64,000 bases of DNA from Desulfovibrio sp. MES5 (GTDB lineage Bacteria; Desulfobacterota; Desulfovibrionia; Desulfovibrionales; Desulfovibrionaceae): positions 186,001-250,000 of the forward strand of contig NZ_MJUZ01000011.1 of NCBI RefSeq assembly GCF_002237645.1. The letters run 5' to 3'. This document shows, piece after piece, positions 1-64,000 of the stretch. Within the stretch, counting starts at the first letter, position 1; each line of letters opens with the position of its first letter. Both the position numbers and the translations under genes were made by a program. The notes under the pieces were generated by a model, which saw only the letters and a list, made by a program, of their open reading frames with translations, was not told the origin of the DNA and did no database searches.

Positions 1-1141
1 TTGGCAGGTCGTCTTCCAGACGCAGAACGTCGTGCCCCAAGGCGTAATGCATGAGACGCGGGCGTTCTACGGATTTTTTCAGTGAATTGATGATGCGGGT
101 CATGCGCCGCGTGCCTTCCAGCACGCCGCCAAGATGCCCGGCGAGTTCGGTGAGGTCGGCGTGGGCGAGGGCGTTCTCCAGCTCAAGGGCCAGTATGCGG
201 CCGCGCGTATCTTCGGGAAACTCCGCCATCAGTTCCCGCGCAAGACGCAGGGCGCGGGCCTGGTTGGCGTCGATATCCTCAACGAGCTCGCCGCAGTATT
301 CCGCCTGGTTGCGCATGATGTTGAGGGCGTTGTTGCCATAGTGGGCCATGGCGCCGGCGGCTTTTTCCAGGGTGTCGCGGGCGACGGCTATGCGGCGGCC
401 CACGGTGAGGGATACAAGGCGCGCGCACTTGCCCAGAAAGCGCTCGTCAAAAGTCTCGAAGCCGTACTCCCTTGTGGTGTACAGCATGACAAGGCCAAAA
501 GGGGGCTTGTCATTGCGCTCACGCAGCACAAAGGCCAGGCGCGAGCGGTAGCCCTCCTTGTAGATGACGCAATCAAAGGAGTCGCCGCCCCTTTCAAGGG
601 CCTGAAGGTTGTTGGAAACAACGTAGCGCGTGTGCCTTTGCAGGATGGCGTTCATGACCGGGTGTTCACGCAGGCTTTCTTCCAGCATGGGGGCCACGAT
701 GGGAATGGATTTTCCGCTCACATGGTTGGCCGAGCGCGCCACCCACTCGCCCCTGCTGTTGCGCAGGCGGCAGACATAGAGCTCGGCATGCATGGCGTGC
801 ACAAGAATTTCGGCGCTCTGGCGCAGCACTTCGCCGGGAGGGGCCATACGGTCGGCAATGGCGAGCAGGTCGCTGGAAACACGCAGCAGCATTTCCGTAT
901 CGCTCTGCATTGACGCCACGGAAGACAGCAGGTGCAGCAGGCAGCGCCAGCTGCGCAGCGGCACGCCGCGCATGGTGGGCCTGTAGCCCTGGTTGAGGGT
1001 CCGCTTGGTAGCGGGCAACAGGGCAAGAACGGCCACGCGCATTTCTGGCGGAGCGTACTTCAGAAGCCGGATGATTTCCTCGCGGATATATTCTTTGGTG
1101 TGCTGTGCCACCGCGTACTCCGTTTTCCGCAGGGCGGCCAT
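1..1141 (-). CDS. GAF-domain, histidine-kinase-like signalling protein (3' end outside window)
   Basis: The reverse strand reads open without a stop from an ATG at 1141 to the window edge (about 380 codons), so the C-terminus is missing. After an all-helical N-terminus (about residues 1-90) comes a stretch resembling a GAF sensory domain (about 95-250). It is followed by a helical segment containing MAHYGNNALNIMRNQAEY, which looks like a histidine-kinase phosphoacceptor helix. I infer a cytoplasmic sensor kinase or related GAF regulator; the catalytic ATPase domain would lie outside the window. The start is uncertain: no good ribosome site precedes ATG 1141 and an in-frame GTG lies 39 bases upstream. 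No transmembrane segment is visible in the part seen. The neighbouring transglycosylase gene is transcribed divergently. Confidence 0.65.
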   Translation of the reverse strand, partial: MAALRKTEYAVAQHTKEYIREEIIRLLKYAPPEMRVAVLALLPATKRTLNQGYRPTMRGVPLRSWRCLLHLLSSVASMQSDTEMLLRVSSDLLAIADRMAPPGEVLRQSAEILVHAMHAELYVCRLRNSRGEWVARSANHVSGKSIPIVAPMLEESLREHPVMNAILQRHTRYVVSNNLQALERGGDSFDCVIYKEGYRSRLAFVLRERNDKPPFGLVMLYTTREYGFETFDERFLGKCARLVSLTVGRRIAVARDTLEKAAGAMAHYGNNALNIMRNQAEYCGELVEDIDANQARALRLARELMAEFPEDTRGRILALELENALAHADLTELAGHLGGVLEGTRRMTRIINSLKKSVERPRLMHYALGHDVLRLEDDLP

Positions 1142-1603
1142 GGCCGCGCTAGAGAAATATAAAAGGCTGCGGCCTTTCACGCCACAGCCGCCTTGATGTT
1201 CTTTTACTGTGAGGCAGGTCTGCTTTTATGGCCCGCAGTCCTGTAGACAAAAAAGGCAGGACTTGCCGCAGACTAATAAGCATATTCCTGAATGCCCGGC
1301 AGGTCAACGGCATTCATTATTTTGACCATTGTGGCGCAGGGTTTTTGTTGTTGTCTTTAACTTGTTATAAACTAAGCATATTTTTTGAGTGGCAGTGAAT
1401 TTGCATTTGATAAAATGCGGCCCGCAACGTTGTTTGTGCGTCGCGCATGGCAATGACGCCCGCCGGCAACGTGAACAACGCGCCGGAAAATATCGGGCAT
1501 GGGCAGGATTTGGCCGAGTCGCCGCGCCGGAGCGCGCGCCGAGGCCTTTGTGTCAGTCACGCCAAAAGTTCAAGGCCAAGGCCCGCAGATCACAGGAACA
1601 CTC
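1142..1603. other. intergenic region between divergent genes
   Basis: This 460-base gap separates the leftward GAF protein from the rightward transglycosylase. It contains an AT-rich patch around 1340-1390 (with TTGTTATAAACT) that could hold a promoter for the rightward gene, but no convincing -35/-10 pair. The open frames here have no ribosome sites and look random. Confidence 0.4.
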
Positions 1604-2677
1604 ATGAAGCCCCATAAAACTCTTCTCATCATAGCCTCTTGCCTTGGCGGCGCGTTGCTGCTCCTGGGGCTTTTGGCGGGCTTTGTGCCGCAGAAGGAAG
1701 GGTATGAGGTGCGCCGCCGGGTGAGCCTCGTTGTGGCCAGCCTGCGGCCTGAGGATATGCCTGCTCCCATTGTTTCGCAGGGCAACGGATCGCGCCTGTG
1801 GTCGTTGCGCCTTGCGGCTTCGCCCGCAGTCGCCACCGCCGTGTCACCCCGGCCCGCAGGGATGGAGCCGGACGGGCTTTTTGCCGAAGGTCAGGATTCC
1901 CTGGTTCAGCTTGCCCCCCTGCTTGCGCTGGACGGATTCTCCATGCCTTTTCTTCTGGCCGTGCAGCCGCCGCAGTATGGCGACGCTCTGGACGCCAGGG
2001 GTCTGCCCCTGCGCTGGCTTGCCGCTGAAACCCTGTTGGAAGGGTACAGCCCCTTTATTCCTCGGGCGGACGGCAGGGCGCGTCCGGGGCGGATGGGAAA
2101 AGACGGCGCGCTGGCGGATGACGACAACCTTGTTTACGGCAGCCTGCCAGCCAGGGCCGTACGTTATCAGCAGCTGGTGGAAAATTTTGCCAGGCGGTAC
2201 AACCTCAGCACCGAACTGGTATATGCCATCATCCACAGCGAAAGTTCCTTTTCAACCACCCTTGTAAGCGACAAATCGGCCATGGGGCTCATGCAGATAC
2301 TGCCGGATACCGCCAGCGGCGAAGTGCACAAGTATCTGTACGGGCATACGGGCGACATCAGTTTTGACGAACTCAGCGTGCCGGAGGTCAACATCCGTTA
2401 CGGCACCACCTATCTTCATATCCTGCTCACGCGCTATTTTGCCGGAGTGTATGATCCGCGCGCGCGCGAATACTGCGCGGTAGCGGCGTACAATATGGGG
2501 CCCAACCGCTTTCTGCGCCTCTTTGGCAAAACCAATGAGGAGGCCCTGGATGCCATCAACGCCATGACGGCCGAAGAACTGTATGAAGACCTCACCCACC
2601 GCCTGCCCGTGGCCGAAACACGCGCCTATGTGGCCAAGGTGGCGCGGATGAAGGGGCACTACGCCGCACTGCAATAG
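1604..2677 (+). CDS. membrane-anchored lytic murein transglycosylase (SLT domain, MltC-like)
   Basis: Predicted to cleave peptidoglycan glycan strands between MurNAc and GlcNAc, forming 1,6-anhydro-MurNAc ends, at the periplasmic face. The start at 1604 is chosen because AGGAA lies just upstream and the protein then begins with a signal/anchor (MKPHKTLLIIASCLGG followed by a Leu-rich helix); a longer in-frame version from 1499 would put 35 charged residues ahead of it. The C-terminal half is a typical soluble lytic transglycosylase fold: catalytic Glu at about residue 213 in HSESSF, then SAMGLMQILP, then VAAYNMGP. Length 357 aa. The N-terminal ~180 residues are not recognisable but match the general architecture of MltC-type enzymes. 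A small hairpin follows the stop directly (2677-2698) but lacks a T tract. Confidence 0.88.
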   Translation: MKPHKTLLIIASCLGGALLLLGLLAGFVPQKEGYEVRRRVSLVVASLRPEDMPAPIVSQGNGSRLWSLRLAASPAVATAVSPRPAGMEPDGLFAEGQDSLVQLAPLLALDGFSMPFLLAVQPPQYGDALDARGLPLRWLAAETLLEGYSPFIPRADGRARPGRMGKDGALADDDNLVYGSLPARAVRYQQLVENFARRYNLSTELVYAIIHSESSFSTTLVSDKSAMGLMQILPDTASGEVHKYLYGHTGDISFDELSVPEVNIRYGTTYLHILLTRYFAGVYDPRAREYCAVAAYNMGPNRFLRLFGKTNEEALDAINAMTAEELYEDLTHRLPVAETRAYVAKVARMKGHYAALQ

Positions 2678-3006
2678 GCAGCGGGGAGCGACGCTGCCGT
2701 CAGGGCTCAGGCACAGCCGGGGGCCGCGCTAAACGCTTCTCGAAAAAAGGCGCTGCTGCGGGCTGCTTGTGCGGGCAGGCCGTCACTTGGACGAAACGCC
2801 GCAATAATCATGCGCCCGTAAACGTCTGCGTGCCTGATTTGCCGCCATGCGCCGGAGGAGCGTCCCCTGCCGGGTTTTATGCACCAACTGGGATTGGTTG
2901 GGAAAAAACGGTTGAGGTGGCTGTAAAAACAACGTACACCATTGGCAACACCGCCGTGCGGGCTGTTCAGCGTAACACGGCAATTCTGAGAGGAGTATCC
3001 ATTACC

Positions 3007-3609
3007 ATGCGAATCCGTTATTTTATGCCGCTGGCCCTGCTGCTGAGCCTGATGCTTATTGCCTGCCAACAGGGCGAAGGCACGTCCCAGTCCAAGCTGG
3101 CGGTCGTGGATATGACGCGCATCATGCGTGACAGCGAAGCCGGAAAGGCCGGGGTAAAACACCTTGAAGCTCTTCAGGCCGAGATGCAGGAACAGCTGAA
3201 CGCCATTCAGGGACGCCTTGAAAAGAACGCCAATGACGCTGACGCCCAGAAAGAACTGCAGACAGTCTACATGATGTCGCAGCAGCGTATGCAGGTGGAA
3301 CAGCAGAACGTGGTCAACGTGCTGTATGACACCATGCAGCGCATCGTCAATGCGTACCGCACTGAAAAGGGTTATGCCCTTATCATCAGTTCCGAAGCGG
3401 CGGCCTCTTTTGACCCCAAGGCTGACGTGACCGCCGATATCATCGCGGCCATGAACAAGCAGAAGGTGGACTTCAAGCCTGTGGCGCCCGAAGGCGCTGG
3501 CGATGCCGCTGCCGCCCCTGCCGCCGAAGCGTCCAAGCCCGCCGACAAGGCTGCGGAAAAGCCCGCCGCCCCCGCCGACAAGCCCGCTGGCAAGACTGAC
3601 AAAAAGTAA
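3007..3609 (+). CDS. OmpH/Skp-family periplasmic chaperone-like lipoprotein
   Basis: A 200-residue protein with a lipoprotein signal peptide (LLLSLMLIAC, lipobox Cys about residue 20), so probably anchored in a periplasmic membrane leaflet. Residues about 30-150 match the OmpH/Skp pattern: a short beta strand (KLAVVDMTRIM) followed by two long Gln/Glu/Lys-rich helices predicted to form a coiled coil, then a return strand (GYALIISS). Skp proteins hold unfolded outer-membrane proteins in the periplasm; lipidation is unlike classical soluble Skp. The last ~45 residues are an Ala/Pro/Lys-rich tail with repeated PADK-type units. The start at 3007 has GAGAGGAG upstream; a longer in-frame start at 2767 would bury the signal peptide. 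A strong terminator follows. Confidence 0.82.
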   Translation: MRIRYFMPLALLLSLMLIACQQGEGTSQSKLAVVDMTRIMRDSEAGKAGVKHLEALQAEMQEQLNAIQGRLEKNANDADAQKELQTVYMMSQQRMQVEQQNVVNVLYDTMQRIVNAYRTEKGYALIISSEAAASFDPKADVTADIIAAMNKQKVDFKPVAPEGAGDAAAAPAAEASKPADKAAEKPAAPADKPAGKTDKK

Positions 3610-3660
3610 GCGCGAACCGCGTTTTTGAACTGCCGGTGCAGACCGGACAGTGACATTGCA

Positions 3661-3689
3661 AACCCCCGGTCTCAGGATCGGGGGTTTTG
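3661..3689 (+). terminator. intrinsic terminator after the OmpH/Skp lipoprotein gene
   Basis: Stem AACCCCCG / CGGGGGTT around a ten-base loop, followed by TTTT. It lies about 50 bases after the stop of the upstream gene, in the right orientation. Confidence 0.8.
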
Positions 3690-4230
3690 CTTCGTCGCGG
3701 CAAGGGCTGCCGGAGCCAGCCGGACATTGTGACGTTTTTGTGCTGGGCTGGACAGGGCACGGCATGAAGAGCATGCTGGCCCTGCTTGCGGCGGCGTACT
3801 GATGGAAATATGAAGTGTGCCCGCCCTGGAGCGCAGCCTTTTGGGCATGTTGTGTTGCAATGCCCCGGCGGCCGCGTGAATGGCTGCCCGCAGTGAAGGC
3901 GTAAACGTAGATTGAGCCATCGCCCGCCGAGTCTCCCGCGCCCTTGACGGAATCGTTTGGGGGGAGCATGACAGCCGCGTTGCGGATGCAGGCGGCCCTG
4001 CCGCCTGCTTGCGCGAGCGGACGCTGTGACGGGCGAGGTCTAACCCTTGAGAATGCATATGCTCAAAGTTTGTCGGCCCTGAGGGCTGAAGGCCTTGTTC
4101 CAACGTTTGGCGGCACAAAGGCGTTTGTGTCCGTCGCCTTGTGGCTGGCGTCTGCCAGATGAGACGCCAGAGCAGATTCAGCATGGATCTGCTCCAAAAA
4201 ATTACCGTATTGCAATGGTTGAGAGTTGAT
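3690..4230. other. 540-base intergenic region
   Basis: No convincing gene. It carries a partial palindrome TTGAG-ATGCAT-CTCAA near 4047-4066 and a 7-bp-stem hairpin (GGCGTCT / AGACGCC) near 4147-4168, about 65 bases before the AEC transporter start. Neither resembles a known riboswitch. Confidence 0.35.
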
Positions 4231-5214
4231 ATGTTTCATGCACTTTTTGCAGTTATCCCCGTTTTTTGCGTCATTGCCTTTGGCGCGCTGCTGAGGGCGC
4301 GCGACGTTTTACCCGAAAACGCCGGGCCGGTGCTTGGCGTCTACGTGCTCAAGGTGGCCCTGCCGCTGCTCATCCTGCATCTGCTGGCCGGCGCACGCCC
4401 CGAAGACCTGTCCAGGGGCGGCTTCTGGCTTGGGCTCATCGGCTCGCAGCTGTTCGTCTATGTGCTTGGGTATATGGGAGACAAGCTGTTCTGCCGCCGG
4501 GGAATCGGCCCCGCCGTCATCAGCGGGTTTTCCTGCTCGGCCTGCAACGCGGCCTTTGTGGGGCTGCCCATTGTGTCCAACCTCTGGCCCGGCAACAGCG
4601 AAGCCATGCTGGTGGCGGGCCTCGCCATCCTCACGCCCAATGTAGTCATTATTCTGGCGCAGGCCCGGCTTGACGTTCTGGCCGGTTCTCTGGCCTGGAA
4701 AGGCGGCAGCCCGCTGACCTTTGCCGGCAGCCTGGTGCGCATCTTCATTCTGGGCAATCCCCTGCTGCTTGCCACTCTGGTGGGCGCGGTGCTCTCCCTG
4801 TCGCGACTGGGCCTGTGGGAACCACTGGACCGTGCCATAAGTCTGGTGGGCTACACGGCTGCTCCCTGCATGCTGCTGGCCCTGGGGCTTGATCTGCGGC
4901 AAAAGCTCGCCATTGCTACCCGCCGCTCGCAGGGCGGGGTGGCGCTTCGGCAGGCATGGTTCATCTTCTGCAAGCTGGTGCTGCATCCCCTGCTGTGTTG
5001 GGGCATCCTGTACGCCATGGGCGTCACGGGGTTGTGGCTGGTTATTCCCGTGCTTATCAGCGCTACGGCGACGGCCCTGCTGGTCAGCGTCATTGCCCAG
5101 GTTTACAGCGCCGTGCCTGAAGAGGCCGCCCTCACAGCCGTGGTGACCAATGGCGTGAGCATTCTGACGCTCACGGGCTTTGTGTGGTTGTTCCACGCTC
5201 TGGGCATGCTTTAG
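4231..5214 (+). CDS. AEC (auxin efflux carrier) family transporter
   Basis: An integral inner-membrane protein of 327 residues with about ten hydrophobic helices arranged as in the bile/arsenite/riboflavin-transporter-like AEC family. Bacterial members move organic acids such as malate or malonate. The sequence SGFSCSACNAAFVGLPI (about residues 90-106) and the later VVTNGVSILTLTGF correspond to the conserved helix-break regions of the two inverted repeats. The start at 4231 (MFHALFAVIPVF) is preferred over an in-frame start 30 codons upstream because GAGAG precedes it and the first membrane helix starts at once. Substrate cannot be read from the sequence. The gene is isolated, with a terminator about 110 bases downstream. 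Confidence 0.85.
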   Translation: MFHALFAVIPVFCVIAFGALLRARDVLPENAGPVLGVYVLKVALPLLILHLLAGARPEDLSRGGFWLGLIGSQLFVYVLGYMGDKLFCRRGIGPAVISGFSCSACNAAFVGLPIVSNLWPGNSEAMLVAGLAILTPNVVIILAQARLDVLAGSLAWKGGSPLTFAGSLVRIFILGNPLLLATLVGAVLSLSRLGLWEPLDRAISLVGYTAAPCMLLALGLDLRQKLAIATRRSQGGVALRQAWFIFCKLVLHPLLCWGILYAMGVTGLWLVIPVLISATATALLVSVIAQVYSAVPEEAALTAVVTNGVSILTLTGFVWLFHALGML

Positions 5215-5321
5215 GCGCCAGACCCAGGTAACTTTTGAGAATACGCATGCGTCGTGCGCGGCGTGCACGTCAGGTCGGTGCTGCACGGGCGGCACGCATG
5301 CAAAGAGACGCAGAGTTTCTG

Positions 5322-5357
5322 CAAAGAATGTCCGGTTTGCCGGGCATTCTTTGTTTA
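5322..5357 (+). terminator. hairpin terminator after the AEC transporter gene
   Basis: Stem CAAAGAATG-CCGG / CCGG-CATTCTTTG with a four-base loop and one bulge on each arm, followed by TTTAC. It lies between the convergent AEC and LysR genes, so it could serve either strand. Confidence 0.65.
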
Positions 5358-5430
5358 CAGCCCATTGACGGGATGGAACAGGCCCGGCTCGCATCAAGAA
5401 AGGCCGACTGGGAGCAAGCCGTGTCCACGG

Positions 5431-5485
5431 CGGGCGTCAATGCGAGATCAACCTGGGCGTCAATACGGGCGTCAATGCGAGGTCA
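5431..5485. repeat. 20-bp direct repeat, two copies
   Basis: CGGGCGTCAATGCGAG followed by ATCA (5431-5450) recurs as the same 16 bases followed by GTCA at 5466-5485, with a partial third copy (GGGCGTCAATA) between them. It is in the gap between the AEC and LysR genes and has no visible function. Confidence 0.6.
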
Positions 5486-5524
5486 GTACTGGCGTATCTC
5501 AGAGAGGTTTATGGCGAGAACGTC

Positions 5525-6484
5525 TCAGCGGCCGAGGGCGTCCGCGCTGTTGTCCGGTGCGGGGGCCAGGGTGACTATGTCTTCGGAATCCAGGGTGTTG
5601 GGGTCGTGGGCGCGCACAAAGGCCTTGGCAAAGCTGACAAAGGCCCGCGCCGCGTCAGAGAGTTTGCGGAGCCCCGGGGTGTACAGCTGCATCTTGCGCT
5701 GTAAAACCGGTTCGTGCAGCAATGTGGCCGTAAGCCCGTATCCCCTGGCCAGCAGAAGCGAAAATCGCCCGGCAAGAGCCACGCCGCAGCCCGAGGCGGC
5801 AAGGGCAAACGCGGTTGGCATCTGGTTGACCACATGGCCGATAAGAAACGGCGGCTGTGGCCCTACGTCGGCTGCGATATACCCGACGGACTCCCTGCCA
5901 ACAGCGATGATAGGCACTTTTTTTACCTCGTCCCAGGTGCTGTAGCGGCCAGCCAGGGGGTGGTCAGGCCGCGAGAGCATGCTCACCGGAGTGGAGAAAA
6001 AATGTTGTGCGGTTATTCCGGCTTCCTGATGGCGAGCCGGGCCAAAACCGACCTCCGCATCCCCCTGCTGGATGCTTGACTGCACCTGCGCCATGGGCTG
6101 GTCCACCAGCTCCACGCGAATATTGGGCTGCGCCCGCGTAAAGTGCGCCAGCAGCAAAGGCAGCAGGGTGCAGGCGATAAGCGGCGCTCCTACGATGCGC
6201 ACGCGGCCGGCGCGCAGACTGCAGAGGTCGCCCGCGTATTTTTCCATCAACAGAAATTCATGAAAGGCCTTTTGCGCCAGCCCGTAAAACTCCCGGCCAT
6301 CAGGCGACAGGGAGACAAAACGTGACGTTCTGTCAAAAAGCGGCACCCCCACTTGCCCTTCCAGATCCTTGATGAGGTTGCTGACCGCGCTCTGAGTTAT
6401 ATGAAGCGCCGTTCCTGCGGCTGTGAAGCTGCGCATGTCGGCCACCATGAGAAAAGCCTCTATCTGGCGCAAAGTCATTTGCAT
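5525..6484 (-). CDS. LysR-family transcriptional regulator
   Basis: A 319-residue LysR-type regulator. The N-terminal winged helix-turn-helix is clear (TLRQIEAFLMVADMRSFTAA, then HITQSAVSNLIKDLE at about residues 28-42). The rest is the two-lobed effector-binding domain. It is divergent from an MFS transporter and a sugar-acid dehydratase gene, the usual arrangement for a LysR regulator controlling its neighbours. A perfect inverted repeat with the T-N11-A core lies 24 bases upstream of its start, and a second related site lies near the transporter start, so autorepression plus effector-dependent activation of the transporter operon is likely. The ligand is probably the transported sugar acid; that is inference from context. 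The second Met (residue 3) is an alternative start. Confidence 0.9.
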   Translation of the reverse strand: MQMTLRQIEAFLMVADMRSFTAAGTALHITQSAVSNLIKDLEGQVGVPLFDRTSRFVSLSPDGREFYGLAQKAFHEFLLMEKYAGDLCSLRAGRVRIVGAPLIACTLLPLLLAHFTRAQPNIRVELVDQPMAQVQSSIQQGDAEVGFGPARHQEAGITAQHFFSTPVSMLSRPDHPLAGRYSTWDEVKKVPIIAVGRESVGYIAADVGPQPPFLIGHVVNQMPTAFALAASGCGVALAGRFSLLLARGYGLTATLLHEPVLQRKMQLYTPGLRKLSDAARAFVSFAKAFVRAHDPNTLDSEDIVTLAPAPDNSADALGR

Positions 6485-6507
6485 TGATTTTCCTCTTGTT
6501 TTTTGAC

Positions 6508-6532
6508 GATTGATAACTTGAAGTTATCAATC
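6508..6532. promoter_or_regulatory. palindromic LysR-type operator (autoregulatory site)
   Basis: A perfect 12-1-12 inverted repeat with half-site GATTGATAACTT and its complement around a single central G. It contains the LysR-family T-N11-A core (T, AACTTGAAGTT, A). It lies 24 bases upstream of the regulator start in the divergent intergenic region. Confidence 0.75.
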
Positions 6533-6665
6533 GAGAAGTAAAAACAATTTTACCAGTATCAGCATAGTACGTAGAGTGCATACTACGACATATTTCAAGG
6601 AAGTTAAGCCGGCATGCTTCACAATGTCTATGTAAAATGGAGTGCCATTCTTCATTTAGAAGAAA

Positions 6666-6684
6666 ATTGATGCGCATTATCAAT
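6666..6684. promoter_or_regulatory. second LysR-type operator near the transporter start
   Basis: ATTGAT and ATCAAT half-sites separated by seven bases share the TTGAT core with the operator at 6508-6532. It lies about 30 bases upstream of the MFS transporter start, consistent with an activation or repression site for the same regulator. Confidence 0.5.
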
Positions 6685-6712
6685 TAACAAAATTCTCAGA
6701 GGGAGAAAAACC

Positions 6713-8005
6713 ATGAACACAGAAGTGATGCCTGGTTTACATAGCGCGTCACAGCAGGAAATACCTACAAAAAAACGTTTTGTCATTGTTTTTTGTTTGT
6801 TCATTGGTATATTTATCGCTTATCTGGACAGAGTCAACGTTTCGGTGCTGGCCGCCAATGATCCCTTTTTGATTGAGATGGGCATCAAGGGCGTTCCGGT
6901 ACAGATCGGCATGATGATGTCGGTGTTTCTGGCGGCGTACGGTGTGGCTAACGTACTGCTGTCGCCGCTTGGAGACTATCTTGGCCCGCGCAAATCCATG
7001 ATGCTCTGCATCGGGCTGTGGACGGTATCACTGTTCATGGGCGGCATTGCCTCCACCTTCACGCTGATCATTGCCAGCCGGGTACTGCTCGGCATTGGCG
7101 AGGGCGTGTACTACCCGCTGCAAAGCGTGTTCGTAAAAAACTGGTTTCCAAAGCAGGAACGAGGACGGGCCAATGCCGCCTGGGTTGTGGGCCAGTCCGT
7201 TGCTCCTGCCATAGCCATGCCTTTTTTTGCCTACCTGATCGCCGCGTTCGGCTGGCGCTCGAATTTCTGGGTGTGTCTGGTTTTGGGGTTGATTCCGCTG
7301 TACCTGCTCTGGCGACACACTGCGGACACGCCCCGGAAGCACAGGAGCATCAATGAGGCCGAGCTTTCGCTGATTGAAGAGGGTCAGGACACGCCCGCTC
7401 CCAAGGGCGAAGCCATCCCGCTCAAAGAACGGCTGAAAGGCTTTGTGGGCAACTACCGCTACTGGCTGCTGGTGTTCTGGTACCTTTGCCTCCAGTGCAT
7501 GTACTGGGGACTTATCACCTGGCTGCCAAGCTACCTCAAAACCGCCAGAAACTTCAGCTGGCAGGAAATGGGCTGGCTGGCCTCGCTGCCTTTCGTGCTC
7601 TCCGTCATATTCAAGGTATTCAGCGGCGTTTTGGCGGACAAGGTGGGCAGAAGCGCCCCCATTCTTATGGCAGCCATGTTTTGCGCGGGCATCTGCGTGT
7701 ATCTGGGGGCCACCACGGAACACAAGTATTTGTCCGCTGTGCTGCTGGCTCTGGCCGTGGCCTTCTGCACCATGGGCACGCCCGTGGCCTGGACCCTGCT
7801 TCAGGGCATAATCCCTACCTCTTCAATGTCCACGGCGTCGGGCATCATGAACGGCCTGGCCAATGGTCTGGCCTCGCTGGCCCCTGCCATGATCGGCTTT
7901 TTCATCTCCACTACCGGCCACTATGGCGGCGGTTTGCTCTGCCTTGTCTTCACTGGCGCGGCGGCCACGGTGGCAGCGGGCATTCTTGCCCTGCAAAAGT
8001 ACTAA
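6713..8005 (+). CDS. MFS transporter, anion:cation symporter type (probable sugar acid/organic acid uptake)
   Basis: A 430-residue inner-membrane protein with twelve predicted helices. The early motif YLDRVNVSVLAAN and GDYLGPRKSMM (MFS motif A after helix 2) are characteristic of the anion:cation symporter branch, whose members take up hexonates, hexuronates and related acids with protons. The start at 6713 has GAGGGAG upstream. It lies 21 bases ahead of an enolase-superfamily dehydratase gene, so the two are probably one operon under the divergent LysR regulator. Substrate is therefore predicted to be the acid used by that dehydratase. Confidence 0.88.
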   Translation: MNTEVMPGLHSASQQEIPTKKRFVIVFCLFIGIFIAYLDRVNVSVLAANDPFLIEMGIKGVPVQIGMMMSVFLAAYGVANVLLSPLGDYLGPRKSMMLCIGLWTVSLFMGGIASTFTLIIASRVLLGIGEGVYYPLQSVFVKNWFPKQERGRANAAWVVGQSVAPAIAMPFFAYLIAAFGWRSNFWVCLVLGLIPLYLLWRHTADTPRKHRSINEAELSLIEEGQDTPAPKGEAIPLKERLKGFVGNYRYWLLVFWYLCLQCMYWGLITWLPSYLKTARNFSWQEMGWLASLPFVLSVIFKVFSGVLADKVGRSAPILMAAMFCAGICVYLGATTEHKYLSAVLLALAVAFCTMGTPVAWTLLQGIIPTSSMSTASGIMNGLANGLASLAPAMIGFFISTTGHYGGGLLCLVFTGAAATVAAGILALQKY

Positions 8006-8026
8006 GGATGTTCACAGGAGACGTAT

Positions 8027-9217
8027 ATGAAGATTACAAGCATTGATATTATTGATGTTGCCAATGATTTTCAGTCCGCAACCAGCAAATGGCGTCCGGT
8101 GGTTGTAAGGATCAATACAGACGAAGGCATCAGCGGATACGGCGAAGTGGGGCTGGCCTATGGCGTGGGCGCGTCCGGGGGCTTCGGCGTGGCCAGGGAT
8201 CTGGCGGGGATGCTTCTGGGCATGGACCCCATGCGCAGCGAAGCCATATGGGAAAAAATGCTGCGCAAAACGTTCTGGGGGCAGGGCGGCGGCGGCATTT
8301 TTTCCGCTGCCATGAGCGGCATCGACCTCGCGTTGTGGGATATAAAGGGCAAGGCGCTCAACGTGCCCCTGTACCAGCTCCTTGGGGGCAAAACCCGCGA
8401 CAAGATACGCGCCTATGCCAGTCAGCTTCAGTTTGGCTGGGGCAGCGGCAAGGACAAGGCCATGCTGGTTGAACCGGAACAGTATGCCGAGGCCGCGCTG
8501 ATCGCCGTGGAAGAAGGGTACGACGCCATCAAGGTGGACGTAATCGCTATGGACGGCGAGGGCAAGTGGAACCAGCAGGACCTTCAGGGCGTTCTGCCCG
8601 ACCGCATCCTGCGCAGGGGATACGACAGGCTGGCGGCCATGCGCAAGGCCATAGGCCCGGACGTGGATATCATAGTTGAAATGCATTCCTTTACGTCAAC
8701 CACTCCGGCAATCCAGTTTGGCCGTATGATTGAAGAGCTGGGCGTGCTTTACTATGAAGAACCTACCATGCCCCTGAACCCCAAGCAGATGAAGAAAATT
8801 TCAGACAATGTGGCCATTCCTCTGGCGGCAGGCGAGCGTATCTACTGGCGCTGGGGCTACAGGCCCTTTTTTGAAGACGGCTCGCTGAGCGTCATCCAGC
8901 CGGATATCTGCACCTGCGGCGGCATTTCAGAAGTGAAAAAGATTTGCGACATGGCCCACATCTATGATGTGACGGTGCAGATCCACGTTTGTGGCGGCCC
9001 CATTTCCACGGCGGCGGCTCTGCATATGGAGGCGGCCATTCCCAACTTCATGATTCACGAGCTGCACCGGTATGCCCTGCTGGAGCCCAATACCAGCACC
9101 TGCGTACACAACTATATGCCGGAAAAGGGCATGTATTCGGTGCCGGAACTGCCCGGCCTTGGTCAGGAACTTACCAAGGAGACGCTGGCAGCTTCCACTG
9201 TGGTGACGGTAAAATAA
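8027..9217 (+). CDS. enolase-superfamily sugar-acid dehydratase (mandelate racemase/muconate lactonizing group)
   Basis: A 396-residue member of the enolase superfamily. The N-terminal capping domain (about 1-115) is followed by the barrel, with KVD near residue 166, a metal-binding DIIVEMHS segment (about 211-218), YYEEP (about 242-246), GER (about 268-270) and QPDICTCGG. These fit the metal ligands and acid/base positions of acid-sugar dehydratases such as galactonate dehydratase, which remove water from an aldonate to give a 2-keto-3-deoxy acid. Which sugar acid it uses cannot be decided from motifs. GGAGACGTAT precedes the ATG and it follows the MFS gene closely. No keto-deoxy acid kinase or aldolase lies beside it; the nearest pyruvate-type aldolase is the HpaI-like gene at 50034. 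Confidence 0.85.
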   Translation: MKITSIDIIDVANDFQSATSKWRPVVVRINTDEGISGYGEVGLAYGVGASGGFGVARDLAGMLLGMDPMRSEAIWEKMLRKTFWGQGGGGIFSAAMSGIDLALWDIKGKALNVPLYQLLGGKTRDKIRAYASQLQFGWGSGKDKAMLVEPEQYAEAALIAVEEGYDAIKVDVIAMDGEGKWNQQDLQGVLPDRILRRGYDRLAAMRKAIGPDVDIIVEMHSFTSTTPAIQFGRMIEELGVLYYEEPTMPLNPKQMKKISDNVAIPLAAGERIYWRWGYRPFFEDGSLSVIQPDICTCGGISEVKKICDMAHIYDVTVQIHVCGGPISTAAALHMEAAIPNFMIHELHRYALLEPNTSTCVHNYMPEKGMYSVPELPGLGQELTKETLAASTVVTVK

Positions 9218-9243
9218 GGACACCCCTGTTTCATCAGCTCTTT

Positions 9244-9281
9244 GGATGCCCGGTACGGTCTTACGCCCGTGCCGGGCATCC
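9244..9281 (+). terminator. terminator after the dehydratase gene
   Basis: A 15-bp stem with one wobble pair (GGATGCCCGGTACGG against CCGTGCCGGGCATCC), eight-base loop, followed by GGATTTG. The T tract is short, but placement 27 bases after the stop fits. Confidence 0.7.
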
Positions 9282-9422
9282 GGATTTGTGCCGCCATCTG
9301 GATTTTGCCTGCCTGCGCTGGCTCGAAGCGTCTGTTTGAACTAGCCGATCATGCAGCTGGCTATGCTTAATCCAATAAAACCGTCAGTACCGTACGTTTT
9401 GCGCAAAAAGGCATTGAGGCAG

Positions 9423-10598
9423 TTATGGACGCCTGTTCGCCACGAAAAATATAAGCAGCAAGGCTGCGGCAATGGCGCAGCAGCCTGAAAACAGAAATGC
9501 GCACATTGGCGATATGCCCTGGTATAAAAAACCAAAGAGTACCGAGGCGGGAAGAAGGAACAGGCCGGTCGTCAGGTTGAACCAGCCAAAAGCCGTTCCC
9601 CGGCGGCCTTCTGCCACGAGATCAACCACCAGGGCTTTTTCGACCCCTTCAGTGGCGCCCATAAACAGGCCGTAGAAGCCAAACAGGAGAAAAAGCACGC
9701 CTGTATTATTTTCTATGGCGCTGATTCCAAAGTAAAATATGCCATATGCCGTATAGCCGCAGACCAAAACCGTGATGCGTCCGACCTTGTCCGACAGTGC
9801 CGACAGGGGGATGGAAAAAATCATGGCAACCGCAGACACGGCCGCCCAAAGCAGCGGCACATATTCTGACGGCATTCCGACTTCCTTGGCGCGAAGCAGC
9901 AGAAACATGTTTGAAGAATTGCCGAGCGTAAAAAGGGCGACAACCACAAGGTATTTTTTGAATACCGGCGGCATGTCGCCCAGGCGCCAATCAAAGCTAA
10001 CGCGCTTTGGAGCGGGCGTCGCAGGGGCGGTTTCCCGTATTTTCAGCGAAAGAACAAGGCAGATGAGCGCGGGAACTATGGCCCACAAGAAGATATGCCC
10101 AAGCGGAACCTCCCGCGACAACAGAACGAAGGCCAACAGCGGGCCGATAACCGCTCCTGCATTATCCATGGCTCTATGCAGGCCAAAGGCCAGCCCGCGC
10201 TGGCCGGGCGCTGCACAGGAGGCCAGCAGGGCGTCCCGTGGGGAAGTTCGCAGGCCTTTGCCCACCCTGTCGGCAAAACGGATAAGCAGAAGCCAGCCCC
10301 AGCTTCCGGCAAAGGCGATCAGGGGGCGGCCGAATCCGGCCAGGCTGTAGCCCAGGATAATCCAGGGCTTTGCTGTACGGGTGCGGTCCATGATGACGCC
10401 TGAAAACAGCTTCAGCAGGCTTGCCGTGGCCTCGGCTATCCCTTCGATGACGCCAAGCGCGCGAGGCCCGGCCATCAGTACTGAAGACAGGTAGAGCGGA
10501 ATGACCGGGTATAGCATCTCGCTCGCGCTGTCATTGCACAGGCTTATCAGGCCAATGAGCCAGATGTTGCGCGGCAGGCTGAAAATTCCGTTTTTCAT
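9423..10598 (-). CDS. MFS transporter
   Basis: A 391-residue membrane protein with about twelve helices. SLCNDSASEMLYPVIPLYL in helix 1 and DRVGKGLRTSPRDAL (about residues 113-127) in the loop after helix 4 are typical of a small MFS group often annotated simply as MFS permease. It is the last gene of a leftward run crcB - DUF190 - MFS, starting 27 bases after DUF190, so it may belong to the fluoride-resistance operon. Substrate unknown. Confidence 0.82.
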   Translation of the reverse strand: MKNGIFSLPRNIWLIGLISLCNDSASEMLYPVIPLYLSSVLMAGPRALGVIEGIAEATASLLKLFSGVIMDRTRTAKPWIILGYSLAGFGRPLIAFAGSWGWLLLIRFADRVGKGLRTSPRDALLASCAAPGQRGLAFGLHRAMDNAGAVIGPLLAFVLLSREVPLGHIFLWAIVPALICLVLSLKIRETAPATPAPKRVSFDWRLGDMPPVFKKYLVVVALFTLGNSSNMFLLLRAKEVGMPSEYVPLLWAAVSAVAMIFSIPLSALSDKVGRITVLVCGYTAYGIFYFGISAIENNTGVLFLLFGFYGLFMGATEGVEKALVVDLVAEGRRGTAFGWFNLTTGLFLLPASVLFGFLYQGISPMCAFLFSGCCAIAAALLLIFFVANRRP

Positions 10599-10625
10599 TT
10601 GCCAGTTTCCTCAGCGTGAACGGCG

Positions 10626-10943
10626 CTATTCTTCGCCAGTGACGCCGAATTCAATGGGCGTCTTTACATAAAAAATCTTGAGGCGCTCTGCGGCAATTTT
10701 TTCAAACAGCAGGTCTGATTTTTCTGTGGTGACAGCCATAGTGACTTCCATAGGCTGCGCGGCGAGGTCAAAAAAATGGGCGGAATGCAGTTTGCCGTCG
10801 CGGCCATAGCCGCTTTGCGCCGCAGTTACGGTTACGCCGCTGATGCCAAGCTTTTTGGCTTCTGCAGTCAGCCATTCCGCAATGGTGAGAGCGCCGTGAA
10901 GGCGGGTCTGCTGCGTGAAGAACGTCAATTGATAGCCTTGCAT
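10626..10943 (-). CDS. DUF190 family protein (CrcB-associated)
   Basis: A 105-residue protein with the DUF190 pattern: an early beta strand and helix (YQLTFFTQQTRLHGALTIAEWL), a GVTVTAAQSGYGRDGKLHS segment, and a C-terminal strand. DUF190 genes very often neighbour crcB; the fold is PII-like, suggesting a regulatory or ion-sensing accessory role. It starts 9 bases after crcB with GGAGGTTCC upstream, so the two are translationally close. Confidence 0.85.
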   Translation of the reverse strand: MQGYQLTFFTQQTRLHGALTIAEWLTAEAKKLGISGVTVTAAQSGYGRDGKLHSAHFFDLAAQPMEVTMAVTTEKSDLLFEKIAAERLKIFYVKTPIEFGVTGEE

Positions 10944-10952
10944 GGGAACCTC

Positions 10953-11342
10953 CTAAATATGCAGGTTTTTGAGCAGGGCAAACGTGGCGATGCCCAGAAG
11001 CGTCATCAGCAGGGAGCCGAAAACGTGCAGCCCGATGGCGCCCACAGCCATGACAAGGCGCTGCTGCTGCAAAAGAGCGGTCACTTCAGCGGAGAATGTG
11101 GAAAAGGTCGTGAGCCCGCCCAGAAATCCGGTGATGCACAAGAGCCGCCATTCCGGGGGCAGAGTCGGAAAAAAGTCAAAAAAGCTGACGGCCAGACCTA
11201 TGCAGTAGCCGCCGATGAGGTTGGCCGCAAGCGTGCCCATAGGGATTGGCGGGAACAGCGCGTTGAGCATGAGTCCCAGCCCCCAGCGCAGCACCGAGCC
11301 TGCTGACGCTCCCAGACTTATGGCAATGACGGATTTCAGCAT
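10953..11342 (-). CDS. crcB: fluoride ion channel CrcB/Fluc
   Basis: A 129-residue four-helix membrane protein of the Fluc family, which forms dual-topology dimeric fluoride-export channels in the inner membrane. Diagnostic residues are present: [11 protein letters not shown] in helix 1, [14 protein letters not shown] in helix 2 and [15 protein letters not shown] in helix 3, containing the Phe box and the sodium-site break. It is first in the operon crcB-DUF190-MFS. I looked upstream for the fluoride riboswitch that commonly controls this gene and did not find its conserved core. Confidence 0.93.
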
Positions 11343-11811
11343 ATGCAGGCGCTCCTTCCGGCATCATGATTCGGCGAGGCGACGCTCCCGTGTCGGACAC
11401 TACCTGCGCAGGCCCCTGCTGGCGGCCTTACTGGCAAGACGTGCTGAATACAGGCTCCGCATATTCCGTAAGTTCCAGGGGTTGGCATTGTGTGCAGCAT
11501 GGCATCCTCCCATAAAAAATACGCGCAAAAAAAGATAACCACACCCTTGGGCGTGATTATCTCAAAAAAATACCTGACAACGCCGAAGCAGTGGCAGGAG
11601 TTATCAGCGAACGCGGTTCAAGGGGAACTCCATCCCCGTTCAATCAAGCTTATTCGCTTGGCGCAAAATGTCAATTCCCCGGTGGCGCAAGCGCTGTGGC
11701 GCGGATGTTCGCTGGCGGCATGCGCCTGTTCCCGCAACGCGAGAGCATGGTGCTTTTGATATCGCGTGATGCCTGAATAGCGCCGTCTCTGAGGGCAGAT
11801 TAATTTTGAAA
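11343..11811. other. intergenic region upstream of crcB
   Basis: About 470 bases without a supported gene. It should contain the crcB promoter and leader. No clear -35/-10 pair or riboswitch core was recognised, and short open frames here lack ribosome sites and protein-like composition. Confidence 0.35.
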
Positions 11812-11945
11812 TGCTTCACATTTCAAAGTATTCATTCAGCCGAAAAATGCGATTTTCGGCTGAATCCACGCCACGTTGTGGCGCGCTGCACTTTTGTGCA
11901 GCGTTAGAGAATTTACACTTTTTCAAAGTTAAAATGCTCTAAACC
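11812..11945. repeat. family B dispersed palindromic repeat (copy B1)
   Basis: Contains successive hairpins: ATTCAGCCGAAAA..TTTTCGGCTGAAT, then CCACGCCAC/GTGGCG, then GCTGCAC..GTGCAGC, ending near TAGAGAATTT. The same blocks recur at 19211, 22212 and 51872. It lies about 70 bases from a family A palindrome. Confidence 0.75.
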
Positions 11946-12017
11946 TCGCCTCTGGCCCCCGCTTCGAATCAGAAAGCCTTGTACTATACTGAAAATAAAA
12001 GTTTTAGGTGGTGGGGC

Positions 12018-12057
12018 GTGGGGGAGGGGCCCTTTTGCAAAAGGGTCCCTCCCCCAC
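12018..12057 (-). repeat. family A palindrome (copy A1), likely terminator of lipA
   Basis: Arms GTGGGGGAGGG-CCC and GGG-CCCTCCCCCAC around TTTTGCAAAA, 40 bp with one mismatch. Read on the reverse strand it is followed by GCCCCACC..CCTAAAACTTTTATT, the same flank as copy A2. It starts 37 bases downstream of the lipA stop. Confidence 0.85.
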
Positions 12058-12093
12058 AAAGCTCTTTCCCACAAAACACTTCTTCCCCACAAA

Positions 12094-12981
12094 CTAAATA
12101 AAGCTGCCTGCCTGATAGCTGCTGCGCACCAGCGGGGCGGAAAACACATGCTTAATGCCCAGGGATTTTCCGTACGCGGCGTAGGCGTCAAACTGTTCCG
12201 GGGTCACATAGCGGTCGAGGGGGTGGTGTTCCTTGCTGGGCGGCAGGTACTGGCCGATGGTGATGATGGAGCAGCCAGCGGCGTGCAGATCATCCACCAC
12301 CTGACGCACCTGATCGTCGGTTTCGCCAAGGCCCACCATAAGGCCGCTCTTGGCCACGCCGCCCGCAGCGTGTACGCGGCGCAGCAGTTCCAGGCTCTGT
12401 TCGTAGCGGGCCTGGGGCCGAACGCGGCTGTAGAGGGCCGGATGCGTTTCCACATTATGATTGATGATGTCGGGCGCGGCGGCCATGACCGTGCGCAGGG
12501 CGGCTTCATCCCCTTGAAAGTCGGGAATGAGCACCTCAATGCTGCTTGTGGGCAAGGCGCTTCTGACAGCGGCGATGGTGCGGGCAAAATGCTCCGCGCC
12601 GCCGTCCTCAAGATCGTCCCGCGTGACCGAGGTTATGACGATGTGCTTGAGGCCCAGAGTCTGGGCCGCCTTGGCCACGCGCTCCGGCTCGTCGGGGCTT
12701 GGCGCAAGGGTCTGGCCCGGGTGGATGTTGCAGAAGCGGCAGTTGCGCGTGCACGTTTCGCCCAGGATCAGAAAGGTGGCCGTGCCCGCAGAGTAGCATT
12801 CCTGCCTGTTGGGGCAGTTGGCCGCCTTGCATACGGTGAAGAGGCCCAGGTCGTCCACAAGGCCCGTGGTGGTGAAAAAGCGCTTGTCGGAGGCCAGGGG
12901 GCGGCGCAGCCAGGGGGGCATGCGCAGGGGCTTTTGCGTGGCGTCGCCGCAGCAGGGGGAGGCGGTGGTTTTGCTGTTCAC
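12094..12981 (-). CDS. lipA: lipoyl synthase
   Basis: Radical-SAM enzyme that inserts two sulfur atoms into protein-bound octanoyl groups to make lipoyl cofactor, in the cytoplasm. Both iron-sulfur sites are visible: the auxiliary cluster motif CKAANCPNRQEC (about residues 51-62) and the radical-SAM CTRNCRFC (about 77-84). The C-terminal RSSYQAG carries the conserved Arg-Ser-Ser. Length 295 aa is normal. It follows lipB by 11 bases, so lipB-lipA is an operon and the octanoyl transferase supplies the substrate. The lipoyl target proteins (for example glycine cleavage H protein) are not in this window. Confidence 0.96.
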   Translation of the reverse strand: MNSKTTASPCCGDATQKPLRMPPWLRRPLASDKRFFTTTGLVDDLGLFTVCKAANCPNRQECYSAGTATFLILGETCTRNCRFCNIHPGQTLAPSPDEPERVAKAAQTLGLKHIVITSVTRDDLEDGGAEHFARTIAAVRSALPTSSIEVLIPDFQGDEAALRTVMAAAPDIINHNVETHPALYSRVRPQARYEQSLELLRRVHAAGGVAKSGLMVGLGETDDQVRQVVDDLHAAGCSIITIGQYLPPSKEHHPLDRYVTPEQFDAYAAYGKSLGIKHVFSAPLVRSSYQAGSFI

Positions 12982-12992
12982 GTTTCCGTCCT

Positions 12993-13685
12993 TTATACGC
13001 TGTGAAGCAGGGTCATAAGGCTGTCGCGCGTCTGCATGACGGGGGGCTCCCCGCTGGCGGCGGGGTGAAAAACGGCGTGAAACTCCCTGATAAAGGCCAG
13101 TTTGACCGCGTCCATAGGCGGCGCGGCCTGCGCGGATTCTCTGGCAATGGAAGTGGCGGAAACGCCGTCCAGCCCGCAGGGCGTGACAAAATTGAAAAGC
13201 GAAAGGTCTTTGGCCACGTTAAGGGCCAGACCGTGCATGGTCACGTATTTTTTTACGGCAATGCCCAGGGAGGCGATTTTTCTGCCGTCGGTCCATACGC
13301 CGGGGAAGCCCTCACGCCGGGCGGCGGTCACGTTAAAATGCGTCAGCATGCGGATGGCGGCCTCTTCAAGGTCATGCACATAGGCACGGATGCCGCCGGA
13401 GCGCTTTTTCAGGTCAATGATGGGATAGGCCACCAGCTGACCGGGAAAATGGCAGGTCACATTGCCGCCTCTGGTGCTCTGCACCACATCCACATGGCCC
13501 TTGCACAGGGATTCCAGATGGGGGGGCACATTTTCCGCGCCGGAATTCTTGCCGATGCTCACTGTGGGCGGGTGTTCCAGCACCAGCAGGACATCGTCAC
13601 CGCCTTCCTGTACCCAGGCCAGTACCCGCTCCTGCAGGGCGAATGCGTCAAGATAGCCGATGCGGTCAAGATCAAATGCCAACAT
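12993..13685 (-). CDS. lipB: octanoyltransferase (lipoate biosynthesis)
   Basis: Transfers octanoyl from octanoyl-ACP to the lipoyl-accepting lysine of carrier proteins. The family signature RGGNVTCHFPGQLVAYPI is present at about residues 72-89, and the catalytic Lys/Cys pair fits the Lys of VKKYVTMHG and the Cys of TPCGLDGV. The start at 13685 (MLAFDLDRIGYLDAF) gives the usual family length, 230 aa; a longer in-frame start at 13841 would add 52 residues that look like untranslated leader. No strong ribosome site is visible before either. First gene of lipB-lipA. Confidence 0.92.
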   Translation of the reverse strand: MLAFDLDRIGYLDAFALQERVLAWVQEGGDDVLLVLEHPPTVSIGKNSGAENVPPHLESLCKGHVDVVQSTRGGNVTCHFPGQLVAYPIIDLKKRSGGIRAYVHDLEEAAIRMLTHFNVTAARREGFPGVWTDGRKIASLGIAVKKYVTMHGLALNVAKDLSLFNFVTPCGLDGVSATSIARESAQAAPPMDAVKLAFIREFHAVFHPAASGEPPVMQTRDSLMTLLHSV

Positions 13686-14150
13686 GTTCACGCCGTGGGG
13701 TTGTGGGTCTGAGAAATCCTGCGCCGGGGAAATTCTGTGCCTGAAGAGTCCTGAGTCAGGAGCGTACGCCATTGGCCCGGCTTGCGTTGTATCGCCTGCG
13801 ACAGGTATGGCGCGGGCACGGCAGTGCCAGGGCACAGGCAACGTGCGGACAGAACACGGCTACAACGCGGGCCGAATATCGGCAGGGCGCGGGCAGGGCA
13901 CGGGCGGGCACGGGCGGCGCGTTGGCCGCTGAACGCCCGGGTTGCCGACACTGTCCAGCCTGCGGGGTCGAATCCTGTCCTGGCCAGGCCTGCCGTTGTC
14001 TGGCGTTCCGTGGTCAGGCCTGCCGGAAAAAACGGGGCTGCGCGCGCCGTTCGCAAGTCCGCAAATGGCCTGCCTGAGAGCGCATGTTTGCGGTCAACAG
14101 CGCGGCCCACGCAGAAGCGCCTGCCGTACTGCCGCCGTATTACCGCAGCC
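13686..14150. other. intergenic region upstream of lipB
   Basis: About 465 bases between the BPL_N gene and lipB. It is very GC-rich with short GGGCACGGGC-type direct repeats near 13880-13920. A leftward open frame of about 140 codons crosses it but is Arg/Ala/Pro-rich, lacks a ribosome site and looks spurious. Confidence 0.35.
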
Positions 14151-15740
14151 CTAGCGGAGGTCGCACGGGGTCGCGTCCTGCGACAGAAAAATCAGCTCTT
14201 CCGTGATGTCCAGCAGTTCTTCCATCAGGCCGCCGCCGCTCATAGGATGCCCAAAAAGCGCCTGCCGCTGGTTGTCCAGGCCGCGTCTGTCCACGGCGTC
14301 CGGCAGCGTGGGATGGAGGGTTTCGGCCAGTCGGCAGGCCAGAAAGTAGCCCTCGGCCCCGGCGGCGAACAAGTCGGCCAATTTGCTGAAGCGCGGCCCC
14401 ACTTCCCGCCAGTAGGCCAGCGCGGCGGGGGAGGGCGCAAGGCTGGCAGCCGTGCACAGGGCTGCGTGCAGGTTGTTGCAGGCCGCGCCCGGCAGACCGG
14501 CGCGCCAGCCCCACAGCCAGTGGGTGCGGGCAAAGAAAAGATGGTGCTCCACGGCCAGGTCCAGCAGGCCGCGCATGTGGCGCAGGGCCGCAAGCAGCGG
14601 GGCGCTGCGGCTGCCTTCCGGCCAGGCGTGGCAGGGATGGCGCAATTGCCACAGGGGCACGTCGGCGCGGGATGGCGAAAGCCCGGTAAGCTGGCGCAGC
14701 AGTTGGGCCAGCCATGCGTTGGCGTCCAGACTGTGCGGGGTTTCCAGGTGGGAGTAGCTCAGCACATAATGGCCCTGGCCGTAGTCGCCGCTGACCACAA
14801 GAGGCTGGCCCTTGAGAAAGTCCGCCGACAGGTTGACGCCGTACAGCGCCTGCCACTGCTCGAAAATGTGCGGCGGCACGCTCTGCAAGGGCAGATCGGC
14901 CAGCCAGAAATCGGCGTCGGGCGCGTCGTAGGACGCCAGAACCCGCACGGGCGTGTCTTCTTCAGCGGCGAAGCGTCCCGGCCACCATACGGGCAGGCTG
15001 GGGCTGCCGGGGGCGTTCTGCTGCGGCTGGCTCTGGCGCGGGCTCGGGCACTGGCCGGATTTTTCGGCTGTGGCCGCCGCTCTGGCGCGGCGCGGGTTTG
15101 CGGCGTCGGTCGCTTCACAGGGATTCGCCTGTGCGCCGCCTGCGCCATCTGGGCCGCCCGTACCATTGGCAGGGCCATCCGCCGTGCCGCCCGCCGGGGC
15201 GCTCGCGGCATTCGCCGGGGAGTCCGCCATACCGCCAGGCCCGCGTACTTGCGGGCAAAAGGAAAATTCGTCACCTTCAAGCATGCGCACCCGCGCATGG
15301 CCCGAAATAAGGTGGTGCAGCCTTTCGGGGTATCCGGCACGAGACCAGGGGCAGATGCCCAGCCCATCCTTTGGCGCGGCATGGCTCAGGGCCAGTCCGG
15401 CCCCGCCGCAGAAGCCCAGATAGTTCCCGCCGGCTTCCATCCATTGGCGCACGGCGGCTCTTCCCGCATCACCCAGTCCGGCTGCCTTGAGGCGGGCGTT
15501 GCCGCCGGGGACCAGCAGCAGGGCGGCGCGGTCTGCCGCGTTTTTGTCTGTGGCGGCAGACTGTTGGGCCGCGCCGGAAGCGTAAAAACGCTGCGGCTTG
15601 CCTAAAAGGACGCCTTGGGCTATCTCTTTTCCCTTAACCAGGCGGCAGGGCAGTCCCATGGCGCGCACAGCGCGCCAGGCCATGAGGCCCCAGATGTGGG
15701 ACGAATCCCATAAAATACAGATTGGCTGAGCAGCATGCAT
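14151..15740 (-). CDS. BPL_N-domain (class I glutamine-amidotransferase-like) protein
   Basis: A 529-residue cytoplasmic protein. The first ~160 residues match the biotin-protein-ligase N-terminal domain, a type 1 glutamine-amidotransferase-like fold: ICILWDSSHIWGLMAW at the start, then ALLLVPGGNARL, and a nucleophile elbow NYLGFCGGAGLALS (Cys about residue 109). No biotin ligase catalytic domain follows. Residues about 170-245 are an Ala/Gly/Pro-rich low-complexity insertion. The C-terminal ~280 residues are largely helical with many Trp/His and are not recognisable. It is divergent from valS with only 38 bases between start codons. Function unknown; hydrolase or amidotransferase-like chemistry on a small substrate is possible. 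Confidence 0.8.
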   Translation of the reverse strand: MHAAQPICILWDSSHIWGLMAWRAVRAMGLPCRLVKGKEIAQGVLLGKPQRFYASGAAQQSAATDKNAADRAALLLVPGGNARLKAAGLGDAGRAAVRQWMEAGGNYLGFCGGAGLALSHAAPKDGLGICPWSRAGYPERLHHLISGHARVRMLEGDEFSFCPQVRGPGGMADSPANAASAPAGGTADGPANGTGGPDGAGGAQANPCEATDAANPRRARAAATAEKSGQCPSPRQSQPQQNAPGSPSLPVWWPGRFAAEEDTPVRVLASYDAPDADFWLADLPLQSVPPHIFEQWQALYGVNLSADFLKGQPLVVSGDYGQGHYVLSYSHLETPHSLDANAWLAQLLRQLTGLSPSRADVPLWQLRHPCHAWPEGSRSAPLLAALRHMRGLLDLAVEHHLFFARTHWLWGWRAGLPGAACNNLHAALCTAASLAPSPAALAYWREVGPRFSKLADLFAAGAEGYFLACRLAETLHPTLPDAVDRRGLDNQRQALFGHPMSGGGLMEELLDITEELIFLSQDATPCDLR

Positions 15741-15778
15741 AGTGCTGCACTATTGCCGCCTTTTACGGAGAATGCAAG

Positions 15779-18445
15779 ATGGCGGATACCCTCCCCAAGG
15801 GCTATGAGCCCCATGACGTGGAAGCCCGGTGGTGCAAACACTGGGAAGAAGACAAGACCTTCACGCCTGACCCGGACGCCCCTGGCGAGCCTTATTCCAT
15901 AGTCATTCCCCCGCCCAACGTCACCGGCGCGCTGCACATCGGCCACGCCCTCAACGTCACGCTCATTGACGTGCTCTGCCGTCATGCTCGCCAGAAGGGC
16001 AAAAACGTGCTCTGGGTGCCCGGCACCGACCACGCGGGCATTGCCACGCAAAACGTGGTTGAGCGCGCACTGGCCAAGGAAGGCAGGGGTCGCAAGGACC
16101 TGGGGCGCGAAGCCTTTATCGAGCGTGTGTGGGAATGGCGCGAAGATTACGGCCACCGCATTCTTGACCAGATCCGCGCCCTCGGCGCTTCGGTGGACTG
16201 GTCGCGCCTGCGCTTCACTATGGACGAAGGTCTTTCCGCCGCTGTGCGCAAAGTTTTTGTGCAGCTCTATAATGAAGACCTCATTTACAAGGGCGACTAT
16301 ATCATCAACTGGTGCTCCCGTTGCCATACGGCCCTGGCCGATGACGAAGTGGAACACGAGCAGAGCAGGGGCAAGCTCTGGAAGGTGCGCTATCTTCTCA
16401 AAGACGGCTCCGGCTCCATCACCATCGCCACCACGCGCCCTGAAACCATTCCCGGCGACACGGCCATCTGCGTGCATCCCGAAGACGAGCGCTATGCCGA
16501 CATGATAGGCAAAACGGCCCTTGTGCCGGTGCTCGGGCGCGAGATTCCCGTTATCGCCGACGCCTATGTGGACCGCGAGTTCGGCACAGGCGCGCTCAAG
16601 GTGACGCCCAGCCACGACCACAACGACTGGATGCTCGGCAAAAAACACGACCTGCTCTTTATTCAGGCCGTTGACGAAAACGGCATCATGAAGGCCGAGG
16701 CTGGCATTTATGCAGGCCTGACCAAGGAAGCCTGCCGCGAAAAGATCGTGGCCGACATTGAGGCCGCCGGTCAGCTTGTGGGCATTGAGGAGCTGGATCA
16801 CGCCGTGGGCCACTGCTACCGCTGCCATACGGTGGTGGAACCGCACGTCTCCACCCAGTGGTTTGTGGCCGCCACTAAGATGGCCCCCGCCGCGCGCGAC
16901 GCCGTGCCCGACATGACCCGCATCCTGCCTGAAAACTGGCTCAAGACCTACTATCACTGGCTGGACAACATCCGGGACTGGTGCATCAGCCGTCAGATCT
17001 GGTGGGGTCACCGCATCCCGGCCTGGACCTGCGAGGCCTGCGGCCAGCTTATCGTGGCCGAAGAAGCGCCGGATGTCTGCCCCCACTGCGCCAGCGCCAA
17101 TCTCAAGCAGGACGAGGACGTGCTGGACACCTGGTTCTCGTCCGCGCTCTGGCCTTTCTCCACCATGGGCTGGCCCTCCGACACCAAGGAACTGCACCGC
17201 TGGTACCCCACGTCCGTGCTGGTGACAGGTTTTGACATCCTGTTCTTCTGGGTGGCCCGCATGATGATGATGGGCATCCACTTTATGGGCAAGCCGCCCT
17301 TTGCCGACGTGTACCTGCACGCGCTGGTGCGCGATGCTTCCGGCCGCAAGATGTCCAAGTCTACGGGCAATGTGATCAATCCGCTGGAAATGATCGACAA
17401 ATACGGCTGTGACTCCCTGCGCTTCACCCTCACGGCCTTTGCCGCCATGGGGCGCGACATCCGTCTTTCTGAAGAGCGCATCGAAGGCTACCGCCATTTT
17501 GTCAACAAGCTCTGGAATGCGGCGCGCTTCGCCCTTATGAACCTGCCTGAAGAAGCCCCGGCCCCTGTGGACCTTGGCGGCATTCAGGGTTTGCACCACC
17601 AGTGGCTGCTGCACAGGCTTGAGACGGTTAAGCAGGAAATGGATCAGGCCCTTACCGAGTACCGCTTCAACGATGCGGCCCAGCTTGGCTACAAGTTTTT
17701 GTGGAACGAGTTCTGCGACTGGTACCTGGAACTGATCAAGCCCGATATGTACAGCGAAGACGAACAGCGCAAGGCCGCCGCACAGTATGTGCTGTGGCTG
17801 GCGCTGCGCGAAACGCTGTTGCTGCTGCACCCCATCATGCCCTTTGTCACCGCCGAGATCTGGGCCGCCTTGCCCGTATCCGCCGGTGAAAAAGCCACAG
17901 ACCTGGCCCGCGAACTGTACCCGGCCCCGCGCCCGGCCTGCGTGCGTCCCGACGAGGCCGCGCGTATGGAGCTTGTTCAGGGCATCATCGTGGCCGTGCG
18001 CACCATCAAGGCGGAACTTGGCATCAGCCCCTCGCACCGCGTCAGCCTTATGCTGCATCCGGTGGATGTCGACCAGCAGAACCTGCTGGAAGAAAACCGC
18101 GATCTCATGCTGACCCTGGCCCGCCTGGAAGACCTCACCGTGGGCATTGACGTGTCCGCGCCCAAGGCTTCGGCCTCTGCCGTGGTCGAAGGCTGCCAGG
18201 TCATCGTGCCCCTGCGCGGCGCTGTGGACCTCAATGGCGAACTGGCCCGTCTGGACAAGGAACTGGCCAAGCTTGAAAAAGACGTTGTGGGCGTCAACAT
18301 GAAGCTCAGCAATGAAAGCTTTGTGAGCCGCGCGCCCGCCGACGTTGTGGAACGTGAACGCGAACGCGCCGGAAAGCTGCTGGACGCCAAGGCCAAGATG
18401 GTCGCGCTGCGCGCGCGTTTTGCCGAGGCTTTGAACGAGGAATAA
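15779..18445 (+). CDS. valS: valyl-tRNA synthetase
   Basis: Class I aminoacyl-tRNA synthetase charging tRNA-Val. The HIGH motif (LHIGHALN, about residue 53) and KMSKS motif (GRKMSKSTGN, about 524-528) are intact. The inserted editing domain lies between them (TIATTRPETIPGDTA at about 220). The anticodon-binding domain follows. The C-terminal arm is a Leu/Glu/Lys coiled coil (ELARLDKELAKLEKDV), as in bacterial ValRS. Length 888 aa is normal. ACGGAGAATG precedes the start. The very long open frame on the opposite strand is its codon-bias shadow. A family A palindrome that probably terminates it follows about 190 bases later. Confidence 0.97.
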   Translation: MADTLPKGYEPHDVEARWCKHWEEDKTFTPDPDAPGEPYSIVIPPPNVTGALHIGHALNVTLIDVLCRHARQKGKNVLWVPGTDHAGIATQNVVERALAKEGRGRKDLGREAFIERVWEWREDYGHRILDQIRALGASVDWSRLRFTMDEGLSAAVRKVFVQLYNEDLIYKGDYIINWCSRCHTALADDEVEHEQSRGKLWKVRYLLKDGSGSITIATTRPETIPGDTAICVHPEDERYADMIGKTALVPVLGREIPVIADAYVDREFGTGALKVTPSHDHNDWMLGKKHDLLFIQAVDENGIMKAEAGIYAGLTKEACREKIVADIEAAGQLVGIEELDHAVGHCYRCHTVVEPHVSTQWFVAATKMAPAARDAVPDMTRILPENWLKTYYHWLDNIRDWCISRQIWWGHRIPAWTCEACGQLIVAEEAPDVCPHCASANLKQDEDVLDTWFSSALWPFSTMGWPSDTKELHRWYPTSVLVTGFDILFFWVARMMMMGIHFMGKPPFADVYLHALVRDASGRKMSKSTGNVINPLEMIDKYGCDSLRFTLTAFAAMGRDIRLSEERIEGYRHFVNKLWNAARFALMNLPEEAPAPVDLGGIQGLHHQWLLHRLETVKQEMDQALTEYRFNDAAQLGYKFLWNEFCDWYLELIKPDMYSEDEQRKAAAQYVLWLALRETLLLLHPIMPFVTAEIWAALPVSAGEKATDLARELYPAPRPACVRPDEAARMELVQGIIVAVRTIKAELGISPSHRVSLMLHPVDVDQQNLLEENRDLMLTLARLEDLTVGIDVSAPKASASAVVEGCQVIVPLRGAVDLNGELARLDKELAKLEKDVVGVNMKLSNESFVSRAPADVVERERERAGKLLDAKAKMVALRARFAEALNEE

Positions 18446-18869
18446 TCGCGACAGCGTAACGCGCTGTAAAAAAGGGGTTTTCAGCGCTGTCTTCCGCGCG
18501 TTTCGCGGGGCGGGCAGGATGAAAATCCCTTTTTCGCGCCTGGCCGCGCTGGCGGCCCAAGTTGCGCGGCTCGCGCAGATTGTGCAGGTCGCGCAGGTTG
18601 TCTCCAATGTCAGGAGCGTGCTGTCTGAAATGTTTTGTGGGGGAGGGACCCTTTTGCAAAAGGGTCCCTCCCCCACGCCCCCACCCCCTGAAACTTTTAT
18701 TGTTTAGTGTGGGATAAAGGTTTTTCTGGTTTGAGGCGGGGGGCTCCGGAGGCAGGGCTTTCGGGCAGCGCAGCGCCGCAATGATGATTTGTTCTGGATG
18801 AAAAGACTGTTAATTGTCAACATGTTGTAACCATGTTCGTGGCAGATTCTGCCTGTGAACGAGGAAAGT
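18446..18869. other. valS-SMR intergenic region
   Basis: About 420 bases. It holds the family A palindrome at 18637 and, beyond it, an AT-richer stretch that presumably contains the SMR transporter promoter. No gene seen. Confidence 0.4.
18637..18676 (+). repeat. family A palindrome (copy A2), perfect 40-bp
   Basis: Perfect inverted repeat: GTGGGGGAGGGACCC, then TTTTGCAAAA, then GGGTCCCTCCCCCAC. It is flanked on the right by GCCCCCACCCCCTG and AAACTTTTATTGTTT. It lies downstream of valS in the same relative orientation as A1 to lipA, so it probably works as a terminator. Confidence 0.9.
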
Positions 18870-19214
18870 ATGAGTCCCGCCAGTATAGCCTATGTGCAAC
18901 TGGGCAGCGCCATCCTGCTTGAGGTGGCGGCCACTGCCTGTCTCAAGCAGTCCAACGGCATGAGCCGGATTGTACCTTCGGTGGCCGCTCTGGTCGGCTA
19001 CGGCGTTTCGTTCTATCTGCTGTCCCAGGTGCTCAGGATTGTGCCCATGGGCATCTCATACGGCATCTGGAGCGGAATAGGCATTGTTCTTGTTTCGGTC
19101 ATAGGCTTTGCCCTGTTCGGGCAAACGCTGGACATGGCCGCCTGCCTTGGCCTTGGCCTCATTGTGGCGGGGGTTCTGGTCATACATGTGTTTTCAGGGT
19201 CCATGCCGCATTAG
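18870..19214 (+). CDS. SMR-family small multidrug transporter
   Basis: A 114-residue protein with four transmembrane helices. The conserved Glu of helix 1 is present (AILLEVAATACLKQS, about residue 14), as is the helix 3 pattern YGIWSGIGIV, both typical of the EmrE/SugE small multidrug resistance family. Members work as antiparallel dimers exchanging protons for cationic compounds or guanidinium. The start at 18870 is chosen because GAGGAAAG lies immediately upstream; an in-frame GTG five codons earlier would overlap that ribosome site. Whether it is an EmrE-type or guanidinium-exporter (Gdx) type cannot be decided here. No partner SMR gene or guanidine riboswitch was seen. Confidence 0.9.
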   Translation: MSPASIAYVQLGSAILLEVAATACLKQSNGMSRIVPSVAALVGYGVSFYLLSQVLRIVPMGISYGIWSGIGIVLVSVIGFALFGQTLDMAACLGLGLIVAGVLVIHVFSGSMPH

Positions 19215-19305
19215 AGTGCAGCGCGCCGCAACGTGGCGTGAATTCAGCCGAAAGTCGTATTTTTCGGCAAAATGACAGCCTTGAATTGTGATGCATTTCA
19301 AAGGC
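19211..19305 (-). repeat. family B dispersed palindromic repeat (copy B3)
   Basis: Reverse-strand version of the element at 11812: CACGCCACGTTG, then GCCGAAAAATACGA..TTCGGC, then the TTTGAAATGCAT end. It begins at the SMR stop codon and abuts a family A palindrome. Confidence 0.7.
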
Positions 19306-19312
19306 AATCTGG

Positions 19313-19376
19313 CCTGAAAAAGCTTTTGGGGCGGGACTCTTTTGCAAAAGAGCCCCGCCCCAAAAGCTTTTTCAGG
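19313..19376. repeat. family A palindrome (copy A3), extended 64-bp form
   Basis: The core TTTTGCAAAA is flanked by CTC/GAG, then GGGGCGGG/CCCGCCCC, then CCTGAAAAAGCTTTT and its complement, giving a near-perfect 64-bp inverted repeat. It lies between the convergent SMR and membrane-protein genes, so it may terminate both strands. Confidence 0.85.
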
Positions 19377-19404
19377 TGAAACTGCGCCAGAGGCCGCAGC
19401 GCGG

Positions 19405-19896
19405 TTATGAGGAAGGCCGCCCATTTTCAGTGGTGCAGGCTTTAAGCGCGCTGGGTTTTCCGGCAAGCCACAGAGCTCCCTGCATCAGAAGAATGGGCAC
19501 GAGCAGCAAGGCGCTGAAAAGGTGACAGAACTTTATGGCCGTGTAGACACGTCCAAAAAGGGCCGCATCGGGCAGATTGTGCAGCATGAGGGCCAGGCCC
19601 GAGAGGGAAAGCATGACCAGCAGGCCCGTGCGGATGGCTCCACAGCGTGTGAAGGAAAATACCCCTCTGCCCCTGAACCACCAGATAATGACGGCATACG
19701 TGCCGAGCATGAGCAGCACAGCCGCCGCATAGTAGTGCCATATGGTTGAGCGCGCGTCCGTCTGCACAAGTCCGTAGCGGACGGCAAAGGGCAGATGCGA
19801 CAGCCCGGAGAGCACGGCGGTCAACAGGGCCGTTGTCCAGAAAAAACAGAATATGCCTGAAAACAGTTGCGTGGGTTTTCTTTGTGATCGCATCAT
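19405..19896 (-). CDS. four-helix membrane protein, probable cytochrome b-type quinone-reactive subunit
   Basis: A 163-residue protein with four hydrophobic helices. His residues lie at helix positions (SHLPF, IWHYYAA, LMLHNLP, KFCHLFSALL), the pattern expected of a di-haem b subunit such as those of formate dehydrogenases or hydrogenases. Its ATG overlaps the stop of the upstream iron-sulfur gene (ATGA, 19893-19896), so the two are co-translated. I infer that it anchors the iron-sulfur protein to the membrane and exchanges electrons with menaquinone. No catalytic subunit is encoded next to them. Haem binding is inferred only from His placement. Confidence 0.7.
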   Translation of the reverse strand: MMRSQRKPTQLFSGIFCFFWTTALLTAVLSGLSHLPFAVRYGLVQTDARSTIWHYYAAAVLLMLGTYAVIIWWFRGRGVFSFTRCGAIRTGLLVMLSLSGLALMLHNLPDAALFGRVYTAIKFCHLFSALLLVPILLMQGALWLAGKPSALKACTTENGRPSS

Positions 19897-20891
19897 GACT
19901 TTCGCCCTTTGAGTCTGTCGCGTAAAAGCCGCAGCGAAGCCAGGGCCGCCCCTGCCAAAGGCGCGGCCAACACGATGTCGATAAGGCTGTTTTCTTTTTC
20001 CATACTGGCTCCGGCCGGGCGCAGGCTGGGTCTGCCAAAACCCACCTGCTCCTGTTGCAGCATGGCAGCCTCAATATCACGGAAGGGAATGGACGAGACG
20101 TAAATGGTATTGGTGCCGCCGTTTTCCCTGAGCCCAAAAAGCTCCCCTTTTTTCTGCTCGGCCATTTCCTGCGCGTGGGCAACCATCTCGTCCCTGATGC
20201 CGAAGCTCTGGGCTCCGGCAGGGCAGGCGGCGACGCAGGCGGGGGGCTGGCCCTGGGCAAGCAGTTCATGGCAGAAGTCGCACTTGAAAACCAGACCGTA
20301 GCCAACATAGCGGGGGGAAAACTTGAGGTACGGCCCCACCCCTGACTGGCGCTGGGGAATCAGCCACGGGCAGGCCCTCTGGCAGGGGCCGTCGCCAAAA
20401 CAGATGTTTTCATCAATGTAGGCAGCGCCCTGGGGGCTTTGGCGGGCCGCGCCCGATGGGCACAGACTCACGCACTGCGGGTTCAGACAATGCAGGCACC
20501 GGCGGGGCATGAAAACCCGGCGAATGCCGTTAGCGGCGGGCAGGTTGCAGCTCTGGATGTATATCCAGTTGTAGGGCGTAAGGCGGTTGTTTATGTGCTG
20601 GCGTGTTGACCAGTCGCTGATGGGCACCCAGGAGGGCACCGGTTCGGGGATGGGGCGTTTCGGCACGGGCAGGCGTGAAAGGTTACGCGCACGGCAGGCT
20701 GCAACGCAGGCCCCGCAGCCCGTGCATTTGTCCACATCAATGACCGTGCAGCAGTCAACACCGCCGGAAGACAAGCGCAACGACATGGCCTGCGCGGGCC
20801 TCGGCCCGGCCAGCGCCAGACTGGCGGCAGCGCCTGCTGAAGTCAGCCCTTTGAGAAGCCGTCTGCGTTGTAAAAAAAGATCGCTTGGCAT
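19893..20891 (-). CDS. Tat-exported ferredoxin-like protein with four [4Fe-4S] sites
   Basis: A 332-residue iron-sulfur electron-transfer subunit. The N-terminus has a twin-arginine signal (RRRLLKGLTSAGAAASLALA), so it folds in the cytoplasm and is exported. Four Cys groups are visible: CTGCGACVAAC (about residues 57-67), CLHCLNPQCVSLC (about 131-143), CFGDGPCQRAC (about 164-174), and CDFC plus CVAAC (about 201-222). This resembles the FdnH/HybA/DmsB family. The C-terminus has a possible hydrophobic anchor. It overlaps the downstream membrane subunit by four bases. It is related in plan to nhcB at 60495, but the pair has no cytochrome c partner here. Confidence 0.85.
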   Translation of the reverse strand: MPSDLFLQRRRLLKGLTSAGAAASLALAGPRPAQAMSLRLSSGGVDCCTVIDVDKCTGCGACVAACRARNLSRLPVPKRPIPEPVPSWVPISDWSTRQHINNRLTPYNWIYIQSCNLPAANGIRRVFMPRRCLHCLNPQCVSLCPSGAARQSPQGAAYIDENICFGDGPCQRACPWLIPQRQSGVGPYLKFSPRYVGYGLVFKCDFCHELLAQGQPPACVAACPAGAQSFGIRDEMVAHAQEMAEQKKGELFGLRENGGTNTIYVSSIPFRDIEAAMLQQEQVGFGRPSLRPAGASMEKENSLIDIVLAAPLAGAALASLRLLRDRLKGRKS

Positions 20892-21121
20892 GAAATCACC
20901 TGAAGTTTCTTACCGTTGAGGATGCGGACGTTCACAGGTATGCGCCGCGTTGTCTGACAACAGATGCGCGGCGGCCTGGCGTCGCAAACGGTTTGGCGGA
21001 AGCCGCAGTATGAAGAAGGCGTGAATGGCGACAGCGGTTCCAGAGGCAGCGGCGTCATCGCCTGCATTGTCTGTCGAGTGGTTCAGAGCGCATACCGTTG
21101 CGGCAGCGGGGGGCGCTTGCG

Positions 21122-21172
21122 CATCAGGCGTATATCTTCATCGGGCGCATATCTTCATCAGGCGTATGTCTT
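21122..21172. repeat. tandem repeat, three 17-bp units
   Basis: Unit CATCAGGCGTATATCTT, repeated three times with single-base changes (CATCGGGCGCATATCTT, CATCAGGCGTATGTCTT). Confidence 0.85.
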
Positions 21173-21356
21173 GCGCATCCGCTGAAGGGATTCAAACTGC
21201 TGTGCGCCACGGCTGATCTTCTCAGCCCCTGGCACGTGCGCTCATTTGCAGCCTACGCGCTGCCCGAGGCTCAAGTCAATGCAAGGCAGGGGGGCTTCTG
21301 CTCAAAAAGCGCCATACCCGCCTGAAAATTTTATGAATCTGCCTTGAGCGCGCGAG

Positions 21357-21393
21357 GGCGCGTTGGCAGAAGCGGGGCCACTGCCAACGCGCC
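21357..21393. repeat. perfect 13-bp-stem hairpin
   Basis: GGCGCGTTGGCAG and CTGCCAACGCGCC separated by 11 bases. No T tract follows on either strand. Confidence 0.75.
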
Positions 21394-21620
21394 GGGAGCG
21401 GCGTGCCGCATGCGTGCGCCGTACAGTCGCAGGTTATCAGCATATTCTTGTAGCGTAACGCTCAACCCGCAGCACGGGCAGACGCCCGATGCGCTGGGGC
21501 TGTCGGGCGCGGCGTACCGTTTGCCAATGCACATTCTTCAAGCCGCTTTGCCTCAGAAGTGATGCGCCGTCAGGTTGTTAGCCCCCCCCAAAAACAGCAA
21601 GGCTGGAATTGCCACCCAGC

Positions 21621-21653
21621 AGCAAACTGACAGCAAACTGACAGCAAGCCGAC
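21621..21653. repeat. tandem repeat, three 11-bp units
   Basis: AGCAAACTGAC occurs twice in tandem, followed by the related AGCAAGCCGAC. Confidence 0.75.
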
Positions 21654-22023
21654 TGGGGAAAGGCCAGGCAGACGCAGGAATGCCAAACTGACGGTACGCA
21701 GCCGAGAAAAAACGCTGTGGGGGTGCAACACGAACCGGCGGCCAAGGTGGCAGCCGGATATGGCGTGAGCCTGTGCACAGGCAGAAAATGGAAAAGCCGC
21801 CATTCTTCCTGCTGAAACAGCGGAATCAGCGAAGAATTATTATGGTTTGCCATACCCTTGTATGTCTCGCGCGGCATAAGGCAGAACGAATTTTGACAGA
21901 TAGCGGGTCGCGCTACAGGCTCCTGGGAGTTTGCAATTCCTGCGTGAACTGGGGCCAAAGCACACGCGAACCGGGCCTTGCCGACCACAACCCGGCGGCA
22001 CGTAAGAAAGCCTTATGCAGACA

Positions 22024-22063
22024 GCATGAGTGGGCATACGCCGAAACATATACCCACTCATGC
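22024..22063. repeat. long inverted repeat
   Basis: GCATGAGTGGG and CCCACTCATGC with ATA/TAT extension around a short loop. It is nested within a wider pair, GCAGACA at 22017 and TGTCTGC at 22074. Confidence 0.75.
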
Positions 22064-22211
22064 AAAGAGCAGCTGTCTGCCGGTATGGACGCGACACGAT
22101 AAATTTTGCGGCCACACCCGGCCTTGCCAGAAAACCCTGAGCTCCGCAGCCAGGAAGGTGAGCAACGTGCTGCAGGCTATTTTTAGAGTTTAAATTTATC
22201 CAAAGTTGCAG

Positions 22212-22325
22212 TGCGCTAACGCTGCGCAAGAGAGCAGCGCTCCGCACATGGCGTGGATCCAGCCAAAAAACGCATTTTCAGCAGAATGACAACTTGAAAT
22301 GCCAAACGCTGTAAAGGCCATTTGA
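22212..22325 (-). repeat. family B dispersed palindromic repeat (copy B4)
   Basis: Reverse-strand, more diverged version of the family B element: GGATCCACGCCATG, the GCGCTGCTC..GCGCAGC hairpin and a CATTCTGCTGAAAATGCG block. It ends at the argJ stop codon. Confidence 0.6.
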
Positions 22326-22326
22326 T

Positions 22327-23514
22327 CTAGGAACGGTAGTCAGAATTCAAGGTCACGTATTCGTGCCCCAGGTCCGACGCCTTGAAGCTGTATGCGCCAT
22401 TGCCGTTGCCAAGTTCAATGTCCACCTGCACGTCCTTGCCCTTGAGCAGTTCGGCCAGCGCGTCTTCCTGATCGTCATTCACAGGGCAGCCCTTCCGGAA
22501 GCGCTCAATGCCGCAGAGTTTCATGCTGACCTTGGCCGGATCGAACTTTGCGCCGCTGTAGCCCACCGCAGTCACTATACGGCCCCAGTTGGCGTCGCCG
22601 CCGTAGATGGCGGTTTTTACCAGCTGCGAATGTCCCACGCTGCGAGCCACCAGTTCCGCATCGGCATCATTGGCCGCGCCTGTCACCATAATATGGATAA
22701 CCTTGTGCGCGCCTTCGCCATCCTTGACCAGCATGTAGGAAACCTGGGCCAGAATGGCGGTAAGCGCCTCTTCAAGCAGGCCCATATCCGCCGCGCTCTC
22801 GGCGGTGACGCCGGAAGCGCCGTTGGCAAGTCCGAGAATGGTGTCGTTGGTGGAGGTGTCGCCGTCGACGCTCACGCGGTTGAACGTTTTGTTCACCGCG
22901 CGGCTGAACATGGCTTGCCAGGGCTTGCGTTCCACGCGCGCATCCGTAAGGGCGACGCAGAGCATGGTGGCCATATTGGGGCAGATCATGCCCGCGCCCT
23001 TGGCCATGACCGTGAGGCGCACCGTGCCTCCCGTAAGCGTGACTTCGCGCGTGGCGAATTTGGGGAAGGCGTCCGTGGTCATAAAGGAGCGGGTGAAACC
23101 CTCGGCATCGCGCGTGCCCAGGCTTTTCACCAGCGCAGGCACGGCGTCAAGCCAGCGGTCCATCTTGAGGTGCGCGCCCACCACGCCGGTGGACAGCGGC
23201 AGAATTTCATCGGCGTCAATGCCCGTCAGCCCGGCCACCATGGCCTGGGTCGCGCGGCAGTTGGCAAGGCCTTCATCGCCGGTGCAGGCATTGGCCTGGC
23301 CTGCGTTGGCAAGCACTGCCCGCGCCGTGCCCGAGCGGGTCAGAATTTCCTGACAAACCAGTACCGGTGCGGCCTTGAAAAGATTCTGGGTAAACATGCC
23401 TGCCAGCACAGCGGGAGTGTCGGAAACAATAAGACCGAGATCGTCCCGACCGGCTTTCTTGAACCCGGCTGCTGCGGCCCCTGCCCTGAACCCCTTAGGC
23501 AAATCGTTCTGCAT
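22327..23514 (-). CDS. argJ: bifunctional ornithine acetyltransferase/N-acetylglutamate synthase
   Basis: Arginine biosynthesis enzyme that recycles acetyl groups from N-acetylornithine to glutamate and may also make N-acetylglutamate from acetyl-CoA. The precursor self-cleaves at the Ala-Thr bond in CPNMATMLCV (about residues 181-190), exposing the nucleophilic Thr. LPLSTGVVGAHL (about 107-118) is the conserved glycine-rich segment forming the active site. The start at 23514 has AGGAGAGCGCC upstream; an in-frame start 28 codons earlier has no ribosome site. 395 aa is normal. No other arg genes are adjacent. Confidence 0.95.
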   Translation of the reverse strand: MQNDLPKGFRAGAAAAGFKKAGRDDLGLIVSDTPAVLAGMFTQNLFKAAPVLVCQEILTRSGTARAVLANAGQANACTGDEGLANCRATQAMVAGLTGIDADEILPLSTGVVGAHLKMDRWLDAVPALVKSLGTRDAEGFTRSFMTTDAFPKFATREVTLTGGTVRLTVMAKGAGMICPNMATMLCVALTDARVERKPWQAMFSRAVNKTFNRVSVDGDTSTNDTILGLANGASGVTAESAADMGLLEEALTAILAQVSYMLVKDGEGAHKVIHIMVTGAANDADAELVARSVGHSQLVKTAIYGGDANWGRIVTAVGYSGAKFDPAKVSMKLCGIERFRKGCPVNDDQEDALAELLKGKDVQVDIELGNGNGAYSFKASDLGHEYVTLNSDYRS

Positions 23515-23861
23515 GGCGCTCTCCTGAAAGTATGTCGTCCGCAGTTGTGCCAGGCGCACAATACCGGGCTTGCGGAAGCAAGGTGCATGTTGGGGCAATT
23601 TCGCCCTGAAATTGCCCTGGCGTCTGCGTAAGCAGGCGCTTGCCGGGATGGCAGAAGCGTAAGTCTTCCTGCGCGGACCCTCGCCGTAACGGCCGTGCCC
23701 AAGCAGTGGGAGGGCATATTCTTACTGCGCATCTGCCCAAGCGTGCAGAGGTCGTAAGCCGCCCGCTGCCGAGAGCATTTTTGCACTGAACATGCCGGTG
23801 ATCAACGAGTTTATGGCGTCCCTCGGCGTTTTTGCCGCAAAAGAGAGAGCACCAAAACCAA

Positions 23862-23900
23862 GGGGAAGGAATCTCGCCTGTTCGCCAGATGTCCTTCCCC
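23862..23900 (-). terminator. terminator of the str operon
   Basis: Stem GGGGAAGGA / TCCTTCCCC with an inner partial stem (ATCT..AGAT). On the reverse strand it is followed by TTGGTTTTGG. It lies 86 bases beyond the fusA stop. Confidence 0.6.
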
Positions 23901-23949
23901 TGTCTTCATCTGCCATCAGGCGGCAAGGCCGCCCCTGGCATGAAGGGTG

Positions 23950-23977
23950 CGGGTCGGCGCTTTGCAGCGCCGACCCG
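23950..23977 (-). terminator. strong GC hairpin directly after fusA
   Basis: Perfect 11-bp stem CGGGTCGGCGC / GCGCCGACCCG with a six-base loop, nine bases after the fusA stop. No T tract follows, so it may protect the mRNA 3' end rather than terminate alone. Confidence 0.55.
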
Positions 23978-23985
23978 TCTGATGC

Positions 23986-26064
23986 CTATGTTCTGCTCTT
24001 CTGAATTTCGTCAGAAATGGCCTGGGGCACCTTTTCGTAATGGTCGAACTGCATGGTGAAGGTGGCGCGGCCCTGAGTGCGCGAACGCAGGTCAGTGGCA
24101 TAGCCGAACATGGAGGACAGCGGCACCTGGGCGCGCACGCTCTGCGCGCCGCCAGCGCGGGCTTCCATGCTCTGCACGCGGCCACGGCGGCCATTGAGGT
24201 CGCCCATGACGTCGCCGAGGTATTCTTCGGGGGTCACCACTTCCACGTCCATGATGGGCTCGAGCAGCACGGGGCCAGCCTTGTGCATGGCGTCCTTGAT
24301 GGCCATGGAGCCAGCCACGTAGAAGGCCTGTTCCGAAGAGTCCACTTCATGGTAGGAACCGAAGACCAGCTTTACCTTCACGTCCACCACGGGGAAGCCG
24401 GCCATGACGCCGGACTTCAGGGCGTCGGTGATGCCCTTGTCCACCGCGGGGATGTATTCCTTGGGAATAACGCCGCCGGTGATGCCGTTGATGAACTCAT
24501 ACCCGTTGCCCGGGTTGGGTTCGACCTCGATAACGACGTGGCCGTACTGGCCGCGACCGCCGGACTGCTTGGCGTGCTTGAGGTCGGACTTGGAGGGCTT
24601 GGAAATGGTTTCGCGGTAGGCGACCTGGGGCTTGCCCACGTTGGCGTTGACGCCGAATTCACGGGTCAGACGGTCAACGATGATTTCCAGGTGCAGTTCG
24701 CCCATGCCGGCGATAAGGGTCTGGTTGGTTTCTTCGTCGCCCTTGACGCGGAACGAGGGGTCTTCCTTGGCCAGCTTGTTGAGGGCGGCGGAAAGAGCGT
24801 CGCGGTCGGGCTTGGTCTTGGGCTCAATGGCCACTTCAATGACCGGCTCGGGAATGTTCAGCGATTCCAGAATGACCGGGCGCTTTTCGTCGCACAGGGT
24901 GTCGCCGGTGGAGGCGTTTTTAAGGCCCACCAGAGCCACGATGTCGCCCGCGCCAGCCCATTTCACGTCTTCACGCTTGTTGGCGTGCATCTTGAGGATG
25001 CGGCCGATGCGCTCGCGCTTGCTGGTGTTGGCGTTGAACACGGTCATGCCGGATTCAAGGAAGCCGGAATAAATGCGGAAGAAGGACAGGTGACCGATGA
25101 AGGGGTCGGAGAAAAGCTTGAACACAAGACCGGCAAGGGGTTCCTTGTCGTCGCAGCTGCATTCGATGACTTCATCTTCCTTGCCGGGCACGTGGCCGGG
25201 CATGGGCGGGATGTCCACGGGCGAAGGCAGGTATTCCACCACGGCGTCAAGCAGGGGCTGCACGCCCATGTTGCGGAAGGCGGAACCACACATGACGGGC
25301 ACGATGGTGCGGGCAATGGTGGCCTTGCGGATGCAGGACATGATTTCCGCTTCCGTCAGGTTTTCGCCGCTGAGGTACTTTTCGAGCAGCACTTCGTCTT
25401 CTTCGGCGACGGCTTCCACCATTTCATGATGCTTTTCTTCGTAAAGTTCCATCATGTCGGCGGGCACGTCCTCAATGAGGAACTCGGCGCCCTTGGTGCT
25501 CTTGTCAAAGCGGATGGCCTTGCCGGTCACGAGGTCCACAACGCCTTCAAACTTGTCTTCAGCGCCGATGGGCAGCTGCAGGGGCACGGCCTTGGCGCCC
25601 AGGCGGTCGTGAATCATGCCCACGCAGCGGAAGAAGTTGGCGCCGATGCGGTCCATCTTGTTCACAAAGCAGATGCGGGGCACGTGGTAGCGGTCGGCCT
25701 GACGCCACACTGTTTCAGACTGGGGCTCAACGCCGGCGACGGCGTCGAACACGCAGACCGCGCCGTCGAGCACGCGCAGGGAGCGCTCAACTTCAATGGT
25801 GAAGTCCACGTGGCCGGGGGTGTCGATGATATTGATGCGGCAGTCTTTCCAGAAGCAGGTGGTGGCAGCGGAGGTAATGGTGATGCCACGCTCCTGTTCC
25901 TGCTCCATCCAGTCCATGGTGGCCTGGCCTTCGTGCGTTTCGCCAATCTTATGGTTAACGCCGGTATAAAATAGAATGCGCTCGGTGGTGGTCGTTTTGC
26001 CGGCGTCAATATGAGCCATGATGCCTATATTGCGCTGTTTATTTACAGGAACGGTGCGGGACAC
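23986..26064 (-). CDS. fusA: translation elongation factor G
   Basis: GTPase that drives ribosomal translocation. The G1 loop [15 protein letters not shown] lies at about residues 14-28, followed by the switch [11 protein letters not shown] and NKMDR (G4); domains II-V follow to the GRGQYGHV and GDLNGRRGR segments. I place the start at the GTG at 26064, giving [19 protein letters not shown] lies eight bases before it, while an in-frame ATG five codons upstream (26079) has no ribosome site and would incorporate that Shine-Dalgarno into its own coding sequence. 692 aa is typical. Third gene of rpsL-rpsG-fusA; tuf is not adjacent. Confidence 0.97.
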
Positions 26065-26167
26065 AGGGTTTTCCTCCATACTGCGGATGCGGTGTGGTGC
26101 AAAACCGACGCCGCTTCCTTACGGATGCGGCGTCGGGATACATTCATGAGAAAATCGGGACGGCCTC

Positions 26168-26638
26168 TTACCAGCGGTAATGCGAGAAGGCCTTGTTGGC
26201 ATCAGCCATGCGGTGGGTATCTTCGCGTTTTTTCACCGCGCCACCGCGCCCATTGAAAGCATCCAGCAGTTCAGCGGAAAGCTTGGCGGTCATGCCTTTT
26301 TCGCCGCGGGAACGAGCATAGTTGATAAGCCAGCGAATGGACAGGGAAACCTGGCGTTCGGGGCGCACTTCCATAGGCACCTGGTAAGTCGCGCCGCCAA
26401 CACGGCGAGCCTTGACTTCCATGTGGGGCTTCACATTATCCAGAGCCTTTTCAAAGGCGCGCATGGGATCTTCGCTGGTCTTTTCGGCCAGGGTTTCCAA
26501 AGCGCTGTAGAAAATCTTTTCAGCGGCGCCCTTCTTGCCGTCATACATGAGCCGGTTCACGACCTTGGTGACGAGACGGCTGGAGTAAATCGGATCGGGC
26601 AGCACTTCCCTTTTGGGAACAGGACCTTTACGGGGCAT
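26168..26638 (-). CDS. rpsG: 30S ribosomal protein S7
   Basis: Primary 16S rRNA-binding protein that nucleates assembly of the small-subunit head. The N-terminus [18 protein letters not shown] and the [16 protein letters not shown] segment are classic S7. 156 aa matches the family. GGAGAAACCCC precedes the start. It lies between rpsL and fusA; S7 itself often represses translation of this operon, but I did not attempt to fold the intercistronic regions. Confidence 0.98.
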
Positions 26639-26752
26639 GGGGTTTCTCCTTCATGCGGGTTTCGACGTCACCAACCCCGCAACGCGCCGGCGCTCCGTAA
26701 TGACGGGCAGCCTGGCGCGCCGCATGGCGCACGCCGTACAATTGATAAAACC

Positions 26753-27124
26753 TTATTTGGGGCGTTTGGCGCCGTACTTGGAACGGCTCTTGCGACGATC
26801 GGCCACACCGGAGGTATCCAGGGTGCCGCGCACGATGTGGTAACGCACGCCGGGCAAGTCTTTTACACGACCGCCGCGGATGATAACCACAGAGTGTTCC
26901 TGAAGGTTGTGACCTTCACCGGGGATGTAAGCCGTCACTTCAATGCCGTTGGTCAGGCGCACACGGGCAACCTTACGCAGAGCGGAGTTAGGCTTTTTAG
27001 GGGTGGTGGTGTAAACGCGGGTGCACACGCCACGACGCTGCGGGCAGGCCTGCAGGGCGGGGGTCTTTTTGCGTTTCAGCACGGCCTTCCGCTCAATGCG
27101 GATAAGCTGGTTAATAGTGGGCAT
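26753..27124 (-). CDS. rpsL: 30S ribosomal protein S12
   Basis: Decoding-centre ribosomal protein. [13 protein letters not shown] at the start, [16 protein letters not shown] at about 38-53 and [13 protein letters not shown] at about 70-82 are invariant S12 segments. Lys at the classical streptomycin-resistance position (PKKPNS) is the wild-type residue. GGAGAGAAAGA precedes the ATG. First gene of the str operon, with a strong promoter about 50 bases upstream. 123 aa is normal. Confidence 0.98.
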
Positions 27125-27176
27125 TCTTTCTCTCCATATTGGATATTACTCTGAACTAAAACCTTAAAGAGGACAG

Positions 27177-27205
27177 GTCATAGCCTGCCAGCAAAAAACT
27201 GTCAA
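27177..27205 (-). promoter_or_regulatory. sigma70-type promoter of the str operon
   Basis: Reverse strand: TTGACA (27205-27200), 17-bp spacer, TATGAC (27182-27177). It lies about 53 bases upstream of rpsL. Confidence 0.8.
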
Positions 27206-27209
27206 TAGC

Positions 27210-27240
27210 GCCCCGGCATTGGAAACGCCGGGCTTTTTCT
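27210..27240 (+). terminator. hairpin with T tract, rightward, upstream of the str promoter
   Basis: CCCGGC / GCCGGG stem with a nine-base loop, followed by CTTTTTC on the forward strand. No forward-strand gene precedes it, so it may stop antisense transcripts. On the reverse strand it lies downstream of the flippase gene. Confidence 0.5.
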
Positions 27241-27358
27241 CTGACATGCCAGAAAAAATATGTGTTTGCGGTCTGTTGCCGCCGCATGCGCGCAGGCGGA
27301 CAAACTTTGACCACGAATATTTGCAAAAATTATGGTCTGCCCGTTGTGCTGTGATGGC

Positions 27359-28798
27359 TTACGAAGTGCCCGTGGTTTGGGCCTGCGGCGGTTCGTCCTT
27401 GCCTTTTTCAAAGGGGGGCGGGGGCCGCCACCGCCAGAACAGGGCCAGCAGAGGGATGAGGCCTGCGCCTTCGGCGAGCTCGCGCGGAGCAACTGTGCCG
27501 ACGCCCCACCACAGAACCACGCTTGAGGCGGCGGTGGCCAGCATGAGCAACCATTGCCCTGGGCTCATGGGGCGGGCTGTCCACTGGAAAAAGCCCACGG
27601 TAAGGATGGCGACCCATACCTTGGTAATGGTCAGGGAAAGCGCCGCCCCATCCAGCGGATTGGCTGGAATAAGCGTAAGACAGCAGACAATGTTGAGTAT
27701 GAGTCCGCTGACATAGAAGAGCAGCAGCAGGCGGTGGCGGCGCATGCCGATCATGGCGTAGGCGGCGAGGTTGTGCAGAAAGGCCGTGGCCAGGCAGGGG
27801 GTAAGCAGCTGCTGGGCGCGAACAGCGCTTTCATAGTTGTGGCCGTAAACAAGGGGCAAAAACCTGTCGCTCTCAACGCAGATAAGAAAAATGACGGGCA
27901 GGGCTGCCGCCCACAGGGAGCGGGCCGTCTGTCCGGCAAGTTGGCGGAAGGCGTTTCTGTCGTTCTGCCAGAATTTTGCCAGCAGCGGAAAGATAACCTT
28001 GCCGAGCAGGGCGCTGGATACCAGAACCGACAGGCCTTCTACGGTTTCCCAGGCCACGCCGTAGCCGCCCACATCGGCGTTGCCGCCGTACTGCTTGAGA
28101 AAAATGACGTTGATCTTGTTGTAGAACATGGCGCAGGCCGCCATGCAGGTGAAGATGAGGCCGTGCTTCATCTGTCGGGCAAGGTCAAGCATCCCCTCCC
28201 GGCCCACGCCCGCAAGAGGGTTGCGCCCCAGGGCGGCCAGCGCGAACACGACGCACAATATGGATTCAATGGGTTTGTACAGGGCAATGAGTATGGGCGG
28301 CGCGCCCATGACCACGCAGGTGATGCCAAAGCCGATGCCGATGAGCGCCGAAGGCACGCGGATGCGCATTTCCACATCCTGACGGCCACGGGCCTGGCAC
28401 AGCGCAAAAAAGGAGTCGCTGACGCCGTCAAGCCCAAGTCCTGCGGCAATGCACAGGACGATGAGGCGCAGTTCCGGGCTGTAGTTCTGCCAGCCGGTGA
28501 CAAGCCAGGTGACGGCCAGAGCCAGCACCAGCACCGTGAGTTTGAGCCAGGTCACTTCGCCCAGCAGGGCGCGGGGGCGGCCTTCACGCCGCGCAAAGGT
28601 GGACAGCAGAAAGTCGTTGAGGCCCACATCGGCAATGGTTTTTACCAGATAGCCAAAGGTAAGCGCCAAGACCACCTGCCCCATAATGTCGGGGCTGCGG
28701 CGGGCCAGCAAAATGGTAAAGGCTGCCCATGCCAGGTCGCGCGTCCATTGCGCGCCCAGAATGTAGCCGAGCCTGCGGGGAATGCTCTTGAGCTTCAT
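27359..28798 (-). CDS. Wzx-like polysaccharide/lipid-linked sugar flippase
   Basis: A 479-residue membrane protein with about 12-14 helices, resembling O-antigen/exopolysaccharide flippases of the MOP superfamily. Supporting features are GQVVLALTFGYLVKTIADVGLNDFLLSTFARR near the start, VGGYGVAWETVEGLSVLVSSALLGKVIFPLLAKF in the middle and a hydrophilic Pro-rich tail. It would turn a lipid-linked product over the inner membrane. It is the fourth and last gene of the leftward operon (PKS-like, TolC-like, HlyD-like, flippase), 9 bases after the HlyD-like gene. This placement suggests that the product of the PKS/AOS/glycosyltransferase locus needs flipping. Confidence 0.82.
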   Translation of the reverse strand: MKLKSIPRRLGYILGAQWTRDLAWAAFTILLARRSPDIMGQVVLALTFGYLVKTIADVGLNDFLLSTFARREGRPRALLGEVTWLKLTVLVLALAVTWLVTGWQNYSPELRLIVLCIAAGLGLDGVSDSFFALCQARGRQDVEMRIRVPSALIGIGFGITCVVMGAPPILIALYKPIESILCVVFALAALGRNPLAGVGREGMLDLARQMKHGLIFTCMAACAMFYNKINVIFLKQYGGNADVGGYGVAWETVEGLSVLVSSALLGKVIFPLLAKFWQNDRNAFRQLAGQTARSLWAAALPVIFLICVESDRFLPLVYGHNYESAVRAQQLLTPCLATAFLHNLAAYAMIGMRRHRLLLLFYVSGLILNIVCCLTLIPANPLDGAALSLTITKVWVAILTVGFFQWTARPMSPGQWLLMLATAASSVVLWWGVGTVAPRELAEGAGLIPLLALFWRWRPPPPFEKGKDEPPQAQTTGTS

Positions 28799-28807
28799 GT
28801 GGGGGCT

Positions 28808-29770
28808 TTACCTGCTGCCCCCGAAACGCACAACAGCCTTGAAGCCGGGCTTGAGTTCCAACTCCGGGTTGGGCACGGTGATTTCCACCGTGTAGTACGA
28901 GGGGTTGGCAACATTCATATCATTAGAAACCCATGATATTTCAGTTACCGTGCCCGTAAATGTCTTGTTGCCAAGCGAGGGTATTTCCACCGCGACGCTG
29001 TCGCCTTCAGAAATGCCGCTGACCTCGGCTTCATACACCGGCACCTGGATAAGCACGGGATTAAGCTGTCCCACCTTGATGGGGGCGCTGCCAGCGGGGA
29101 GCAGGGTGCCTGGGTTGAGCGTGGCGTCCAGGGACAGCACATAGCCCTTGAGGGGCGAGGTCAGGGTCAGGGTTTCGGGCAGAATTGCCCCTTCCTTGAT
29201 TTCCTGCCCGTAGTAGCTGCTCAGTTCCTTGAGGCGAATGTTAAAGCTGTCTTCGGCCTTTTTGATGGTGATGCGGGTGAGTTCGATGCGCCGTTGCAGG
29301 GAGGTCACGTCCTCCTCAAGACGGCTCGAAGCCTGACGCGAGCCGAGGCCCGACGCCGCGAGCTGGCGCGCCTTGTTGCGCTGGGCAATGGTTTCCGCCA
29401 GCCGGCGTTCAAGGTCCAGCACCTGGCTGTTGAGGCTTTCCGTGCTGGCCCCTTGCATCACTTCGCGCTGCACAGCGCGCTCCGCATCTTCATGCAGGTG
29501 GTAGCGCATAAGGGGCGCGCCTTCGTCAACGGGATCCCCTGGCTTGACCAGCACGGAATCCACCACAGCGTTAAACGGCATGGGTATGGCGCGGATGACC
29601 GTGGTCACCACCTTGCCTGTAAGAATGGTCCCGCCTGATTTCGGGGCGTCCGCTGCAAAGGCCGACACGGTGAAAGTCAGGACGAGCATAAGGGCCGATG
29701 CCAGGCCCAGCGCCCCCTTGCGGAACCGATGGACTGAGCGTGCGGAGCTGGTGCGGGAAGAGCGCGCCAT
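28808..29770 (-). CDS. HlyD-like periplasmic adaptor (membrane fusion protein)
   Basis: A 320-residue protein with an N-terminal signal or anchor (ALGLASALMLVLTFTVSAFA), a split lipoyl/barrel-sandwich domain (AVVDSVLVKPGDPVDEGAPLMRY at about 68-90, then LTSPLKGYVLSLDATLNPGTLL), and between them an alpha-helical hairpin rich in Gln/Arg/Glu (about 90-190). A beta-barrel segment with YEAEVSGISEGDSVAVEIPS follows. Such adaptors bridge an inner-membrane component to a TolC-type channel. The start at 29770 overlaps the stop of the TolC-like gene as TAATG, so translation is coupled. No ABC or RND pump is encoded here; the flippase downstream is the only inner-membrane transporter. Confidence 0.85.
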   Translation of the reverse strand: MARSSRTSSARSVHRFRKGALGLASALMLVLTFTVSAFAADAPKSGGTILTGKVVTTVIRAIPMPFNAVVDSVLVKPGDPVDEGAPLMRYHLHEDAERAVQREVMQGASTESLNSQVLDLERRLAETIAQRNKARQLAASGLGSRQASSRLEEDVTSLQRRIELTRITIKKAEDSFNIRLKELSSYYGQEIKEGAILPETLTLTSPLKGYVLSLDATLNPGTLLPAGSAPIKVGQLNPVLIQVPVYEAEVSGISEGDSVAVEIPSLGNKTFTGTVTEISWVSNDMNVANPSYYTVEITVPNPELELKPGFKAVVRFGGSR

Positions 29771-31233
29771 TACAGCACCTCCTTGGCGGGCAGACCGAGG
29801 AAACGTTCCTGAAGCGAGGTGGCAAGGTACATCCATTCAAGCTGGGCCAGTTCACAGGCAAGTTCGGCCCGGATAAAGGCGATCTGGGCCTGCACCATGG
29901 CTTCCTGCTTGTCGGCCACGGCGGGAAGCTCCGCGATGCCTTCGTTGAAGGAAATGTGGGCTTCCTTGTACTGCATGGCCGCCGTGTCAAAGCGCGTACG
30001 CGCAAGTTTGAGCTCGGTTTCGGCCAGGGCCATGTTCTGTTCTGTCTGCAGCCATTTGTTGGAATAGTCCGTGCGTTTGCGGGCCATGTCGTGGAAGGCC
30101 TGGGCCTTCACCATGCGGGCGGTCTGCACGCCACGGTAACGGCGGCCCCAGTCCAGCAGGGGGAAGTCGAAGTTCAGGTGCAGGAAGGTGTCTTCAGTGC
30201 CGCTGGCGGGCTGGTATTGCCCCGAAGGCGGGTTGTTGTTGACGCTGATGCTCATGTTGGGAATGTACTGGGCCCAGGCGACCATGATGTTGTAATCGCC
30301 CAGCTTTATCTGGCCGCGCAGCAGCAGGTCGTCTTCAGTGGTGTTCCAACGGTCGTCCCACTTGAGGCCGCGTCCGTTGAAGCCCCTGAGGATTTCGTCC
30401 GCGTTGGCGGTGTCCACGTCAAGCCTTTGCTGCGGATCCACGCCCGCAAGAATTTTCAGCTGGGTAAGCTGCATGGTTTCCTTCATCTTGGTCTGTTCCA
30501 CCATAAGCTCAAGCTCGCGCTGGTGCTGCATGGCCAGATTGAGGGAAACGCCCTGGCGGCCGTCCACGGCTTCCACCTGCTGCCAGTAGGAGACCAGTTC
30601 CTTGCCGATGGGCAGCAGGTCTTTTTGTACTTTTACGATTTTTTTCTGCGCCTGCAGTTGCAGGTAGGCCTGGGCAATCTTGTAGATAGCTTCGCCCACG
30701 GCCTTGCGGTGCGTGGAAATGGCCAGGTTGACCATGGCCTTCTGCACCTGATGCTCAAAATAGGTGGCCACAGGGTTGGGAAAGGCCGCGTAGAAACCCA
30801 CGGAAAGCTTGGTGCGGCCGTAGTCGCCGGGAGTGTCCTTGTTGTCCATGTTGTTGCGGGTGAGGTTGTTGGTCACCTGCATGGTCATGCGGGGTTCGGG
30901 CAGGTACTTCCAGACGGCGTCGGTAAGGGCCACCCGCTTGATTTCCAGATCCACGGCGCTGTTGACCAGCAGGGGCGACTGCTGGATGGTCAGGAAGACG
31001 CAGTCTTCAAAGGTGAAGACCTTGCTGGGATCGTAGAGGTTGGGCACAGCGGCCTCAAGCTTTGTCTTGTTTTCCACCGGCACGCCGGGCGCTTCTTCCA
31101 GCCAGTGCTTGGCCGGAAGTTCCGGGGATTTGAGCCCAGCCTTATTGGAGGCGCATGCTGAGAAAAACAAGGTCATGACAAGCAGCAGCGGCAGATATGC
31201 ACGCGCTGAGAGAGTACGTATAATATGCGGCAT
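29770..31233 (-). CDS. TolC-like outer-membrane efflux lipoprotein
   Basis: A 487-residue outer-membrane channel of the TolC/OEP family, with a lipoprotein signal (LLLVMTLFFSAC, Cys about residue 27). The periplasmic helices form long coiled-coil stretches with two repeats (about 75-260 and 290-480). Strand-turn signatures include LPEPRMTMQVTNNLTR and YIPNMSISVNNNPPSGQY. It is co-translated with the HlyD-like adaptor and sits 66 bases behind the PKS-like gene, so the operon encodes an envelope-spanning export route together with a biosynthetic enzyme. Confidence 0.88.
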   Translation of the reverse strand: MPHIIRTLSARAYLPLLLVMTLFFSACASNKAGLKSPELPAKHWLEEAPGVPVENKTKLEAAVPNLYDPSKVFTFEDCVFLTIQQSPLLVNSAVDLEIKRVALTDAVWKYLPEPRMTMQVTNNLTRNNMDNKDTPGDYGRTKLSVGFYAAFPNPVATYFEHQVQKAMVNLAISTHRKAVGEAIYKIAQAYLQLQAQKKIVKVQKDLLPIGKELVSYWQQVEAVDGRQGVSLNLAMQHQRELELMVEQTKMKETMQLTQLKILAGVDPQQRLDVDTANADEILRGFNGRGLKWDDRWNTTEDDLLLRGQIKLGDYNIMVAWAQYIPNMSISVNNNPPSGQYQPASGTEDTFLHLNFDFPLLDWGRRYRGVQTARMVKAQAFHDMARKRTDYSNKWLQTEQNMALAETELKLARTRFDTAAMQYKEAHISFNEGIAELPAVADKQEAMVQAQIAFIRAELACELAQLEWMYLATSLQERFLGLPAKEVL

Positions 31234-31299
31234 CAGGCACCCTTTGCAGTCTCGCGCTCGGCGCGTTGGTATAGTCGCTATTGCAGTGGCGGAGACGCG

Positions 31300-34200
31300 C
31301 TAAAGCGCGGCGGCCCCGGTGTCCCGCCTGTTAAATTCAAGATGGTGGAGCGTGAGAAAGACGCGGCCCTGTTCGTCAGCGGCCTGGCCGTCAAAGCGCA
31401 ACAACGCAGGATCGGACCAGGAACGACGCAGCATTATACGCCATGGTCCCTTGCCCCTTTCGCTGCCAAAGCGAATGAATCCCGCCGCATGCAAGCGCCA
31501 GCGCGCAATGGCGGCGGCAACCGCCCCTGCGTCCATTTCGGCTTTGCCGGTACCCCGGGCAATAGCCAGCCAGGCGGACTGCACCATTCCCTCCACCACA
31601 TTCAGGACGTCAGTATAGCCTTTATTGCCATCGGGGGCAATGGCTGTATGCCGTTGATCCAACCACGCGGCATACTTGTGATTGGGCAGCACGGTAAAGT
31701 CCTGTAACATGCGCCAGGGTTGGCCGAAACCCAGTACGTTGTAAAAAACATCAGTATTAACAGTATGCTGCGTTACGCCTTCAGGCGCGTCTTCTCCATG
31801 CGCCCACATGGGCGGCACCAGCCCGTTGGCGGCGGCCAGCATGGTCATGCCCGCAGCCACCGGCGTGTAGCGCTCAATGTGTCTGCCGTTGGGCGTGAGC
31901 TCCCTAACGTCCAGCGTACTCCGGCACATGCGCGCCATGACGCCGTCCTGCATGAGCCAGGGTTCCGCCTCCACTGTAGCGCGGCATTCACGGGTAATGC
32001 CCGGCGGCAGCAAGGGAGGATCAAAAAAGCGCAGGTCTAAAAAGCCGGTGACCGTCAGCCAGGGCAGCCACAGGCTGGAGGCTTCCAGCAGGGCCGCCAG
32101 AGCCCGGCTCGTGGGCAACCAGGGCGTGTCGCCCGACGCGTTGCCCGGCTGACCGCCGTGCAGGGCGAGGGCCGTGTCGGCAAAGCGCGAATAGTGGCAG
32201 CCGCCCTGAAAAAGGGTGGAGGTAGCGCGGTAGGGAGGGTGCGGATCGGGGAAAACCAGGGGATACAGGCGCGGCCTTTCCTGAATGATGAGCCCCTGCG
32301 GCGCGGCTTCGTTCCTGGCCGCATGCCCGTGGACAGCGGCAGGCGCGGCCCGAAGGCCTGCGGCGGATGCGGCAAAGCCGGGCAGGGTTGTGGGCCGCAC
32401 CCACAAAACGTGGCGTGAGGTGCCCCTCAGAAGTTCGCGGGCCATCATGTCGCCCCAGTCATTCAGACCGGCGCGCAGGCTTCTTTCCAGCAGGCGTATG
32501 GTGCGGGCGCCCACGCCCGCCTCTTCTCCAAGTTCATCAAATCGTTTTTCCAGCGGGCTGTCGCAGTACAGGTTTTCCAACGTGGGCTGCAGCAGACTGC
32601 ACAGGCATGCGTAGCGCAGGCCGTGTATCTGGGTTGCCCGCATGGCTGCGGCCAGCAGTTTGGGCATGCCGACGGCGGCAAAGGAAACGGGTGAAAGGAG
32701 CGGAGCGGCATCCTGTTCTTCTCTGCCGTAGTGGCCGCCAGGCGCGAAGATCAGGCCGTCTACCCGGCCCTCGCTGTTTGCCAGGCTTGTCAGGGCGGTG
32801 GCGACTTCCTCCGCCAGGGTCTGGGCCTCGGGGGCGTCGCGCGGAATACGCGTTTCAAGGTTGAGCGGCACAATACGCGCGCCAGCTTTGGCCAGCGGCG
32901 CGCATGCCTCAACCTGCGCGCGCGGCACGGCCAGCACGCAGCCCAGTGGGGCAAGACCATTCATGAGTGAGGGCAGCAGGGCTGACTCAAAGAACAGCAG
33001 GGCCAGAATATCTCCCCGCCGGATGGGCAGGCCCTGGCCGCAGGGGTCCAGCGGCAGCGACTTGGGGAACGGACCGGCATTTTCGCCTTTTCCCCTGCTT
33101 TCGATCTGGGCGCTCCGGTGCAGCGGAGTGAAGCGGCACAGCGGGGCGCAGGCCCGCACAAGCGCCTTCTGGCGGACACCGGCCTGACGGACGGCCTCGG
33201 ACGTATCGGATTCCTTCGTTTCGCCAATGCCGGACGCGCCAAGAATACGCGCAAGGTCGCCCACTGTGGACACTTGCAGCAGGTCTTCAAAGTTGACGGT
33301 GATATCCAGCGCCTTTTCCACTTCCTGAATGATGAGCGGAAAACGGCTGGAACGCAGGGCCAGGTCGTAGCGCAGGTCCAGGTCTGGCCGCATGTCTTCC
33401 ACCGAGCGGCCGCTGGCGCGGGCCAGCACGTCCAGAACCACGCGCAGGGCTGCCGCTGACGATACGGAGTCGGCGGCATTGGCGGATTCGGGCGCACCCC
33501 CAGGCGTGGGCGCAACGGCGGGAGCCGCCACAGGTGTCGGTGAAGCTTCCGGTGCCGCCGTGGGGCAGGGCGTGCCGCTGTTGGCGTCGCAAATTTTCAC
33601 GCAGCCGGGGCCGCAGTCGGGGCCGGTGCCCGGGCTGCTGTCAGGCCCGCAATCCGGCCCGCAATCCTGCGAGTCCACGGGGACAAGGCCGCAGTACGGC
33701 AGCGGCATATGCGCAGCCACGACTGCGTCCTTGCCCTGGCGAATATCGGAGATGCGGGCGTTGATGGCCTTTTTGCTCAAATACCCGAGCGCGTACAGGC
33801 GCGCGCACGTCTGGCGCATGCCTTCCACTTCCTTGCCCTTGCGCCCGGCAGACAGGCAGAACGCGCGCGGCTCATTGTCCTTGACCAGGCCGCAAAGCGT
33901 GTCCTGCGGGCCCAGCTCCAGAAAGTGGCGTATGCCGTCTCTGCGCCATGCCGCGTGTACGCATTCGGTCCAGCGCACGGAATTTTCATCCAGATCGGCG
34001 ATGTGGCGGCTGATGGACGGCTGGTCGTCAGGATAAAAATTCGTGGTGATGCAGCTCATTATGGGAATGCGCGGCGGGTGCATTTCAAGCGCATTGAGGC
34101 GTCGCAGCGAAAGGTCGCGCAGCATGCGCATGCTCGGGTGGTGGAAGGCCAGGCTCACGTTGAGCATGATGGCCGGTATGCGCCGCTTGCGCAGGCTTTT

Positions 34201-35784
34201 GCGGGCATCCATCAGGACTTCGCGCGGCCCGCTCAGGATGAACTGCTGGGGAGTATTGTAGTTGGAAACGTACAGGGCGGGCCATGCGGCGCGCGTCTCG
34301 TCAATGATTTCTGCGCTGGCGTGCACGGCCATCATGCCGGTCTCGCGCGTGGCGGCTGCCTCCAGTTCGGACATGTGCACGGCGCGGGTGTCAAGTATGT
34401 ACCAGGCCACTTCCGGCTCGTAGATGCCGCAGAGGCACAGGCCGATCAGCTCGCCCAGGCTGTGCCCGCAGAACAGCGAGGGCCGCAGCCCGAGGGAGGA
34501 AAGAACGCTCCACTGCGCAAACTCGAGCATGAAAAGGTAGGGCGACTGCCAGCGCGTGAGGCTGACTTTTTCAGCGTCCTTTTCATCCATAAGGCCGAGC
34601 ACATCCCAGTCGGCCACCGCGGCGATACGGTCCATTGCGGCGCGGGCCACAGGGAAATTGTCGTACAGTTCGCGGCCCATGCCGGGCCATACAGAACCGA
34701 GGCCGCAGCACATGACGGCAAGGGGCGGGGCATCTGCTTCCGGCGAGAGCCAGACGCCGCGCCCTTCAAAGCGGGCCAGGTCAGTGGGGGAGGGATTGTG
34801 CGGCACGGCCAGCAGTTCGTGCCGCCAAAGCGGATTGGTGGCCCCCATGCGCCACATCAGACCGTCCTGGGGCAAATTCGCGTAACGCACGCCGTCCAGA
34901 ATGAGTTCTCCCTGCGGGTCCTGGCCTTCCGGGGCGGCGGGGCTGGAAACAGAGATCTGGCCCGCGCCCGCAGTGAGCCCGCCGGGCTGCCAGAGCGCTG
35001 GCGTGGCGTTTGCGTTGGGGCGATCAGACTTTTGCTGCAGGGGGTTTTTGCGGCACCTGAGCGTGTCGCAGCACGGAGGCGTGGGGGCAGGCAGGCTCAA
35101 CAGAAGCGGCTGGCACTGCAACTGGAGCGAATCGTCTGTCTGAAAATCCAGCAGAAGAATGGTAGGCACGCGCCCTGCCTGCGGACGCATGGATTGTTCA
35201 TCGCCCAAGGCGCGGTCTGCGTCGGAAGCGTAGTAATCGGGGCACTGCGGCATGCTGACGCCCATAGTGTCGGGCTGCGGGGCGCTGCCGTTCATGCACG
35301 GATAGATGGCGTTTGCCTCCGAGCCCGTGCCACGGGCCGCGCGCAGCAGCCTTTCGCATTCCCTGAGGTGCGCGGGATGAAAAGATTCAAATTGCAGGCG
35401 TACCGGCCCGAGGCGCCACAAGTTTTGCAGTCCTTCCAGGGCAAGGCTCAGAGACTGGGCCAGAGCGGAGGGGGTGGCGGATTCGTTCCAGTACAGGCAG
35501 AGCATGACGGGGCCCGGGTTTTCCACAAGCTTGAGCCAGTCAAGGCAGTGCCGGATCAGCGTCTGAGCGCACACCTGACCGGAAGAGGCGCCGGATTCTG
35601 CCGGATTTTCAGCGCCGGGGCAGGAAAGCGTGATGCTTGGAGGCGACGCCACAAGCAGTCCGTCTTCAAGAACGGCGCTGTCTGGCGTACTGGCCTTGTC
35701 TGGCGAAGTGCCGTAAGCTGGGGCAGGGTCTTGCTGCATAAATTTGGGGCCTGTGGCGCGGGGTTGGTCAAATGGCCAAGCCAT
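31300..35784 (-). CDS. PKS-like multidomain protein (AT-ACP-KR-DH) without ketosynthase
   Basis: A 1494-residue protein with polyketide/PUFA-synthase-like order but no ketosynthase. Residues 1-350: unrecognised. About 355-690: acyltransferase with GHSLGE (Ser about 442), LAFHHPSM with the catalytic His, and DTRAVHM retaining the Arg that binds the malonyl carboxylate; the usual GQGSQ is altered to GLGSV. About 700-760: Pro/Cys linker with DCGP units. About 780-855: acyl carrier domain, with Ser in LALRSSRF in place of LGxDSL. About 910-1150: degenerate Rossmann/ketoreductase-like region (VDGLIFAPGG, then NDWGDM) lacking a clear GxGxxG. About 1170-1490: hot-dog dehydratase-like domain. First gene of the leftward operon; divergent from an alpha-oxoamine synthase. 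A Met at residue 16 is an alternative start. Confidence 0.85.
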   Translation of the reverse strand: MAWPFDQPRATGPKFMQQDPAPAYGTSPDKASTPDSAVLEDGLLVASPPSITLSCPGAENPAESGASSGQVCAQTLIRHCLDWLKLVENPGPVMLCLYWNESATPSALAQSLSLALEGLQNLWRLGPVRLQFESFHPAHLRECERLLRAARGTGSEANAIYPCMNGSAPQPDTMGVSMPQCPDYYASDADRALGDEQSMRPQAGRVPTILLLDFQTDDSLQLQCQPLLLSLPAPTPPCCDTLRCRKNPLQQKSDRPNANATPALWQPGGLTAGAGQISVSSPAAPEGQDPQGELILDGVRYANLPQDGLMWRMGATNPLWRHELLAVPHNPSPTDLARFEGRGVWLSPEADAPPLAVMCCGLGSVWPGMGRELYDNFPVARAAMDRIAAVADWDVLGLMDEKDAEKVSLTRWQSPYLFMLEFAQWSVLSSLGLRPSLFCGHSLGELIGLCLCGIYEPEVAWYILDTRAVHMSELEAAATRETGMMAVHASAEIIDETRAAWPALYVSNYNTPQQFILSGPREVLMDARKSLRKRRIPAIMLNVSLAFHHPSMRMLRDLSLRRLNALEMHPPRIPIMSCITTNFYPDDQPSISRHIADLDENSVRWTECVHAAWRRDGIRHFLELGPQDTLCGLVKDNEPRAFCLSAGRKGKEVEGMRQTCARLYALGYLSKKAINARISDIRQGKDAVVAAHMPLPYCGLVPVDSQDCGPDCGPDSSPGTGPDCGPGCVKICDANSGTPCPTAAPEASPTPVAAPAVAPTPGGAPESANAADSVSSAAALRVVLDVLARASGRSVEDMRPDLDLRYDLALRSSRFPLIIQEVEKALDITVNFEDLLQVSTVGDLARILGASGIGETKESDTSEAVRQAGVRQKALVRACAPLCRFTPLHRSAQIESRGKGENAGPFPKSLPLDPCGQGLPIRRGDILALLFFESALLPSLMNGLAPLGCVLAVPRAQVEACAPLAKAGARIVPLNLETRIPRDAPEAQTLAEEVATALTSLANSEGRVDGLIFAPGGHYGREEQDAAPLLSPVSFAAVGMPKLLAAAMRATQIHGLRYACLCSLLQPTLENLYCDSPLEKRFDELGEEAGVGARTIRLLERSLRAGLNDWGDMMARELLRGTSRHVLWVRPTTLPGFAASAAGLRAAPAAVHGHAARNEAAPQGLIIQERPRLYPLVFPDPHPPYRATSTLFQGGCHYSRFADTALALHGGQPGNASGDTPWLPTSRALAALLEASSLWLPWLTVTGFLDLRFFDPPLLPPGITRECRATVEAEPWLMQDGVMARMCRSTLDVRELTPNGRHIERYTPVAAGMTMLAAANGLVPPMWAHGEDAPEGVTQHTVNTDVFYNVLGFGQPWRMLQDFTVLPNHKYAAWLDQRHTAIAPDGNKGYTDVLNVVEGMVQSAWLAIARGTGKAEMDAGAVAAAIARWRLHAAGFIRFGSERGKGPWRIMLRRSWSDPALLRFDGQAADEQGRVFLTLHHLEFNRRDTGAAAL

Positions 35785-36092
35785 AATGAGGGTTGGTTAA
35801 GAGCAGTATGTTAGAGTATATCGATCCTCTTGTCCAGAAGTCGGGCGGAAAATAAGCCCCGGCGGCAGCGGCTGTGGGGCTCTCTCGACGCATCCAACCG
35901 GCTGGCATGATGGTGAAAGCAGGCCCCGGGGCGTCACCGTGTCGTGCTGGCAGGCAATAGGCATTCCGCACTTGCCATAGGTTGACGGTTTAGCTATACT
36001 GGCTCCTTACAAAGTTGCGCCCTCTGCTCGGCCGCTTGCTGTCGGTTGCGGGCCGGTGCATTTTTTTTGGACAAATTTTAAGAGGATACGGC
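35785..36092. promoter_or_regulatory. divergent promoter region between the PKS-like and oxoamine synthase operons
   Basis: This 308-base region drives both arms. Rightward: TTGCCA (35972-35977), 17-bp spacer, TATACT (35995-36000). Leftward: a TATACT hexamer near 35815-35820 on the reverse strand, but no good -35. No operator palindrome was recognised. Confidence 0.6.
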
Positions 36093-37412
36093 ATGAAGAA
36101 CGACCATTCCTGTCAGGCTGGCCAAGAGGCGGCGTCACCTGCTGCCGCCGCAGAAAGCTCCGCAGGCGGTTTCAGCCGCATGCGTTCCAAGCTCGCCTTT
36201 GACCGGCTTGTGGAGATGGGAGCCAAGATGGGGATGGAAAATCCTCTTTTCCTCTGCCACGAACGGGCGGCCAAGGCCACCACGCTCATAGGCGGCAAGG
36301 AATATCTGAATTTTTCCACCTACGACTATCTGGACATTAACGCCCATCCGGAAATAACCGAGGCCGTTACCCGCGCTGCCACCGTGTATGGCACATCGGC
36401 CGGAGCCAGCCGCCTTGTGGGCGGCGAGCGCCCGCCCCACCGCGAACTTGAGCGCGCCTTTGCCGACCTGTACGGCGTGGAAGACTGCATCGTCTACGTG
36501 AGCGGCCATGCCACCAACGTGTCCACCCTCGGCTTTCTGCTGGGCCACCGCGACGCCATCTTTCATGACGGCCTGGCCCACAACTCCCTGGTGCAGGGCG
36601 CACGCCTTTCGCACGCCGCGCGCTACTCTTACAATCACAATGACTGCGACGCCCTTGAAGAAATGCTCAAGGCCAAGCGCGCCGAGCACAAACGGGCCAT
36701 CATCGTCACCGAAGGCCTGTTCAGCATGGACGGCAATATCCCCGACCTGCCCCGCATCATCCAGCTGAAAAAGCAGTATGACTGCATGCTGCTGGTGGAT
36801 GAAGCCCACTCGCTGGGCGTGCTCGGCAAGACCGGGCGCGGCGCGCACGAATATTTCGGCATCGACGCCAGCGAAGTGGATATGTGGATGAGCACGCTCT
36901 CCAAGTCCATGTGCGGTTGCGGCGGTTTTATCGCGGGCAAGCACGAGCTGGTGGAATTTTTGAAGTACGGCTCGCCGGGCTTTGTGTTCAGCGTCGGCAT
37001 GCCGCCCGTTATTGCCGTCGCCTGCCACAAGGCTCTGGAGATCATGTTGCGTGAACCCGAACGGGTGCACAAACTGCAGAGAATCTCGCAGTTCTTTGTG
37101 GAATATGCCGCCAGCATCGGTCTGGATACGGGCTCGGCCCAGGGCTATGCCATCGTGCCTGTGATGGTGGGCGATCCTATGGTGGCGGGCTTTTTGTCCA
37201 ATGCGCTTTTCAAGCGCGGCATCTACGTTATGCCCATCACCTTTCCGGCGGTCAAAGAAGGCACCGACAGGCTGCGCTTCTTCCTTTCCGCCGCTCACAC
37301 CGAAGAACACATCCGTCAGGCCCTGGACGCAGTGAAGGAAGAAATTCCCAAGGCACAGGCCATTGTTGAAAAGTACAAAAGCGAACACGCCGAAGAAACC
37401 CTGGGCGAATAA
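36093..37412 (+). CDS. alpha-oxoamine synthase (AONS/serine-palmitoyltransferase-like PLP enzyme)
   Basis: A 439-residue fold-type I PLP enzyme. This family condenses an amino acid with an acyl thioester and releases CO2 to form an alpha-aminoketone. Motifs: DEAHSLGVLGKTGRG (Asp about 236), TLSKSMCGCGG with the PLP Lys at about 271, and HDGLAHNSLVQGARLS for the substrate-side His. A ~45-residue Ala-rich extension precedes the core. The start at 36093 has AAGAGGATA upstream; a longer frame from 36015 lacks a ribosome site. It is not next to bio or kbl genes but divergent from a protein with its own acyl carrier domain and starts a glycosyltransferase operon. I infer a sphingoid-like or amino-ketone lipid role rather than biotin synthesis. 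Confidence 0.85.
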   Translation: MKNDHSCQAGQEAASPAAAAESSAGGFSRMRSKLAFDRLVEMGAKMGMENPLFLCHERAAKATTLIGGKEYLNFSTYDYLDINAHPEITEAVTRAATVYGTSAGASRLVGGERPPHRELERAFADLYGVEDCIVYVSGHATNVSTLGFLLGHRDAIFHDGLAHNSLVQGARLSHAARYSYNHNDCDALEEMLKAKRAEHKRAIIVTEGLFSMDGNIPDLPRIIQLKKQYDCMLLVDEAHSLGVLGKTGRGAHEYFGIDASEVDMWMSTLSKSMCGCGGFIAGKHELVEFLKYGSPGFVFSVGMPPVIAVACHKALEIMLREPERVHKLQRISQFFVEYAASIGLDTGSAQGYAIVPVMVGDPMVAGFLSNALFKRGIYVMPITFPAVKEGTDRLRFFLSAAHTEEHIRQALDAVKEEIPKAQAIVEKYKSEHAEETLGE

Positions 37413-37469
37413 AAAAAGCACTCCGGGCCGGGCCATCAGGCCCGGCTCTCGTTTATTGCGGAGACTGAT

Positions 37470-38861
37470 ATGCCTTTAACCAGCGGCTCTGCCACAGAAG
37501 CGGGCGCAACAAGCGGCCAGCAGACCGTGCCGCCGATTGTTGCCTATGTGCTTCTCTGGTTTCCCCTGTCTTCAGAGACATTTATTTTTCGCGAGGTCGT
37601 GCAGCTTCGAAAGCGGGGAATGCGCGTATTCGCCTACAGCATGTATGGCGAAAACCTCAAGGGCTGCAGCGAAGAAATGCGCGCCTATGACGGCCCCGTG
37701 GGCCGTATGGGCATCAGGGCCGCCGGCAGCATACTGGCCGCTTTTGTGCGCGCCCTGCGCCAGCGGCCCGGGGCTACGTGGAAGCTCATGCGCGAAGGGC
37801 TTTTTCGCCGCATGCGCAACCTTGAAGCGGTGGGCGAAAATATCTGGTGCTTTCTGGCGGGCTTTGTTCTGGCCGAAAAGTGCCGCGAGGATGGCGTGCA
37901 GCTCATTCATGCGGCCTGGGCAAACGGCCCGGCCACAGCCGCCTGGGTGGCCTCGCGGGTGACTGGCATTCCCTTTGCCTTTACCGGCCGCGCCGGAGAC
38001 ATCTATCCTGAAGACGGCCTGCTCAAGGAAAAATCGCGCGACGCGCTGTTCATCCGCACCAACAATCGCACCAATGTGCAGTGGCTGCGCGGGTTTTGTC
38101 CCCCCGATGCCGCAGACAAGGTGCACGCCATCTACAACAGCCTTACCTTCCGTCCGCGCGGCCAGTGCGCCATGCCCATGCAGCCTCCCTACCGCCTTTT
38201 GGCCGTGGGCCGCTTTGCGCGCACCAAGGGCTTTCCTGAATTGCTCATGGCAATGGCGCGTCTGCGGCGTGAAAAGGTGCCCGTGACCCTGACCTTGGTG
38301 GGCGACGGCAACTGGCACCACAAGCTCGTCAAGATGCGTGATGACCTGGACCTCACTCAGGTAGTGGACATGCCTGGCTTTATTCCGCATGATAAAATCT
38401 GCGGATTCATGCTGGACCACGATATGCTCATCATGCCCAGCGTGGTGCACACCAATGGCGACCGCGACGGCATCCCCAACGTCATAATGGAAGCGCTTTC
38501 GCACCGCATGCCTGTTATCGCCACCGATGTGTGCGGCATTGCCGAGGTGGTCATAGACGGCGAAACCGGCCTGCTGGTGCCGCAACGCGACCCCCGCGCC
38601 CTGGCCAATGCGGTGCGCCGCATGGTGGCCGACAGGGACGCCGCCATGGCCATGGCCGAGGCGGGGCGGGTTCACGTTGAAAAACTTTTTGATCCCACGC
38701 GCAATATCACGACAGTCTATGAGCTGTATGTGGACCAATGCGCCGGGGCTGCGGGTTCTGCCGAAGCCGCCAGTGTTGCCGATACCGCCGGTGCCGCCGG
38801 GGGCCAACAGCAAAAAATCCCCGGCATGGCCGGCGCAGACGCGGAAAAAGAGGAAGTATGA
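37470..38861 (+). CDS. GT4-family glycosyltransferase (first paralogue)
   Basis: A 463-residue GT-B fold glycosyltransferase, likely retaining and using a nucleotide-sugar donor at the cytoplasmic face of the inner membrane. The C-terminal donor domain shows LLAVGRFARTKGFPELL (about 247-263), MPGFIPHDKICGFM, and the GT4 signature DGIPNVIMEALSHRMPVIATD (about 332-352). The N-terminal LLWFPLSSETFIFREV matches colanic-acid/amylovoran-type enzymes. The last ~40 residues are an Ala/Gly-rich tail. GGAGACTGAT precedes the start. Its stop overlaps the next gene (ATGA). It is paralogous to the GT at 39988, suggesting consecutive sugar additions. Confidence 0.88.
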   Translation: MPLTSGSATEAGATSGQQTVPPIVAYVLLWFPLSSETFIFREVVQLRKRGMRVFAYSMYGENLKGCSEEMRAYDGPVGRMGIRAAGSILAAFVRALRQRPGATWKLMREGLFRRMRNLEAVGENIWCFLAGFVLAEKCREDGVQLIHAAWANGPATAAWVASRVTGIPFAFTGRAGDIYPEDGLLKEKSRDALFIRTNNRTNVQWLRGFCPPDAADKVHAIYNSLTFRPRGQCAMPMQPPYRLLAVGRFARTKGFPELLMAMARLRREKVPVTLTLVGDGNWHHKLVKMRDDLDLTQVVDMPGFIPHDKICGFMLDHDMLIMPSVVHTNGDRDGIPNVIMEALSHRMPVIATDVCGIAEVVIDGETGLLVPQRDPRALANAVRRMVADRDAAMAMAEAGRVHVEKLFDPTRNITTVYELYVDQCAGAAGSAEAASVADTAGAAGGQQQKIPGMAGADAEKEEV

Positions 38862-39895
38862 GCCGCCCTGTGCTCTACCTTGCCGTCAGCCTGGACGTGG
38901 AGGAAGAGGGGCTATTTGGCGGCCGGTACGCGCGCCGGGGCTTCTCGACGGCCAATACCGCCAGCCTGGAACGGCTTGCCCCCCTGTGCGAGCGGGGGAT
39001 ACGGCCCACACTGTTCTGCGCGCACAGCGTTTTGTCCGATACGGCTTCCCGGCATGTGCTGGCGCAGATGCGCGACAGGCACGGGGCAGAAATAGGCGCG
39101 CACCTGCATCACTGGAATACGCCCCCCCTGACGCTTGACGGCCCTGGGGCCGACGCCGATCTGGCCGACAATGCCGCAAGCGTGCCCGCCGCCGCCGTGC
39201 CAGCGCCGCTCATGGCCGCCAAGCTTGCAAGCCTTATGGCCGCGGGCAGGGATTTTCAGTCCGCGCCGCTGACGTCGTTTCGCATGGGCCGCTGGGATCT
39301 GCACAAAAACCTCTGGCCCATACTGGCGCAGGCCGGAATACGGGTGGACGCCTCGGTGCGCCCTCTGCACTGCGGGGCCACGCCCCTGGCCGGGCCGGAT
39401 CATTTCGACGCTCCCCGCAACCCCTACTGGGTGACTGTCGGGCAGGAGCGCATTTTCGAGGTTCCGCTCAGCGTAACGCCTCTTGTGCGCCCCTTGCCGG
39501 GCCTGGTGCGTCGGGCGGCTCCCGGCTTGCGTCCGGGATTCAAGAACTGGGGCGCGCTGAGCCTGCTGCCCGTCTATCATCCCCTGTGGGCCATGCAGGC
39601 TGTTACCAGACTTTTTGCCGCCAGGGGCGGGCAGGTATTGTCGCTTACCTGGCACTCGTCGGAAATGATGCCGGGCGGCGCGCCCCATCTGCCTGACGCA
39701 GCAGCTGTGGACAGGCTCATGAACAAGATTTTGGCATGGACGGACTGGCTCACATCCCGCTGGGAGGTGCGCAGTCTGACCATGGACCAGTTGCGGGAAA
39801 CGCTGGGGCCTCGGGCTCCCGACAGTGCAGAGCTGCTGCGCGGCAACACTGCGGGGCGCGGCGATTGGGCGTACCCGCCCCAAGAAGCTCCATAG
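38858..39895 (+). CDS. polysaccharide deacetylase (NodB-like) family protein
   Basis: A 345-residue cytoplasmic protein with no signal peptide. The N-terminus LAVSLDVEEEGLFGG carries the metal/catalytic Asp region, followed by IGAHLHHWNTPP (about 70-80) with the His pair and FRMGRWDLH (about 137-145), all typical of NodB-like carbohydrate esterases. The C-terminal LSLTWHSSEMMPG supplies the later His. These enzymes remove N-acetyl groups from sugars. The start overlaps the stop of the preceding GT gene as ATGA, implying coupled translation. It is embedded between two GT4 genes, so it probably acts on the growing glycan or lipid-linked amino sugar. Confidence 0.85.
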   Translation: MSRPVLYLAVSLDVEEEGLFGGRYARRGFSTANTASLERLAPLCERGIRPTLFCAHSVLSDTASRHVLAQMRDRHGAEIGAHLHHWNTPPLTLDGPGADADLADNAASVPAAAVPAPLMAAKLASLMAAGRDFQSAPLTSFRMGRWDLHKNLWPILAQAGIRVDASVRPLHCGATPLAGPDHFDAPRNPYWVTVGQERIFEVPLSVTPLVRPLPGLVRRAAPGLRPGFKNWGALSLLPVYHPLWAMQAVTRLFAARGGQVLSLTWHSSEMMPGGAPHLPDAAAVDRLMNKILAWTDWLTSRWEVRSLTMDQLRETLGPRAPDSAELLRGNTAGRGDWAYPPQEAP

Positions 39896-39987
39896 CCGGC
39901 ATCTTTTATAGTACTGTCCGGTCAACTATTGGTAATTCAAGGTATAATCGGTGGGTTTGCCCCTTCGCGGACGCTCAGGAGTGAGCA

Positions 39988-41487
39988 ATGACAGAAAGCA
40001 AGACGAGTGAGCCGGTCACCCAGCAGCCATTTGAACCCGGTCTGCCACACGTAGCCTGCGTACTATTGTGGTACCCTCTGTTCACGCAGCCCTTTATTTT
40101 TCGTGAGGTACAGGGGCTCAGAAAGCGTCTTCCCGTCTCTGTCTACAGTTTGTATGGAGCCAACCTGCGGCACTGTTCCACAGAAATGCGGATGGCGGCG
40201 CGGCGGACCCACACTTTGGGCTCGCGGGCCATCTTCACCATTCTGGCCGAAGTGATGCGTCAGTTGTTTACCCACCCTCTGCGTCTGGGGCGTCTTTTCA
40301 GGCGCACCATGTTTCGCCGCTGGCGCTGCATTGAAACCATGGGCGAGAACCTCTGGGCTTTTTGCGCGGGAGTCTACCTGGCGCGGCAATTCACTGAAGC
40401 CGGCATTGACATGATCTACGCGCCCTGGCCGCGCGGCACGGCCACCGCCGCCTGGGTTGCGGGCAGTATTGCCGGATTGCCGTTCGCCACCTGCGCACGG
40501 GGCGACAATCTTGAACCGGCAGACCCGGATCTGGGCGCAAAACTCGATGCGGCCTTTTTGGTGCGCGCCAACAACGGCGCGGACAAGGCGCGTATTGAAA
40601 GCTTTGACCGGGGCCAGGCCAAGGGTAAGGTGGAACTCGTTTACAACGGCCTGACCCTGCCGCCTCTTGAAGACGTATCCGTGGCTGACCAGGCTGACCA
40701 GGCTGACCAGACAGGGCAGGCAGGGCAGACAGAACAGCCAAGGCAGGCTGGGCAGGAAGAGCGCGGGGCATCTTTGGCGGGGCAGGCTTCTCCGGCCTCC
40801 TGCGATTTCAGCGACGTTGCCCATTCCTTCCCGCAGTTGGAGGTGGTTTCTCCCTCGCCATCGCCTGTGCCCATGGCGCGGCCAGTGCGTCTGCTGGCTC
40901 TGGGCAGGTTTGACGTCACCAAGGGTTTTGACGTGCTGCTCCAGGCGTGCGGCTTGCTGCAGGACAGGGGGCTGGACTTCACCCTGACTCTGGCGGGGGG
41001 CGGCGGCACCGTGATGGGGCTTGGCTGCATGCAGGCCGAACTGACGCGCTTGCGTAAGGATCTGGGGCTTGAAGCCCGTGTGAGCATGCCCGGCCTCATT
41101 TCTCACAATGAACTGCCCCGGCTGCTCAAAGACCACGATATTTTTGTAGCGCCCTGCGTGGTGCACGCTTCGGGCCGTCGCGACGGCATCCCCAACACCG
41201 TCATCGAGGCTCTGGCCTACGGCCTGCCCGTGGTCAGCACCACGGTCAACGCGCTGCCCGAGGTAGTCCGGCACGGCAAGACGGGGCTTGCTGTACCGCA
41301 GCACGATGCCGAAGCCCTGGCTGGCGCTGTCGAAATGCTGGCCAATGATTCGGCCCTGGCGGCTGGCCTTGCCCGCAACGGCAGGCTGCTGGCGGCCCGG
41401 ATGTTTGACCCTGAAGCCAACAATGACCGTTTGGCGCGTATTTTCACCAATAATTACAGGTGTTGGAAAGAAACATGTGTGGAATAG
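39988..41487 (+). CDS. GT4-family glycosyltransferase (second paralogue, with Gln-rich insertion)
   Basis: A 499-residue GT-B glycosyltransferase that aligns with the one at 37470 (both share LLWYPLF/FPLS..FIFREV, YSxYGxNL, then DGIPNxxxEAL). The donor-binding half has LLALGRFDVTKGFDVLL (about 302-318), MPGLISHNELPRLL and GIPNTVIEALAYGLPVVSTT. Between the two domains (about residues 232-262) is an insertion built from ADQ/AGQ-type repeats that the paralogue lacks. Its end overlaps the asnB-like start by 13 bases. Likely adds another sugar in the same pathway. Confidence 0.87.
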   Translation: MTESKTSEPVTQQPFEPGLPHVACVLLWYPLFTQPFIFREVQGLRKRLPVSVYSLYGANLRHCSTEMRMAARRTHTLGSRAIFTILAEVMRQLFTHPLRLGRLFRRTMFRRWRCIETMGENLWAFCAGVYLARQFTEAGIDMIYAPWPRGTATAAWVAGSIAGLPFATCARGDNLEPADPDLGAKLDAAFLVRANNGADKARIESFDRGQAKGKVELVYNGLTLPPLEDVSVADQADQADQTGQAGQTEQPRQAGQEERGASLAGQASPASCDFSDVAHSFPQLEVVSPSPSPVPMARPVRLLALGRFDVTKGFDVLLQACGLLQDRGLDFTLTLAGGGGTVMGLGCMQAELTRLRKDLGLEARVSMPGLISHNELPRLLKDHDIFVAPCVVHASGRRDGIPNTVIEALAYGLPVVSTTVNALPEVVRHGKTGLAVPQHDAEALAGAVEMLANDSALAAGLARNGRLLAARMFDPEANNDRLARIFTNNYRCWKETCVE

Positions 41488-43400
41488 CCGGTATTTGCCA
41501 ACTGGACGCTTCGCCTCTTGACCCTCAGGCTCAGCACTGGGTCAAGGCCATGACCGATTGCATCGCCCACCGGGGGCCGGACGGCGAGGGGCAGTGGTTG
41601 CAAGGCCCTGTCTGCCTGGGGCACCGGCGTCTTTCCATCATTGACCTCGGCACGGGCGGCCAGCCCATGCACAGCGTCGACGGGCGCTATACGGTCGTAT
41701 TCAACGGAGAGATCTATAATTTCGCGGAACTCAAGCAGGAACTTGCCGCCAATGGCGCGCGCTTTTGCACCAGCTCCGACACCGAGGTCATACTGGAAGG
41801 CTACCGCCAGTGGGGCGTGGAGTGCCTGTCCCGCTTCAACGGCATGTTCGCCTTTGCTCTGTGGGATGCCCACAAGCAGCGCCTTTTCTGCGCGCGCGAT
41901 CCTTTTGGCAAAAAGCCCTTTTTCTATACCGTGCAGCAGGGCAGGCTGCATTTTGCCTCTGAACTGACGGCGCTTGAAAAAATTCCCGGCCTGAGCCTGA
42001 CCATGCAGCCCGAAGCTGTCATGCGCTACCTGGCCTATGAATATGTGCCCACGCCGCAGACCATCTATGGCGAGGTGGAAAGCCTGCCTCCCGCGCACTG
42101 GCTGCTGCTGGAGGGCGGCGTCCTGCGTACGGGCCGCTACTGGGACATGCCCATGCCCGACGAGAGCGACAGGCGCAACCCGGATCAGCTTGGCGAGGAA
42201 TTGCAGTTTCTGATGGCGCGCGCTGTGCGTCGGCGCATGGTCAGCGACGTGCCCCTGGGCGTTTTTCTTTCGGGCGGCATTGATTCGTCCATTGTGGCCG
42301 GGCTTATGGCGCGGCAGTCCCCCACGCCCATAAAGACGTTTTCCATCGGCTTCAGCGAAGCCAGCTATGACGAATCGCGCTATGCCCGCATAGTGGCCGA
42401 AGCTTTTGGCACTGACCACCATGAGCGCGTGCTTTCCGCCGAAGAGTGCGCCGACAACCTGCCCGGCATTGTCAGCAAAATGGACGTGCCCATGGCCGAT
42501 GCCTCGGTAGCGCCCACCTGGCTGCTTTCGGGCGTGACGCGGGAAAAAGTCACCGTGGCCCTTGGCGGCGACGGCGCGGACGAACTGTGGGCCGGATACG
42601 AGCACTACATCGGCTTCAAGGTGGCGGAATGGTACAACGCCCTGCCCGCGCTGGTGCGGCGCAAGGTTGTGGAGCCCCTGGCCCGCCGCCTGCCTTCCTC
42701 GGCAGGGTATATCAATCCGCGTCTGGCTGTGGCCACGTTTCTGCGGGCGGCCCAGGCCCCGGCCTGGCAGCGGGTGCAGACCATGCTCACCGCCTTTACC
42801 CCCGATATGCAGGCCGAAATTCTGACCGGAGCCTTCAAGGCGCAAGCGCCGGGCTTTCTTTCGCCGGAGCGCCTCTTCGCGCCCACGCGCGAGCACTTTG
42901 AGCACTGGCAGCCTTACAGCGCGGCCACGCCTTTGGCGCGGGCGTTCTACGTCTACGCGCACCAGTTCATGCTGGACGACATTTTGGTCAAGGTGGACCG
43001 CTGCTCCATGCTGCACGGCCTTGAAGTGCGCGCGCCCTTTTTGGACAAGGACGTGGCCGAATTCGCCGCGCGCCTGCCCGTGGATCGCAAGCTGCACGGA
43101 TTCAAGCGCAAGTGGCTGCTCAAGCGGGCCTTTGCAAATCTTTTGCCCCGCGAGATACTGTACCGCAACAAGCGGGGGTTTCAGATCCCCGTGGCGGAGT
43201 GGTTGCGCGGGCGCATGCGTCCCCTCATGGAAGACCTGCTCAGCCCGGACAGCCTCAAGGCCCAGGGCATCTTCAATCCTGCCGCCGTGCGCGCCCTCAT
43301 GGACGAGCACATTTCCGGCAGAGCCGATTTGCGCAAACCTTTGTGGACCCTGCTGGTCTTTCAGTTGTGGCGGCAGGCGCGCCAGCGTCCCGCTGCGTAA
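41475..43400 (+). CDS. asparagine-synthase (glutamine-hydrolysing) family amidotransferase
   Basis: A 641-residue AsnB-type enzyme. The start at 41475 makes Cys residue 2 (MCGIAGICQL), the Ntn-type nucleophile of the glutaminase domain after Met removal; an in-frame start five codons earlier would block it. The synthetase domain has the pyrophosphatase loop FLSGGIDSS (about 264-272) and LGGDGADELWAGYEHY (about 364-379). In polysaccharide loci these enzymes often amidate a sugar acid or other carboxylate rather than make free asparagine. Last gene of the rightward operon; overlaps the GT4 gene by 13 bases. Which carboxylate it amidates is unknown. Confidence 0.9.
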   Translation: MCGIAGICQLDASPLDPQAQHWVKAMTDCIAHRGPDGEGQWLQGPVCLGHRRLSIIDLGTGGQPMHSVDGRYTVVFNGEIYNFAELKQELAANGARFCTSSDTEVILEGYRQWGVECLSRFNGMFAFALWDAHKQRLFCARDPFGKKPFFYTVQQGRLHFASELTALEKIPGLSLTMQPEAVMRYLAYEYVPTPQTIYGEVESLPPAHWLLLEGGVLRTGRYWDMPMPDESDRRNPDQLGEELQFLMARAVRRRMVSDVPLGVFLSGGIDSSIVAGLMARQSPTPIKTFSIGFSEASYDESRYARIVAEAFGTDHHERVLSAEECADNLPGIVSKMDVPMADASVAPTWLLSGVTREKVTVALGGDGADELWAGYEHYIGFKVAEWYNALPALVRRKVVEPLARRLPSSAGYINPRLAVATFLRAAQAPAWQRVQTMLTAFTPDMQAEILTGAFKAQAPGFLSPERLFAPTREHFEHWQPYSAATPLARAFYVYAHQFMLDDILVKVDRCSMLHGLEVRAPFLDKDVAEFAARLPVDRKLHGFKRKWLLKRAFANLLPREILYRNKRGFQIPVAEWLRGRMRPLMEDLLSPDSLKAQGIFNPAAVRALMDEHISGRADLRKPLWTLLVFQLWRQARQRPAA

Positions 43401-43693
43401 TGGACCATTGCAACGGGGCATTGCCCCTGCGGCCTCGTGAACGGGCCTTGGCCGTGCAAGACTATGCGTGGCGCACCCGTGCTGTTGCGCGCCAAGGCTT
43501 GCTGCTGCAACCACTGAAAGCGTGTTCGAAGCGGTAGCCCGCGCCTGGGCCGCGCTGCTTTTCGCAGGGCATTCACGAGTAAGGGCATTCACGGGTAAGG
43601 CATGCACGGCTTGACGCGTGCGCGGAAAGGACTTTTCGTGTGCGTGCAGCGTGATGCGGAAAAGCCTGCAGGCGCAAACAGGGCAAAGCCTTC
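43401..43693. other. asnB-htpX intergenic region with 16-bp tandem repeat
   Basis: No gene seen. GGGCATTCACGAGTAA (43567-43582) is followed directly by GGGCATTCACGGGTAA (43583-43598) and a partial third unit. The htpX promoter follows. Confidence 0.5.
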
Positions 43694-43722
43694 TTGCCAG
43701 CTGCAGGGCCAATGCTTATATT
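43694..43722 (+). promoter_or_regulatory. promoter of htpX
   Basis: TTGCCA (43694-43699), 17-bp spacer, TATATT (43717-43722), about 50 bases upstream of the htpX start. It looks like a housekeeping promoter; no sigma32 pattern is seen. Confidence 0.7.
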
Positions 43723-43772
43723 ATGCTGCAGGGTCTTAACGACCCGCAACATTCGCATATCGAGGAGTACGC

Positions 43773-44636
43773 ATGACCAGCCAGATCAAGACAGTTCTTC
43801 TTCTGGGTTTGCTTTCGGGCATCATCATAGTGCTTGGCGGCCTGCTTGGCGGGCGCACGGGCGTTATCATAGCCTTTGGCATGGCCCTGCTCATGAACGT
43901 GGGCAGCTATTGGTACTCGGACAAAATCGTGCTTTCTATGTACCGTGCGCGTGAGCTTGCGCCGGAAGAAGCTCCATATTTGCATAAAATTGTTGAGGAA
44001 TTGGCTCACAACGCAGGCGTTCCCAAGCCCCGCGTCTGTGTCGTGCCCGAAGAGGCTCCCAATGCCTTTGCCACCGGGCGCAATCCCGAACATGCGGTGG
44101 TGGCCGTGACCGAGGGCATTTTGCGCCTTCTGTCGCCCGAAGAACTGCGCGGCGTGGTGGCCCATGAGATGGGGCACATCGTCAACCGCGACATTCTTAT
44201 TCAGACCATCGCCGGGGTCATGGCTTCGGCCATTGTGACCATGGCCAATATTTTTCAGTTCACGGCCATATTCGGCGGCGGCAATCGTGACGGCGAAGGC
44301 GGCGGGGTCAATCCCATCGCGGCGCTGGCCATGGCCTTGCTGGCCCCGATGGCGGCCGGTCTTGTGCAGATGGCCATTTCGCGCTCGCGGGAATACCTGG
44401 CTGACGACACCGGGGCAGAGCTTTGCGGTCAGCCTTTGGCGCTGGCTGGCGCTCTGGCCAAACTCGGGGCGGCCAGCGGGCGCATACCCATGCGCGAGGG
44501 CAACCCCAGCACAGAGCAGATGTTCATAGTGTCGCCCATGTTTGCCCACAGCAGCATGGCCAATCTTTTCAGCACGCATCCGCCGCTGGAAGAACGCATT
44601 CGCAGGCTTCAGGCCATGGCGGCATCCCGGCGCTGA
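43773..44636 (+). CDS. htpX: M48-family membrane protease HtpX
   Basis: Inner-membrane zinc metalloprotease involved in quality control of membrane proteins. HEMGH (about residues 130-134) supplies two zinc His ligands and the catalytic Glu; the third ligand is the Glu of SREYLADDTG (about 207-216). Two N-terminal helices (IKTVLLLGLLSGIIIVLGGL and VIIAFGMALLMNVGSYW) and two more after the active site fit the family topology. Length 287 aa is normal. GAGGAGTACGC precedes the ATG. A small lipoprotein gene follows by 94 bases. Confidence 0.94.
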   Translation: MTSQIKTVLLLGLLSGIIIVLGGLLGGRTGVIIAFGMALLMNVGSYWYSDKIVLSMYRARELAPEEAPYLHKIVEELAHNAGVPKPRVCVVPEEAPNAFATGRNPEHAVVAVTEGILRLLSPEELRGVVAHEMGHIVNRDILIQTIAGVMASAIVTMANIFQFTAIFGGGNRDGEGGGVNPIAALAMALLAPMAAGLVQMAISRSREYLADDTGAELCGQPLALAGALAKLGAASGRIPMREGNPSTEQMFIVSPMFAHSSMANLFSTHPPLEERIRRLQAMAASRR

Positions 44637-44730
44637 TTGCCGGAACTGCCGAAAACGGGCGCAGAACCGCTCAGATAACGGGCCGAACAGGCTCTGCCGG
44701 GTTCCACGAACCCACATGTTGAGGAAGACA

Positions 44731-45123
44731 ATGTACGTACGTCTTTTGCTGGTTGCCTTACTGGCTCTGCCTATTCTGGCCTGCAACAAGCCCGCGCCTG
44801 TGGCCGAAGCCGAGCCGGCGCTGCCTGCGGAACCTTGCCCCTTTGTCTATGTTGTTGCCCCGGGCAACTATATTGTGGACATTGCCAGCGGCTCTGAAGT
44901 GGTGCTTGACCCCGGCGTCAATGAATTCGAGCTGTTCTGCTCGCCCGGAGCCGCCCGCGCGGCTGTCGATTACGCCGTGGCCCGTGGCGCTCTTCCTGAA
45001 GGGGACTGGCGCATTTACCGCCTTGAAGGCAGTCTGGACGACCTTGCCTTCAGAAGCCCGCAGAATCGCTACACCCTCAAGCGCATGGCAGAGGTTGTGG
45101 ACTGGGTGACGGAAGATATCTAG
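44731..45123 (+). CDS. small lipoprotein of unknown function
   Basis: A 130-residue protein with a clear lipoprotein signal (LLLVALLALPILAC, Cys about residue 18) followed by an Ala/Glu/Pro linker and a small soluble domain (about 35-130) with conserved-looking Trp/Tyr. No family recognised. The start at 44731 has GAGGAAGACA upstream; a longer frame reaching back to 44542 would overlap htpX and bury the signal. It may be co-transcribed with htpX. A degenerate family A palindrome follows. Confidence 0.75.
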   Translation: MYVRLLLVALLALPILACNKPAPVAEAEPALPAEPCPFVYVVAPGNYIVDIASGSEVVLDPGVNEFELFCSPGAARAAVDYAVARGALPEGDWRIYRLEGSLDDLAFRSPQNRYTLKRMAEVVDWVTEDI

Positions 45124-45146
45124 ACCGGATTGTCTTTGAAAGGCTT

Positions 45147-45183
45147 TGTGGTGAAAGGACTTTTGCAAAAGGTTCGCCTCCCT
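45147..45183 (+). repeat. degenerate family A palindrome (copy A4)
   Basis: TTTGTGGTGAAAGGAC, TTTTGCAAAA, GGTTCGCCTCCC, then CACTAAAATTCTATT. The same plan as A2, but the arms have decayed. It lies 23 bases downstream of the lipoprotein gene. Confidence 0.6.
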
Positions 45184-45594
45184 CATGCGCCCAGCACTAA
45201 AATTCTATTGTATTTAGGGTGATTAACGTTGAAAAAAGGCGCCTGCTCTGACGCCGCATGAGGAAAAGCCGCGCCAACGCCATTATGGCAGGGACCTGCG
45301 TACGCCGCTGCCCGGGCAGTTTTTAAGAAAGACGGATCCAGTGCTTTTTTGAAGGGCTTTCAGATAAAGGGGCCGGTCTTCATGACCGGCCCCTTTATCA
45401 TTGAAACTGCGCCGTAATGCGTGTCATTACTGTGCGTGTATGGGTAACTTGATGTTATTTCAGGTGTTGTTGCTATTTTATGCATACAGCGTGTCTGTGT
45501 GGCACGGTTTATTGTCCAGTAGTATGCTACAAGTATGCGGAAAAAAGTTTTCGCGCTTACCAGCCGGGGTGATGCCCGGCATGAGGATATTTAT
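45184..45594. other. region between lipoprotein and Mop genes, with an isolated terminator
   Basis: About 410 bases without a protein gene. It contains the isolated terminator at 45365 and an inverted repeat GTAATG-CGTGT-CATTAC (45414-45430) that could be an operator for the Mop gene. A small RNA ending at the terminator is possible. Confidence 0.4.
45365..45397 (+). terminator. strong palindromic terminator with no adjacent gene
   Basis: Perfect stem TAAAGGGGCCGGTC / GACCGGCCCCTTTA around TTCAT. It lies about 240 bases after the lipoprotein stop and 200 bases before the Mop start. Confidence 0.75.
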
Positions 45595-46023
45595 ATGCAA
45601 ACGAGCGCAAGAAATGTTTTCAAGGGCAAGGTCGCGGCTGTGCATTCCGGCGCCGTCAATGACGAAATTGAAGTGGCCGTTGAGGGCGGGTTGAGCATCG
45701 TTGCCTCCATTACCCAGGTCAGCACCAAAAAACTGGGGCTCAAGCCCGGCGTGGAAGCCATTGCCCTGATCAAGGCCAGCTTTGTGCTGCTCATGAATGA
45801 CGCCGAAAACTATCTTTTGTCTACCCGCAACCAGTTTGCGGGAACCATCAGCAAGGTGACGCCCGGCGCTGTCAACGCCGAAGTGCAGGTTGACCTGCCT
45901 AGCGGCAAGGGCATTACAGCCATTGTCACCATGGGCAGCGTCGCCAGCCTTGGCCTGGCTCCCGGCAAAAAGGTCACGGCCATCGTCAAGGCTTCGCAGG
46001 TTATTCTGGCGGTGCCGAAGTAA
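45595..46023 (+). CDS. di-Mop (TOBE) molybdate/molybdopterin-binding protein
   Basis: A 142-residue cytoplasmic protein made of two tandem ~68-residue Mop domains. Each has the pattern N-x-F-x-G-x-(I/V)-x-x-(V)-x-x-G-A-V-N (NVFKGKVAAVHSGAVNDE at about 6-23; NQFAGTISKVTPGAVNAE at about 77-94) ending in A-x-x-KAS-x-V. Mop proteins bind molybdate or tungstate oligomerically and act in storage or buffering. The start at 45595 has GAGGATATTT upstream. A MoeA-like gene lies 2 kb away on the other strand; no Mod transporter is present. Regulation by oxyanion is likely, but no ModE box was identified. Confidence 0.9.
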   Translation: MQTSARNVFKGKVAAVHSGAVNDEIEVAVEGGLSIVASITQVSTKKLGLKPGVEAIALIKASFVLLMNDAENYLLSTRNQFAGTISKVTPGAVNAEVQVDLPSGKGITAIVTMGSVASLGLAPGKKVTAIVKASQVILAVPK

Positions 46024-46249
46024 CCTTGGAGCAGCGAGTCTTGAGTACAGAGGCTCGCGAGTGAAGGTGCTGCGAGAAAACCAGACTCCCAAGGGGTGAG
46101 GTTTCCACTGCGGCGCTTGCGGTTGCTCGCCCAGCACGTGCGCGCACCGTACTATCGGTTGTTGGCGCATGCCCATGAGCGGCGCTCGCGATGCAAATAT
46201 TCTGGCCTCATGCCCTGCAACCAGGACGCAAAGAGCGCTTGAAAGACTG

Positions 46250-46281
46250 AGGCCCGGAACGCTGACGCGATCCGGGCCTTG
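46250..46281 (+). terminator. terminator downstream of the Mop gene
   Basis: Stem AGGCCCGGA / TCCGGGCCT with a 12-base loop, followed by TGT. It lies about 230 bases after the Mop stop. Confidence 0.65.
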
Positions 46282-46469
46282 TCGCGCCAAAAATACGCGG
46301 GCATCATTGAAAAATAAAAAGAGCCACAGGTCTTGCTTTGCAGAACTGGCTGATATTTAAGATTAAATTAGGTGATTGAAAGTTTCACAAACACTTTTTC
46401 TACTGTGCCCCGGCATTTTTAGCAAGAAGAAAAATTTTGCAAAATTTATGTGAAAAATTGCGCAGGTTC

Positions 46470-46498
46470 TTGACCTAATGCTTTATTCATTCTACGTT
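46470..46498 (+). promoter_or_regulatory. candidate promoter of the iron alcohol dehydrogenase gene
   Basis: TTGACC (46470-46475), 17-bp spacer, TACGTT (46493-46498). The -10 is weak; the region upstream is AT-rich, which could act as an UP element. Confidence 0.5.
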
Positions 46499-46541
46499 AT
46501 TGCAGCGCATAAAACGTCCAGCGTGATCGCAGGAGGCAACC

Positions 46542-47750
46542 GTGTGGGATAACTGCTGCGACTATAATACGGTTCGAGAAATACGTGTTAAAACAACGGC
46601 GTATATTGGTGTAGGCGCAATAGACAGGATCGAAGGCATCCTGGGAAATTTGAAAAATGAGGGCGTTTCGTCAGTGCTCTGCGTTTGCGGCGGGCATGCC
46701 TACCGCGCCTCGGGCGCGTGGGATAAAGCCGAGGCCGCAGCGCTGCGGCAGGGGATTGTACTGGCTCTGTACAACAGGGTCATGCCCAACCCGACCACGG
46801 ACACCATCAATGACGCCGCAGCCCTGGGCAGGGCCGTCAACGCCGGAGCGGTGCTTGCCATAGGCGGGGGAAGCGCCCTGGACTGTGGCAAGGGGGCGGC
46901 CGTGTTGCTGGCCAACCCCGGTAAAAGCGCCGAAGATCTTTTTTGCTTTCGCTTCACGCCCCAAAAGGCCCTTCCGTTAGTTGCCGTCAACCTCACCCAC
47001 GGCACGGGCAGTGAAGTAAACCGATTTGCGGTGGTTACTGTGGCCGGGCGCAATCACAGGTCCATTGTTGGGCATGAATGCAGCTACCCACGCTACGCCA
47101 TTGACGATCCCGCTCTCATGACGGGGCTTTCGGCAGAGCAAAGCCGCTATGTGTCCATAGACGCGCTGTGCAGGGTAGTGGAGGCCGCAACAACCACAGT
47201 GGCGGGCCCGCTGGCCGTAACCCTGGCGCGCGAGACTGTCGGGCTGGTGCATACGTGGCTGCCCACTGTGCTGGCCGAGCCGCAAAATCTCAAGGCCCGC
47301 TATGGGCTGTGTCTGGCGGCGCTTCAGGCCGGTGTGGTTTTTGACAACAGCCTCTTGCACATGGCGCACGCGCTTGAGCACCCGTTGCACCGCTTTAAAA
47401 AAATTCCGCACGGCCTGGCGCTGGCCATGTTGCTGCCCGCCGTCATCGGCGAATGCTATGCCGCCCGGCCCGACGTGTTGGCCCTTGTGCTTGAACCCCT
47501 GGCTCCCGGATTGAAAGGCGATCCGGAAGAAGCCGCAACGGCGGCCAAAGCCGTTGAAAACTGGCTTTTCAGCCTGGGCGTAAAACAAAAACTCCTGGAC
47601 TTGGGAGTCCAGGAGTCAGATGTGGAAGAGTTCTGCAACTTCATCGAGCAGACGCCTTCGCTGGGTCTTCTGCTCTCGGTGGCGCCAGTTATGAGTTCCC
47701 GCCAGCGTGTGGCGAGAATCTACACGAACTCGTTACGCCCTATGCCGTGA
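46542..47750 (+). CDS. iron-containing alcohol dehydrogenase (group III)
   Basis: A 402-residue NAD(P)-dependent alcohol dehydrogenase. The start is GTG, supported by AGGAGG six bases upstream. The nucleotide site has GGGSALDCGKG (about 107-117) and LTHGTGSEVNRFAV (about 151-164); the iron ligands are the Asp near YAIDDPALM or SIDAL and the His set in LLHMAHALEHPLHRFKKIPHG (about 269-289). Such enzymes interconvert alcohols and aldehydes in fermentation or energy metabolism of Desulfovibrio. Its 3' end carries, in codons about 350-358, a perfect hairpin that reads as a terminator for the convergent MoeA-like gene. Confidence 0.9.
   Translation: MWDNCCDYNTVREIRVKTTAYIGVGAIDRIEGILGNLKNEGVSSVLCVCGGHAYRASGAWDKAEAAALRQGIVLALYNRVMPNPTTDTINDAAALGRAVNAGAVLAIGGGSALDCGKGAAVLLANPGKSAEDLFCFRFTPQKALPLVAVNLTHGTGSEVNRFAVVTVAGRNHRSIVGHECSYPRYAIDDPALMTGLSAEQSRYVSIDALCRVVEAATTTVAGPLAVTLARETVGLVHTWLPTVLAEPQNLKARYGLCLAALQAGVVFDNSLLHMAHALEHPLHRFKKIPHGLALAMLLPAVIGECYAARPDVLALVLEPLAPGLKGDPEEAATAAKAVENWLFSLGVKQKLLDLGVQESDVEEFCNFIEQTPSLGLLLSVAPVMSSRQRVARIYTNSLRPMP
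47582..47616 (-). terminator. reverse-strand terminator of the MoeA-like gene, inside the ADH coding region
   Basis: Perfect 11-bp stem ACTCCTGGACT / AGTCCAGGAGT with a four-base loop (47591-47616). On the reverse strand it is followed by TTTTTGTTTTA. It lies 227 bases beyond the stop of the gene at 47843-49849. Confidence 0.75.
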
Positions 47751-47803
47751 AATTGCCCATCCTCCTCCAGGATCGGACTGATCTGCCGCAGTCCGCTCCA
47801 TAC

Positions 47804-47836
47804 CCAGCCCCTCCGTTTGCCGACGGCGGGGCTTTT
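47804..47836 (+). terminator. terminator of the iron alcohol dehydrogenase gene
   Basis: Stem AGCCCC-CCGT / ACGG-GGGGCT with a short loop, followed by TTTTTAG. It lies about 55 bases after the ADH stop. Confidence 0.75.
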
Positions 47837-47842
47837 TTAGTA

Positions 47843-49849
47843 TCACGCTCCAAGGCGAACGCCAAGCTCAAGTTTTTGCCCTGTCAAATTGGTTTCATAG
47901 CCGCCCAGAGAAGCGATACGCTTTTTGAATTCAGGCTGTTGCAAAAGGGTTTGCGCGCTGATAACCCGCGCGTCTTCAAGAAAGGCTTTGGGGATCACAA
48001 GGTCCCAGCGCTCGCCGCCCAGGGGGACAAAATCCAGCCCCATGGCGCTGGCCGCAGCGGCAACGCCGGGGCCGCAGTCCGCCTTGCCAGTGAGCACTGC
48101 GGCGGCGACGGCAAGCTGGCTTTCCACCTCTGTCTCATAGCCCAGGACATCCTGCGGGGTCAGCCCGGCGTGGCGCAAAAGCGCGTCGAACTGTATGCGC
48201 GTGCTGGAACCGGCCAGCCGGTTGACGCAACGCAGCTTTTTGTCCTTGATGTCGGTAATGCTTTTGAGCCCGTGCGGGTTGCCAGCGGGAACCACAAGCC
48301 CCACCTGCCTGATTGCCAGATTTACAAAAATCACCTTGCCCTGGGGCCAGTGCCGCTGCACAAAGCCAAAATTGAATTCGCCCTTGTCGTCATCAGCCAT
48401 ATGGAGCACAGCCACATGGCAATGATTGTTTTTCAGGGCCTGCAGCGCGTCAGCAGCATCGGCCCCCACAGAAATCATATGTACGGGTTGCGACTGACGC
48501 AGTAGGGCGTCCGTCATGATATCCAGCACCATATCGCTGCCGCCGGCGCAAAAAAGCGTCGAGTACAGCGTTTCGACTGGGCGGTGCGGGCGGGCGCGAA
48601 TCATGCTGCCCAGAGGCACGCCCTTGCCGTCAGCGGTAATGTGGGCAAAACCCTGGATGCGGACGGTAGTTTTATAGCCGTCCCCCATACGCAGGGGCAG
48701 GGCCACGGTTTTTTCGCCCACCCTGGCCAGCGCCAGGGGCGCAAATACGTCAAGACCGGGGTGAGCGGGCAGGCTGGCGGCCAGTTCCGCCGCGAGGTCG
48801 CCGGTCTCGGTGATCGCGCCGGGCAGTATCCCGGAGTACTGCTGAGGGGGGCGGCGCGACATGAGTAAAAGGGCCGGAGCCACCAGCGCCGAGAAGGCGC
48901 TCAGTGATCCGGCCGGGCTGGATGGCAGGCAGAAAACCGGCCTGCCTTCATAAACAGCGGTCATGGTCGGCGCGCCGGGCAGCAGGCCAACATTGGGCGA
49001 CACAATCTGCCCTTCGGCTTTAAGAAAGTCTCGCACAGCGGCCAACGCGGCTTCATCGGCAGCGCACAGCAAGAGCGCATGTCCGCCAGCCGCCAGTGAT
49101 TTTTGAAAAAAATTCCGCAAGGCGTCTGCTGTTGCGGCAAGAGGCGCGGCAAGGTGGGCGAGGCACCCCAGCGCTTCCGTGCGGGCAGCGAGGGATGGGG
49201 TGATGCCGTCCAGCAGACGGGTATCCGTCGCTGTGCCGCCTGCGGCGTCGGCGGGGCCCCCCGCCGGGCGAAAGCTGCCGCCCACGGTGGCCAGAAAAAC
49301 CTCAAGCCTGTCCCACACCTGCACCTCGTTCACACCCGCAGCCAGAAGCGCGCCAATGTCGCTGGGCCGGAGAATATGGTTGCGGCAAAAAAGGGCTTCT
49401 CCCACAGCAATGTCCGAACCAGCGCGCCGAACGTGCAGCCACGGCAGCATGGGGGCCGTGATGCTGACTCCGCCCTTGCCGTCCACAGCGGCATGGGCTG
49501 ACAGGGCAATGGCGTCGCAGGATGGGGGCAGGGCGTCGCCGGAGGTGACGGCAAAGCAGGTTTTACCTTCCTGAAGCGTGGCTGGGGCCTCGCTGGTTGC
49601 CGCGTATGTGTCTGCGGCCTTGAGAGCGTAGCCGCGGGCTGCGGCAAGAGCAACGGGCGGAAACGGGAGGGCGGCGACCACGGCCGAGCTCAGCACGCCG
49701 CCCTCGGCTTTGGCCGTCGGGCAGGCGACAGCCTGCGGCAGTTGCTCATGCCCGCTGGACTCCCGCGCCGCATCCAGAGCTTTGAACAGGTTGTCGAGGG
49801 CAGCGTTCAGAGGCGTAATTTCCGTATATATATTTGCGTCGAGGGGCAT
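47843..49849 (-). CDS. MoeA-like domain fused to a periplasmic-binding-protein-like domain
   Basis: A 668-residue cytoplasmic protein. Residues about 10-400 follow the molybdopterin molybdotransferase (MoeA) plan: GDALPPSCDAI, LHVRRAGSDIAVGEALF, NHILRPSDIGALLAAGVNEVQVW, then LPSSPAGSLSAF near 330. Key positions are changed: the catalytic DGYA Asp is Arg72 (AARGYALKAAD), and LPGNP is LPSSP. Residues about 430-650 are a PBP-like ligand-binding domain (LYSTLFCAGGSDMVLDIM, HVAVLHMADDD, GLVVPAGNPHGLKSI). MoeA-PBP fusions are known in prokaryotes. The start at 49849 has AGGAGGATAC upstream. I infer a molybdenum-cofactor-related sensor or specialised insertase that may lack normal MoeA chemistry. 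Confidence 0.85.
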   Translation of the reverse strand: MPLDANIYTEITPLNAALDNLFKALDAARESSGHEQLPQAVACPTAKAEGGVLSSAVVAALPFPPVALAAARGYALKAADTYAATSEAPATLQEGKTCFAVTSGDALPPSCDAIALSAHAAVDGKGGVSITAPMLPWLHVRRAGSDIAVGEALFCRNHILRPSDIGALLAAGVNEVQVWDRLEVFLATVGGSFRPAGGPADAAGGTATDTRLLDGITPSLAARTEALGCLAHLAAPLAATADALRNFFQKSLAAGGHALLLCAADEAALAAVRDFLKAEGQIVSPNVGLLPGAPTMTAVYEGRPVFCLPSSPAGSLSAFSALVAPALLLMSRRPPQQYSGILPGAITETGDLAAELAASLPAHPGLDVFAPLALARVGEKTVALPLRMGDGYKTTVRIQGFAHITADGKGVPLGSMIRARPHRPVETLYSTLFCAGGSDMVLDIMTDALLRQSQPVHMISVGADAADALQALKNNHCHVAVLHMADDDKGEFNFGFVQRHWPQGKVIFVNLAIRQVGLVVPAGNPHGLKSITDIKDKKLRCVNRLAGSSTRIQFDALLRHAGLTPQDVLGYETEVESQLAVAAAVLTGKADCGPGVAAAASAMGLDFVPLGGERWDLVIPKAFLEDARVISAQTLLQQPEFKKRIASLGGYETNLTGQKLELGVRLGA

Positions 49850-50033
49850 TGTATCCTCCTGGGAAGGGCAAGGGGCGTGAATGGACGGAAGGAGAGAATC
49901 TACCCAACAAACATACATCTTCACGGCACACATGCAAATACTTGTTGCGGGCATGCCGCCCTGAGCCGTATTGCGTGCTGCCGCGCCTGGGCGTATAGTG
50001 ATTCTTTATATGTAACCTCAACCCTGCGGCGGC

Positions 50034-50828
50034 ATGCCGCTTGATATGACCGTACATGACATACGCGCGCTTCTGGCAGCGGATAAAGCCACAGTAGGCA
50101 CATGGCTGCAACTGCCCTCCACGGACGTGGCGGAGCTGATGGCCCGTGCCGGGTATGACTGGGTCGCCGTGGATATGGAGCATGGCTCCTTTGGGCGCAC
50201 CGGTCTGCCGGACGTTTTCCGGGCCATCGAATGCGGCGGCGCCGCCCCTTTCGCTCGCCTGCCCGAAGCCAGCAAAACCCAGATAAAGTCCGCCCTTGAG
50301 GCTGGAGCCCAGGGACTGATCTTTCCCATGATAGAAAGCCGCGAGCAGCTTGACCGCGCCATTGACTGGGCCGTGTACCCCGGTCAGGACACGTGGCGGG
50401 CCAAGGGCGAGACCGCGCAGGAATACAGAGGCGTAGGTTTTTGCCGGGCCAATGTGTTTGGCAAAAATTTTGACGAGTACCGCGCCCGGCGCGCGCCGGA
50501 GCTTTTTCTTGTGGCGCAGATAGAGCATATCCGCGCCGTGGAAAATCTGGACGCCATACTGACGCACCCGCGTCTGGACGCCATCATGGTTGGGCCGTAC
50601 GACCTTTCCGGCTCTATGGGTCTTACGGGACAGTTCGAACATCCGGACTTCAAGGCGGCCATGGCGCGTATTGTGGACGCCTGCGCGCGGCACAAGGCCC
50701 GCATGGGCCTGCACATCGTGCAGCCTGACCCGGCGGAACTGGCGCGCCAGGTGGCGGCGGGCAGCCGCTTTATTGCCTACGGTATCGACTCCGTCTTTCT
50801 TTGGGGCGCGGCTGAGCGCCCCGAATAG
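50034..50828 (+). CDS. HpcH/HpaI-family aldolase
   Basis: A 264-residue class II pyruvate-type aldolase of the HpaI family. These metal-dependent enzymes reversibly join pyruvate (or a 2-oxo acid) to an aldehyde, giving 4-hydroxy-2-oxo acids such as 2-keto-3-deoxy sugar acids. Motifs: WVAVDMEHGSFG (about 41-52), GLIFPMIES (about 93-101), LVAQIEH with the metal Glu and GPYDLSGSMG with the metal Asp (about 187-196). A second Met at residue 5 is an alternative start; neither has a strong ribosome site. It heads a rightward cluster ending in CMP-sugar synthetase, acyltransferase and HAD genes, which suggests that it makes rather than degrades an ulosonic acid. That is inference. Confidence 0.88.
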   Translation: MPLDMTVHDIRALLAADKATVGTWLQLPSTDVAELMARAGYDWVAVDMEHGSFGRTGLPDVFRAIECGGAAPFARLPEASKTQIKSALEAGAQGLIFPMIESREQLDRAIDWAVYPGQDTWRAKGETAQEYRGVGFCRANVFGKNFDEYRARRAPELFLVAQIEHIRAVENLDAILTHPRLDAIMVGPYDLSGSMGLTGQFEHPDFKAAMARIVDACARHKARMGLHIVQPDPAELARQVAAGSRFIAYGIDSVFLWGAAERPE

Positions 50829-50944
50829 TTCCGCCGCCTGACAAAGGCGTCAGCAGGCCCGCCATAGGGCCGGTTTGCCCCCCATGCGTCGCGCAGCACT
50901 GCGGACGCGCATATGATCAAGAAAATTCTCCAGGGAGAATAATT

Positions 50945-51859
50945 GTGAAAATAACTGTTTTCGGCGGTTCCGGATTCCTGGGTTCGCATATTTGCGACAA
51001 GCTTTCCGAGGCCGGGCATAACGTCACCATTGTGGACCTGCATCCCTCGCCCTGGTTGCGACCCGACCAGACCATGCTCACGGGCAACATCCTTGAAGAG
51101 GAAACAGTGCTCAAAGCCGTGGAAGGCGCGGATATGGTGTTCAACTACGCGGGCATCGCGGACATTGGCGAGGCCAATAACCGCCCGGTGGACACGGCGC
51201 GCATCAACGTGGTCGGCAACGTCATGATTCTTGAGGCCTGCCGCAAGGCGGGCGTGAAGCGGTACGTCTTCGCCAGCTCGCTTTACGTGTACGGCAAGTC
51301 CGGCGGTTTTTACCGTTGCAGCAAGCAGTCCTGCGAACTGTATATTGAAAACTACCAGGCCATGCACAACCTGCCGTACACCATCCTGCGATACGGCTCG
51401 CTGTACGGCCCCCGGTCGGACAGGCGCAACGCCATCAACCGCTTTGTTTACGAAGCGCTTTCCACTGGCGGCATCACCTACTACGGCGCGCCCACGGCCC
51501 TGCGTGAATACGTGCATGTGGATGACGCGAGCACCGCCACCCTGGCCGTGCTCGCGCCGGAGTTTGAAAACCAGAACATCATCATCTCCGGCAACCAGCC
51601 CATGCGGGTCAGCGACCTCTTCAAGATGATAGGCGAAATGCTGGGCAAGGAACTGGTCATCAATTACCAGAACGACCCCAACAGCGGCCACTATCAGGTG
51701 ACCCCTTACGCCTTCATGCCCAAGGTGGGGCGCAAGCTTGTGCCGCCGCTGACCGTGGACCTCGGGCAGGGCATACTGCGCGTGATGGAAGAAGAACATA
51801 AGGAAATCCACCCCGAACTGGCCTCCGAGGGCGGGTATCTCGTGGCAACCGACGACTAG
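50945..51859 (+). CDS. NAD-dependent epimerase/dehydratase (extended SDR)
   Basis: A 304-residue nucleotide-sugar-modifying short-chain dehydrogenase. GGSGFLGSH (about 7-15) binds NAD; FASSLYVYG supplies the catalytic Ser; YRCSK (about 123-127) is the YxxxK pair; LREYVHVDDAS is a typical late-domain segment. The start is GTG with GGGAGAA upstream. It follows the aldolase gene by about 115 bases in the same direction. Likely epimerises, dehydrates or reduces a nucleotide sugar that becomes the aldehyde partner or final sugar of this cluster; the exact reaction cannot be read. Confidence 0.87.
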   Translation: MKITVFGGSGFLGSHICDKLSEAGHNVTIVDLHPSPWLRPDQTMLTGNILEEETVLKAVEGADMVFNYAGIADIGEANNRPVDTARINVVGNVMILEACRKAGVKRYVFASSLYVYGKSGGFYRCSKQSCELYIENYQAMHNLPYTILRYGSLYGPRSDRRNAINRFVYEALSTGGITYYGAPTALREYVHVDDASTATLAVLAPEFENQNIIISGNQPMRVSDLFKMIGEMLGKELVINYQNDPNSGHYQVTPYAFMPKVGRKLVPPLTVDLGQGILRVMEEEHKEIHPELASEGGYLVATDD

Positions 51860-51871
51860 ATACGACCTCCT

Positions 51872-51976
51872 TTGAAAGCTTCATATTTCAAAGGCGTCAT
51901 TCTGCCGACAAATACGATTTTCGGCAGGATCCACGCCACGCTGTGGCGCGCTGCTCTTTCGTGCAGCGGTAGAGCA
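51872..51976 (+). repeat. family B dispersed palindromic repeat (copy B2)
   Basis: Blocks TTTGAAAGCTTCATATTTC, the CTGCCGA..TCGGCAG hairpin, GGATCCACGCCACG, and CTGC..GTGCAGCGGTAGAGCATTT match copy B1 in order. It lies between the epimerase and CMP-sugar synthetase genes. Confidence 0.75.
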
Positions 51977-52162
51977 TTTGCTGCGGGATGTCCGCGAGCA
52001 GGCGAATCCGTGCCTGCGCTGCCGACGCCGCAAAAACGCTTCTGGCAAAGAATTGAGGTTCACGGGAATCCGCCGTTGTCGGGGCGCTGAACGTCGCCCC
52101 CGCCGGATTTCGGAACCGGAGCCTGGATCTGAAAATTTTATACGGACACAAGGAGCCGTTGC

Positions 52163-52933
52163 ATGAACATCATTGCCATCATTCCCGCGCGTATGGGGTC
52201 CAGCCGTTACCCCGGCAAGCCTCTGGCCCTCATCCACAACGTGCCCATGGTCGGGCATGTGGCCTTTCGTACGGCCATGAGCAAAACCCTTTCCGCCACC
52301 TATGTGGCCACCTGCGATGATATCATTGAAAATTACTGCAAGGGTGCGGGCCTGGACTGCGTCATGACCGGCGACCATCACGTGCGCTGCTCGACGCGCA
52401 CGGCTGAAGCCCTGCTCAAGATTGAAGCCGCCACGGGCAAAAAGGCCGACATCGTGGTGATGGTGCAGGGCGATGAACCCATGGTGCGCCCGGAAATGAT
52501 CGACGCCGCCATTGCCCCCATGTTGACAGACCCCAGCATCAACGTCACCAACCTCATGGCCGATATGGACACCCTTGAGGAATTTGAAGATCCCAATGAA
52601 GTCAAGGTGGTTGTGGACCGCTTTAACGACGCCCTGTACTTCTCGCGCGAGCCCATCCCCTCGCGCAAAAAGGGGTCGGACAAGGTGCCCATGCGCAAGC
52701 AGGTCTGCATCATTCCCTTCCGCCGCGACTATCTGCTGCGCTTCAATGAAATGGAAGAAAGCCCCCTGGAAATTTATGAGTCCGTGGACATGATGCGCAT
52801 CCTCGAATACGGGGAAAAAGTGCGTATGGTCCCCACTGACTGCCGCAGCTGGAGCGTGGACACGCCCGAAGATCTGGCCCGCGTGGCGCGCCTTATGGAA
52901 GGCGACGATCTTATGAAGGAATACAGCAAGTAA
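52163..52933 (+). CDS. CMP-sugar synthetase, divergent KdsB-like cytidylyltransferase
   Basis: A 256-residue nucleotidyltransferase activating a ulosonic acid with CTP. The N-terminal AIIPARMGSSRYPGKPLALI (about 5-24) is the CTP-binding signature of the CMP-Kdo synthetase family, and MVQGDEPMVRPEMID (about 95-109) carries the metal site. The usual Kdo-enzyme region with SGTDR is instead CSTRTAEAL, so the substrate may not be ordinary Kdo. ACAAGGAGCC precedes the start. Followed with no gap by an acyltransferase and a HAD phosphatase. A lipid A kdsB elsewhere in the genome would be expected. Confidence 0.87.
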   Translation: MNIIAIIPARMGSSRYPGKPLALIHNVPMVGHVAFRTAMSKTLSATYVATCDDIIENYCKGAGLDCVMTGDHHVRCSTRTAEALLKIEAATGKKADIVVMVQGDEPMVRPEMIDAAIAPMLTDPSINVTNLMADMDTLEEFEDPNEVKVVVDRFNDALYFSREPIPSRKKGSDKVPMRKQVCIIPFRRDYLLRFNEMEESPLEIYESVDMMRILEYGEKVRMVPTDCRSWSVDTPEDLARVARLMEGDDLMKEYSK

Positions 52934-53743
52934 ATGGCCGAGTCTGAAAAAACAGGCATGGGGCGGGGTGCGGAGGCGGCGTCGGCCACCGGGTTGGCTG
53001 CGCCTTCCTCTCCTCTTTCTTCCGCCCCGCTTTCTTCCGGCCCGCGTTCTTCCGCAAGGCAAGCCGCGCAGGCTGGCCCCGGCGCAACCACGCCGCCAGC
53101 CGCCCATGGCGCGCCGGGCTGGCGTCGTCGGCTTGGGGCTGCGCTGGAAGAGCTGTGGGTGGCGCTGCTGGGCTGGATACCCACTCCGGTGGGTCTGGCC
53201 CTGCGTCTGGCTGGCTGGCGCTGGATGTTTGCCCGCTGCGGCTCGGTGCGCTTCGGCACGGGGCTGAGCCTTGCGGGGTGCAGGGGCATGACGCTTGGCG
53301 ACAATGTGCGTCTTGGGCGCGGCTGCTTTATTACCGCCACAGACGGCACGCTTGTGCTGCACGACAGCGTGGCCCTTTCGCCCTTTGTGCATGTGGGGGC
53401 CGATGCCGGGCGCATTGAAATAGGCGCGCACACGGCTGTGGGGCCGGGCACCGTCATACGGGCGGCCAACCACTGCATAGCCCGGCAGGACGTGCCCATA
53501 ATGCACCAGGGGCACGTGCCAGGCGTGATTGTTATTGAAGAAGACGTGTGGATCGGGGCCAACTGCGTCATCACGCCCGACGTGCGCATTGGGCGCGGCG
53601 CGGTGGTGGGCGCGGGGGCGGTGGTCACCCGTAACGTGGCTCCTTTCGCCATTGTCGGCGGCGTGCCTGCCAAGGTCATCGGCATGCGGGGCAGTAACGA
53701 CGCAACCGTTGCCGGATCGGCAACCCAGGCCGCAAAAGGATAG
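52934..53743 (+). CDS. hexapeptide-repeat (left-handed beta-helix) acyltransferase
   Basis: A 269-residue protein. Residues 1-65 are an Ala/Pro/Ser-rich tail with no domain; about 95-255 is a LbH trimer-forming acyltransferase: LSLAGCRGMTLGDNVRLGRGCFIT, then ADAGRIEIGAHTAVGPGTVIRAANH, then VIVIEEDVWIGANCVITPDVRIGRGAVVGAGAVVTRNVAPFAIVGGVPAKVIG, which is typical of sugar O-/N-acetyltransferases. The ATG begins directly after the stop of the cytidylyltransferase gene, so translation is coupled. Likely acetylates the sugar made by this cluster. Confidence 0.88.
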   Translation: MAESEKTGMGRGAEAASATGLAAPSSPLSSAPLSSGPRSSARQAAQAGPGATTPPAAHGAPGWRRRLGAALEELWVALLGWIPTPVGLALRLAGWRWMFARCGSVRFGTGLSLAGCRGMTLGDNVRLGRGCFITATDGTLVLHDSVALSPFVHVGADAGRIEIGAHTAVGPGTVIRAANHCIARQDVPIMHQGHVPGVIVIEEDVWIGANCVITPDVRIGRGAVVGAGAVVTRNVAPFAIVGGVPAKVIGMRGSNDATVAGSATQAAKG

Positions 53744-53745
53744 TT

Positions 53746-54396
53746 ATGGCATTGCAATGCATTGTTTTTGACTGCGACGGCGTCATACTGGACAGCGTGC
53801 CCGTGAAAACACGGGCCTTTGCGCGTATCGCCGCGCCCCACGGGCAGGAAGCCCAGGATCGTTTTGTGATGTACCACACGCGGCATGGCGGGGTGAGCCG
53901 TTACAAGAAGTTCCAATGGTTTTACAATGAAGTGCTGGGCCGCGAAATTTCGGATGAAGAGTCTGAACGGCTGGGCCGCCTGTTCGCGGAATACGCCCTG
54001 GACGAAGTCCGCCGCTGTCCGCTCATTCCCGGCATTCAGGAAGTTCTGGACACCTGGAAGGGCAAATTGCCCCTCTATGTGTGCTCCGGCGCGCCCCATG
54101 ATGAAGTGCAGGCGGTACTGCACGAGCGCAATCTTGACCAGTATTTCGTGTCCATTCACGGTTCGCCTCCGGCCAAGGCCAAACTGCTGGGCCAGATTGT
54201 GGCCCCTCTGCCTATGGCCCCGGAAGATGTGCTTATGGTGGGGGACGCCCCCACGGATCACGACGCGGCCAAAGAAGTGGGCACGCTTTTTTACGGTGTG
54301 GGCCCGGACATAAAACCGGCCTCGGAGTCTCTCTATCCCTGGGGGCCGGACCTTACCGGGCTCAATGATTGGATAAAGGCCCACGTGGCGCGTTAA
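53746..54396 (+). CDS. HAD-superfamily phosphatase (subfamily IA)
   Basis: A 216-residue hydrolase. Motif I FDCDGVILDS (Asp nucleophile about residue 9), motif II VCSGAP (Ser about 108), motif III Lys in PAKAKLL and motif IV MVGDAPTDHDAA are all intact, with a helical cap between I and II. Resembles phosphoglycolate-phosphatase-like HADs. Two bases after the acyltransferase stop. In ulosonic acid pathways a phosphatase removes phosphate before CMP activation, which is the role I infer. Its stop codon lies inside the terminal repeat of a MITE-like element. Confidence 0.88.
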   Translation: MALQCIVFDCDGVILDSVPVKTRAFARIAAPHGQEAQDRFVMYHTRHGGVSRYKKFQWFYNEVLGREISDEESERLGRLFAEYALDEVRRCPLIPGIQEVLDTWKGKLPLYVCSGAPHDEVQAVLHERNLDQYFVSIHGSPPAKAKLLGQIVAPLPMAPEDVLMVGDAPTDHDAAKEVGTLFYGVGPDIKPASESLYPWGPDLTGLNDWIKAHVAR

Positions 54397-54550
54397 GGAA
54401 ACGCTGATTTATTTCGTTTGGCGGCGTTGCGTCACCTTTTTTGAAACAGTCGGGGACGGAAGAGTCCACTCCTGCTTCAAAAAAAGATCACGCCTTGCAA
54501 ACAAAATAACTGCTCGTTTCCAGGAGGCTCTTTAATCAGCGCTTCCTTAA
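54393..54550. mobile_element. MITE-like element, 158 bp, full-length hairpin
   Basis: Terminal inverted repeats TTAAGGAAACGCTGATT and AATCAGCGCTTCCTTAA (16 of 17). Inside, CGTTTG/CAAACA, GGCGTTGCGTCACC and CTTTTTTGAA/TTCAAAAAAAG pair, ending in a small GGAC/GTCC loop, so the whole element can fold on itself. No coding capacity. Its left end supplies the stop codon of the HAD gene. Confidence 0.7.
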
Positions 54551-54575
54551 CTCCAACAGCAACCGCAACAATGCC

Positions 54576-54610
54576 CGGACGCCTCCCCGCTACGTGCGTG
54601 GGGGCGTCCG
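54576..54610. repeat. GC-rich hairpin before the lipoprotein gene
   Basis: GGACGCCTCCCCGC and GCGTGGGGGCGTCC pair with two imperfect positions around a five-base loop. It ends 16 bases before the lipoprotein start; it could be a terminator for the HAD gene or a 5' leader structure. Confidence 0.5.
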
Positions 54611-54625
54611 CCGCCGAAACACACT

Positions 54626-55639
54626 ATGATGAAAAAACTATACATCTGGCTTGTATGCCTTGGCGTGCTGTGTCTGGCTGCCTGCGATTCCGGCAGCAAG
54701 GAAGAAGCCCCCGCATCTTCCGCAAAAACGGAGCAGGCACAGCCCGCTCCCGCCGCAGAGGGGAGTGCCCCCGCCGCCGAGGCCAGCGCCTCCGCTGATA
54801 CTGGCAACGCTCCTCAGGAGCAGGGGCCGCCGCCCACAAAAGAGCAGATTGATGAAGCCGACGCCCTGGTGGCTTTCTATAATACGGCCGCCAGCACGCT
54901 TGCCAACCCGTACTTTACCCAGGCCGATGTGATGATGGGCAATGTGCGCTACTACCTGCATGAATGGATGCTGCCCCCACGCCCGGATGGCAGCGACGGC
55001 AAGCCTCTGGCTGCGCGCCTTGCGGCTCCGCAGGGGATGTTCAGCGAGGATGAGGTCCGCGCCATGGAGCAGTGGGTGGAAGACATGCGCCAGAGCCTCG
55101 ACAGCATGCGCGCCGACTACCGCCTGCTCGAGCGCTATGTGAAGGACCAGAGCATTCGTGACGACGGCGTCAAGGGCAAGGCTCTGGCAGCCAGCATAGA
55201 GAAGAGTTACGAGCGTTTTTCCGCCGCCCGCAGCGGCTACATGGGCACGGTTGAAGCGCGGGCTTCATCTGTGGAAGAAGTGTTGCTCTACGGGCATCCG
55301 CTTAAAAGGCAGATACTGGACGCCAGAAGGGTGTTCGGGCTGTTTTCCAGAACAGCCGGTCTGCTCATGTCGCAAAAGCCCGACCGTGAGGCTCTGGAGC
55401 AGGTAATGGCCAAGCTTGACGCCAGCCTTGCCGATGCCGGGCGTCCTCCCTTCCCCGCCTCGCCGGATGTGGAGCGGGCCTACCGCGAGTTTCTCAAACA
55501 GGCCGCCGGGTTTAAAGAAGCGCTTGCAAGAGGACTGGACGAGGGCTTTTACAACCCCGTGCGGGAGGAACTCAATAATGCCGCCGTGGGCAGCCGTCAG
55601 GCGTACAATCTTTTTGTGCGCGAAGCCAACCCTGAATAG
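54626..55639 (+). CDS. lipoprotein of unknown function (possibly DUF3829/YiiG-like)
   Basis: A 337-residue predicted lipoprotein: MMKKLYIWLVCLGVLCLAAC with the lipobox Cys at residue 20, then a ~55-residue Ala/Pro/Glu linker. The rest is all-helical (about 75-337) with segments such as DEADALVAFYNTAAST and ALLARGLDEG-like repeats, which loosely resemble DUF3829 proteins. No catalytic motif. No strong ribosome site precedes it. It lies between a MITE-like element and the diaminopropionate ammonia-lyase gene, 45 bases upstream of the latter, so the two may be co-transcribed. Function unknown. Confidence 0.75.
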   Translation: MMKKLYIWLVCLGVLCLAACDSGSKEEAPASSAKTEQAQPAPAAEGSAPAAEASASADTGNAPQEQGPPPTKEQIDEADALVAFYNTAASTLANPYFTQADVMMGNVRYYLHEWMLPPRPDGSDGKPLAARLAAPQGMFSEDEVRAMEQWVEDMRQSLDSMRADYRLLERYVKDQSIRDDGVKGKALAASIEKSYERFSAARSGYMGTVEARASSVEEVLLYGHPLKRQILDARRVFGLFSRTAGLLMSQKPDREALEQVMAKLDASLADAGRPPFPASPDVERAYREFLKQAAGFKEALARGLDEGFYNPVREELNNAAVGSRQAYNLFVREANPE

Positions 55640-55684
55640 TCGAGATATCTGGATGAGCCCGGCAATTGCCGCAGGTAAGGCGTC

Positions 55685-56911
55685 ATGAAAACAGTCAGCT
55701 ATGGCGCCAACAGTCGCCGCGCCAGCGCGTCCACGGCTGCGGACGTAAGTCTTTTTGGCCCTGAAGAAGCCCGCAAGGCCCGGTCATTCCATCAGGGGTT
55801 CGGCCAGTATGCGGCCACCCCTCTGGTGCGCCTGGAGGCCCTGGCCGCGCATCTGGGCCTGGCCGAAATTCAGGTGAAGGACGAATCCCGGCGGTTTGGC
55901 CTCAACGCCTTCAAGGTTCTGGGCGGTTCCTATGCTGTGGCGCGTTATCTGGCGCAACGGCTGGACATACCCATGCAGGACGTGAATCCCGATCTGCTGC
56001 GGTCGGCAGCCGTGCGCGAGAAGCTCGGCGACATGACCCTTGTAACGGCAACGGACGGCAATCATGGCCTTGGCGTCGCCTGGACAGCCCGGCAGCTCGG
56101 CATGAAGGCAATGGTTTTCATGCCCGCAGGATCGGCCCCCGTGCGGGCGGAGAACATCCGTAACACCGGTGCCGGGTGCGTCATAACCGAGTGTAACTAC
56201 GACGATGCCGTGCGTCTTGCCATGCAGCACGCTGCGGATTCGGGCGGGGTGCTGGTGCAGGATACCGCCTGGGACGGCTATGAAGAGGTGCCGCTCTGGA
56301 TCATGCAGGGCTACACGACCCTTGCCCTGGAGGCGGACGAGCAATGGCAGAACAGCGGGGCAAAGCCGCCCACGCATATGTTTTTACAGGCAGGCGTAGG
56401 TTCCTTTGCCGCCGCCGTGCTCGGGTATTTTGTCTCAGCCATGGGGCATAGCGCCCCCAGGGCCGTCATTGTCGAGCCGCAGGCCGCCGACTGCTATTAC
56501 CGTTCCTTCATGGCCGCCGATGGAGCAGCCCATTCCGTGGCTGGGCACATGCGCACCATCATGGCCGGGCTTGCCTGCGGCGAACCCAGCAGCCTGTGCT
56601 GGCCCATTTTGCGCGACAGGGCCGTGGCCGCGCTTTCCTGCGCCGATACCGTGGCTGCCAACGGCATGCGCATTCTCGCCGCTCCCCTGCAGGGCGATGC
56701 CGCCATATGCAGCGGCGAATCCGGCGCGGCCCCTCTGGGGGCTCTGGAACATGTGATGCGTGCTCCCGAAATGGAGGAGGTACGGCAGGCCCTTGGCCTG
56801 GACGACTCTTCGCGCGTGCTGCTTTTCAGCACCGAGGGCGACACCTCGCCCGACCTGTACCGCCAGATCGTCTGGTACGGTCGGCACGGCGCGGAGGCAT
56901 GCGGCGTATAG
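55685..56911 (+). CDS. dpaL: diaminopropionate ammonia-lyase
   Basis: PLP enzyme of the tryptophan-synthase-beta fold that converts 2,3-diaminopropionate to pyruvate and two ammonia. The PLP Lys lies in RFGLNAFKVLGGSY (about residue 78), the conserved TATDGNHGLGVAW is at about 121-133, and the phosphate-binding QAGVGSFAAAV at about 238-248. Length 408 aa is normal. In E. coli the orthologue (ygeX) lies in a purine/amino acid catabolism cluster; here it is alone with a lipoprotein. A family A palindrome follows 47 bases after the stop. Confidence 0.92.
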   Translation: MKTVSYGANSRRASASTAADVSLFGPEEARKARSFHQGFGQYAATPLVRLEALAAHLGLAEIQVKDESRRFGLNAFKVLGGSYAVARYLAQRLDIPMQDVNPDLLRSAAVREKLGDMTLVTATDGNHGLGVAWTARQLGMKAMVFMPAGSAPVRAENIRNTGAGCVITECNYDDAVRLAMQHAADSGGVLVQDTAWDGYEEVPLWIMQGYTTLALEADEQWQNSGAKPPTHMFLQAGVGSFAAAVLGYFVSAMGHSAPRAVIVEPQAADCYYRSFMAADGAAHSVAGHMRTIMAGLACGEPSSLCWPILRDRAVAALSCADTVAANGMRILAAPLQGDAAICSGESGAAPLGALEHVMRAPEMEEVRQALGLDDSSRVLLFSTEGDTSPDLYRQIVWYGRHGAEACGV

Positions 56912-56958
56912 TGCCGCAGGCTGGCAGCCGTTAGAGCCTTTTACCTTTGAACTGCTTT

Positions 56959-56998
56959 GTGGGGGAAGGCCCCTTTTGCAAAAGGGGCCTTCCCCCAC
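56959..56998 (+). repeat. family A palindrome (copy A5), perfect 40-bp
   Basis: GTGGGGGAAGGCCCC, TTTTGCAAAA-type centre, GGGGCCTTCCCCCAC, then GCCCCCCCCC. The same orientation relative to dpaL as A2 has to valS. Confidence 0.88.
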
Positions 56999-57010
56999 GC
57001 CCCCCCCCAG

Positions 57011-57154
57011 ACAGTGTCGTCACGAGCGCCTTTCCAGTTATTTCTGCGTCGAACTTCGCCTTTTATTCCGGTCGAGTACCGTCAGAGTGCACTCCCTGCA
57101 TAAAAGGCTCGTTCTCCTTGATATGACTGGAAATTCATCTCGTGACGACACTGT
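57011..57154. mobile_element. MITE-like element, 144 bp
   Basis: Perfect 16-bp terminal inverted repeats ACAGTGTCGTCACGAG / CTCGTGACGACACTGT. Inner arms TTTCCAGT..ACTGGAAA and GCCTTTTAT..ATAAAAGGC also pair, so the element can fold end to end. No coding capacity. Unrelated in sequence to the element at 54393. Confidence 0.72.
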
Positions 57155-57167
57155 TTATAGCCTTTTT

Positions 57168-57193
57168 GCATTGAGAATATCCATTCTCAATGC
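57168..57193. repeat. perfect 11-bp-stem hairpin
   Basis: GCATTGAGAAT and ATTCTCAATGC around ATCC, preceded by CTTTTT. On the reverse strand the hairpin is followed by AAAAG, not T, so it is not an obvious terminator. Confidence 0.6.
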
Positions 57194-57255
57194 TTCCAAG
57201 ACGCCCGCTTCGGCGCGGAACCACGCAAAGAAATAGCGGTGCTGCCTTCGCGGCA

Positions 57256-57409
57256 GCCGTTGCCCGAAGGGCTTACGGATGGCGACAGCGATTGTATGGG
57301 CAAACCGTGTTGTTATGCGGGCTGTCTTCAAGCGTAGTTTCCTGCGTCACAGCGCTTTAAGCCTGCGTCACCACGCTTGAAGCATCCGTAAACCCTGCGG
57401 GCAACGGCT
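57256..57409. repeat. nested long inverted-repeat element
   Basis: Outer arms AGCCGTTGCCCG-AGGG-TTACGGATG and the complement at 57383-57409 (two mismatches), and inner arms CTTCAAGCGT / ACGCTTGAAG (57326 and 57373). The loop holds two direct copies of CCTGCGTCAC. No coding capacity. Confidence 0.65.
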
Positions 57410-57516
57410 GAAGCTGCGCTTGCGCATCTGCTCACGCAGCCGCCAGAGCAATTTTAAAGTGAAAATGTTCTAAGCCCATTGTTTTTGTTTTTTCATGTGA
57501 TGGAGCGTTTTCCATA

Positions 57517-57556
57517 AAAAAGGCCGTGCGGTTGTGGCACGGCCTTCTTTATGGAA
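57517..57556 (-). terminator. bidirectional terminator near the methyltransferase gene
   Basis: Stem AAGGCCGTGC / GCACGGCCTT with a seven-base loop, flanked by CCATAAAAA and TCTTTATGG, so both strands have a T-rich tail. On the reverse strand it lies about 145 bases beyond the methyltransferase stop. Confidence 0.75.
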
Positions 57557-57697
57557 ATTCTTGTGTTTCTGGCTGGATATGCGTGGGAAAGATGCTGAAT
57601 ATGCCCTTTTTGGGGGAGCAGTCGTGCGGGAGTATCCCGCCTCGTCTCCACCGTTCAGCGTGTGCGGGCAGAGAACCCGCAGGCAGAACTGAGCCCG

Positions 57698-58468
57698 CTA
57701 GCGCCCGCGAATCCAGTACGTTTCAAAGCCGTCCTGAAGCCAGCCGTCCTTCACTTCCGTCAGTCCTGCCACCTTGAATATCTGGCGGTACTCATCGCGG
57801 GTGCGCCGCCAGCCCCAGAACTGCTGACGCCGTATGCCAAGGTAATGCAGAACGCCACGTATGAAAATCTTGATGGCGTTGACGAAGCTTCCGATAAAGG
57901 AATCCTCTTCCAGCAGCGAGGCGGACAGCAGAATGATTTCGCCGCCGGGCGTAAGCTGTGCGCGGAGTTCCTGAAGCAGATGGGTGAATTCGCGCGTGGG
58001 GATGCCGTAGTCCACTGTGGACAGGTATATCATGTCATAGTGAACGTCCGGCGGCAGACAGGCCGGGGGCAGGCCAATGTAGATGCGCTCGCTGGGAATG
58101 TGCTGGCGCAGCCACTTCATGCCCACGGTGCTGGGCTCGTTGACGTGCAGTTCCAGCTCGGGCAGCTCTTCAAGAAGGATTTTTTCCATATAGCCGACGC
58201 CGCTGCCGATGGAAAGCACGCGCACAGGCTCGGTGCGCGGCTGGGTTTCCCTGGCGAGCTGGTCGCGCAACTGTCCGATAAGCCAGCGTGCATCCTTGCG
58301 CTTGTTTTCGCGCCATACGGCGGGCAGATCGTCCCAATTCTTGAACCGGCGAAAGAGCTCTTCATAAAATACGGCGTAAAACTTGGGCTCCGCCAAATGG
58401 AAAAAGGAGATATGCGAAAAGGATGTGAATGGAATTCCCTGCCAGCTTTCTTGATAAAATCTTCGCAC
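57698..58468 (-). CDS. SAM-dependent methyltransferase-like protein (class I)
   Basis: A 256-residue cytoplasmic protein. VRVLSIGSGVGYMEKILLEEL (about 82-102) is motif I of a Rossmann methyltransferase (the usual E/DxGxGxG appears as SIGSGVG), LHVNEPS (about 107) is the acidic motif II region, YDMIYLSTVDYGI (about 144) motif IV, and LTPGGEIILLSAS (about 169) the late motif. Substrate unknown. No close neighbour on the same strand, so it is probably monocistronic; the terminator at 57517 is its likely 3' end. Confidence 0.8.
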   Translation of the reverse strand: MRRFYQESWQGIPFTSFSHISFFHLAEPKFYAVFYEELFRRFKNWDDLPAVWRENKRKDARWLIGQLRDQLARETQPRTEPVRVLSIGSGVGYMEKILLEELPELELHVNEPSTVGMKWLRQHIPSERIYIGLPPACLPPDVHYDMIYLSTVDYGIPTREFTHLLQELRAQLTPGGEIILLSASLLEEDSFIGSFVNAIKIFIRGVLHYLGIRRQQFWGWRRTRDEYRQIFKVAGLTEVKDGWLQDGFETYWIRGR

Positions 58469-59100
58469 GTCAACCCCCCGCTCATGGCTGCATAAATGCG
58501 TTATGGCAAACGCGCCGAAGCCACACTACGCAGCCAACTATAGCGCAAGCCTTTGCAAGGCGCAATGCGCTCTGCAATTGTTCACAATGTGCCTTGGTTC
58601 CGCGAGAGCGGACTACCCGTAAGGCTGTGATCATTTCAAAGGGTCTGCATGTCCGCTGCGAGTGACAGCGCGGCGACATCCGGCAGCGAACGCGGCAGGC
58701 GTGTGATCTGCACCGCCGCCAGAAATTGTGCCGGAAAAGCGCTTGCCCGTGGCCTTGCGGCTGCCGCTGCCGCCCCAGTCGCTAGAGCATGCCTGCCGTG
58801 AATGCGTTCGGCTGTTGCCTTACGGCTGCCGCCACAGCTCGCGGCTGTCTGGCAAACGGACGGCACGGCGGCCAGCGCCGTGCATCCGCACGCTCAGCCG
58901 GTCGTCAGCAAGGGCCAAGAGCTGCAAACAGTGGACCGCAGCAACAGGCGACATCGACAAAAAGCGGACTTCAGAAAAAGGCGGACTCGGAAAAGGTCGG
59001 GCATATGCCGCATGAGGCAAAAGCCTTGCCAAATGACAGGGGACGGCGCTTGCGACGCCGCCCCCTGCGAAGTTCAGGCAGATTCAGACCCTGTTATGGC
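58469..59100. other. intergenic region between the methyltransferase and nhcD
   Basis: About 630 bases. No gene supported. Similar blocks CCTTGCGGCTGCCGC (near 58752) and CCTTACGGCTGCCGCC (near 58816) form an imperfect direct repeat. A 12-bp-stem hairpin (59037-59067, CAGGGG-CGGCG / CGCCG-CCCCTG) sits 34 bases beyond the nhcD stop and is the probable end of the nhc transcript. Confidence 0.45.
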
Positions 59101-59253
59101 CTAGTGCCCTTTTGAATCGCCGTTACGACCCTTTTTGCGGGGAAACAGCACAAAGTTCCAGTACACTACATAGAGGGGCAGCACCACGAACATCATGGTG
59201 TAAGCCCAGTTCTTCGTATAGAGGAAGTAATCGTAAAAAGTATGGAATTCCAT
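59101..59253 (-). CDS. nhcD: small membrane subunit of the nine-haem cytochrome complex
   Basis: A 50-residue peptide, MEFHTFYDYFLYTKNW then one hydrophobic helix (TMMFVVLPLYVVYWNFVLF) and a basic tail RKKGRNGDSKGH. GAGGAGAATACT gives a strong ribosome site before the ATG at 59253. In size, topology and position it corresponds to HmcD/NhcD, the small subunit of the Hmc-type redox complexes of Desulfovibrio. Last gene of nhcABCD, 26 bases after nhcC. Its role in the complex is not known. Confidence 0.82.
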   Translation of the reverse strand: MEFHTFYDYFLYTKNWAYTMMFVVLPLYVVYWNFVLFPRKKGRNGDSKGH

Positions 59254-59279
59254 AGTATTCTCCTCTTTCGGATTGGCTA

Positions 59280-60494
59280 CTAGTGCTCATCCCTGAAGTC
59301 GGGGTGTTCGTACAGCACCGGCATGTGGTAGACGATAAAGCGGTACACGGTAACAATCATCGTCACCACAAAGATGGAAATGCAGAACTCCCAGATGCTG
59401 GGGAAGTAGCGTTCCGCCGAGGGCAGATTGTAGTTAAAGGCAATCATGGACACGTTGAAACGGTTCATGACAATGCCGAGCACCGCGTTGACCGAGGCAA
59501 TGCGGCACAGGGTCACGTTGCGATCACGCGCGCCCTTGGCGTAGAGCAGGGCGGGCAGCAGCACGAAGCCCAGTATTTCCACAAGCCACCATGCGCCATA
59601 GCCTGAGAAGACGTAGGGCAGGTTCGCCTGCACAAGCATGTCAATGACCTTGAGCATGAAGTAGGCGAACAGGATGAAGGAAGCCGCACGCGCAAAGCTG
59701 AAAATAACGCCGTCAGCTTCACGCAAATGGGTTTCATCCATGTAGTGGTGCAGGCCCTTGTGAGCGAACATGCCTTCGAAAATGACCATGGAAGACCCGG
59801 CAGCCATTGAGCTGACGAAGAAGAACATGGGCATGAAGGGCGAGTACCACAAAGGATGCAGCTTTTCGGGCGCAATGAGGTACAGCGCGCCCAGCGAGGA
59901 CTGGTGCAGGGTGGACAGCGTCACGCCGAAGATGGTGAGCACGATGGTGGCTTGCACCACAACCTTGCGCCACTTGAGCAGGAAGGGGTACTTGGACGAC
60001 AGCCATTCCATAGGCGCCACGGAGAACTCGATGAGCAGCACCGTAACGTAGGTGGCGACGCACAGGCCCACTTCAAAGAGAACCGAAGTGGTGCCGGGGA
60101 AGAAGAACATGAAGGGCAGACGCAGCGGATGGCCCAGGTCGTACAGAAGAGCCACAACCACGAAACCATAGCCAAGAAAGGCTGTGGTGATGGCGGGGCG
60201 TACTGCCGAGTGGAACTGCTTCATGCCCATGATGTAGCAGGCCACGGTGGTAAAGTAGCCGCCTGCCGCGAGCGACACGCCGCACAAAAGGTCAAAGCCG
60301 ATCCACAGGCCCCAGGGCTGGGTGTTGCTCAGGTTGGTGACCGAGCCGATACCCATGGTAAAACGGATAATGGTGATTACCAGGCCCACCGACAGGATGA
60401 TGGCGGTAATGATATTGCCCGGCGTAGGTCTGAAGAACTCGCCAAGGTTGAACAGCTTGTCCTTGGTAGGAATGACTATGCTGTGGTGCGACAT
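59280..60494 (-). CDS. nhcC: NrfD/PsrC-type integral membrane subunit of the nine-haem cytochrome complex
   Basis: A 404-residue membrane protein with about ten helices of the NrfD/PsrC/HmcC family, which binds or oxidises/reduces menaquinone without haem. Segments such as NTQPWGLWIGFDLLCGVSLAAGGYFTT (about 57-83) and FAYFMLKVIDMLVQANLPYVFSGYGAWWLVEILGFVLLPA are typical. The ATG follows the nhcB stop immediately (TAAATG). It links the periplasmic cytochrome NhcA and iron-sulfur NhcB to the quinone pool. Confidence 0.92.
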   Translation of the reverse strand: MSHHSIVIPTKDKLFNLGEFFRPTPGNIITAIILSVGLVITIIRFTMGIGSVTNLSNTQPWGLWIGFDLLCGVSLAAGGYFTTVACYIMGMKQFHSAVRPAITTAFLGYGFVVVALLYDLGHPLRLPFMFFFPGTTSVLFEVGLCVATYVTVLLIEFSVAPMEWLSSKYPFLLKWRKVVVQATIVLTIFGVTLSTLHQSSLGALYLIAPEKLHPLWYSPFMPMFFFVSSMAAGSSMVIFEGMFAHKGLHHYMDETHLREADGVIFSFARAASFILFAYFMLKVIDMLVQANLPYVFSGYGAWWLVEILGFVLLPALLYAKGARDRNVTLCRIASVNAVLGIVMNRFNVSMIAFNYNLPSAERYFPSIWEFCISIFVVTMIVTVYRFIVYHMPVLYEHPDFRDEH

Positions 60495-61598
60495 TTACTT
60501 ATCCTCCCCGTGACACTTGCACTCCGTTTCCCGGGCCTTGAGGGCCTCGGTCATGGCGCGGCGAGCCGTGTCGGCAGCACCCGGCCCCTGGGTTTCCTCA
60601 ATCTTGCGCACGGCGGCGTCAACGGCGGCGGCCACGTCTTCGCGGGCTTCCTTGACCTTTTCGTCCTTTTCAGCCTTGTACATGGCTTCGCGGCGCTTGC
60701 TGATGGCGTAGGCGCCACCGAAGAGCACCGGCCAGAAGGCCACGATCATAGGCACCGCGCCGAGCGCGCCGTAGGTCAGTTCACCCATGGGGCGGTTGCC
60801 GAGGTGGGTGTTGAGACCAAGCTGCTTGAGTTCGTCGCCAGCCAGCGGCGCGTCGTCCACCGGCACAGCGGCGGCGGCCTGGCCCACTGCGGGGCTCAGA
60901 ACCATCCATGCGGTGCCGCCGGCGTCGGTTTCGCCGTAGATGTAGTTGACGTACTTGGAGGGGTTGTCAGCCATGCGGGCACGGGCCACGCGGATAAGAT
61001 CGCTGCGGCGGCCAAAGGTGAGGGCGTCCTTGGGACAGGCCTGCACACAGCCGGGCAGCTTGCCTTCGTTGAGCAGGGGCTCACAGAAGGTGCATTTTTG
61101 CACCAGGGGGTCAAAGGCTTCGTCGTACTGGAAGCCGGGCACGTAGAAGGGGCAGGCTATCATGCAATAGCGGCAGCCCACGCACTGCGAACCGTCGTAG
61201 TGCACCGCGCCGTTGGGGTGCTTGGAGAAGCACTTGGCAAAGCAGGCAGAGGCGCAGGCCGGGTCGTTGCAATGGAAGCACTGCAACTTACGGAATACGT
61301 CCTTGCCGTTCACCTTGTACTTGTTCACCACGGTCCACTGGTATTCAGTGGTGCGGCGGGTAGTGTCGCACACCGTAAGGTCGCTGAAGGGCTTTTTGGG
61401 TTTGGGCAGGTGGTTGACCTTGTTGCAGGCCTCTTCGCACTTGCGGCAGCCAATGCAGCGGGTAGTGTCGTGCAGCACTCCGTAACTGTCAGCGTAATAT
61501 GGGAAGGTGTGGGGGCCAGCCTGGGCTACCTTGGCGGTGCCAAGGGCCGAGACCACGCCCGCGCTCCCCAGAATGGTCAGAAATGTTCTGCGTTTCAT
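60495..61598 (-). CDS. nhcB: iron-sulfur subunit of the nine-haem cytochrome complex
   Basis: A 367-residue protein with a Tat signal (MKRRTFLTILGSAGVVSALG), so the clusters face the periplasm. Cys motifs for up to four [4Fe-4S] clusters: CIGCRKCEEAC (about 48-58), CFHCNDPACASAC (about 107-119), CVGCRYCMIAC (about 139-149), CTFCEPLL..CVQAC (about 169-188). A C-terminal membrane anchor (LGAVPMIVAFWPVLFGGAYAI, about 283-303) is followed by a charged helix. Homologous to HmcB. Second gene of nhcABCD, 14 bases after nhcA. Confidence 0.93.
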   Translation of the reverse strand: MKRRTFLTILGSAGVVSALGTAKVAQAGPHTFPYYADSYGVLHDTTRCIGCRKCEEACNKVNHLPKPKKPFSDLTVCDTTRRTTEYQWTVVNKYKVNGKDVFRKLQCFHCNDPACASACFAKCFSKHPNGAVHYDGSQCVGCRYCMIACPFYVPGFQYDEAFDPLVQKCTFCEPLLNEGKLPGCVQACPKDALTFGRRSDLIRVARARMADNPSKYVNYIYGETDAGGTAWMVLSPAVGQAAAAVPVDDAPLAGDELKQLGLNTHLGNRPMGELTYGALGAVPMIVAFWPVLFGGAYAISKRREAMYKAEKDEKVKEAREDVAAAVDAAVRKIEETQGPGAADTARRAMTEALKARETECKCHGEDK

Positions 61599-61612
61599 AT
61601 TCTTACTCCATG

Positions 61613-62596
61613 CTAGTCGGCGCTCTTGGGCGCGGCCTTATGGCAGGTGGTGCAGTCGGTATCTCTGGGACGCGCGACGTTCATGCCCTTATGGCAACCC
61701 ATGCACTGCAGATGATAGGCGGCCATGAGGTTGGGACGGCCAGGATTGACCTTGTCGATCTCCTTGGCATGGCAACTGCCGCACTTGGGAGGCGTGAGAG
61801 AGAGCGGGCTTCTGTGGTGGCAGGTAGCGCACAGAAGTTCAGGCTGATTGTGGAAAGCCTGGGCCAGCTTGTCGTCCTTGATCCCTTCCATGAGGGAGGT
61901 AAGGTGACGGCGATGGGTGAAGTTGCTTCCCTCGTACTTGTCGGCCAGAGAGTCGATGACCACCTTGAGGGGGGCCAGCATGGGAGAAACAGGCGCAGCG
62001 GGCTTCTGGGACAGCACGGTTTCGGCTGCCAGAGCTTCGTTGTCGCCGGGCAGAAGCGTTCCGTTAATGCCCTTCTGCATTTGTTCCGGCGTCATGGACG
62101 GCGTAACATTGTGACAGGTGGCGCACCACGCCTGGTCGCGCTTGGGCGTGACAATGGCATGACAGCCCGCGCATTCGCGCCTTTCCTTGGTTTGCTGCTC
62201 ATGACAGCTCACGCAGCTGACGGGCGTATTGCCCTTGGCGCGCTTGGCGATGTTGGTGGCGTGCATGGCCCTTTCAAGGGTGATAAAATTGCCCTCGGCC
62301 TTGCCTTCCACGGTGTGACAGGTGCTACAGGCCACCGGGTCGCCCGTGTGGTGACAGGTCTCGCAGTTCTCAACCTTTTTTTCGTGGATAAGGTGGTTGA
62401 AAACCACGGGTTTCATGGCCGAGCCCTTGGGATTGGGCTTGTCGCCGACCGGAAACATGACTATGGCCGATGGCGCGCCGCTGTCTGTTGGCTCCAAGGC
62501 TGCGGCTTTTGCCGAACCAGCTCCCAGCGCCGTAAGACACGCCGCGCCAGCCAGGGCGATAGCCGCCAGCAGAAGCAGTGATGTGCCGTTCCTCAT
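61613..62596 (-). CDS. nhcA: nine-haem cytochrome c
   Basis: A 327-residue periplasmic multihaem cytochrome. I count exactly nine CXXCH motifs: CETCH, CSTCH, CVSCH, CAGCH, CATCH, CATCH, CGSCH, CMGCH and CTTCH. The signal peptide ends at AGSAKA-ALEP. Sequence plan and count match the nine-haem cytochrome c of D. desulfuricans ATCC 27774, a two-domain tetrahaem arrangement plus one extra haem, which accepts electrons from periplasmic hydrogenase via cytochrome c3. The start at 62596 is preferred because AAGGA lies eight bases before it; an ATG six codons upstream lacks a ribosome site. Confidence 0.95.
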   Translation of the reverse strand: MRNGTSLLLLAAIALAGAACLTALGAGSAKAAALEPTDSGAPSAIVMFPVGDKPNPKGSAMKPVVFNHLIHEKKVENCETCHHTGDPVACSTCHTVEGKAEGNFITLERAMHATNIAKRAKGNTPVSCVSCHEQQTKERRECAGCHAIVTPKRDQAWCATCHNVTPSMTPEQMQKGINGTLLPGDNEALAAETVLSQKPAAPVSPMLAPLKVVIDSLADKYEGSNFTHRRHLTSLMEGIKDDKLAQAFHNQPELLCATCHHRSPLSLTPPKCGSCHAKEIDKVNPGRPNLMAAYHLQCMGCHKGMNVARPRDTDCTTCHKAAPKSAD

Positions 62597-62700
62597 GTGC
62601 TTGTCCTTTTGCATTCAGACATTACCCCAAACCCGCCGCCTGGCGACGGGATCCTCCGGCCCCGCCGATCCCTGCGGGGGGCAAACACGCAGATATTGCA

Positions 62701-62729
62701 ACGGTATCGCAGGCTGCAAGACACGTCAA
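62701..62729 (-). promoter_or_regulatory. candidate promoter of the nhc operon
   Basis: Reverse strand: TTGACG (62729-62724), 17-bp spacer, TACCGT (62706-62701). The -35 is good and the -10 weak. It lies about 105 bases upstream of nhcA. Confidence 0.55.
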
Positions 62730-63282
62730 GGAGGGGCCAGTCTTGGAATGGCTTCTCATGCTTGGAAAAACAAGGAGATTGGGAAAATTTTCATTAAATT
62801 CGTTCCGCCAATAAAAGCCAAATCAAAGCGTTATGGTGAATATGAGGGCCGCTTGCGCACTAGGGCACATGACTGCGAGTTTTTTTGAAATTTTTTTTGC
62901 AAGGGCAAAAAAACCGCTGCTGCAGCGGCAGCAAGCAGAGAGAAAAAGACTTATGGAAGCAGATTTCGGCAAAGCAAAATTTTCACCAAGTCATTAATTT
63001 TTTTTATAATATATTGTAAATTATAGCTATTTTTATGCGTTTGGCGCCGTGTGGCGTGACTGTTCAGGGCAGGGCGGCGGTGACGGCTGGCGGCTCTTGA
63101 CCTGCACCTCAAGATGCTCTACGCCCAAGGGGATAGGGTATTATACGAAATTATCCGCAGGCACGAGGCCCGCCGCCGTTCCAGACCCGGTCTGTCGAAA
63201 GGGCGCGTTCGGCTTTATGCCCGCCTGTTTGTGGATATGGCTATGGAGCCGGCAGCTCCTGACCGATAACGGAGGATCGTTG
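62730..63282. other. intergenic region upstream of the carbonic anhydrase gene
   Basis: About 550 bases. 62870-63035 is markedly AT-rich (runs of T, TATAATATATTG), with a short CCGCTG/CAGCGG hairpin at 62914-62928. It is the likely promoter and UP-element zone for the rightward carbonic anhydrase. No gene seen. Confidence 0.45.
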
Positions 63283-63936
63283 ATGAAGAGTGTTGAAAGC
63301 CTGTTGCAGGGCAATGAACTGTTTCAAAAAAACTATTTCAAAAAGAATGAAACCGAGCTTCTGGAACTTGTCAGAAGCGGCCAGCATCCCAAAGCGCTCT
63401 TTATCGGCTGCGCCGACTCCAGAGTTATCCCCTCGCTTATAACCAACGCTCCTCCCGGCCAGCTTTTTGTGCTGCGCAACGTGGGCAACTTCGTGGCTCC
63501 CCACAAGCCGGACGAAGACTATCACGCCATGGCCTCAGGCATAGAATACGCCGTCACCACTCTGGATATTTCAGAGATCATCATCTGCGGCCATACCTAC
63601 TGCGGCGCCATTGAGGCCCTGTACAAGGAAATCAGCGGCGAACAGCTCGTTCACACCAAGAAGTGGCTTTCTCTTGGCAAGAAGGCCAAGGAACTTGCCC
63701 TGCTCGCGCTTGGCAAAGACGCCGACAAGGACAGGCTGCTGCGTCTAACGGAAAAGCTCTCCATCGTCTTCCAGATCGAAAACCTGCTCACCTATCCTTA
63801 CGTCAGGGAAAAGGTGGAGAATGGCGACCTGCATATCCACGGCTGGCTCTACCATATCGAATCCGGCGAGATGGAATACTATGATCCCGACCAGCACGAA
63901 TTTCTGTCACTGAGCAGGTCGGAAGCCGCGTCGTAG
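63283..63936 (+). CDS. beta-class carbonic anhydrase
   Basis: A 217-residue zinc enzyme interconverting CO2 and bicarbonate. Zinc ligands: Cys of GCADSRV (about residue 43, with the Asp-Arg dyad right after it) and His/Cys of CGHTYCGA (about 105-108). The start at 63283 has GGAGGATCG upstream; a longer open frame back to 63049 includes unlikely leader sequence. Cytoplasmic; in a sulfate reducer it may support bicarbonate supply or pH balance. Monocistronic in this window. Confidence 0.93.
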   Translation: MKSVESLLQGNELFQKNYFKKNETELLELVRSGQHPKALFIGCADSRVIPSLITNAPPGQLFVLRNVGNFVAPHKPDEDYHAMASGIEYAVTTLDISEIIICGHTYCGAIEALYKEISGEQLVHTKKWLSLGKKAKELALLALGKDADKDRLLRLTEKLSIVFQIENLLTYPYVREKVENGDLHIHGWLYHIESGEMEYYDPDQHEFLSLSRSEAAS

Positions 63937-64000
63937 GCGTGTGTGCCGTACAGCTTTTTGTGCGGAAAGTAAGTAAAGAATTTGCAGGCGGCCCGCTTTA

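Follow-up and report, generated by a model that had tools for sequence, protein, structure and literature searches.

The genes described here appear to lie at the heart of a pathway that occurs across the genus Desulfovibrio, is scattered over the genome and would make a ceramide-type (sphingolipid-like) glycolipid; we hold this reading with moderate confidence, and each reaction in it is predicted from sequence. They lie at positions 27359–43400 of the window, by which we mean the whole 64,000-nucleotide stretch of Desulfovibrio sp. MES5 DNA that was analysed (NZ_MJUZ01000011.1:186001-250000), on contig C11 of a 3.47-Mb genome. The original prediction of nine genes in two back-to-back operons that share a 308-bp region was borne out, as every open reading frame was found where it had been placed. 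A glycosylated sphingoid-like lipid, also proposed originally, is still the best reading, now by way of aca and epi homologues that occur genus-wide, an alpha-oxoamine synthase (AOS) clade linked to PKSs, and syntenic clusters in outgroups, the product itself being a prediction. The minus-strand operon encodes, in order, an AT-ACP protein (P0001) and TolC-like, HlyD-like and Wzx-like proteins, and the plus-strand operon encodes the AOS, a GT4 glycosyltransferase (GT4a), a NodB-like deacetylase, a second GT4 (GT4b) and an AsnB-like protein. HMM searches placed all but the deacetylase in the families Acyl_transf_1 plus PP-binding, OEP, HlyD_D23, Polysacc_synt_3, Aminotran_1_2 (AOS type), GT4 (two) and Asn_synthase/GATase_7. 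The features of the window are as follows:

27359–28798, minus strand: Wzx/MOP-type flippase, 479 aa (Pfam PF13440, E 2.6e-18; NCBIfam Wzx_EPS below cut-off)
28808–29770, minus strand: HlyD/DevB-like periplasmic adaptor, 320 aa from the ATG in TAATG (PF16576, E 2.9e-16)
29770–31233, minus strand: TolC-like outer-membrane factor with an N-terminal lipobox-like LFFSAC (PF02321, E 3.1e-22)
31300–35784, minus strand: P0001, KS-less AT-ACP-pseudoKR-DH protein, 1494 aa
31303–32217, minus strand: P0001 DH-like double hotdog, approximately aa 1190–1494 (Foldseek to PKS DH domains, E about 1e-12)
32380–33027, minus strand: P0001 KR-like Rossmann region, approximately aa 920–1135, NAD(P)H motif lost (AF2 model, alignment)
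33244–33441, minus strand: P0001 acyl carrier domain, aa 782–847, motif DLRYDLALRSSRFP (PF00550, E 8.9e-6)
33892–34710, minus strand: P0001 acyltransferase domain, aa 359–631 (PF00698, E 2.7e-31)
35785–36092, no strand: shared divergent promoter region (308 bp), with sigma-70-like sites at 35972–36000 (plus) and 35836–35808 (minus)
36093–37412, plus strand: alpha-oxoamine synthase, 439 aa from ATG 36093, PLP Lys297 (numbering of P0005)
37470–38861, plus strand: GT4 glycosyltransferase a, EpsE-like (PF00534, E 1.3e-32)
38858–39895, plus strand: NodB-like deacetylase family protein, 345 aa, invariant NodB-type motifs
39988–41487, plus strand: GT4 glycosyltransferase b (PF13692, E 1.5e-30)
41475–43400, plus strand: AsnB-like amidotransferase, MCGIAG start (TIGR03108, 598 bits, below the cut-off of 817)

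The 308 bp lie between the likely ATG starts at 35784 and 36093 and hold one sigma-70-like site per strand (2 found versus 0.1 expected). The overlaps between genes had been taken to show co-translation; this is suggested at three junctions only, by an ATGA overlap at GT4a/deacetylase, a TAATG overlap at TolC/HlyD and a 13-bp overlap at GT4b/AsnB, whereas the other junctions are gapped (57 bp behind the AOS gene, where there is a GC-rich hairpin, and 92 bp ahead of the GT4b gene). The deacetylase assignment rests on its motifs, SLDVEE, HLHHW and FRMGRW, which are invariant in 16 sequences, but the window protein has no significant Pfam match, and only one of the 16 orthologues matches Polysacc_deac_1, weakly (E 0.03). 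The AsnB-like protein is nearest to the amidotransferases of XrtA systems.

The arrangement is not due to chance, because it recurs across the genus. Orthologues of the AOS and of the Wzx protein were each found in 76 of 79 genus genomes, those of only 1.4 Mb included, and the two genes are within 12 kb of one another in 49 of 73 genomes; in the remainder there is either a contig break between them or the arms are truly apart (in G005, G015 and G062 they are apart on one contig). When separated, each arm stays intact, as AOS-GT-deacetylase-GT-AsnB or PKS-TolC-HlyD-Wzx, so the nine genes make up two operons that are conserved together, not one fixed locus. Synteny does, then, break at the shared promoter region in several genomes, which had been named beforehand as a sign against the original proposal and is seen here in part, but adjacency in most and retention of both arms in nearly all make it improbable that the two operons are unrelated neighbours with nothing but a promoter region in common, as their separability would otherwise invite one to think; clusters in outgroups (below) that carry homologues of both arms together also argue against it. 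The notion of one self-contained locus finds no support, since the arms are separable and the likely ABC parts and finishing enzymes are on other contigs. Two genes found downstream of Wzx in relatives (w19893 and w19405, ferredoxin-type and unknown, respectively) were taken as mere neighbours.

In the 1494-aa P0001 protein Pfam finds AT and ACP domains alone and no ketosynthase domain. The AlphaFold model of aa 856–1494 (mean pLDDT 72.7) has a Rossmann-type region and a double hotdog, and a Foldseek search with the latter gave PKS dehydratases as matches (E about 1e-12). The AT-ACP-KR-DH layout in the original prediction is therefore correct as folds, but the protein is without a KS, and the KR NAD(P)H glycine motif (GG-type in the megasynthase KR described below) is absent from all 27 aligned orthologues; these two absences led us to reject P0001 as a reducing PKS. 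The AT residues Ser442, Arg467 and His548 and the ACP serine are invariant in the same 27 genus sequences, and of the DH residues His1209 is kept in 22 and Glu/Asp1398 in 26 of them; a suspicion that the DH histidine had been lost was dropped when a joint alignment put His1209 on the catalytic column. Shortened variants with open frames of 814–990 aa exist as well. Arg467 suggests that the AT loads malonyl, and the retention of this malonyl-type residue in 27/27 sequences makes it less likely that the AT loads a long acyl chain directly, unless a KS acts in trans. KS matches in the genome are on contigs C3, C5 and C17; a link between the C3 NRPS/PKS cluster and the locus found no support.

A profile of the P0001 KR-DH region matched only 13 other genomes outside the genus (395 were sampled in the phylum), and there the match is mostly the C-terminus of a protein of ~2650 aa, one scanned member of which has FabK-type ER, KS, AT, ACP, KR and DH domains. 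This megasynthase, which other Desulfobacterota encode (L076-L088), can be aligned with P0001 over the stretch between AT and DH, and both carry an unusual ACP motif, D[LI]RxDLA[LI]RSSRxP; P0001 differs in having neither ER nor KS and in its KR without the cofactor motif. It thus looks like the megasynthase minus ER and KS, that is, like a relic of an ER-KS-AT-ACP-KR-DH enzyme. Among 383 other genomes of the phylum, 13 of which have the megasynthase, it is present in 9 of the 11 that carry the closest (GNAT) aca homologues (Fisher P 9e-14, with related genomes treated as independent), and in L081 and L085 the two genes lie side by side in one operon. The distribution of the deacetylase family likewise follows that of the megasynthase (7 genomes in common, 4e-8). 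SDRs beside the megasynthase in L083 and L077 were considered as epi but resemble thioester reductases instead, and were not counted.

The AOS is 31% identical to E. coli B Spt and has the PLP lysine and the DEAH and AHNS-type motifs. It scores below all of the curated NCBIfam Spt cut-offs (290.6/640, 254.1/500 and 194.7/670 bits) and best, at 351 bits, on the bioF model, where it is under the cut-off of 426.45, so serine is not implied as its substrate. A role in biotin synthesis was ruled out, as a separate, true BioF on contig C14 passes that cut-off with 443. In a phylogenetic tree the genus-core AOS falls in a 100/100 clade with AOSs encoded directly behind complete KS-AT-DH-(MT)-ER-KR-ACP PKSs, which adjoin capsule genes of KpsC/KpsS type (PF05159) or Wza/KpsMT type; this clade is separate from Spt, Kbl and BioF and also from the Spt-like AOS that other Desulfobacterota have, although long branches make the deep joins of the tree unsure. 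In some Desulfovibrio there are AOS2 loci, where a KS-AT-DH-MT-ER-KR-ACP protein is followed directly by an AOS. This gene order makes it probable that the nearest kin of the window AOS take acyl chains off a PKS carrier. Release of a polyketide-type chain by an AOS is known from prodigiosin (PigH) and fumonisin (Fum8), the fumonisin type being a reducing PKS plus an oxoamine synthase. The AOS2 loci resemble that type in having a complete PKS and then an AOS, but they are bacterial and beside capsule export genes, and the window AOS has no complete PKS. In the literature searched we found no Desulfovibrio oxoamine-synthase pathway and nothing relevant on Desulfovibrio sphingolipids or a KpsC/PKS link; one E. 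coli capsule paper came up, which has no such link.

These relatives raise the question of whether the product could instead be a short or polyketide-type amino ketone, made from AT-loaded malonyl by a FabF-type KS acting in trans on the P0001 ACP, released by the AOS as in PigH/Fum8 and modified with sugar to give a small amphiphile or signal. The typical malonyl-transferase arginine of the AT, the position of the closest AOS relatives behind complete PKSs and the presence of two stand-alone KS genes in the genome all fit such a product. We nonetheless consider it unlikely: a KR unable to bind cofactor in the usual way would give no reduced chain, the aca/epi pair would go unexplained, and conservation in 76/79 genomes, some as small as 1.4 Mb, favours an envelope role over a secondary metabolite.

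On contig C31 of the window's genome a GNAT-type aca homologue is directly before an SDR-type epi homologue:

L136:10485-11600 (contig C31): aca N-acyltransferase homologue (28% over its full length to E. coli B YghO, ECD_02850, E 3e-53)
L136:11705-12769 (contig C31): epi homologue, 3-oxo-sphinganine reductase (28% to E. coli B epi, ECD_02852, E 2e-28)

Of 79 genus genomes, 78 have the aca homologue; the two genes are side by side in all 15 genomes sampled for this. In E. coli BL21, YghO has been proposed to be the dihydroceramide N-acyltransferase and ECD_02852 the 3-oxo-sphinganine reductase (PMC9386255; locus tags were assigned to ECD numbers by gene order and that paper). Dihydroceramide synthesis in C. 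crescentus needs spt, acp, acs, epi and aca, among them the genes for a dedicated ACP and for an acyl-ACP synthetase; Spt prefers acyl-AcpR as its substrate, and Rhodobacterial Spt favours acyl chains on the dedicated ACP (PMC9386255). The Desulfovibrio genes resemble this C. crescentus/E. coli BL21 pathway in an AOS as the putative first enzyme, an ACP predicted to serve it, and homologous epi and aca. They differ in that the ACP is inside an AT-ACP-pseudoKR-DH protein, the locus has no AasR (which the AT of P0001 might replace), the AOS is from the PKS-linked clade, the genes are dispersed, and the locus has GT/deacetylase/AsnB and exporter genes of its own. Capnine synthesis offers a second parallel, in that its cysteate acyl-ACP transferase SulA is an AOS that prefers acyl-ACP (PMC9304779), although it belongs to Bacteroidota and has other gene neighbours.

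Which enzyme P0001 serves can be read in a second way, where its ACP would supply the aca homologue with a special N-acyl chain and the AOS would take acyl-AcpP or acyl-CoA. The phylum-wide tracking of the megasynthase by the closest aca homologues, and its operonic pairing with them and not with an AOS in L081 and L085, point in that direction; in most Desulfovibrio genomes, however, it is the AOS gene from which P0001 diverges, and aca is unlinked. We regard this variant as possible but somewhat doubtful.

In other Desulfobacterota an Spt-like AOS, a MacB-type permease, a LolD-type ATPase, TolC, HlyD and a GNAT-type protein are encoded in one stretch that adjoins genes for homologues of the deacetylase and of GT4 and, in one genome, for AsnB. 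The window locus encodes an adaptor and an outer-membrane channel but no energised transporter; on contig C24 there are genes for a MacB-like permease (36–39% to that of the outgroup cluster) and for a fusion of an ABC ATPase with a GT4 (50–51% to that cluster's), with another deacetylase gene and two further GT genes alongside. HlyD and TolC could, by a pairing that we infer, form a DevBCA/TolC-like glycolipid exporter with these ABC parts. We know of no AOS in the heterocyst glycolipid system. That system (hgl PKS, DevBCA and TolC; PMC8064123) is similar in its PKS-type acyl machinery, its glycosylation and its export by HlyD-like DevB plus TolC, and differs in that the Desulfovibrio locus is without a KS and its ABC parts are on another contig. 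The same export genes bear on whether this is an ordinary Wzx-dependent exopolysaccharide or O-unit locus, whose AOS and AT-ACP protein would supply an acyl-type sugar substituent and not a lipid anchor. EpsE-like GTs, an AsnB like XrtA/EPS amidotransferases and the Wzx protein are what such a locus would have, but HMM searches of the nine genes found no Wzy, Wzz, Wza or initiating transferase, TolC and HlyD are not Wzx/Wzy parts, and the outgroup clusters pair an Spt-like AOS with ABC-HlyD-TolC, so we think it quite unlikely.

In the ceramide-type pathway that we favour, P0001 would be a dedicated acyl carrier, and the AOS would form a 3-oxo long-chain base by condensing the P0001-bound acyl thioester with an amino acid; the epi homologue (ketoreductase) and aca homologue (N-acyltransferase) of contig C31 would convert this base to a dihydroceramide-like lipid. 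The head group, a small amidated sugar, would be added and trimmed by the two GT4s, the deacetylase and the AsnB-like amidotransferase, Wzx would flip the lipid or its precursor, and HlyD and TolC would, with the C24 MacB-type permease and ABC-ATPase/GT4 fusion, carry the lipid to the outer membrane. The sequences themselves show which genes are there, their conservation, homology and co-occurrence and the state of their domains; the reactions, the amino acid, the source of the chain, the head group and the transporter pairing are predicted here. The weakest steps are the cargo of the AT, the enzyme that accepts the acyl chain (AOS or aca), the amino acid and the joining of dispersed genes. 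Since the arms, the aca/epi pair and the ABC genes are unlinked in Desulfovibrio, the case for their joint action is co-occurrence, which many genes in the genus display.

Bacterial sphingolipids are found mainly in Bacteroidota and some Proteobacteria, and they matter in host-microbe contact; to our knowledge Desulfovibrio, which are gut and sediment bacteria, are not known to make a sphingolipid-like membrane lipid. More broadly and quite tentatively, the genus may make an undescribed ceramide-type glycolipid as a core component of its envelope, in which case a decayed megasynthase (AT-ACP) would serve as a private carrier of acyl chains and the ABC-HlyD-TolC exporter would be split; in some species a PKS/oxoamine-derived amino lipid may in addition be joined to a KpsC/KpsS-type capsule. 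If true, such a glycolipid, sphingolipid-like and core to a genus of gut sulfate reducers, would be new and would account for part of the Desulfovibrio envelope, and the locus would show a fatty-acid megasynthase decaying into a carrier protein and an oxoamine synthase moving from a PKS to a lipid pathway.

Two small features lie within the window itself.

37413-37469, GC-rich hairpin in the intergenic region between the alpha-oxoamine synthase and GT4a genes
43773-44636, M48 peptidase gene, 3' of the AsnB-like gene

The hairpin is possibly an attenuator, and the order of the AsnB-like gene followed by the M48 peptidase gene is found in many relatives as well as in the window.

Homologues of dihydroceramide genes were located in the same Desulfovibrio genome, and the genes of E. 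coli B in strain BL21:

L136:10485-12769 (own contig C31), adjacent homologues of aca (dihydroceramide N-acyltransferase) and epi (3-oxo-sphinganine reductase)
L138:22835-29067 (E. coli BL21), dihydroceramide genes of E. coli B

The C31 pair is not linked to the window locus. The E. coli B genes are adjoined by extra LptF/LptG-type permease genes, whose products are possibly an exporter of that lipid. The ~2650 aa ER-KS-AT-ACP-KR-DH megasynthase is present in 13 of the 395 sampled phylum genomes (L076-L088), and in some of these its neighbour is a phosphopantetheinyl transferase or an aca homologue.

Two further contigs of the Desulfovibrio genome carry regions of note, the first with a fusion gene:

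L115:2785-4755 (own contig C24), ABC ATPase-GT4 glycosyltransferase fusion, a single 656-aa protein

This gene adjoins a MacB-type permease, GT4, GT2, a second deacetylase and a phosphodiesterase-like gene, a layout that is identical in its counterpart in genome G042 (L128). Contig C3 (L005, L006) contains an NRPS/PKS-like cluster, a series of very long open reading frames, all on the same strand, with two KS domains.

Finally, in some Desulfovibrio (L105-L109) and relatives (L110-L113) a complete reducing PKS (KS-AT-DH-MT-ER-KR-ACP, ~2500 aa) is directly followed by a second alpha-oxoamine synthase, and KpsC/KpsS or Wza/KpsMT-like capsule genes adjoin this pair; these loci hint at a capsule lipid anchor derived from PKS/oxoamine synthesis.

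Follow-up and report, generated by a model that had tools for sequence, protein, structure and literature searches.

Judged by sequence comparison, the gene at 31300-35784 on the minus strand of the window (the whole stretch of DNA that was analysed, 64,000 nucleotides of Desulfovibrio sp. MES5) encodes what is, in other Desulfovibrionaceae, the C-terminal half of an intact Pfa-like megasynthase; it is neither a PUFA synthase nor a local oddity. The product, here called MEGA, has no ketosynthase (KS), and no KS was found in any MEGA orthologue examined. The parts of this picture, i.e. Pfa-like synthases and pairs of a polyketide synthase (PKS) with an alpha-oxoamine synthase (AOS), are already known. 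A report of a KS-less, genus-wide protein paired with a SgaB-like AOS, or of this locus, was not found in the open-access literature searched, which gives an incomplete coverage with subscription papers outside its scope.

MEGA is listed among the open reading frames of the window with 1494 aa, whereas the longest stop-free run in 200 base shuffles of this 5-kb region was 497 codons. The true start is probably residue 16 (MQQD...), since close orthologues begin there. The gene and its domains are as follows:

31300-35784, minus strand: KS-less AT-ACP-pseudoKR-DH protein MEGA, annotated with 1494 aa, probable true start ATG at 35739 (residue 16)
34930-35739, minus strand: variable N-terminal region, residues 16-285, different or missing in most orthologues, no KS seen in the sequence
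33865-34734, minus strand: acyltransferase (AT) domain, residues 351-640; Ser442, Arg467 and His548 invariant
33229-33459, minus strand: acyl carrier domain (ACP), residues 776-852; RSS motif, predicted phosphopantetheine site Ser812 (window 33349-33351)
32365-33072, minus strand: pseudo-ketoreductase (KR), residues 905-1140, SDR-like; nucleotide motif and catalytic K/S/Y/N lost
31315-32292, minus strand: dehydratase-like (DH) double hotdog, residues 1165-1490; His1209/Glu1398 dyad in the window protein, not invariant across the genus

Pfam recognised Acyl_transf_1 at residues 359-631 (2.7e-31) and PP-binding at 782-847 (8.9e-6). All the motifs cited in the first-pass annotation of this DNA were located when their positions were mapped: GLGSV at 361-365, GHSLGE at 440-445, Arg467 (within DTRAVH), AFHH at 546-549, LRSSRF at 810-815 and NDWGDM at 1108-1113. 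Two AlphaFold models were used. The model of the ACP-KR-DH part had a mean pLDDT of 83; that of the N-terminal-AT part had a mean of 68, most of the AT scoring above 90 while residues 1-285 stayed largely under 60.

The absence of a KS had been claimed in that annotation, and the searches bear it out. Pfam gave no KS in MEGA even at E ≤ 1, residues 1-350 showed no sequence-profile match to a KS, and some orthologues begin with the AT or close to it. The first 285 residues differ among orthologues or are absent, and the shortest forms (811-812 aa) consist of AT-ACP-DH. A thiolase-fold KS in residues 1-350 was rejected as a candidate, with no Pfam or profile match, and so was a KS-bearing form in L086, a 1080-aa open reading frame in which some 660 aa precede the AT; L086 is N-rich and its upstream part matches no family. 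Some KS-AT structures align to residues 35-285 through the C-terminal half of their KS, with an overall rmsd of 14-18 Å and in a low-pLDDT model. A half-thiolase-like relic at about residues 40-285 is possible from the model, while sequence profiles give it no support; even if real, it is without the half of the fold that bears the KS nucleophile.

The AT was proposed to be an intact one of the malonyl type, which agrees with its invariant residues and with its predicted fold, since the model matched solved ATs with Z 35-39 (best 6iyo_B, Z 39; FabD 1mla, Z 36). It shares with FabD and the malonyl-type ATs of PKSs the active-site Ser, His and Arg as well as the fold (Z 36-39), but differs from them in lying beside an RSS-type ACP and in reading GLGSV, not GQGSQ. 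The latter change, reported earlier as an altered motif, is real but partly local, as many orthologues keep GQGSV. The ACP-like region is a four-helix carrier domain; it is single, not tandem. Its serine context, LRSSRF, had been called unusual, and it does have Arg in place of the usual Asp before the predicted phosphopantetheine serine. However, this is not damage: the RSS context was found in 40/40 MEGA orthologues and in 5/5 KS-bearing Pfa-like PKSs, and a damaged-ACP reading is thereby ruled out. Ser812 is invariant and is predicted from the sequence to be phosphopantetheinylated; the window genome contains three PPTase-type (PF01648) matches.

Sequence and model alike indicate that the middle of MEGA is a degenerate SDR/KR. 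As first described, it has no dinucleotide motif and keeps NDWGDM; K/S/Y/N are absent too. All KR catalytic positions are lost in the orthologues, nine of the 40 having the segment deleted. Because the structural matches are dominated by DH and AT, the KR-like fold has no match of its own there and is assigned from profile alignment and the topology of the model. That a dehydratase-like domain closes the protein was also seen correctly: the C-terminus aligned with PKS dehydratases (7cpx, 3kg8) at Z ~25 over 265-286 residues and ~3 Å. Like the DHs of CurJ and lovastatin synthase it is a double hotdog (Z ~25 over ~270-286 residues), but unlike them it has Glu at the catalytic Asp position, and its His and Glu are not invariant in orthologues (His kept in 24/40, Glu/Asp in 35/40). 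The Glu is a family trait that also occurs in KS-bearing relatives. The residue pattern suggests that the DH active site is eroding. With a pseudo-KR devoid of catalytic residues and a DH site that is not strictly conserved, MEGA would therefore not perform a KS-AT-ACP-KR-DH cycle.

In a first sample of 37 Desulfovibrio genomes, 36 had a MEGA orthologue, the exception being a 63%-complete assembly. When 84,980 species genomes were scanned, 55 MEGA loci came up, all titled Desulfovibrio, Desulfovibrionaceae or Deltaproteobacteria. Within the family the KS-less form occurs in 42 of 247 genomes, and it is kept even in genomes of 1.4 Mb. Compared with three close species, dN/dS was 0.09-0.16 for the AT, 0.02-0.14 for the ACP, 0.18 for the DH, 0.16-0.45 for the pseudo-KR and 0.32-0.83 for the disordered linker. 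The low values indicate that MEGA is in use and that its catalytic core is the AT plus the ACP.

Its origin is suggested by proteins of 2,430-2,620 aa in other Desulfovibrionaceae genera, which contain FabK/NMO, KS, AT, one to three ACPs, KR and DH. The collinearity of MEGA with these KS-bearing Pfa-like PKSs begins at the KS-AT linker and runs through to the C-terminus (hhalign E=3.5e-69 for the AT part and 4.5e-37 for the ACP-KR-DH part). In the AT tree, MEGA and the Pfa-like ATs fall together, apart from HR-PKS ATs at 100/97, with weak support (84/58) for the exact place of MEGA among them. Homologues of asnB, GT4 and wzx genes lie within ~9 kb of the Pfa-like PKS in two KS-bearing genomes, so that the MEGA locus looks like its counterpart. 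Of the Pfa/secondary-lipid synthases, PfaA is arranged as KS-MAT-ACPn-KR-DH, and uncharacterised Pfa-like types occur in Deltaproteobacteria (Shulse and Allen 2011, PMC3098273). MEGA resembles PfaA in its AT-ACP-KR-DH order, in line with the likeness to Pfa/PUFA-type synthases pointed out earlier, in its DH fold and in its collinear homology to the Pfa-like PKSs of sister genera. In contrast to PfaA, it has no KS and no ER, one ACP, a pseudo-KR, an eroding DH, no PfaB/C/D-type partner and a constant AOS partner. Single-polypeptide Pfa-like synthases with N-terminal FabK/NMO and up to three RSS-type ACPs were seen in L127 (9728-17578), L129, L131, L132 and L133; the one in L127/L128 has genes for UDP-GlcNAc 2-epimerase and UDP-sugar dehydrogenase nearby.

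The genes around MEGA are the following:

27359-28798, minus strand: Wzx-type MOP flippase (annotation and orthologous loci)
28808-29836, minus strand: HlyD-type periplasmic adaptor (annotation and orthologous loci)
29770-31233, minus strand: TolC-family outer-membrane protein (OEP), annotated; conserved next gene in orthologous loci
35808-36000, both strands: divergent promoter region, sigma70-like by consensus match only (plus 35972-36000, 10/12; minus 35836-35808, 9/12)
36093-37412, plus strand: AOS of the BioF/SPT superfamily, PKS-associated clade, divergent from MEGA
37470-38861, plus strand: GT4 glycosyltransferase, EpsE-like (annotation and orthologous loci)
38858-39895, plus strand: conserved operon protein, polysaccharide-deacetylase-like by inspection only, no family match
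39988-41487, plus strand: second GT4 glycosyltransferase (annotation and orthologous loci)
41460-43400, plus strand: AsnB-type amidotransferase, XrtA/EPS-like (annotation and orthologous loci)

The genes fall into two recurring, conserved operons, MEGA-TolC-HlyD-Wzx and AOS-GT4-(deacetylase-like)-GT4-AsnB. Most often these are divergent, but they stand apart in several genomes, and a physical handover is therefore not implied. The homologue of the deacetylase-like protein beside the Pfa-like PKS of L127 gave a weak match to an XrtA deacetylase model (E 0.0085). The neighbourhood resembles XrtA/EPS clusters in its AsnB amidotransferase, GT4 enzymes and Wzx flippase; it differs in that no exosortase was recognised among the annotated neighbours, in the HlyD/TolC pair by the flippase, and in having an AOS and an AT-ACP protein. 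By neighbour annotation, a PfaD-type ER and PfaB/C partners are absent from the locus. The operon has no ABC or RND pump to go with its TolC-HlyD-Wzx set (27359-31233), an unusual export combination that is conserved throughout the genus. Elsewhere in the window, a protein with tandem Mop (molybdenum-pterin binding) domains is encoded just downstream of the AOS operon region (45535-46023, plus strand), and a 703-aa protein (47843-49954, minus strand) is MoeA-like by inspection, its C-terminal part being of the substrate-binding type.

The oxoamine synthase had been named as a possible partner of MEGA, and the distribution of the two genes argues for this. A close AOS orthologue (69-100% identity) was found in 41 of the 42 MEGA carriers and in none of the 205 non-carriers of the family (Fisher p 4e-46, which overstates the association because species are not independent); in the first sample the figure was 35/36 carriers. 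No AOS was detected in the carrier G027 (80%-complete), and G063 has one at 52% only. Among the five genomes with the KS-bearing form, G255, G276, G271 and G080 have no close AOS and G191 has one at 53%; the AOS link thus appears newer than the MEGA protein family. In a tree without SgaB, the AOSs linked to MEGA make up a clade (100/100) that lies within the HR-PKS-associated AOSs and apart from BioF/Kbl-like outgroups. Their nearest relatives beyond this clade (50-63%) lie directly downstream of a complete type I HR-PKS in 12/12 loci examined. The AOS-associated PKS in L112 reads KS-AT-DH-MT-ER-KR-ACP by Pfam. A complete PKS of this type directly upstream of an AOS, an SgaAB-like arrangement, was observed in several Desulfovibrio and in many other Desulfovibrionaceae (L112:4837-15606, L141-L152); in L112, OPX and ABC-2 capsule-export genes come next. 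The SgaAB PKS-AOS pair of Pseudomonas fluorescens MYb115 makes sphinganines, SgaB being a serine palmitoyltransferase that takes long-chain acyl groups (PMC12134224). The MEGA locus is like SgaAB in that its AOS is of the PKS-associated type, with its closest relatives directly downstream of complete type I PKSs. It is unlike SgaAB in that the SgaA-type PKS is replaced by a KS-less protein of another PKS lineage, and in that glycosyltransferase and export genes are linked. No complete PKS stands beside the window AOS; the two PKS-type KSs of this genome are on contig C3.

The explanation that we prefer, and hold with belief and doubt about evenly balanced, is that MEGA is a dedicated AT-ACP platform for a FAS II-built chain that is released by the AOS as an amino-ketone lipid, then glycosylated and exported. 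We infer malonyl specificity, FAS II elongation, the amino acid, the product and the export route as follows. A Pfa-type ancestor (FabK-like ER-KS-AT-ACP(1-3)-KR-DH) would have lost ER and KS and kept the AT and one ACP, while losing KR and DH chemistry. The AT would charge the ACP of the same protein, at Ser812, with a malonyl-type unit. Shared FAS II enzymes (KS, KR, DH, ER) would build the acyl chain in trans, and MEGA could have lost or eroded its own KS, KR, DH and ER because FAS II would supply those steps. The SgaB-like, PLP-dependent AOS would release the chain through a decarboxylative condensation that joins it to an amino acid (probably serine), giving a sphingoid-like amino ketone, which the GT4s, the AsnB-type amidotransferase, Wzx, HlyD and TolC would glycosylate, flip and export as an envelope glycolipid. 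The sampled Desulfovibrio probably make an unrecognised sphingolipid-like envelope molecule. Two results count against a sphingoid lipid: no SgaC-like KDS-reductase SDR was recognised in the adjacent operons, and no ceramide-synthase gene was identified.

Alternatively, the AOS may be the sole condensing enzyme, a reading that we find doubtful but take seriously. The AT-ACP would give a malonyl-derived short unit directly to the AOS, which would form a small alpha-amino ketone on an exported glycan, the PLP enzyme having replaced the KS. SxtA of saxitoxin biosynthesis is a parallel. Such a role would suit the lack of a conserved dedicated KS among carriers, the near-constant AOS of the KS-less form as opposed to its absence from the KS-bearing G255, G276, G271 and G080, and the lost or eroding KR and DH chemistry. 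However, the nearest AOS relatives adjoin complete PKSs, SgaB uses long-chain acyl groups (PMC12134224), and FAS II could always provide a chain. It is unlikely that the AT-ACP instead provides malonyl or other acyl groups that decorate an exported polysaccharide, the AOS serving a parallel step and not acting on the MEGA ACP. The linkage of the MEGA operon to GT4, AsnB, flippase and TolC genes would fit, and only the AT and the ACP are strictly kept as catalytic parts, but the locus has no recognised glycan acyltransferase, AOSs of this lineage are otherwise found next to PKSs, and the co-occurrence of MEGA and AOS persists where their operons are apart.

Elongation in trans by FabF or FabB was part of the first-pass proposal, and it survives only as far as the KS shared with FAS II is concerned. 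We consider it very improbable that MEGA and a discrete KS dedicated to it, acting in trans, together make up a split type I/II PKS. The window genome encodes four PF00109 proteins: two of the PKS type on contig C3, a FabF whose gene belongs to a fab-type set, and an orphan FabF-like KS of 409 aa on contig C5 that could be such a partner. However, the orphan occurs in only 3/31 same-genus genomes searched, the window genome retains no KS of Pfa-like class, and four MEGA carriers (1.4-2.5 Mb, one being a single 1.4-Mb contig) hold one KS each, FabF-sized at 418-420 aa. Since these four have a single KS, elongation in them, if any, must use the FAS II enzyme. A KS split off to elsewhere in the window genome was rejected by the genome search, and the ER region had only a 27-bit match elsewhere in that genome. 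Contig C3 itself carries, at ~24.8-50.5 kb (L003, L108, L109, L139), a PKS cluster with two KS-bearing proteins, one of which has a carrier domain and a condensation-like tail, and an Sfp-size PPTase match. That MEGA is a decaying, functionless pseudogene, as the missing KS and ER, the lost KR residues and the variable N-terminus might suggest, can hardly be squared with dN/dS values far under 1 for all folded domains, invariant AT and ACP motifs, and retention in nearly all sampled species, 1.4-Mb genomes included.

Desulfovibrio are common sulfate reducers of the gut. Across this genus of gut and insect-gut bacteria, a megasynthase lineage is without a KS and yet under purifying selection, 1.4-Mb genomes included, and this selection and retention point to a core function in the envelope and away from secondary metabolism. 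The wider claim, that a PLP-dependent AOS replaced the KS as the condensing enzyme of a Pfa-type lineage in Desulfovibrio and that a KS-less AT-ACP platform feeds a genus-wide, unrecognised sphingolipid-like envelope glycolipid pathway, is offered tentatively, with our doubts outweighing our confidence. The locus yields a search rule for lipid loci that would be invisible to KS-based searches, namely an RSS-type ACP beside an AT together with a SgaB-like AOS. It also raises a testable question: whether Desulfovibrio contain sphingoid-type or amino-ketone lipids.
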